Source: Saccoglossus kowalevskii (taxonomy: Eukaryota; Hemichordata; Enteropneusta; Harrimaniidae). Taken from it: a DNA stretch of 30,564 bases. Positions within the stretch are counted from its first letter, which is position 1; each line of letters begins with the position of its first letter. The notes under the pieces were generated by a model that worked only from the letters and a program-made list of their open reading frames with translations, did no database searches and was not told the origin of the DNA. Shown one piece after another: positions 1-30,564 of this stretch. Made by a program: the position numbers and the translations under genes. The DNA is taken from assembly GCF_000003605.2 (NCBI RefSeq), contig NW_003129878.1:44179-74742 (forward strand), in the 5' to 3' direction.

Positions 1-72
1 CGCAACGGTTATATATTTGTCTGTGACGTATGGGTAGATAACAATCATGAGACAAGGTCAAGTTCAGCTTAC

Positions 73-1617
73 CAGGACTGACGGATTCCGATACGTCTGT
101 ACACGTATCTGCTAAGCCGCATTCACAGTAGCCTGGCGTGTTGTCCGAATTACCCCAGTAGTAATGTCTTGCTGAACTATAGTCCTCCCACCATGCATTT
201 GGAACGCTACCTGAGAAACAAATTTGTAATTGAGTTATGACACGACATTTAATGATGATGACATTTTATGTCAAATAAAACATCAAAACTTGCGTTCCAA
301 TTTTGTGTAAACAAGCAATGTAGTTTACACGCGTTGTATATGTGGCATGGGACTCTTATTGAACACGACGCGGTGCGACGACTCGTAAGGTACTTTGTGA
401 GATACTGTAATTGCGAATATCTTTCTTGAAAATCTCACGATGTGAAGTTCTCCAGATTAGTGACTCGCCCCCAACGGCTGCTTATATCACTGATGACGGG
501 AGCTATCGATGAGGGCGCAATAACTAAAGTCGACGTGGTCAGGCAACAAAACTGTGTATCTACTATCATTATAACACAACTATTTGCATACTTTCTAAAT
601 TCAAGGCACTGTGGAAACAATCATATTGAATCCATTGTTTACAGTCTCCAGCATCCGCAATAACTGCCAGTATTTGATCAGTAGATACACTTCCGTAGGT
701 AATTGCCAATGAATAAGAACCTGTCATGAAACCAGACAGACACAGATGTTATGATATTAACTGTCAGAATAATAATAATTGAGATTGCCAGTACATGTTA
801 TTTTATTTTAACTACATTCACATTCACATACACAATAATACATTGTCCGAATCGTTGCATGAACGCTGAGGGCGTATCAGCATTACGTATTTTCTTCTTA
901 TGAACAAAACTATTATTAATTAATAGTGAATCTTACCAGATTCATCGTATCCTTGGACCAAGGTACGTACTTCATAATCGTGGTGTATAGTTGTGACAGC
1001 GGCGGAGTCTGACATATCGCATGACACGGTGAACGGCGATAATATACCACTCTCTCCATCCGCATCGATAACATACTGAAATGATATATTTCTCTTTTTA
1101 TTTTGCGACTTCAACATAATATAACGAGTTCATGTCACGATACATGCCATGTGTACGGCTGACTGTGAGTACGATGACTGCCATTACCCTATTCTGTTAA
1201 TACATCCTTTGGTGATCGACATTAATTGTAAATTATGAATATTGAAATATCGTGTGTATATTCTGCAACTTAGCAGTTAAAATCAGTCATATCATTTCTC
1301 GGATTTTTTTTCCCGGGCCAACAGTGACATTTCTTCAGTTCAATTACATTCACTAACTCACCTGATCATTTGCGTTGTACCCGGCTTCCTTATATGCCTG
1401 ACACGATTCTAAATTATCCCCATAAACTGAAAATAAAATTATTACATTTGTAAAACACGTGATGGCGATTTAATGTCACATCGGTTAGTTACGCTCTCGT
1501 CTATCAATATGTGAATACTAGAAAATGTGAAAGATTGTATTTTGCATTATCATTCGTCTCACCTGCGTTAAAATTGACAGCCAGTAAGAAGAATACAGTA
1601 AAACTCCACAATTCCAT
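73..1617 (-). CDS. Secreted/membrane protein with N-terminal CASPR-like fibrinogen domain (5' part; runs off the window)
   Basis: Five exons, all phase-consistent: 1617-1563, 1426-1362, 1075-937, 720-592 and 210-73, with GT..AG introns; the gene continues beyond position 1. Exon 1 is a signal peptide (MELWSFTVFFLLAVNFNAG). The rest matches the fibrinogen-like module of contactin-associated proteins/neurexin IV: a starting cysteine (ESCQAYKEAGY), YVIDADG, PFTVSCDM, TIHHDYE, GSYSLAITYG, QWIQYDCFHSAL, then a WW..YWG block and the cysteine cluster YCECGLADTC. In vertebrate CASPR this module sits between LamG domains; here it directly follows the signal peptide, so the architecture differs or this is only the first module. 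Likely cell-surface or extracellular; the rest of the protein is unseen. Confidence is high for the exons and moderate for the family. Confidence 0.8.
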
Positions 1618-2700
1618 CACCAATGATTTACCAGCAATACTTAGTTATATTCGACACTGATCACGAGGTCGTTTTTGTTGTTAGTTGCAAAAGTAGTTCC
1701 GGAATTAATGCGGGTAAACAAACTTTTGATCACTAACTCAAATGTTACGTATGTTGTCGCCGGCACTCTGGCCCATGAATGCTAATATTATCACGCAAGT
1801 CAATCTAAAATAGGTTCTGTATTGCCGGTACGTTCTGGTACACCAATAATAAGGAGGGTGACCACAGTTCATTTACACAACAATTTAGTTCTTTTGACAC
1901 ACAATAAGCCTGTTTTCCCACCGCATTCCGGTTACTATGACAAATACAACGGCTACAATGCTCGAGTGTTCCGTTGCGTCACAGGTGAAACCTGTCAGAT
2001 ATTCGACATAATTGTGGTCAGGCTACACTCTAAGGGCTAAAATTAAAGCTGATCCAGTATGTTTGTTTATAGACTACCCCATTTGTATTGGGTGACCTAC
2101 ATCTCAGTCGCTCTATAGATGGACTGTGCCTAGATTTATACCGAGTATGGGACGTCCAAACATACGTACACTATGCAAATCAGCGGTCTATTTCAATTGT
2201 GATTTATCAACACAGTAGTAACCTGCGTAGTATGCACTTAGCGATGTGATTGTAAAACAAAAACAAAGCAGCAAATCAAAGCTACAGAATAACAGGAAAA
2301 AGAGTCTCGTCGTGAGAATAATAACGTTGGATACGTTGATGTTTAAATTGTTTGTAATGTCAGAAATAAGTGATAATGAATATAATACTAGTAGCAGATC
2401 TCACAGTAGACACTTAGACTGAGCTAACCGTTCATACGCACTTCGTTATCCCGTAGTTCCATCGCTCGTGTATATACTTGCGGTCTCTTAGTCCAGACTA
2501 AGCGTTCGTACTAATTTTCATAGCACGGGCTAACGTGTTTGAGTTTTCAGAATTTGCTAAGTAGCTGTGCACGAACGAATCGTACTGAGACCTATCAAGA
2601 GCGGGGTGTTCTGTCGTAAATACCAAGTGTATAGAAATGAAATATTTGAATTCGACAGTGACAATATCAGTACTGTACACCCGTGTTTTGTTAAATACAA
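1618..2700. other. Intergenic region between cadherin 3' end and CASPR-like gene 5' end
   Basis: It should contain the promoter and 5' UTR of the minus-strand gene starting at 1617, adjacent to 1618. No clear TATA box at a usual distance and no coding exon with plausible splice sites were found. An open frame on the plus strand at 1822-2040 shows no recognisable protein. Confidence 0.6.
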
Positions 2701-2701
2701 T

Positions 2702-2707
2702 TTTATT
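2702..2707 (-). promoter_or_regulatory. Candidate poly(A) signal of the cadherin gene
   Basis: AATAAA on the minus strand about 480 nt after the stop. ATTAAA variants lie nearer (3161-3166 and 3050-3055). Without transcripts I cannot say which is used. The sequence between stop and signal is AT-rich, as expected of a 3' UTR. Confidence 0.4.
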
Positions 2708-3186
2708 TAAAATTATCAACATACAAAATATAAAACATAGTAATATATCACATACTATTATACACGGTATTTTGTAGGAAAACGACTGACATTTGTATTT
2801 CAATCAGTCACATTGTATTTAAATCAGTTTTAGACGGCACATTGCATTGAATTCAATTCAAATGTGGTTATACAGGTCCTTTCCAAAGCTAATTGCACAT
2901 TGCAAAAAAACACACAACAACAACAAAACTATATATATATTATGATTCATGTATCAATACCAAACACCCACTAAACACGCCAGTATATACTAGTATTAAG
3001 AGATACACAATTCCTTATTATCCGTTATGCTTCGTGTAGGCGGATATCGTTTAATTATAATTCATTCATAACACAACACAAAGAAGTATATACAGAAGTA
3101 CTACAGAAATATACATTTTAAACTGACAATATTTGTATTAATATTGTGTAAATGACCAATTTTAATATTGACAATTACGCGTCGAT

Positions 3187-3350
3187 TCAGAATGACCAGG
3201 CATCGTTGACGGTGCGTGGATACCCATGACTTGTACTGTGTCTTGTGTTGTTTAGATTGCCTTCTCTGCTGTATGTTTTGTTAATATTACTGTTGTCTGC
3301 CCACCTCTTTACGCCTGTCTTGGTGTTGTATACATACATTCTACCAGTAA
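3187..3350 (-). CDS. Cadherin exon 32: WW-like motif and C-terminus
   Basis: Phase 1 in, stop TGA at 3189-3187. Encodes VTGRMYVYNTKTGVKRWAD, which resembles strands 2-3 and the second tryptophan of a WW domain, then a serine/asparagine/histidine-rich stretch ending DAWSF. The last three residues W-S-F fit a class II-like PDZ ligand (hydrophobic-x-hydrophobic). Confidence 0.87.
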
Positions 3351-6300
3351 CTGTAAATACATTAACAAAATATTTTAATTAATGGGTCATGTTTTTACTG
3401 GTTGACGCACAATCACACCGCATACTGACATCAAACGGTCATCTCTAAATATGTCTCGTCCAAGAGAACACACTAGTAAATAAAATCGCCAGAGCAAGTA
3501 CATGTATATTATCAACCCCATTTAGTGAACAAGAGCGCATGTGCATCCTGTGAAATATTCTAGTCATTCTGACCAAGGTAAATAGTTTACATTTATTATT
3601 TCACCTCAAACATTCCCTGACATTTGCATGCTGTAACCCTTGATCCCTGACCCGTCTTATCTAAAATTCCTCGTGTCTATTAATATATGAAACAGTATCA
3701 GTACACACGAAACCAAGTCATAATTAATTCGAAATACGATATAGTTATTGTAATTAATAATATTACAAATGTTACAATAATATCACAGACATTATTATAT
3801 TATATTGTCGCATTTGCTTGATGTGAAGAAATACTAACTGCTTATATATTTATCTGTGGAGCTACTAGTTACCTGGATCAACTGCTTTCCCATCAAACAG
3901 TACATCATTTTCAATGGGTTCACCGTGAGCTAGTGTTTCCAATTGTGATGACCGGATATGACGTCTTGGTGTCTTCACGGCGTTCTTTTCAGCTTCACGC
4001 GGTGTATTGATTTTCTTCACGTTAGTCCGGGGCTCAAATGCTGCCTTACGAGCGGTGTTTGTTGGTCTGGGCTATACGAATAAACAATACCATTGGGATA
4101 TCAGGGACATTATCATTGTTCTGAATCTCTGAAAGCAGCGAGTTGTACTCGCAATTTAGGTCGTTAATGTTATGCATATAAACATACATCGTTCATTGTT
4201 GAAAATCAGTATTGATTGATTGATTGATTGAAATTACGTACCAGCAGTAGGGGGTTGTTTGCGTTGGCTTTCGTATTCTTTATATATGAAACATCTGAAA
4301 AAGAAGAACCCCGTCGTGAAAACATAATCTAAGGTATCAGCTAGTGTCCGGCATTTGATGTCAAATTATGTTGGTAAACATTGCAGTCGTTCCGTGTATA
4401 TTCATTCTTCTGTGACCATTTAAATTCATACAAATATTTTCATGAGCAAAACCATTGTATATTTTTTATATTCCCTTTTTCTATCTTTTCGTTATTACTA
4501 TTATCTGGTAATTATCTCTTCGTATACGTTAAATATTTGTACCACTCAGCTTGATTTACACTATCGGCAATTAGCAGCTCGCACGCAGGCCTTATTCACG
4601 AGGGGACGCATAATGTTACCTGTTTTCTTGGGTGGTTGGTTCTTTGATTTTTCCAATTGTCGTGTCGTAACCCATGCCTGTGGTTCATTATATCGTGGAT
4701 GATTGGCTGGTAGTCTGTGCTCTTTCCTATGAAATTTATAAATAAACACATATAAAGATAAGCAATTACGAATGGCTTAACAAAGTATTCTATATTATGA
4801 TCGAATCATCAAGGGGATGCCAGGGTTGAATGATATACCCAAACAATATAGATGAATATTTGTGTTTTTTTTTTCAAATTGGATTTCATAACTTTCGCGC
4901 ATGTCACTCTTGCTGATCGACGTTTTAGGTTGCATCACTATAGTGATAAACCTAGCTTTTAGTACAATTGTCGTAGAAATGAGGTCGGTGATCCAGTCAC
5001 ATTCTCCCCATTTTCTAATTTACTTGAGGCAGAGACACGAGCGTGTTCTCCTCATAATGAAGTGTACTGAACTTGTTCGGGCGAAAATAGAATATTGTTA
5101 TCGGGTGACGTGATAAGACATACGACCTGTACATGTTCCATATACTACGTTAGTTACTTACTTTTGGCCTTGTCGTTTAATGCAGACAATAATGATGAGA
5201 CACATTAGAATAATTATAATCAATGCAGCCAGACATATAGTCAGTATACCCCACCATTCTGTGTACCATGGTGTTGGATCTTCGGGATATGGAATAGTAG
5301 GATTTATCTGTAATAACACACAGTATATTGCATGTAGAGTGCAATTGGCAGACGTTCAGTGATATAGATAATATAAATATATGTGAAGTGTCAATATTTA
5401 AAGCACACTGCATCACGATTGACGACTTCCTAGACTGCATATAGTATTATGTCACACGTGTTGCAATTTTTTATTTAAGGATAAATAAAACGAAATTACT
5501 TTTACTATGAAAACCTTAGCATCCCCGTTGGCAGGCCAGTCACACTGGTTCTCACTATAAGAGGTTACGACCCCCGCCAAATGCTAAGGAAAACTGAAAC
5601 GTATATATACATATTTACGTGAAATATTGTCCACCTATGCGGATCAGTTTGTGCAGGAGTTTTACGACGGTATGCCTTTACTGACGTCAACCAAACCTGT
5701 TACGTTATACCAGCACTATTTATAGCTGTATTGTGATTATTATCTGTGGAACTTACTTGCTCAATCTCGAAAATATCAAACGCGGTTGTCAATAGCACGT
5801 TGCTTGGATCGCCACCTTGTGCCTCTGCAGATAAAACGCGTAATATTTCCTCCCTGGTAAGAAAGTCTGCTTCTGAGTCAATACCATCAATGGTTTCAGT
5901 TTCTTGGGTGCGCATACCGTAGATTGAAATAATGGTATAGTCTTCAGTGCTAAAAATAAAATTTATAACATATTACACGTCAAATGCACTTCAAAAAAGT
6001 TACATAAAATGCTCTTTTGTGGTTTATATTAATGGTGCCATGCGAATATTATGGAATTTAAAAATTAGTATTACAAGAAAAAAACATGATTCTCGCATCA
6101 CGTTAATAACTATTACTTACACCAGAAGACGTCGTCTGAGTGACGTAGTTGCCGTTCTTGTCAGACATCTCGTATCCCAGACACCGATGAATCCAGGGGA
6201 AAACAGGGAACTTGTTTGTGATATGAATTCAGCTTTCAATGATTCGAACGTACTGCACGATGTTCCAAACTGAATGTCAACACTATATCCCTCTTTGTCA

Positions 6301-9300
6301 AAAGTATCAACGCGAATAGTCGCAAGGTCAGAGGTCAAAGACGGTTCGCCTGCAAACAATAATTTCACAGTGTTAAATCACGACTTTATTGTTGAAAATG
6401 ATTTCCTGTCAATCATGTATTGTTTGTTTGTTATTTATTTATTGGGCTTGGTCTTGGATTTTTGTAATTTGCTTTACGAATTTCGATTATGAATCCATGG
6501 TGTATGATATTATTTTCTATTTCCGACTAATTAATTACCAATAATTAACGATTAATGGCTTTCCCAAAATCTTATCTTCTCTATGCCCATAATCAAGAAT
6601 TACTAGAACCAGAAGCCCTATTCCCAACATTCTAACTAATCTACCATTCTTACCCGAATCTCTAGCTATGACGTGCGTTTTGTATGTGTCCAACAATAGC
6701 GACGCAGTTGTGAGGTAAGTCAACTCGCCGGTGAAAATATCCATCTGGAACACGTCAGTGTATTCAACTAGTGAGAATTGGAATTCAGCATTAGTGTCCA
6801 GATCAGCGTCTGTGGCTACTACCACTAATAGTACATCCGTTTTACCGTAGTCGTTCGGTATCCTAGCAACGTAGTAGGAAGGGTCGAATATTGGTTTGTT
6901 GTCATTGAGATCTAGATTGGTAACTACAACAAGGGTAGTAGATGTAAGAACGGGCACGCCGTTGTCTGATGCGATGACGTGAAATTCGATGATCTCGTTC
7001 GCCTCTCGATCTGTCGGTTCGTTGATTGTTATCTCGCCAGTGGAGGCGTCGATTTGAAAGTGGTCTAATCCCAACGTATCATCGGTGTCGATGGCATAGT
7101 TTAGGAGGGAATTCTCGTTGATATCTATATCCGTAGCGACGACAGTCAGTACCGAGGTTCCCGTTTCCAGATTCTCGTCGATGTCTATCGCGTATTCACT
7201 CTGAGTATACACTGGGTTGTTATCGTTGACATCTTCCAGTATGACACGCGTTACTACCGTGTTTTGCATCATAATCTTTTGACCTAGGTCAATAACTTTG
7301 ATAACCAGTATGTACTGTGATATTAATTCCCGGTCAAAACCGTCACCCGCGTATAGGTACCCGGTAACATCGTGGAGCGTGAAATGACCGTAATCACCGC
7401 TTACAATTGTATAGCGAAGTTGAGAGTTTGTTCCATTATCGACATCAAAAGCCGAAATATTCCCGATGTATCCACCAACCAATATATCCTCGTACACAGT
7501 AAATGTATAATTGTACGAATCAAATTGAGCAAAATTGTCATTAACATCAATTAGGTTAATATACAATGTGACGTTGGTAGATTGCGGCTCGTAACCGGCA
7601 TCATACGCCTCTATGGTAATATTGTAGGTTGCTATACTCTCTCTGTCCAGTAACTTGTCTGTGATTACATAACCTAATGCCTGGTCAATTCGAAAAGAAC
7701 CAGCCTGATTTCCAGAGACGATACGATAGCTTATTAACCGGTTTATGTCTTTGTCTGCGTCGGTGGATTGAACATGCAGAATTGTGGTACCGATTGCAAC
7801 ACTTTCCTCAATGTCAATGTGATAAGGGTCGGAAGAGAAAACGGGTGCGTTGTCATTCTCATCGATAAAATTGACTGTGAACGAGGCTGTGTCGGTTCTG
7901 GTTACCGTTCCGTTGTCTGAGACTTCCAGAGTTAAGATGTACGTTTCTTGATCTTCCCGGTCAGGTGACACCACGAGAGACACCTCACCGTCGTCGTTGA
8001 TGGCAAACTTACTAGGTATGTCGTCGCCATTGATTATAGCGAATGACAACAGTGCATTGTTGTCAATATCAGCATCACTCGCTCGTACCTGGTAGATAAC
8101 GGTGTCATTGGGCAAATTTTCACGTACGTTGACCACGTAAACATTGGGAGTGAACATGGGATCGTTGTCGTTGAGGTCATTCACCCACACGATGAGTCCC
8201 TTCAAAGTCGATAAAGCAGGCGTGCCACCGTCAGTTGCGGTGATCATAAGATAATATCGCTCTTTGCGTTCTCTGTCTAAAGTACTGATTGCAGTGCGTA
8301 TTTTGCCAGATGGTGGATCGATACTGTAAGACAGATATTGGATATCATTTAGTGAGTAAATACAAATCAAACAAATCATTGAATAAACAAAATGCTATTC
8401 GCTACTCATCAAAATAAAAATTGGGGCATGTCATTAAATGAAGCGTACTCACCTGAATGCCGCCCAGCCGTCTCCCCCGACAATAGCATAACTAATTTCA
8501 GAATTTTCATCGATATCAGCATCCGTGGCCTGGACAGTGAAGAAGTGATAGCCAGATGGAACATTTTCGTCCACATATATCTCATTTAAGTCACTTGGGA
8601 ACAACGGGTAGTTGTCGTTGACGTCTTCAATAACGACAGTCAAAAGCATGAAATCAACAAACGTGTCATTTTCATTGATGCCATCATCCATGACAGTTAT
8701 ATTCAGGTAGTGAGTGTCGTTCCTTTCCCTGTCAAGGAAAGCCCCGACTCGTACCATACCAGTGTATCTGTTACAAAGGAACTGTGATCCGCCGTATTCG
8801 TTTCCGTCTATTACGTAATATGACAACACTCCGTGTCTTCCCTTGTCCAAATCAGTGGCATTAGCGTCGAAAACCTTCGTTCCCAGAATGACATCTTCCG
8901 ATATGAATACAGTGAACGTTTCATGGTCAAACTTTGGCGTGTATTCGTTCTCTGATAGAACATTCACAGTGACCGTGGCGTCAGCGGTCAGTTCAGAAGA
9001 TGCGTCACCCAAGTTATGAGCACGTATTGTCAGTTTATATAAATCCAAAACCTCGTGGTCGAGTTTCTTATCTATCTTTAAGATGTTATTGTCCAGACGG
9101 AAGACGTTATCAATATTCCCACTTTCAATAGTAAACGTGTGCACAGAATTAGCCGTCAGATCGGCATCTGTCGTCGTCAGTGTCACAATAGCCGTTTCAG
9201 GAAGAGCGCCCTCTAGAACATCTATACTGTACGTCTGTGGTGTAAACACTGGTGGATTATCATTGTTGTCATCAACTAAGATATTATAGTCTACCGTATT

Positions 9301-11507
9301 TGTAAATATGACAGAAGCTCCTTCGATGTTGTCCGAGACTTGGATTACTAAGTTGTACGTATCTGTAGTTTCCCTGTCGAGCGATGCTGCGATTCGGATT
9401 TCTCCCGTTACTTCGTCAATTGCCCATTTATTTTCTTCGTTACCACTAGCAATGCTGAACCGCAGAAAAGCGTGGTAATCGCCAATGTCACCATCAGCAG
9501 CGAATACCTATAAGCATAACAGGAACAAAATATAAATTATATGAATGTACAAATTGATTAGTGGCCATCACGTGTACTAGTCAATGCAGACAAATTAGAA
9601 ATTGGTGGTTTTTCTTTAATATATTTCAAATTTATATACCTGCCCAACAACAGTGTCAATAGTGGTCCTCTCTTCAACGTTGATTGTAGAATACGACGCT
9701 GGGTTGAAATATGGCGTATATTCATTGACTGGTAGAACGTTAATCGTAACCATGGCGTCACCGGAAAGAGCCAATGAATTACCGACACCATCTACCCCGC
9801 TATCGTAGGCTGTCACGGTTAAGGTGTACTGAGCAGTATTTTCTATATCTAATATCTGTTGGAGTAATATTCTCACACCAGAACCCGTAGACTCTAATGT
9901 GAATTTACCCTCGTCGTTACCCGCAGTGATCTGGTAGGAAAGGTCAGAGTTCACGCCCAAGTCGTTATCAGAGCAAGCTAATGTAACAAGTGTTGTCCCG
10001 ATCTGAGTGTCCTCCAGCCATTCGGCATTGTATACAGTTGGAGTAAATATGGGATAGTTATCGTTGGCGTCCTCAACATACACCGTTATTGTAACGTCTG
10101 CATACTTTGGCCCCACTGGCGTAGTCGCTTGGTCAGTGGCTCGGGCAGTCAGAGTGTACTCGTCGTACACCTCTCTATCTAAAGCGGCTTTCACTTCAAC
10201 ATCTCCACTGAGAGCATCGATGTGGAACTTCTGTAATCCATTATCCGAACCAGACACCAGGGAATATACAATTTCACCGTCTTCGTAAGCATCGTCATCG
10301 GTAGCGACCACCTGTAGGAACGAATACCCATGGTCGCTGTCTTCGCGAACATATCTTACGTATAGGGCACTCTGCCAGACCGGTGTGAATTCGTTCACTT
10401 GAATTACCCGGATGTTAATCGTTGCCGTGGACGTTAGGGAAGGAGTTCCGAGGTCATTTACGTACACCACTAAACTATAATACTCAGTAGTTTCAATATC
10501 TAACCCTCCTGGCATAGTTATCTCACCGCTGGAGGCATCGATACTAAAGTCAGCATTGGTGTTGCTTGAAACATCGAGTTCAAAATTAAACATGGCATTG
10601 ACTCCAATATCGCTATCTGTCGTGTAGCTATAAACGTTAGTGATAAGCGTAGAACCATCTCCGACATTCTCGTATACCTCCTCTGCGAAAATATTTGGGT
10701 TGATATAAGGTTCGTTGTCGTTATAGTCATCAATGGTGACAATCACAATGTCGGTTGCTGTCAGGGACGATACGCCGGCGCTGTCAATGCAGTAAATCTC
10801 GAGGCTGTAGCTTGGGTACAACTCACGATTTAAGGATTCTGCCGTNNNNNNNNNNNNNNNNNNNNNNNNNNNNNNNNNNNNNNNNNNNNNNNNNNNNNNN
10901 NNNNNNNNNNNNNNNNNNNNNNNNNNNNNNNNNNNNNNNNNNNNNNNNNNNNNNNNNNNNNNNNNNNNNNNNNNNNNNNNNNNNNNNNNNNNNNNNNNNN
11001 NNNNNNNNNNNNNNNNNNNNNNNNNNNNNNNNNNNNNNNNNNNNNNNNNNNNNNNNNNNNNNNNNNNNNNNNNNNNNNNNNNNNNNNNNNNNNNNNNNNN
11101 NNNNNNNNNNNNNNNNNNNNNNNNNNNNNNNNNNNNNNNNNNNNNNNNNNNNNNNNNNNNNNNNNNNNNNNNNNNNNNNNNNNNNNNNNNNNNNNNNNNN
11201 NNNNNNNNNNNNNNNNNNNNNNNNNNNNNNNNNNNNNNNNNNNNNNNNNNNNNNNNNNNNNNNNNNNNNNNNNNNNNNNNNNNNNNNNNNNNNNNNNNNN
11301 NNNNNNNNNNNNNNNNNNNNNNNNNNNNNNNNNNNNNNNNNNNNNNNNNNNNNNNNNNNNNNNNNNNNNNNNNNNNNNNNNNNNNNNNNNNNNNNNNNNN
11401 NNNNNNNNNNNNNNNNNNNNNNNNNNNNNNNNNNNNNNNNNNNNNNNNNNNNNNNNNNNNNNNNNNNNNNNNNNNNNNNNNNNNNNNNNNNNNNNNNNNN
11501 NNNNNNN

Positions 11508-11582
<75 letters not shown>

Positions 11583-14500
11583 AGATTCAGAGAAGTTATT
11601 GTTTTCTACCTTGTACAACCAGATCCCATTCTTTAGTATCCTCATAATCGAATGGACTCGATATAGCTGTTGTGATAATTCCCGATGGACTGATGGAAAA
11701 TCTATTGGTACTTGGATTATCGCCACTGGTTATGGCATAATTTAATTGTTCATTTACTCCGTCGTCCTCATCCCTGAAATGATAGGAATCGTGTAATATG
11801 AATTCATCTCCCCCGAACATGTTAGCCTTTCCATGTCGGAATATATACGATAGAAGTACACGTGGTTGATTTGACCTTTGTTAAATATAGGCAGCTCAGC
11901 ATGGCAATGAGGGTCATTTGACGAACAATGTACTATAGATCCAGTTACTGTATCACAATATACACATATGTCATATAGATTATAAACAAGTGAAATTTAT
12001 TAACTTGTCGCGTTCCATATTAAACTTATTGAAATGTCATTAGCTTATACACAGCAACGCTTACACTAGAGTATCGTATGAAGCAACAACATGGTCATAG
12101 ACAGACATTTGAAACATATGATAAACTATATTCTAGCAACTTACGAGCACAGAACGATGGCTACTGTTACCGAGGAACCAACGTTTTCGTACAGCTGCGT
12201 TGCGTATATTGTTGGATCGCAGAATGGAACATTGTCATTCACATCGTCAATGTATATGTCCACGATTGCATCGGAATACAGTGCGTGAGGTATAGTACCT
12301 TCGTCTATACCTCGAATAGTTAACCTATAATAGTCCGTACTCTCACGGTCAACACTCTGTTTTACTTTGATCCAACCTGGAAAATATTGAAAATATAAAA
12401 CCGTACGTCGGTATACTGTGAAACATGTCTTTTTCGTGAGCATGTCTTTCTCGCGAATTTAGCGAGAGAACTGATTCGCTAATTCAAGATGTCGCTAATG
12501 ACTTTATTGTCAATTCAAAATGGCCGCCAAACAAAGAAATCAACAATGACAAAAGAGATTCGCTAAATCAACATTTCGCAATTACGTCATTTTACCACAA
12601 TTCGCTAAAATTGCATGCCGCTTTTTCAACATGTTTTACAGTATGTAATACGCATTGTTTTAGAATACAAATAAATTTCACACTCATCGGTCATGTGACC
12701 ACTGTATAGAAATACACTCTAAAATTATAGTGATTATAGATGTACACTTGGCCTGTGAAAATTACGATACAACAGTATCTTACCAGAAGTGGAATCGATG
12801 TAGAATCTGTCTTCATCATTTCCATCAATAATGCTGTAGACAATACGTCCGTCTTCGTAGTCAGAGTCGTCACTATCCGTAGCAATGACTTGACCAACGT
12901 CAAGGGCCAATGCGGCGTCTTCGTCTATTCTAACTGCGGTTATGACAAATAATATAAATAGTGCGAATAGAAATTCATTATACATGTGAAATGATGTATT
13001 CTTGCAGTGAAAGGCTGGTTCCTTACACAGATCATATTTCGTAATATGGATACATGTGGTATTACTAGTATAATTTAGTACCCCGAAATGTGATACCCCT
13101 GGTACGCGTGATGATAATTTGGTCAGTGAATCTACGTTGTTCTGATTCCCCGTGCCATGGTAATAGCATGTCGCATTACAAATATCGTTCAGTATTCGTT
13201 CACCAGATAATGTTATATATTTTGCTTTCCAGTTTTCAGGTATATGATTATAATTATTACAACATAAACTGTGAAAATAATATTGAAATGAGTTAACAAT
13301 CAAAAATCGATCACTTCAAAGAAAACTATAATAAGAAGCTATAGTAGAGTGAAGTGTTTCTTACAGTTATATGAACCATCATCGGTAAAGGAAGGCGTGT
13401 GCTCGTTGTATGGCAGAATGTCCACTTCAACTGTTGCCGTTGCGCTTAGTGGAGACGATCCCCCGTCTTGTACACGCACAAGAAATGTATAATGTTTCGT
13501 CACTTCAAAGTTTAAGTTGGTAACGCTATTGACACGTATTTCCCCGTTGGTGTCGACGGCGAACACGGCATCACTGTTACCCGACCCGACGATAGTAAAT
13601 GTTATAACTGTGTTTGCTGGGTCGTCCTCGTCAGTTACCAGTAACTGACCAATGACAGTGTTTACTGGTGTGTTCTCTCGCACTTCGTATTCATAAGTGA
13701 CAGGATCATAAACAGGCGTGTTGTCATTTTCGTCTGAGACAGTGATGGTCATCGTTGTAGTGGAAGATCTCTGTTGCGGAACGGTTAAAGTGTCTTTGCA
13801 TTGGACGATGAATTCCAAGGCACTTGGTGTAGCTTCCCTGTCCAGAGATGATTTGACTTCAACTAAACCCGACTCTATGTCAATGGAAAAGTAATCGGTG
13901 GAGGTAAGAAGGGTGTATTCAATATTTTCCATTGTAGCGTCGTCACCTAAATCAGAATCTGTGCAATCTATATCCATGACGTCATATCCGGGACTTGAAT
14001 ATTCAGACACGGTGGTGGAATAGAGACCTGCCGTGAAGGTAGGCGCTGCTTCGTTGTACGGTGTTATCGCCACACCAACTTGTACTGTCGTCGTTCTGGC
14101 ACCTGACGTTCCAGAGTCGCTAACTTCTACATGAAGTGAATATGCCTGAGTCGTTTCAAAATCTAACGTTTTAGCCGTTTCCACCACACCAGTTGCTGTC
14201 ACTGTAAAGTCAGCATTTGGATCAGTACTAGAGATAATGTCATAAACCAACAAACTGTTGTCTCCACTGTCGGCATCGGAGCATAAGAGATTCGCAGCTA
14301 CCGTTGACACTGCATCATTCTCAGACAACGAATTAGTGTACACGCTAGGGTCGCATGTAGGATCGTTATCATTTTCATCTTCAATATTAATGGTCACAGT
14401 CACGCTAAAAATAAACAAAAATATCTTACGTTACTCGAGGCAACGCTCCTATAATAATCAATATTTCAAGTTCTTGTACTATTTTTGCCTGACTATGAAC

Positions 14501-17500
14501 TGTCAAGGCGCACCAACTCCAAAAACGACAACGCCCATATCATTGGCTTCTTTCCACAAGAATCGGACAGTTCCAACTTGGACATTATCTTTGATTTTGG
14601 TTTGTCAATGAATAAATATCAGTGTATATGTACTTTTTTAGGCAATCGACTTCACCTTTGTGGAATTGTGGAAAGTTTGTTGGATTCTCTGTAATGACAG
14701 TACCTACATTCCCAGCACTTATCTTTGCGATCGATTGGTTTATCAATTGGTTTATCTATAGTTTCCGGACAGAAATACCAAACGATATCCGCTCCTGAGA
14801 TCCTATGATTTGAATGGAACGTAATTTGAAGAAGGATATAGAAGGCGTGATTTCGGCCCCAATGAGTTTGCTCCGTGATGGTCAGGACCATGTCGGGCCC
14901 AGTCATATCAGAGGTCAACCCCGACTTTATTGAAGCCGAACGCGTTTACACAACGATTTTTGCTGTCTCGAGCCATTCATCGCCCAAATCGAACGGTTTC
15001 GCTAAAGCCGGCCATTCATAACCGGCCACGTTGAGGTTTCGGTCGAACAAATGGTTCTTAGCTGACGTGTAAACGAGTTAGTGTAATGCATTATTAACAA
15101 TATTGTTGACACATACCTGGCATCTCTAGGTACAGTGTTAGATAAATCAGTTGCGGTAACTGTCATGGTGTACATTATCGTTTCTTCGTAATCCAGTAAA
15201 TCACTTACGATGATTACTCCGGTGTTAGTCTCTATGCGAAACTTTGGCGAAGTCATTGAGTAAGAAATCTGACCATCGATATCTGAAAAATACAATAAAT
15301 TGTTAGTTCCGAGTCAATTTCCGAGTTGACCACCGAATTAGAAATGTGATTCTTACTTACTGTCGTCTTGGTCTGTGGCTACAACTTGTAAAACAGATGT
15401 ACCAACTACCGTGCTTTCAGGTATAGTGACGCTGTAGCCGGACGGTTGAGAGAATACTGGTGTTGCGTCATTCACTGGAGTGATGATAACACTTACAAAC
15501 ACGCTTGTGCTGCGCGGAGTCGAGCCCTGATCGGCGACTTCGATCACCATCGTGTACAGTTGCTCATCTTCAAGTGATTCATAGTCAATGTCGTCGTCGG
15601 TTCTTATGACCCCTGTGCTGCTGATCACGAAATCAGAATTACTGCCGCTGAGGATAGCATAGGTTAAATCGCCATTTTGTCCATCGTCCAGATCACTACA
15701 TGTAATCGTACCAATACTCGTACCAGAGGCCGTGTTCTCGGGTATCTCGTATGTATATAAATCTGGATTACAAAGTGGATCGTTGTCATTCACGTCCACT
15801 ATTGTGATCGATACGCTGATCGTAGCCGTTAGGTCGATACCCCCGTTTAGATTTCTGTCAGCGGCCTGTATTAGGAGACTGTAGCTATTAACTGTTTCTC
15901 GGTCTAAGGTTTTAACTAAGAATATATTTCCATTCGTAGAATCTATATCAAATTTTCCTGCAGAGTTCCCTGATTCGATAGTATATGATATCTGTCCATG
16001 TGCGTTCAAATCAAGATCATCGTCAGAGGCGTCCACATCAACGAGGACATCTCCCACACTCCTGTCCTCGTCGATTTCAAACGGATCAGTGTAAATCGTC
16101 GGGCTAAATACGGGCGTAAACTCATTCACTGGATACGTTGTAAGAGCAATGGGTATCACTATCGTATTTGTAGGTGAATTACCATTGTTATCAGACACTG
16201 TTACCTCTACGCTGTGATAGATTTTACTCTCGAAGTCCAGTTGTTTGGCCAACTGTAGTTCATTAGCGACAAGTTTGAAATATCCATCGCTGTTACCTGT
16301 GTGGACAACAACAACGACGACGTACAGTTATTTTACTTCTTTAAAACACACTGTATACTCATCCGATGATGTCTGAATATACTCACTTGACAACTAACTA
16401 TGACAGGAATGTTTTGGGTTTTATTGCGTACACATTTGAACAAAAATCGCCGCACACGTTTATATTTCAGTTATTATTGTTATTTTATCAACAACGACTG
16501 GCGGTCAAAGGTGCATTATGGGTATTTTGCTCGCTATAACATGTTGCTATGTACATCCTGAATAGTTTTAGCTTTAATTAATTAGGAATTCAGAGTACAT
16601 TATATTACATACTGTGACATTATATGGAATAAACATAGTTAAAATCTCGCAATTGGTACACGGTGTACATACCAGACGTGATGGAGTACGCAAAACCAGC
16701 AACTCCGTAGTCGGCATCGTCTGTATCTGTACACGTTATCGTCGCTACAACAAAATCAGTGCCTTCGTCTTCGGCGATTGTTTCACTGAAGAACGCCGGG
16801 CTACATTCAGGGTATTTGTCATTAATATCACTGATTGTCACTTGCACTGTGGTCGTATCAGATAAAGCCGGGCTTCCTCCGTCTTGAACTTTCACTAAGA
16901 GATCATACGATGAGTGTGTTTCTCTGTCCAATGGAGCTTTAACTGATATGGCGCCAGACGACGGGTCAATCTGAAACTGTCCATCCGGGTCGCCGTTGGT
17001 AACTGTGTATCTATAGCAAAGAATATTGAAAATACTAAACACTCAAGCAAGACATCACATAGTCAACCGCGTATGCGCACGAGATTGAACTACGTGATAT
17101 TATCAGGCGAGAACGGAAATACAAAATATAAAAATGCTTAGACAAAAGTAGAGGAATGTAGTATACCTATGAGAACGCCCAACGTCTTGCTCATGGCTAC
17201 GTTACGAACCATATATGACATTGTAACTATAGAACAAAACATTCATACTCACGTGAGAATGCCGTGGATATGATCATTTCTATCATTATCAACAGCACCA
17301 ACAGTTACAAACACATCCCCCACACTAAACTCTTCGCTAATAGTTTCACTGTATAGATCTTGGTCGAAATCAGGAGTGTATTCATTGACGGCGTTTACTT
17401 CGATGCTTATAGGAATAGTGGTCGTCTTTCGCAGGTTTGCGTCAGCAGAGTTGTCTCTTGCAAAAACAGTCAGAATATACGTTGTCTCCCCTGTAAGTCA

Positions 17501-20500
17501 AACATACATACATACAAAACATATAATTATTGGTGTTCCACGAAGTGACAATGAAGCGTACTAATAATAAATTATTGAGTAGTTTTCTAAATAACGTAGA
17601 AATCATAAAACGATGACATACCTGAATCAAAATCTACCGCCGTATCAAGCGTGAGACTACCCGTGCCACTGATAACGAATTTACTCGAAGGCGTTTGGGT
17701 TAAATCGAAAAGTACAGTTCCGTCGACACTACTATCGTCATCCGTACACGTGATTTTCACAACCTGACAATGGTAAACACAAAATAATATGGAGTTGTTA
17801 AGTGTCAGTGCTCATAGTCCCGGGGCAGTGCTACACTCATTGAGTTGTTAAAGCGGGGAGTCGTCACCTACGCATAGTGCCATAGTGTGTCATTGTTTAC
17901 AAACAAGCGTCTACCCAAGAGCCTCTGCGTTCTTAGCGTGTGTTGTTATCATCGCCTGGGACTCAATTCTCGCGCGTGCGCACGTGACGACCCTCGCGCT
18001 TTAAGGAATTACGTAAATAGGGCATAAGGCCAGTATTTGACATCTCATAGGCGACAATGCTAACGCTTGATTGCATACCATAACACCAAAACATTGTTGA
18101 GTCAAACTGCCCACAATTAATTCTATTCCAGTTATTCATAGAATGTGCTCAAAAGCAATACATTTCCGAAATCGGAAAGTTAGCGGAAACCAAAGCATAT
18201 CGTCTAAACACATGTATGTCAGATCACAGACACCAGCGACTTTCAATTGACCTGATCTAAATATATAAATTACTCTTTGTGTGGTGTTTATTCGATTAGA
18301 CGCTTTATATTGTGCGTAGTTCATTATTTCAACAAAGAAACTCTCTTGTGCTTATTGATGAAACAATTTTTCACAAGAGGTGAATATCACTAGTAAACAT
18401 TTATACACACATATTCGATATTGCCTCTTGCAGATATCTCACATTATAGAGATGTCGTAAATATCACATGGAGATATCTCACATTATATAGATGCCGTGA
18501 ATATCACATGCAGATATCTCACATTATAGAGATGTCGTAAATATCACATGGAGATATCATGCATTATAGAAATGTCGTAAATATCATATGCCGATATCTC
18601 ACATTATAGAGATGTCGTAAATATCGCATGGATATAATCATGCATTATGGAAATGTCGTAAATATCACATGCAGATATTTCACATTATAGGGATGTCGTA
18701 AATATCACATGGAGATATCACGCATTATAGAAATGTCGTAAATATCACATGCAGATATCTCACATTATAGAGGTGTCGTAAATATCGCATGGAGATATCA
18801 TGCATTATAGAAATGTCGTAAATATCACACACAGAAATCTCACATTATAGAGATGCTGTAAATATCACATGGAAATATCATGCATTATAGAAATGTCGTA
18901 AATATCACATGCAGAAATCTCACATTATATAGATGTCGTAAATATCACATGGAGATATCACGCATTATAGAAATGTCGTAAATATCACATGCAGAAATCT
19001 CACATTATAGAGATGTCGTAAATATCACATGGAGATATCATGCATTATAGACATGTCGTAAATATCACATGCAGATATTTCACATTATAGAGATGTCGTA
19101 AATATCACATGGAGATATCATGCATTATAGAAATGTCGTAAATATCACATGCAGATATCATGCATTTTAGAGATGCCGTAAATATCACATGCAGATATCA
19201 TGCATTATAGAAATGTCGTAAATATCACATGCAGATATCTCACATTATATAGATGTCGTAAATATTACAAGGAGCTATCATGCAATATGGAAATGTCATA
19301 AATATCACATGCAGATATCTCACATTATAGAGATGTCGTAAATATCGCATGGAGATATCATGCATTATAGAAATGTCATAAATATCACATGCAGATATCT
19401 CACATTAAATAGATGTCCTAAATATCACAAGGAGCTATAATGCATTATGGAAATGTCATAAATGTCACATGCAGATATCTCACATTATAGAGATGTCGTA
19501 AATATCACAAGGAGCTATCATGCATTATGGAAATGTCATAAATATCACATGCAGATATCTCACATTATAGAGATGTCGTAAATATCGCATGGAGATATGC
19601 ATTATAGAAATGTCATAAATATCACATGCAGATATCTCACATTATATATATGTCGTAAATATCACAAGGAGCTATCATGCATTATATAAATGTCATAAAT
19701 ATCACATGCAGATATATCACATTATAGAGATGTCGTAAATATCGCATGGAGATATCATGCATTATAGAAATGTCGTAAATATCACATGCAGATATCATGC
19801 ATTTTAGAGATGTCGTAAATACCACATGCAGATATCATGCATTATAGAGATGTCGTAAATATCACATGGAGATATCTCACATTATAGAGATGTCGTAAAT
19901 ATCACATGGAGATATCATGCATTATAGAGATGTCGTAAATATCACATGTAGATATCTCACATTATAGAGATGTCGTAAATATCACATGTAGATATCTCAC
20001 ATTATAGAGATGTCGTAAATATCACATGGAGATATCTCACATTATAGAGATGTCGTAAATATCACATGGAGATATCTCACATTATAGAGATGTCGTAAAT
20101 ATCACACGGAAGTGTCATGCATTATAGAGATGTCGAAAATATCAAATGGAGGTATTTTACGTTAGAGAGATATCGAACATGTCACATGTACATATTTCGC
20201 AATATAGAGTTGTCAAAAATATCACATGTAGATGTCATGCATTATAGAGATGTAAATAACACATGGAGGTGTCAAGCATTATAGAGATGTCGAAAATATC
20301 AAATGGAGGTATGCTACGTTAGAGAGATATCGAACATATCACATGTACGTATTTCGCAATATAAAGTTGTCAAATATATTACATGTAGATGTCATGCATT
20401 ATAGAGATGTCGTAAATATCACATGTATATATTTCGCATTATAGAGATGTCGAAAATGTCACATGGAGATATCTCACAGTATAGGGATATCAAAACATAT

Positions 20501-23500
20501 CACATGAAGGTATGTCACATTATAGAGATATAGAATTTATCACATGTATATATTACACATTATAGAGATGTTGTAAAATATCACATGGATATATCTCAAA
20601 TTATAGGGATATCGAAACATCACATGGAGGTATGTTACGTTATAGAGATATCGAACATATCACATGTATAGATTTCGCATTATAGACGTGTCAAAATATC
20701 ACATGGAGGTATGTTACGTTATAGAGATATCGAATATATCACATGTATATATTTCGCATTATAGACGTGTCAAAATATCACATGGAGGTATGTTACGTTA
20801 TAGAGATATCGAACATATCACATGTATATATTTCGCATTATAGACGTGTCAAAATATCACATGGAGGTATTGCACATTATAGAGATGTTGAAACATATCA
20901 CATATATTTCGCAGTATAGAGGTGTCGAAAAATATCACACGAGGTATCTCACATTATAGTGATATAAAAAATATCACGTAAAAGTTGACATGAATGTATT
21001 TCATATTACAGAGATATCGAACATGTCATACGAATGTATCTCACATTATAAATTTATCGAAACATAACACCTGACTGTATGTCACATTCGAGAGATATCA
21101 ACAATTTTCACATGAAATGTATTTCATATTATAGAAATATCGAACATATCACATGGATGTATCTAACATTAGAGATAAAACACATGGAGGTATCTTGCAT
21201 TTTAGAAATGTCAAAAATACCACCTGTATGCATCTGTCACCATGGGGATATCGAAAAACATGGAGATATCTCACATTATAGATATGTCGAAACATATCAC
21301 ATGAATATATCTCGCATTATATAGTTATAGAAACATATCGCATGGATCTATCCCACATTATAAAATTACCAAAACATAGCACATGAATATATCTTACATG
21401 ATTGAGATATAGCAACGTCACATGAATGTATCTCACAGTATAAATATATAGAAAAATAGGAGATATCGAAACATCTCACGTAGATATATCTCAAAGTAGA
21501 GAGATATCAAAAGATCACATGAATATATTTTACATTAAGAGATATTATGAAATATTATCCCTAAACGTGTCATACACTCGGTAATATATGTCATAATAAC
21601 TTTAAAAATAACTTACTTCACCACTTGTGGAGAACGTTTCATCAATTGACCCGCTATGCGAGGTTGGAGAGCATGCTGGGTAATTATCGTTGACATCATT
21701 AATCGACACCGTTACTGTACCGGTAGTTTCCAGTCCACCATAGTCTTCTGCCACAATGAATAAAACATAACGGGTCGTGGTTTCATAATCTAGTCCAGAC
21801 GTTACTTTGATTGTTCCTGCAAATAACCAATAATTGCTTATTTAATTCCCGTGATCATAGAGTGCGTGTGTGTGGGGTAGGGGTGCATTCAATGTAAATG
21901 CAATGAATCATGTTAACATTTTTTATCGGAACATACACACTCGGAGAAATTAATCATTGCTTGTTAGAAGAAATGCATTGTGGGAAATATATACGGACAA
22001 GTAGTGTATTAGGTCACGTGACTCGTCATGTGGATTCTAGCTTACCTGTAGAAGAATCGATACCAAATGGTACATTGGCTGGAGAGTCTATTCGATGACG
22101 TATTATACCGTGTATGTGATCACTGAGATCATCATCACTTGCACTCATGATTGTCACCTGGTAACCATTCGTTGCGTCTTCATCCACATACACCGTGACG
22201 TCAGAACTAGATGTGAATGACGGGGAATATTCATTGATGGGTCCAACCTTAACTGTGACTATGACGGTTGTTGACAGGCGATTGGCTGTTGTAGGATCAT
22301 TGTCTCGTACCTACGATATGATCACAAACAAATACGAATGGAGATTACATTGAGTATTTCAAACAGAACAACGAACTATTAAAAAGATAATTATTCGTTA
22401 AACTTACAATGATATTTAATTTATATTCCTGCGTCCCGGACTCATAATCTAGAGTTTGTCCGTTAGCGAGCGTCACACCACCGTCTGTTTGATCCATCGT
22501 GAATTCAGTCACCGAAGGCGATATGGTATAAACTAAATCACCGAAATTTGAAGAATCTGCATCCTCGCAGTCCAGAGTTACAAACTTTGTGTTTGACACA
22601 GTGTCCTCATACACAGTTACAGTATACAGGTACACAGCACACGATGGAACGATGTCATTAACATCCGTGATAGTCACGGACACTGACTGTGTTTGAGACT
22701 GTGCCGGATCACCGCCGTCTACAGCACGGATGACCAGGCTGTAATACTTGTTACTTCCCATTGTGTCGTAGTCGATTTCTTTTTTAATGCGGATGACTCC
22801 TGAAGACGGGTCAATTTCAAACGATTCATGAGTGTCGCCACTGATTAATAAGTACGATACCTCACCGTCTGTACCCCTGTCACCGTCGTCAGCATGTATC
22901 GTCACCACCGATGTGCCGACACTCAGTTGTTCAGGAATCTGAAAGGAAAGCAATTTTACCGGTAATTGAGTACTGATGGCAATTATCGGCGTCCGTAACT
23001 AGGATAAGGCACAGTTATTTGGTTAAAGCATGGAAGGTACTAACGTTAGTACCTTCTATGGTTAAAGTGACGACGACGGGTACTCTGACATATCTTTATA
23101 AAACACACATCGACGTGATAGGGATATTTAGTGTCGTTTTAAGATTTCAGACGAACTAATGTCAGCTCATGAACAAATTTTAATATAAAGGCGCGCAAAT
23201 AACTGGTTTTCAAATGTCACAATATATATATTCGTAAAAAATACGCGAAAGTCTTTCGAAATCACTCAATCTATACAACTTTCGATAGATCGCTATTGTC
23301 TCAAACTATGCATGAACTATCCACATATAACACGACGTCGCAGATACAGATAAGGTATCCAATGGAGCAGTTACGGCGCAGGTGAATTTTAACAAAGTAC
23401 TTACACTGACAGGATTAGGGTCGGGGTTAATGAAAGTGGGTGTATCCTCATTAATTCCGGTGATCTCCACTTGTACGACAGCAGTGCCTGACAACCCGGC

Positions 23501-26500
23501 GCCATTGTTGTCTCGAGCTCTGATAACAAGAGTATAGCTCTGTGCTTCGGCCACGTCATCATAGTCAATACTAGTAGTAAGCCTTACAGATGGATTGAGG
23601 GTACCAGTCGTCACTGGTAATGTAAATTTACCTTCAGAATTACCTGCAAGGATAAGGGTAAACATATACGTGATAGAGGAAAACATATCTAATGTGTGAT
23701 TGCGAAGTGTTGAATATGTTATGTTGTATAATGTGTTGAACTTGTTCTGCACGATCGATTGGATCATAGAATATGGCACAGACTTCTCATCCGTTCAATA
23801 CTAATGCAATGGTATTCACACTCTACTCACCCGACAATATGTCGTAGACAATTTCGGAATTGGGTGAGTCTTCATCGATACAGTTAAGTGAGGTAGCATC
23901 CACGCCAGTATTAGCAGCGGTTTCCGTCAACGACACCGATATAACGTAAGGGTTGAAATACGGCGCAACGTCATTTACGTTGACAATCGTTATGACCACT
24001 GACGCCGTCACCGTGTTCGGATCGTTCAAATCTCCGTCCGTGGCTCTAACGGTTAATGTGTAAGACGACCTGGTTTCATAGTCCAGCGTGTTTCGGAGTT
24101 TGATAGAACCAGTTATTGGTTCGATGCTGAATTTCGGCTGGGACGCATCGTCACCGCTGATGATTTCATAGGTGACCGTGTCGAAAGGCCAATCGTTATC
24201 AGTAGCAACGACTGTAACCACCACATAACCTACGTTCTCATCCTCATCCACACTCGCCGAGTAAGATGCCTGTGAGAACTGTGGGGAATTATCGTTGATG
24301 TCCGTGATTTGCACAATTACAGTAGCAGTTCCTGCAACAAATATCACGCATACATTAGACCTAGTCAACGAAGGGGCCATGCACCCAAAAGGAAATTAAC
24401 CGGCAGACATCTATTCTGTTACTCCGATAATAACACGCCTAATGCACAAGAATAAAGTAACCTTACCCGTTAGACTTGAAGGATTGGATCCACCGTCAGC
24501 AGCTTCAAAAACTAGTTCATAGCGATGATTGTTACTGGCCAATGAACTGTCGTCATAGTTTAAATTCGACTTCACCTGTAGTACAAACAACATTTATAGA
24601 ATTACAGTGCCAATACTAGACAGTTGCATGTAATAGTTACTGAACCGTGTCCATGCACAATCTATAATTTTATATTCTGCTTTTGATTACTAGTGTGTAA
24701 TATACATGTGATACCAAACAAAACAGTACTCAAAATTACCCATATTACAATAACCAAATGCAATCAAATACATACGAATAAAGTCAAAAACAAACAGTAA
24801 AATAAAGTTGCAAGAATGTAAACATAAATTTATTAACTACTAAGGTATTAGATACGTCGTGTTGATTTTTTTGTTTCGATGAATATTTGCTGGAAACTAA
24901 ACTTTTTTTTCTTCAAATTATATAACCAGTAGTTCGACCTTGAATTCTTTGTCTATTCACTGACTAATACCACCCTACCGTAACAACTCCCGCGTTTGTG
25001 TATTGGAAGTAAACGTTGCTGCCTGACGTCATCGATATAGTGATGTCATTATTTGGACTTGAGCCGTCTTTGTCTGTGCATACCAGCGATGCAACTAAAT
25101 CGTTGACGTTACTATCTTCTGCCAATACAGCTCCTGTTAAAATATGGAAATTATTCATAAACATCATACATTGTCAATGAGAGTGAAATTTGTCTGATTC
25201 TTGTATGTCGCTACTTTATCTGAAGGTTTCCTTTATAAAGTGGAAAAGAAAAATAACATCAAAGCTTTGAGTTGAAAGGTTACAACCGGATCGTATTAAT
25301 TATCAATCTTGATGTCAGTCTATTGCAATACCCGTATACTGTAAGGATGTACTGTGATTATGCTTGCACGTCGATCTACAACGTTTTATTTTTATTTTTG
25401 GTTTGTTGCCTTATTTGTCTTTACGGCGTGTACCTATCTTCTTTGTCTTCCAAATAAATCGCCCGTACGTGCGTTCGTTCGAGATTGGTTTACACACAGT
25501 ACCTCAACAGAAGAGGAGGGACTGTGGTTTACATTATAAACTGAGATTGAAGTGTAGATGACACTTCGTCAGACACCATGCTTATTTATTTAAATCTAAT
25601 TTTAATTTCCAAGTTTTATATGTCGCAGATCTACCCGTCATGCCAGTCATGATCTGGTCGTATTGTAGATACAGTGTAGATACTCACACATAGACAGATG
25701 GGTTACATGTGGGTGTGTTGTCGTTGACATCTCGTAGATTGATTACCACTGTAACTGTCGACGAATGAGTTCTGTCATCGTCGTACGCCCTCACCGGTAT
25801 TGACCAGACATTGACCTGACTTGAGTCGTCATAATCCATTATGGAATTGGTTTTGATTGCCCCCGTCCCTGGAAGTAACATTGAACATAGCATGAATAAA
25901 CATAAAAAAGGGCATGATAGCTCGTGGATAGAATGGCTCTGTGATCGTCTCACTCACCAACACGTATAGAGATGTTTTAGGTTCCTCAATACAGGCTTTT
26001 TCGTGAGAACACGTTTTATCGCAGATGTTAGCATAGGCACAGTGTGGCATAGGGGGAACTACTTAAACTGCCGTATTTTTTACAAATATGTGCCCCCATG
26101 TTTTAGCTTTTATCGTGTTTTAAATTTTCCACATAGAGTTCTATTAAATAACTTCAAAATCTACATGCAGTAATATCACATTTATCTGAAAAAATTGGTT
26201 TGTACTTCCAATTTTTTTTCACATATGACCCTGTATAGCAATAAGCAACATATTCATAAAATATATGAAAATCGAAAGACTTTCGTGAAACTAATTGATC
26301 ATGGATACAGTGCTGCTTCCGAACTGAATGAAGAGAGACATTTAACGCTCAATCTGATTAATATAGGATCCTGGTTGCTATAATTATTATTTATTTTAAT
26401 TATTTTTTTGACGTTACAATTACTTTGCTGCAATAACATATTTATATAAATTTAATGGTAATTAATGGTAAGAATAATAAAACAAATATTAAAATACAAT

Positions 26501-28284
26501 TTAAAAAATTAAGCCAATCAGATTGGTTAACGCCATGCTCCAGATTTACTCACCCGCGTCAATAACAAAATCGTTTTCGCTATTCACAAACTCAAACAAG
26601 ACTGTATCTCCACTATCTGTGTCCGTGGCGTCTATATCCACTACAGTTGTGCCCACATTGCTTTCTTCGTCAACGTAGTACGTGGTACTGTAAGTTGAAC
26701 TGCAATATACGAACGACAGTTTGTTTTATTGAAAAATCTTTCTTTTGCAAACTGTGACATACATACGTACTCACAAATTGCTTCAATTAGTGTTTTCATG
26801 TTCTCATTAGTATTAATTGTTTTATTTCGTTTCGCTTATATTTTATGATAATAATAACGGACTTGTTTCATATATGCTTGACTAACTCGATTTACCTGAA
26901 CGTAGGGACATTGTCGTTGACATCTATGATATTGATTTGAATAGTATCGGAGTCACTAGCGGTACCAGTCCCGTCCGATACTTGTACTGTTAACGAGTAG
27001 GAGTTCGTACCAGACTCATAGTCGAAGCCTGGATTTGCAACTGTCGTTATAACACCTGTACTGCTCCCAATGACAAACTTTCCGCCTCCTCCAGAGATTG
27101 TGAAGCTAGGGGCGAACCCCGAGTCTTGGTCATTAGCACTGAGCTGGTATATAGACACTCCTCCTCCTGTGTTCTCGTTGATACCCAGTTGTAGGCCCCC
27201 TGCAGGGATGTTTACAAACCAGGGAGCTTCTGGCTCGTCGTTAACGGATATAGTGAGTGTAGTTTGTTGTGAATTTGAGCTGGCATCGACGACAGTAATA
27301 ATCAGCTCGTATGTAGCGCGTTCTTCGAAGTTTATACCAGGAGCAGAATTTGTTCGTATCTGGGAATTGAAAATAGAATATGCATTTTTATGACAAAAAC
27401 TATATAACACACTAGACTGGAGTGAGAATACAACAATAATGGCAAAAATTATGCCCATGATCGTATTATCGGTAATATAATATAAGTAGGAATATGGCAG
27501 CGTAGCCTACGAGTTATTATACGAGTTATATATATATATGTACATAGAGACGACCGATCCATGGTGACAATCCCAATAAATGTACAGCTCGACTTGCGAG
27601 CTGTGGTAATCAACAGACATTCAATTATTTTATAAACATAGAATTACCATTTATCCTGTCAAAAATATGGAGTAATAAATTTGAATTAATCATGTATATA
27701 AAATATAGATCATTATGTAGAGGTAATCAATTAGAATTTAAAAAACCCGTCATACATACGTCATATCTTATTGTACCACTACTCGTGAACGATAAAGCAA
27801 GATCGAACGGAGCATCTGTCGGATCTCTTCCGGTTATGCTCATAGTCATGGTGCTACCAGCTGTGTCTGTTGCACTGATCCGATGAATAGATGTCGATGC
27901 TGCTATATTTTCTGATATATAAACTACCCCCGTAGTAGACGCGTCAAATACTGGCGATCCATCTGCCAATAATGAGGAAAGAAAATATGGTTAATAGTAA
28001 GCGAAACGTTTGCTGAAGTATATATTTCAAGTAAAGTACAGTATTTTACAGTACAAATAAAAAAATATGATAAATAAATATTAGGTGGATTAATAGTGTG
28101 TTGTATAACCCCCTTTAAAATAAAAAGAGAAAACTTGATGGCTCACGAAATTTCTACTAAGCAGATCGGTTTTTTTTTCATTAGCAAGGCTTTATGAGAA
28201 TTTGTTAATGATATTACCTGTTATAGCAGTAGACAGAAGCATACACAACATGCACAACAAATGACCCATCCTGATTACCGCCAT
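3187..28284 (-). CDS. Giant Cdh23/Fat-like cadherin, about 33 EC repeats, single-pass membrane protein (whole gene)
   Basis: Calcium-dependent adhesion molecule of the plasma membrane. I see, in order, a signal peptide, about 33 EC repeats (x-E-x, DxD/DxE, LDRE/LDYE and DxNDN motifs recur roughly every 105 residues), a membrane-adjacent alpha/beta domain, a transmembrane helix and a basic tail. There are 32 visible exons with GT..AG introns; reading phases match at every junction except exon 5/6 and the unsequenced gap. Visible coding length is about 11.57 kb, close to 3,860 residues, longer than vertebrate cadherin-23 (27 EC repeats). The membrane-adjacent domain and lack of EGF/LamG modules argue for the Cdh23 type rather than Fat, Dachsous or Celsr, but this is inference; orthology needs a tree. 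Many linkers lack canonical calcium ligands. The gene is interrupted by an N gap (10846-11507), which should hold the EC20/EC21 boundary. Confidence 0.93.
3351..3872. other. Intron 31, nothing recognised
   Basis: 522 nt of AT-rich intron between the last two cadherin exons. No repeat, RNA gene or extra exon with EC or tail-like sequence seen. Confidence 0.7.
3873..4071 (-). CDS. Cadherin exon 31: basic cytoplasmic tail
   Basis: Phase 0 in, phase 1 out (CCAG|GTAACT). Rich in lysine, arginine and TPR/TPRR motifs (INTPREAEK, KTPRRHIRS), possible phosphorylation sites, ending in DVLFDGKAVDP, which runs into the WW-like motif of the last exon. Confidence 0.85.
4211..4230. repeat. (ATTG)5 microsatellite
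   Basis: Five perfect tetranucleotide copies, starting 12 nt inside the intron after cadherin exon 30. Probably neutral, but close to the donor. Confidence 0.9.
4242..4294 (-). CDS. Cadherin exon 30: cytoplasmic micro-exon
   Basis: 53 nt, phase 1 in, phase 0 out (CTG|GTACGT). Encodes DVSYIKNTKANANNPLLL. Supported by a good acceptor (CTTTTTCAG), a good donor and phase agreement on both sides; skipping it would shift the frame. Confidence 0.72.
4620..4726 (-). CDS. Cadherin exon 29: cytoplasmic tail
   Basis: Phase 2 in, phase 1 out (ACAG|GTAACA). Encodes KEHRLPANHPRYNEPQAWV and a lysine/proline-rich segment (KSKNQPPKKTG). No catenin-binding or Fat-type motif is visible. Confidence 0.85.
4727..5161. 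other. Intron 28, nothing recognised
   Basis: 435 nt between the transmembrane exon and the first tail exon. A plus-strand open frame at 4901-5113 has no recognisable features. Confidence 0.7.
5162..5307 (-). CDS. Cadherin exon 28: juxtamembrane segment and transmembrane helix
   Basis: Phase 0 in, phase 2 out (CAAAA|GTAAGT). A proline-rich juxtamembrane stretch (PTIPYPEDPTPWYTE) leads into a helix of about 26 residues (from WWGILTICLAALIIIILMC to IVC) and a basic stop-transfer KRQGQK. This fixes a single-pass type I topology with the C-terminus in the cytoplasm. Confidence 0.92.
5500..5583 (-). CDS. Cadherin exon 27: stalk between membrane-adjacent domain and helix
   Basis: Short exon, phase 0 on both sides, so skipping it would keep the frame. 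Encodes HLAGVVTSYSENQCDWPANG and about eight more residues. The donor is ambiguous: AAA|GTAATT at 5500 or ATA|GTAAAA at 5506, a difference of two residues. The single cysteine could pair with one of the two in exon 25. Confidence 0.65.
5757..5949 (-). CDS. Cadherin exon 26: membrane-adjacent domain
   Basis: Phase 2 in, phase 0 out (CAA|GTAAGT). Encodes a strand (DYTIISIYGMR), an acidic loop, a helix (LTREEILRVLSAEAQ) and a final strand (LLTTAFDIFEIEQ), continuing the alpha/beta fold begun in exon 25. Confidence 0.83.
6121..6349 (-). CDS. Cadherin exon 25: end of EC33, start of membrane-adjacent domain
   Basis: Phase 1 in, phase 2 out (CTGGT|GTAAGT). It completes EC33 (GEPSLTSD, IRVDTFD) and then leaves EC grammar: a strand (SVDIQF), an amphipathic helix (STFESLKAEF) and another strand (GFIGVWDTR). 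This order fits the ferredoxin-like membrane-adjacent domain known below the last EC of Cdh23 and Pcdh15. A different frame of the 3' part also gives a protein-like peptide, but its phase does not fit the next exon. Confidence 0.78.
6654..8323 (-). CDS. Cadherin exon 24: second half of EC28 to most of EC33
   Basis: Largest exon, 1,670 nt, phase 2 in, phase 1 out (TCGG|GTAAGA). All five linkers are of the canonical class: DLNDNDPMF, DENDNAPVF, DVNDNFAQF, DVNDNNPVY, DLNDNKPIF. The alternation therefore ends before the membrane-proximal segment, which should be a stiff calcium-bound rod. EC33 departs at its start (RIPNDYGK instead of x-E-x). Confidence 0.94.
8453..9507 (-). CDS. Cadherin exon 23: EC25 to first half of EC28
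   Basis: Phase 0 in, phase 2 out (TTCAG|GTGAGT). The first 86 codons lack an ATG but join in frame to exon 22 through VFAADGDIG. Linkers: DNNDNPPVF (canonical), SENEYTPKF (degenerate), DVNDNYPLF (canonical). Repeats carry LDRETTDT, LDHEVLDL and LDRERNDT. Confidence 0.92.
9640..10845 (-). CDS. Cadherin exon 22 (partial at gap): EC21 second half to EC25 start
   Basis: Open from the gap edge to the donor CAG|GTATAT, phase 0 out. Linkers in order: DYNDNEPYI (canonical), QVNEFTPVW (degenerate), DANDNYPIF (canonical), PVNEYTPYF (degenerate). LDRE/LDIE motifs and DxD sites appear in each repeat. EC24 keeps only the strand-B cysteine (LACSDND). Its 5' end lies in the N run. Confidence 0.93.
10846..11507. 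other. Assembly gap of 662 N inside the cadherin gene
   Basis: An unsequenced run directly beside a TAAA microsatellite, which probably broke the assembly. Flanking coding sequence stops in the middle of EC20 (DLVVQ) and resumes in frame in the middle of a repeat (SLNRELYP). The gap must therefore hold at least the end of EC20, one linker and the first half of EC21, over at least one acceptor. From the alternation, I predict that the missing linker is of the degenerate NExTP class. Confidence 0.98.
11508..11583. repeat. (TAAA)n microsatellite, about 19 copies
   Basis: A perfect tetranucleotide tract directly next to the N run, inside the intron downstream of cadherin exon 21. The true tract may be longer than shown, since the assembly stops in it. 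Confidence 0.97.
11610..11773 (-). CDS. Cadherin exon 21: middle of EC20
   Basis: Phase 2 in, phase 1 out (CAAG|GTAGAA). Encodes DEDDGVNE (the DxD region), NRFSISPSG, FDYEDTKE and DLVVQ. It is the last exon before the TAAA microsatellite and N gap, so its partner exon cannot be verified. Confidence 0.84.
12145..12376 (-). CDS. Cadherin exon 20: second half of EC19, start of EC20
   Basis: Phase 1 in, phase 2 out (CTC|GTAAGT). Encodes VDRESTDYY, GIDEGTIP, the canonical linker DVNDNVPFC, then LYENVGSS and IVLCS. The PFC/VLC cysteine pair is present in EC20. Confidence 0.88.
12440..12625. repeat. Possible small non-autonomous element in cadherin intron 19
   Basis: An intronic patch with a hairpin (TCTCGC, 7-nt loop, GCGAGA at 12449-12467) and several TTCGCTAA-like words in both halves. 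It differs in style from its surroundings. No terminal inverted repeats or target duplication could be fixed, so this is only a suspicion. Confidence 0.3.
12784..12933 (-). CDS. Cadherin exon 19: first half of EC19
   Basis: Phase 1 in, phase 1 out (TCTG|GTAAGA). Encodes RIDEDAAL, ATDSDDSD and FYIDSTSG. The acceptor is GCAG after a pyrimidine tract. The preceding intron is fortuitously open in this frame, but it does not look like EC sequence. Confidence 0.87.
12934..13364. other. Intron 18, open in frame with exon 19 by chance
   Basis: 431 nt. The minus-strand frame of exon 19 remains open through most of it, but the translation lacks cadherin motifs, and its hydrophobic end (LFALFILFVI) is the translated polypyrimidine tract before the acceptor. 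Confidence 0.65.
13365..14404 (-). CDS. Cadherin exon 18: EC15 end, EC16-EC18, EC19 start
   Basis: Phase 2 in, phase 1 out (AACT|GTAAGA), 1,040 nt. Linkers in order: DENDNDPTC (canonical), PYNEAAPTF (degenerate), DENDNTPVY (canonical), PYNEHTPSF (degenerate). EC16 has the PTC/LLC cysteine pair. EC17 instead has cysteines in strand B (DIDCTDSD) and strand F (IVQCKDT), so a different disulfide is possible there. EC18 lacks the pair. Confidence 0.93.
14405..15116. other. Intron 17 of the cadherin, with possible decayed coding fragment
   Basis: 712 nt between exons 17 and 18. On the minus strand at 14595-14503 a short frame reads VGTVRFLWKEANDMGVVVFG before a stop, reminiscent of the A..A..MGV.VFxVG strand-helix pattern of von Willebrand A domains. 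Its splice phases do not fit the cadherin. A duplicated word ATTGGTTTATC lies near 14736-14757. Confidence 0.35.
15117..15282 (-). CDS. Cadherin exon 17: middle of EC15
   Basis: Phase 1 in, phase 2 out (CCAG|GTATGT). Encodes NIDGQISYS, FRIETNTG, LLDYEETI and TATDLSNT. It joins exon 16 in the middle of the DxD region (QDD|NIDG). Confidence 0.86.
15361..16296 (-). CDS. Cadherin exon 16: EC12 end, EC13, EC14, EC15 start
   Basis: Phase 1 to phase 1, 936 nt. It shows the alternation within one exon: PVNEFTPVF (degenerate), DVNDNDPLC (canonical), PVNDATPVF (degenerate). EC13 has IDEDRSVG, DASDDDLD and LDRETVNS; EC14 has IPENTASG, ITCSDLDD and IDYESLED. The EC14 cysteine pair is PLC/ITC. Confidence 0.93.
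16297..16672. other. Intron 15, nothing coding
   Basis: 376 nt. The only notable word is a CCCATAATGCA motif on the minus strand (16512-16522), similar to one in intron 11. Confidence 0.6.
16673..17010 (-). CDS. Cadherin exon 15: second half of EC11, first half of EC12
   Basis: Phase 2 in, phase 1 out (TCTG|GTATGT). Encodes QIDPSSGAI, LDRETHSS, VQDGGSP and the linker DINDKYPEC (last asparagine replaced by lysine), then IAEDEGTD and ITCTDTDD. The cysteine pair PEC/ITC is present. Confidence 0.88.
17253..17490 (-). CDS. Cadherin exon 14: end of EC10, first half of EC11
   Basis: Phase 1 in, phase 2 out (AC|GTGAGT). Encodes FARDNSADAN, the degenerate linker AVNEYTPDF, then ISEEFSVG and AVDNDRNDHIHGI, the exon 11-like motif. 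Confidence 0.85.
17622..17763 (-). CDS. Cadherin exon 13: middle of EC10
   Basis: The first exon after the satellite intron. Phase 0 in, phase 1 out (CAG|GTATGT). Encodes ITCTDDDSS, SSKFVISGTG and VDFDSG. Its cysteine pairs by pattern with PAC at the end of exon 12. Confidence 0.85.
18430..21550. repeat. 40-bp satellite array (about 78 copies) in cadherin intron 12
   Basis: Tandem 40-bp units with the core AGATGTCGTAAATATCACAT fill most of the intron between exons 12 and 13. Two unit types alternate: type A has GATATCTCACATTATAGAG and type B has GATATCATGCATTATAGAA, giving an 80-bp higher-order unit over much of 18430-20110. From about 20110 the units diverge; at 20621, 20700 and 20779 a distinct 79-bp repeat appears three times (GGAGGTATGTTACGTTATAG), and from 20870 to 21550 only traces remain. 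Recurrent GATATC and ATGCAT palindromes mark the units. Open frames in this stretch are repeat artefacts. Confidence 0.97.
21617..21816 (-). CDS. Cadherin exon 12: second half of EC9, start of EC10
   Basis: Phase 1 in, phase 0 out (GAA|GTAAGT). Encodes LDYETTTR, VAEDYGG, the canonical linker DVNDNYPAC and GSIDETFST. It borders the 3.85-kb satellite-filled intron on its downstream side. Confidence 0.87.
22046..22310 (-). CDS. Cadherin exon 11: end of EC8, first half of EC9
   Basis: Phase 0 in, phase 1 out (ACAG|GTAAGC). Encodes VRDNDP, the degenerate linker PINEYSPSF, then YVDEDATNG, SASDDDLSDHIHGI and GIDSSTG. The DHIHGI string recurs in exon 14 (EC11), pointing to a shared duplication. Confidence 0.87.
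22408..22938 (-). CDS. Cadherin exon 10: EC7 and most of EC8
   Basis: Phase 0 to phase 0, 531 nt. EC7: IPEQLSVG, HADDGDRG, IDYDTM, RAVDGG. The linker DVNDIVPSC lacks the last asparagine of DxNDN. EC8: VYEDTVS, LDCEDAD and LDYESGT, with a cysteine pair (PSC and LDC) predicted to form a disulfide within EC8. Confidence 0.9.
23020..23067. repeat. Perfect 24-bp palindrome flanked by 9-bp direct repeats
   Basis: GAAGGTACTAAC joined to its exact reverse complement at 23033-23056 with no spacer, bracketed by TGGTTAAAG at 23020-23028 and 23059-23067. It lies in the intron between cadherin exons 9 and 10. The layout resembles a small fold-back insertion with target duplication, but no transposon can be named. 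Confidence 0.75.
23405..23643 (-). CDS. Cadherin exon 9: second half of EC6
   Basis: Phase 1 in, phase 0 out (GTCAGT|GTAAGT). Encodes GNSEGKF, IDYDDVAE, RARDNNG and the degenerate linker GINEDTPTF, the first clear member of the non-canonical linker class. Confidence 0.88.
23831..24331 (-). CDS. Cadherin exon 8: end of EC4, EC5, first half of EC6
   Basis: Phase 1 to phase 1. Canonical linker DINDNSPQF opens EC5 (VDEDENVG, ATDND, LDYETRSS, RATDGD). EC5 closes with NVNDVAPYF, a partly degenerate linker. EC6 follows with LTETAANTG and LNCIDED, which has only the second cysteine of the pair seen in later even-numbered repeats. Confidence 0.9.
24467..24575 (-). CDS. Cadherin exon 7: strands E-F of EC4
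   Basis: Small exon, phase 0 in, phase 1 out (ACGG|GTAAGG). Encodes VKSNLNYDDSS, where LNYDD stands for the usual LDYE, and LVFEAADGGSNPS, the strand-F DxG turn. Confidence 0.84.
24576..24978. other. Intron 6, nothing recognised
   Basis: 403 nt of AT-rich intron with an A/T homopolymer near 24904. No further exon seen. Confidence 0.65.
24979..25133 (-). CDS. Cadherin exon 6: first half of EC4
   Basis: Acceptor TTTTAACAG then AVLAEDSN, VCTDKDGS (DxD plus the second cysteine of the EC4 pair) and NAGVVT, ending in phase 0 at ACG|GTAGGG. The EC grammar is clear and the downstream phase fits exon 7. Upstream, the phase disagrees by one base with exon 5. Confidence 0.82.
25134..25687. other. Intron 5, searched for a missing micro-exon
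   Basis: 554 nt between the two exons whose phases disagree by one base. I saw no obvious micro-exon with cadherin-like sequence. Plus-strand frames at 25272-25561 overlap each other and show no known domain. Confidence 0.5.
25688..25868 (-). CDS. Cadherin exon 5: second half of EC3, linker to EC4
   Basis: Phase 1 in. Encodes MDYDDSS, strands F/G (VRAYDDD) and the canonical linker DVNDNTPTC. The cysteine after the linker begins the EC4 disulfide signature. It ends TAT GT|GTGAGT (phase 2), a strong donor, but the next exon requires phase 1; see the frameshift finding. Confidence 0.82.
25869..26553. other. Intron 4, nothing recognised
   Basis: 685 nt, strongly AT-rich at 26380-26520. A plus-strand frame at 26195-26383 has no recognisable features. 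Confidence 0.65.
26554..26699 (-). CDS. Cadherin exon 4: first half of EC3
   Basis: Too short for an ATG-to-stop search, but phase 2 in and phase 1 out fit both neighbours. Encodes YYVDEESNVG (x-E-x) and DATDTDSGD (DxD), then FVIDAG, after which the exon ends at a GTGAGT donor. Confidence 0.85.
26896..27359 (-). CDS. Cadherin exon 3: end of EC1 and all of EC2
   Basis: Starts in phase 0 and ends in phase 2 (TTCAG|GTAAAT). EC1 closes with the degenerate linker NDEPEAPWF. EC2 has LGINENTGGG, SANDQDSG and FDYESG and closes with canonical DVNDNVPTF. Glycine-rich ISGGGGK sits where other repeats have xSGNxxG. Confidence 0.88.
27360..27759. other. Intron 2, nothing recognised
   Basis: 400 nt with a short TA run near 27528. 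Exon 2 joins exon 3 directly in phase 0, leaving no need for another exon. Confidence 0.65.
27760..27962 (-). CDS. Cadherin exon 2: first part of EC1
   Basis: Phase 1 start after GGCAG, phase 0 end at GAC|GTATGT. Encodes SPVFD, the strand-A x-E-x site (YISENIA) and ISATDTAG. EC1 is divergent: the usual DxD reads TDTAG, so this N-terminal repeat may bind calcium poorly. No tryptophan near the start, so it is not a classical strand-swap EC1. Confidence 0.82.
28218..28284 (-). CDS. Cadherin exon 1: signal peptide
   Basis: ATG at 28284 opens MAVIRM, then a hydrophobic core GHLLCMLCMLLSTAIT, a typical signal peptide of about 22 residues. The exon ends in phase 1 at a CAG|GTAAT donor, and the next exon resumes in the right phase with the start of EC1. 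A second in-frame ATG six codons in (MGHLL) is an alternative start; either leaves the hydrophobic core intact. Confidence 0.85.
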
Positions 28285-28540
28285 TTTCTCATCGTCAATA
28301 ATCCCAGCATAAGATGAACAGTTGTTGCACAACAAGTACTTACTGCTCTGGTATCCGTCAACTCCGTCTTGACAAGCGCGACTTGATTAGTCACAACAGT
28401 GTTGTCACGGTACGTACCGATGTGTAACATTAACGGGATCTAATTACATGTGAAGTATAGAGTTGAATAACAAGTTGTACTTGGTGATACTTTAGTATAT
28501 AGCAACCTCAAGTTGTCTGTCTTTATTTTCGTCAATATAC
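28285..28540. promoter_or_regulatory. Cadherin 5' UTR/promoter region, possibly bidirectional
   Basis: Lies between the cadherin start codon and the divergent plus-strand frame. It contains a perfect 12-bp palindrome CGGTACGTACCG (28408-28419) and the inverted repeat TTGTTG-CA-CAACAA near 28320-28335. No TATA box is obvious. Transcription start sites cannot be placed. Confidence 0.35.
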
Positions 28541-28960
28541 ATGAATTACAACGTTTTTATTGAGCGTGCATTGAACAATATACAATATCAATGTATAATA
28601 TTTGTATGTAACATATTTATTTTTCCTTATTGTGCGGCGTATTTTTCTACTCAAAACTGTGCCAATTATGTCTTGGAAATCAACTGTGACATCATTCAAC
28701 TTGTTAGCCTGTTTACAATTCTCTGTGCAATATCCGTCCGCGCGTTTGCTGTTGTCATGGGATACAGAGGGTGTAAGTGTTTGGGAAAATGCAGGCCCGG
28801 AGAAAATGTCGCTGACACAATATCCACAGAACTATTGAGGACAGCTCCCTCAGCGATGGTTAATGTCGATTACAAAGTAAAGTCAGGGCGCCATCTTGAG
28901 GCAGACATCAACGAAAACAATAGTTCAACACAAGTTGGCGATGTTACGGACGTTCGTTAA
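28541..28960 (+). CDS. Candidate small membrane protein (possibly 3' exon of a larger gene)
   Basis: A 139-codon open frame. It has two hydrophobic segments, at about residues 18-36 (CIIFVCNIFIFPYCAAYF) and 50-70 (IIQLVSLFTILCAISVRAFAV), then a cysteine/basic patch (YRGCKCLGKC) and a hydrophilic acidic tail ending DVTDVR. The second half reads like a last transmembrane helix plus cytoplasmic tail, loosely similar to four-pass MS4A/tetraspanin-like proteins, but I do not recognise the family. An AATAAA lies 23 nt after the stop. The first half is AT-rich and could be intron or UTR, so the true start may differ. It is divergent to the cadherin gene, with start codons 256 nt apart. Confidence 0.35.
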   Translation: MNYNVFIERALNNIQYQCIIFVCNIFIFPYCAAYFSTQNCANYVLEINCDIIQLVSLFTILCAISVRAFAVVMGYRGCKCLGKCRPGENVADTISTELLRTAPSAMVNVDYKVKSGRHLEADINENNSSTQVGDVTDVR

Positions 28961-28982
28961 ATCGTGTTCTAATGGACGATAG

Positions 28983-28988
28983 AATAAA
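28983..28988 (+). promoter_or_regulatory. Candidate poly(A) signal for the plus-strand gene
   Basis: A canonical AATAAA 23 nt after the stop of the 139-codon frame, implying a very short 3' UTR. It supports that frame as a real 3' exon but is weak alone in AT-rich DNA. Confidence 0.4.
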
Positions 28989-28989
28989 C

Positions 28990-30564
28990 ACCGATGATGA
29001 ACGCATTCACTTTAGTAAAACACTTAGCGTCATGGAGCAAACGCATTCATTATAATTTGAACACTATAATCCGTGTAAATTCAATACTCTAATGCAATAT
29101 ACATTATACCCAAATGATATTCTGATAGCTTTTTTACATCGTGAACAAAATCTAAGGTTGCTCAATGAGCATAGATATAACGTGGGTAACTTTGAGTAAG
29201 TTTACTACTTGCGTTTTATCGTATGTTATCATACATTGGATTTGCGTGGTTGGTATAATACACAAATGGGTAAACATTACTGGTACGTACTCATAAATGT
29301 CAGTGTATGCGTATCTGCTTCGTTGATTTCGCCCAACAAATAAACTCGTGTGTAAATTGCCCACATGCTCGTTCTGTCATAAGCAATAGACTATTAATTA
29401 ATTAACAGTAATCTATCATCATGTATTAGATGGTATACTTGTATCAATAGACCTTGGGCTAGGACGATTGATAAACATCTACGCAATCAGTGTACGAATA
29501 TATCACATCTCACGCCAAAACTAGCTTGATATTTTACATGACGCAATGTATTTTCACACTCGCATGGGTTGAAATACAGCGCCCATATATCGACGCAATG
29601 TATGTGTGTGTTTTCAGTTAACTGAATCTCATCAACTGATCAGTGATTACACCAACTTTTTGCTGACGTATTCTAGATTTGTTAACAATTAAACTGTAAC
29701 CTCGTGTGATGTACTTTTCGCGATCCGTCTTGTCAGCAAACTATTCTATAAAAGATTCGATTGTTTTCCCCTTCATTGAACAGAGGATCGCTGACGCAGG
29801 TTCATCTTGAAAGAGAAAACAATATACGACTGTTGTTCTTTTAGGTCACCAGTTATCAGGGTGTCGTCTTCCCATTCAACGCATGCACTGACGTATACAA
29901 GGCTGAGTTATTGTTCATTATAGACGAAGGAGTGGAATGGTAACAATTGCCCGTTATCTTTTAGACCTGTTTGTGTCAATAGGCACCGTGATGTCGTTCA
30001 GTAAACAACAGCGTGTTTACCTCTGTCGTCGCCTTTATCGCGGTGGAGACGTGAGTTTATATTATCACAGCTTGCTATGTTTGCAGGTTAATGACAGATG
30101 CTGCTAAATAAAAAAGATTATTAAACATAAACTATTATGAATAACAAAAAAACGTCTCGATGGGTACTTTAACCGTGAACATTTTATGTATCAGGCAATT
30201 CCGTTGATTATCCACCGCTCAGTATTACTAACACTGTCTTTACTGATTTTTTCCCCCGTGTGTTGGCATACTTTGAAAGATATAATGATCACCGCTATTG
30301 TTTGATTAAAATATAAAACAAAAAATACTGAAATTAGCCGAAAGTTTGGCACAAGTTTGCCTATTGCGACCATTAAAATCACGCATTCCTATAAAGTAAA
30401 AAAAAGTGTTTATTATTTCGATCGTAAATTGGATGGCTTTCTTCAAGACCGCTATATAACTGAGCGCATCATTTGTCCTTTACAATAGAATCCCATTGTC
30501 ATACATTGAAGGCCTGATACAGGCTATTTAACGCGGAACAATAACGGGATAGCGTATTGTCAAA
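28990..30564. other. Intergenic region, no recognised gene
   Basis: AT-rich sequence with only short chance frames. One short frame at 29991-30050 begins MSFSKQQRVYLC and abuts GTGAGT, but nothing around it supports an exon. No repeats or RNA genes seen. Confidence 0.5.

Follow-up and report, generated by a model that had tools for sequence, protein, structure and literature searches.

The window analyzed here, a stretch of 30,564 nucleotides from the hemichordate Saccoglossus kowalevskii (contig NW_003129878.1, positions 44,179 to 74,742), carries a gene that is best read as encoding a giant single-pass cadherin, and the period of its EC repeats is two ECs. This two-EC period is also present in tandem paralogues, and residues co-vary with it. 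The reading we favor, at a probability of roughly 60%, is that standard calcium joints alternate along the chain with a second, remodelled type of joint in which calcium binding is changed, so that two-EC links would follow one another ahead of a stiff stalk of six joints.

The whole multi-exon gene model occupies positions 3187 to 28284 on the reverse strand, with an ATG near 28284 and a stop near 3187, and was built from spliced exons and their phases; it contains 33 EC repeats, followed by a juxtamembrane region, a transmembrane segment, and a tail. A putative signal-peptide exon, MAVIRMGHLLCMLCMLLSTAIT, was read by eye at 28218 to 28284 (reverse strand), with donor and acceptor both in phase 1. 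The EC repeats match the Pfam Cadherin family (PF00028), with an E value of 2.5e-37 for EC13-14 and further above-cutoff matches in the window. The juxtamembrane non-EC region (two exons, 5711 to 6349, reverse strand) is common to the paralogues, had no match among PDB chains or in Pfam, and resembles a membrane-adjacent domain by position only. Next come a putative transmembrane exon read by eye, WWGILTICLAALIIIILMCLIIIVCI (5161 to 5295, ends approximate, reverse strand), and cytoplasmic tail exons (approximately 3187 to 4071, reverse strand) that end in a WW-like stretch with a sub-threshold E value of 0.061. A scan of the juxtamembrane piece and the tail for EGF and laminin G domains recovered no match. 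The PDB matches of the protein are generic, the best being CELSR1, protocadherins gamma, and Cdh23, and orthology to CDH23 is not claimed. The mitochondrial code of the genome points to a hemichordate and disfavors an echinoderm: for ND1, AAA read as Lys gives the best score (NCBI table 4, 359.2 bits; table 5, 355.3; table 9, 340.9), and for COX1, ATA read as Ile does (table 4, 504.7; table 9, 504.4; table 5, 494.9). Published work reports ATA as Ile in echinoderms and hemichordates alike and AAA as Lys in Saccoglossus. A conserved Ser at an AGR codon in ND1 is the sole point that sets aside table 4 animals outside the bilaterians.

We refer to the joint from an even to an odd EC (e.g., EC6-7) as an even joint, where the linker is degenerate, and to that from an odd to an even EC as an odd joint, where it is canonical. 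The alternating zone extends from linker EC6-7 to linker EC27-28 (8605 to 23458) and was read in open exons, with all linkers on the reverse strand. From the N-terminal side it begins with degenerate EC6-7 GINEDTP (23438 to 23458), canonical EC7-8 DVNDIVP (22645 to 22665), degenerate EC8-9 PINEYSP (22221 to 22241), canonical EC9-10 DVNDNYP (21677 to 21697), degenerate EC10-11 AVNEYTP (17372 to 17392), canonical EC11-12 DINDKYP (16809 to 16829), degenerate EC12-13 PVNEFTP (16112 to 16132), and canonical EC13-14 DVNDNDP (15776 to 15796). The same order continues through degenerate EC14-15 PVNDATP (15458 to 15478), canonical EC15-16 DENDNDP (14359 to 14379), degenerate EC16-17 PYNEAAP (14041 to 14061), canonical EC17-18 DENDNTP (13714 to 13734), degenerate EC18-19 PYNEHTP (13393 to 13413), and canonical EC19-20 DVNDNVP (12225 to 12245). 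A run of 662 Ns (10846 to 11507) then covers linker EC20-21 together with the adjoining parts of both domains, the last of EC20 and the first of EC21; in paralogue C4774 the linker at this position is the degenerate RVNEYDP. Beyond the gap stand canonical EC21-22 DYNDNEP (10708 to 10728), degenerate EC22-23 QVNEFTP (10381 to 10401), canonical EC23-24 DANDNYP (10051 to 10071), degenerate EC24-25 PVNEYTP (9712 to 9732), canonical EC25-26 DNNDNPP (9250 to 9270), degenerate EC26-27 SENEYTP (8935 to 8955), and canonical EC27-28 DVNDNYP (8605 to 8625), which is also the first linker of the membrane-near stalk. The remaining stalk linkers (6892 to 8178, reverse strand) are EC28-29 DLNDNDP, EC29-30 DENDNAP, EC30-31 DVNDNFA, EC31-32 DVNDNNP, and EC32-33 DLNDNKP.

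Every linker listed in the first-pass annotation, from GINEDTP to DVNDNYP, is thus present in the order given there, and the six-linker canonical stretch that it placed near the membrane corresponds to EC27-28 to EC32-33, all of which are canonical. Its description of the alternation as strict holds for the first Asp, which alternates in all 21 visible linkers of the zone, with one more inside the N run; beyond the first Asp it does not, since EC14-15 PVNDATP keeps ND. With the two classes numbering 10 and 11 linkers, the chance of the given alternating order is 1/352,716. N-terminal to the zone the pattern of the window gene is broken (EC4-5 DINDNSP, EC5-6 NVNDVAP).

Separate genes carry the alternating linkers as well, and a second contig has them too. 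Across five genes anchored on their last EC, the first Asp is present at 0/41 even joints versus 39/43 odd joints (Fisher p = 9e-20, the genes not being independent); the window gene alone gives 0/10 versus 11/11 (p = 2.8e-6). Paralogue ECs are numbered by their own gene models, counted back from the last EC, and rows gapped at a column were dropped there, so that denominators differ. The parity counts leave out the N-terminal halves of two genes on C2180 (B150, together with the second half of B120), for which no anchoring on the last EC was possible, as well as the ECs of D174 below 14. Three rows (C4774 EC12, C4774 EC21, and A88 EC19) were each merged from two pieces across a gap or intron. 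Exceptions to the alternation occur in C4774 (EC26-27 SVNDNAP), A88 (EC19-20 PINDNKP and EC9-10 NEDDNYP), and D174 (EC17-18 KENNYKP and EC21-22 SVNGVKP). An Asp begins 55 of 58 linkers in other cadherin genes of the same genome, on five contigs, a count that comprises pattern-fitting linkers only and was reached from 78 pattern matches after 20 that lay inside ECs or out of register were set aside by eye. The out-of-frame splice at the EC4 junction of the gene model and the single gap are what could be said for an artefact, whether of the gene model, of the assembly, or of the way motifs were picked; set against the direct reading of the linkers in open exons, their recurrence outside this gene and this contig, and the Asp-led linkers of other cadherin genes, this explanation retains almost no weight.

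The period extends beyond the linker. With the linkers masked out, EC bodies of one parity still resemble each other more than they resemble those of the other parity (none of 2,000 shuffles as high), and several non-linker columns carry parity, which bears out the two-EC unit proposed in the first-pass annotation. The odd/even clustering that it suggested looking for in a repeat tree exceeds that of shuffled labels, though the ECs do not fall into two clades: 11 changes are required for the even label, against a shuffled mean of 17.1 (2 of 500 shuffles as low), and 13 for the odd label, against 16.6 (15 of 500), in a tree built on few columns with 36 of 55 inner branches open. Within C4774 by itself, nearest-neighbor parity gives a weak signal (0.65, with 210 of 2,000 shuffles as high). 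The changes are coordinated, involving columns 100, 103, and 104 together with column 34 of the next EC. At degenerate joints the Asn in the Ca3 loop of the following EC is mostly replaced by [HD]G, a motif found in 29/39 odd ECs (after a degenerate linker), 1/39 even ECs, 0/30 stalk ECs and, by our own reading, 1/19 in other cadherin genes. Loop length was also considered as a marker of parity and proved weak (p = 0.02), and the [HD]G motif was preferred. A Cys2-Cys26 pair occurs only in even ECs (22/37, versus 0/24 in odd ECs), with 22 ECs carrying both residues, 1 Cys2 only, 5 Cys26 only, and 55 neither; we infer from this co-occurrence, the sole basis for assigning the partners, a probable disulfide.

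For the degenerate joints themselves, the first-pass annotation had proposed that they lack calcium-holding residues and may therefore bend, which the other ligand motifs partly contradict. In the linker motif, Asp1 is lost and Asn5 replaced at 10/10 visible even joints of the window gene, with Asp1 changed to Pro, Gly, Ser, Ala, or Gln, Asp4 to Glu, and Asn5 to Tyr, Phe, Ala, His, or Asp. The other motifs are mostly kept. In the window gene the XEX Glu, both DXD Asp residues, XDX, and the middle linker Asn are retained at 10/10 visible degenerate joints, and in DXE the Asp is kept at 9/10 (one NFE) and the Glu at 8/10 (two Asp). The even joints of the five genes retain the XEX Glu at 38/39, D66 at 36/41, E68 at 29/41 (with Asp at 7 more; lost or changed at 12/41 overall), the two DXD positions at 38 and 39 of 40, and XDX at 42/42. 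A calcium-free linker of the PCDH15 EC9-10 class has lost XEX, DXE, DXNDN, DXD, and XDX; here the regular change is confined to DXNDN. Because the other calcium ligands are mostly kept, the degenerate joints look remodelled and not calcium-free, and the reading as a calcium-free hinge was set aside.

That reading, proposed in the first-pass annotation, holds that the degenerate joints are largely free of calcium and floppy, so that rigid two-EC rods would together act as a periodic spring. The regular loss of Asp1 and Asn5 agrees with it, and the structural literature describes bending at calcium-free linkers in PCDH15 EC9-10 and Drosophila N-cadherin and reports flexibility for linkers with two or fewer ions. 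PCDH15 EC9-10, however, is described with XEX, DYE, DXNDN, DXD, and XDX all replaced, and the PCDH24 joint with two calcium ions is reported to be straight and to stay rigid when simulated, so that we regard a floppy joint as distinctly unlikely. The mostly retained ligands accord with a second possibility, in which both kinds of joint are fully loaded with calcium and rigid and differ in twist and tilt; the chain would then be a zigzag or superhelix of fixed shape, without added compliance. A defined shape is suggested by the Pro at linker position 1, the frequent aromatic residue at position 5, and the [HD]G opposite, and the PCDH15 EC8-9 joint (DMNDY) is described as having a Tyr at position 5 with three calcium ions bound and a bent, twisted arrangement. 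Two acidic ligands, Asp1 and Asp4, are nevertheless both changed here and linker position 5 differs between paralogues, and full loading at every joint seems to us an unlikely account, if not an implausible one. Replacing Asp1 by Pro removes an acidic ligand, and fewer bound ions are therefore possible. The same conservative Asp-to-Glu change in DXNDN, PCDH19 D341E, is listed as an epilepsy mutation, suggesting that Glu at position 4 may not be harmless. For the last DXNDN residue, published work on PCDH24 states that it ligates site 3 through its carbonyl, its side chain being irrelevant.

Conservation between paralogues bears on whether the difference has a function at all. C4774 shares 28 to 46% identity per EC with the window gene; it keeps the column 103 Glu at 8/9 colinear joints that have it in the window gene, at an EC-body identity of 36%, and overall the altered residues are conserved at 7/10 joints for column 100 and 8/10 for column 103. 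When every pairing among the five genes is counted, the column 103 Glu recurs at only 32/50 joints, and column 104, the fifth linker position, is identical at 11/61, below the body (0.31); the fifth position is thus not conserved in detail. The best C4774 match of a window EC is the colinear EC for only 16/30, and one of the same parity for 24/30. The array could also have grown from copies of a two-EC cassette whose second joint had drifted beforehand, leaving a difference without function: duplication is the source of the tandem paralogues and of repeat arrays, the parities differ outside the linker too, and column 104 is conserved less than the body. When the window gene is compared with C4774, columns 100 and 103 prove better conserved than the remainder of the domain, and the altered linker residues co-vary with a loop of the domain that follows; both points make this explanation a poor candidate.

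We therefore return to the alternation of standard and remodelled calcium joints. EC7 to EC27 would form a chain of two-EC links, with a standard calcium joint within each link (odd to even EC) that may often be reinforced just below by the probable disulfide, from strand A of the even EC to the end of strand B. Between links (even to odd EC) would lie the remodelled joint, with Asp1 of DXNDN replaced by Pro, Gly, Ser, or Ala, Asp4 mostly by Glu, Asn5 by Tyr, Phe, Ala, His, or Asp, and the Ca3-loop Asn of the next domain mostly by His-Gly or Asp-Gly, alongside the largely retained XEX, DXE, DXD, and XDX. This second joint is probably weaker or kinked yet calcium binding, with a changed number, affinity, or geometry of ions; calcium may be lost mainly at site 2, with site 3 rebuilt. 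Stiffness or direction of the chain would then shift regularly at every second joint, up to the stiff six-joint stalk at the membrane. Sequence is the basis from which we infer calcium occupancy and altered mechanics, as well as any part played in spacing or force. A stronger version, which we hold tentatively and at somewhat less than even odds, is that the even-odd joint represents a genuine second class of cadherin calcium joint inherited as a unit (Pro-X-Asn-Glu-aromatic plus the [HD]G loop), of lower affinity or with a fixed kink, and alternating with disulfide-stapled canonical joints; the family would then be a calcium-tuned or zigzag chain with a stiffness period of two domains, and tandem duplication would have spread it in this animal.

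These observations indicate that a cadherin array can carry a coded two-domain period. No report of regular linker alternation was found in the literature searched, most subscription papers being outside its reach, and the published noncanonical cadherin joints that we found are single sites, where it is hard to tell which residues are responsible and what purpose they serve; the version here is periodic. One chain offers 10 visible (probably 11) natural altered joints, each beside a canonical joint that can serve as its control, and the pattern returns in several paralogues. How linker sequence relates to calcium binding and to the mechanics of the joint thereby becomes open to direct test.

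Among known cadherins, the protein resembles cadherin-23 and protocadherin-15 in its long, putatively single-pass EC array, in having a non-EC region before the membrane, and in that neither the juxtamembrane piece nor the tail gave a match to EGF or laminin G domains; it differs from them in its 33 ECs (versus 27 and 11) and in a juxtamembrane region without sequence match to PDB chains. Fat carries EGF and laminin G domains between its last EC and the membrane, unlike the two pieces scanned here. Cadherin-1, in the alignment, shares Asp to Glu at linker position 4 in DVNE-AP, which we take to be the calcium-binding EC3-4 joint of classical cadherins; there, however, Asp1 is kept, the linker is one residue shorter, and the joint is single. 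Fat and Dachsous also have giant EC arrays, given as 34 and 27 repeats in an abstract, and the texts consulted on them do not mention alternation. Published work on CDH23 gives 27 ECs that are mostly predicted canonical, whereas 10/21 visible zone linkers are degenerate here. PCDH15 EC9-10, Drosophila N-cadherin EC2-3, and CDH23 EC12-13, a candidate bend, are likewise noncanonical joints inside long cadherins, but they are described as single places, whereas the joints here are periodic and keep most ligands. PCDH15 EC8-9, a joint described as bent and calcium-bound, shares the aromatic residue at the fifth linker position and most of the other ligands; it is a single joint that keeps Asp1 and Asp4, whereas here Pro, Glu, and often an aromatic residue occur together and do so periodically.

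From EC6-7 to EC27-28 of the giant cadherin (EC, cadherin repeat; joints numbered from the N terminus), linkers without the first Asp of DXNDN take turns with linkers having it when read in order. All 21 visible linkers conform, bearing out the two alternating classes described in the first-pass annotation: ten lack the first Asp (GINEDTP, PINEYSP, AVNEYTP, PVNEFTP, PVNDATP, PYNEAAP, PYNEHTP, QVNEFTP, PVNEYTP, and SENEYTP) and 11 have it, and the probability of a given alternating order of 10 + 11 linkers is 1/352,716. A 662-base N run conceals the EC20-21 linker; its counterpart in the gene's closest relative, on contig C4774, is RVNEYDP, a degenerate linker that matches the pattern's prediction. 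The gene is irregular N-terminal of the alternating zone, and the canonical stretch previously noted near the membrane was recovered as six canonical linkers running to the membrane, counting the last linker of the alternating zone.

The window lies on contig C2180 (191,891 bp) of the 572-Mb genome, and most of it is occupied by this one multi-exon, minus-strand gene. A simple splice-site and codon-usage model, GT-AG by construction and supplemented by hand checks, yields 33 ECs, nearly all 96 to 106 residues long apart from the linker of 7 residues; a signal-peptide exon precedes them, and a juxtamembrane non-EC region, a transmembrane exon identified by eye, and a short tail follow. At the EC4 junction, near 25710 / 25134, the exon ending TCNPSVY is out of frame with the next exon (AVLAEDSNVND) for any GT-AG pair tried by eye, which could reflect an assembly error, a missed exon, or a damaged allele. 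The long EC10 intron (17764-21616) contains a 40/80-bp minisatellite array at 18432-20977, with ∼64 copies of 40 bp. The terminal stretch of the cytoplasmic tail (3187-4071), GKAVDP / TGRMYVYNTKTGVKRW, is weakly WW-like (E 0.061, below the cut-off). A second gene seems to start downstream on the same minus strand (∼73-1640), with small predicted exons, a short hydrophobic start, and no significant Pfam match. The mitochondrial contig of the same genome reads best with AAA as Lys and ATA as Ile, as given for the hemichordate Saccoglossus in a study that lists AAA as Asn in echinoderms and ATA as Met in Xenoturbella (PMC2697986); the host is thus probably an acorn worm.

The alternating pattern belongs to a gene family. 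Additional giant cadherin genes, some of them partial, lie on C2180 at 86.7-100 kb (+), 139-132 kb (-), 153-144 kb (-), 123-114 kb (-, a near copy), and 171-190 kb (+). Across five genes, with parity counted from the last EC as anchor, the first Asp occurs at 0/41 even joints (even EC to odd EC) and 39/43 odd joints, and in the C4774 gene the alternation of this residue is unbroken from EC3-4 to EC27-28. Same-position ECs of the window and C4774 genes are only 28 to 46% identical; the best C4774 match of a window EC had the same number in 16/30 cases and the same parity in 24/30. In other cadherin genes of this genome, Asp is the first residue of 55/58 linkers (78 pattern matches, less 20 judged by eye to lie within ECs or to be out of register), the three exceptions (HENEHAP, GMNEYYP, and NSNDNKP) are scattered, and alternation is absent from the stretches examined on contigs C347, C346, C4133, C3527, and C1513. 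The N-terminal halves of two genes on C2180 (114.5-123 and 144-153 kb, minus) are near copies of each other, pointing either to a recent tandem duplication or to a contig that combines two haplotypes. An F5/8 type C domain exon (C4774:367596-367903; Pfam E 2.5e-20) sits between the two halves of EC21 of the paralogue, either as a possible spliced insert or as an intronic exon of foreign origin.

The period is not confined to the linkers. When the linker and columns 1-2 and 26 were masked and pairs sharing an EC number left out, EC bodies of the same parity were more alike than those of different parity in 8/8 tests (four gene sets by two masks), with 0/2000 label shuffles as high, upholding the proposed two-EC unit. 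Nearest-neighbor parity was 0.81 in the window gene (10/2000 shuffles as high) and only 0.65 in the C4774 gene (210/2000). On a tree of both genes' ECs, the even label changed 11 times (mean over shuffles, 17.1; 2/500 as low) and the odd label 13 times (16.6; 15/500); the anticipated odd/even clustering thus exceeds shuffles, but the parities do not separate into two clades, and only a few of the forks are resolved. Parity-bearing columns outside the linker include 26 and 2 (a Cys pair), 34 and 35 (the Ca3 loop), 67 (within DXE; Tyr in even ECs, Arg in odd), 24, and 79, by single-column P values uncorrected over 106 columns. The Cys2-Cys26 pair, whose two members are coupled, occurs in 22/37 even and 0/24 odd ECs near the top of the domain, beside the canonical joint, and is probably a disulfide staple. 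The Ca3 loop is [HD]G in 29/39 odd ECs (the domain after the even joint), 1/39 even ECs, and 0/30 ECs of the membrane-proximal stalk. Together, these sequence patterns indicate that the period of the array is two whole domains.

The altered joint has a composition of its own. Across the five genes, the 41 even joints carry mainly Pro (22), Gly (7), Ser (4), or Ala (3) at position 1, mainly Glu (30) or Asp (7) at position 4, and mainly Tyr (12), Phe (8), Asp (5), Ala (4), or His (4) at position 5; the middle Asn is present at 40/41. Between the window and C4774 genes, whose EC bodies are 36% identical, position 4 Glu (column 103) is retained in 8/9 and position 1 (column 100) is identical in 7/10; conservation is weaker over all gene pairs (column 103 Glu, 32/50; column 104 identical, 11/61, body 0.31). 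The remaining ligands are mostly retained: XEX in 38/39, D66 in 36/41, E68 in 29/41 (plus 7 Asp), D28 in 38/40, D30 in 39/40, and XDX in 42/42. Of the earlier suggestion that these joints lack calcium ligands and bend, the missing first Asp stands, but XEX, DXE, DXD, and XDX largely persist.

We take Asp1 of DXNDN to belong to calcium site 2, and its replacement would be expected to weaken mainly that site. Site 3 need not be lost with Tyr at position 5, because the position 5 residue ligates by its carbonyl in PCDH15 EC8-9 and PCDH24. The Tyr carbonyl of PCDH15 EC8-9 (DMNDY) is described as ligating calcium in a bent and twisted joint with three bound ions; in PCDH24, the last DXNDN residue does so whatever its identity, and the two-ion joint is straight and keeps its rigidity in simulation (PMC8691648). 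On this basis, a remodelled calcium joint has more support than a hinge devoid of calcium; the even joint may be weak, kinked, or merely different. On the contrary side, PCDH19 D341E in DXNDN, the same kind of position 4 change, is among listed epilepsy mutations, and flexibility is said to be demonstrated for linkers with two or fewer ions (PMC8691648).

Regular alternation of two joint classes tied to a two-EC unit was not found in the literature searched, of which coverage was partial, and is not described in the examined portions of a genome-wide cadherin catalog for echinoderms (PMC10734073). In the accounts consulted, non-canonical joints are known from PCDH15, CDH23, Drosophila N-cadherin, and PCDH24 at single places, whereas here two classes alternate regularly, locked to the two-EC unit.
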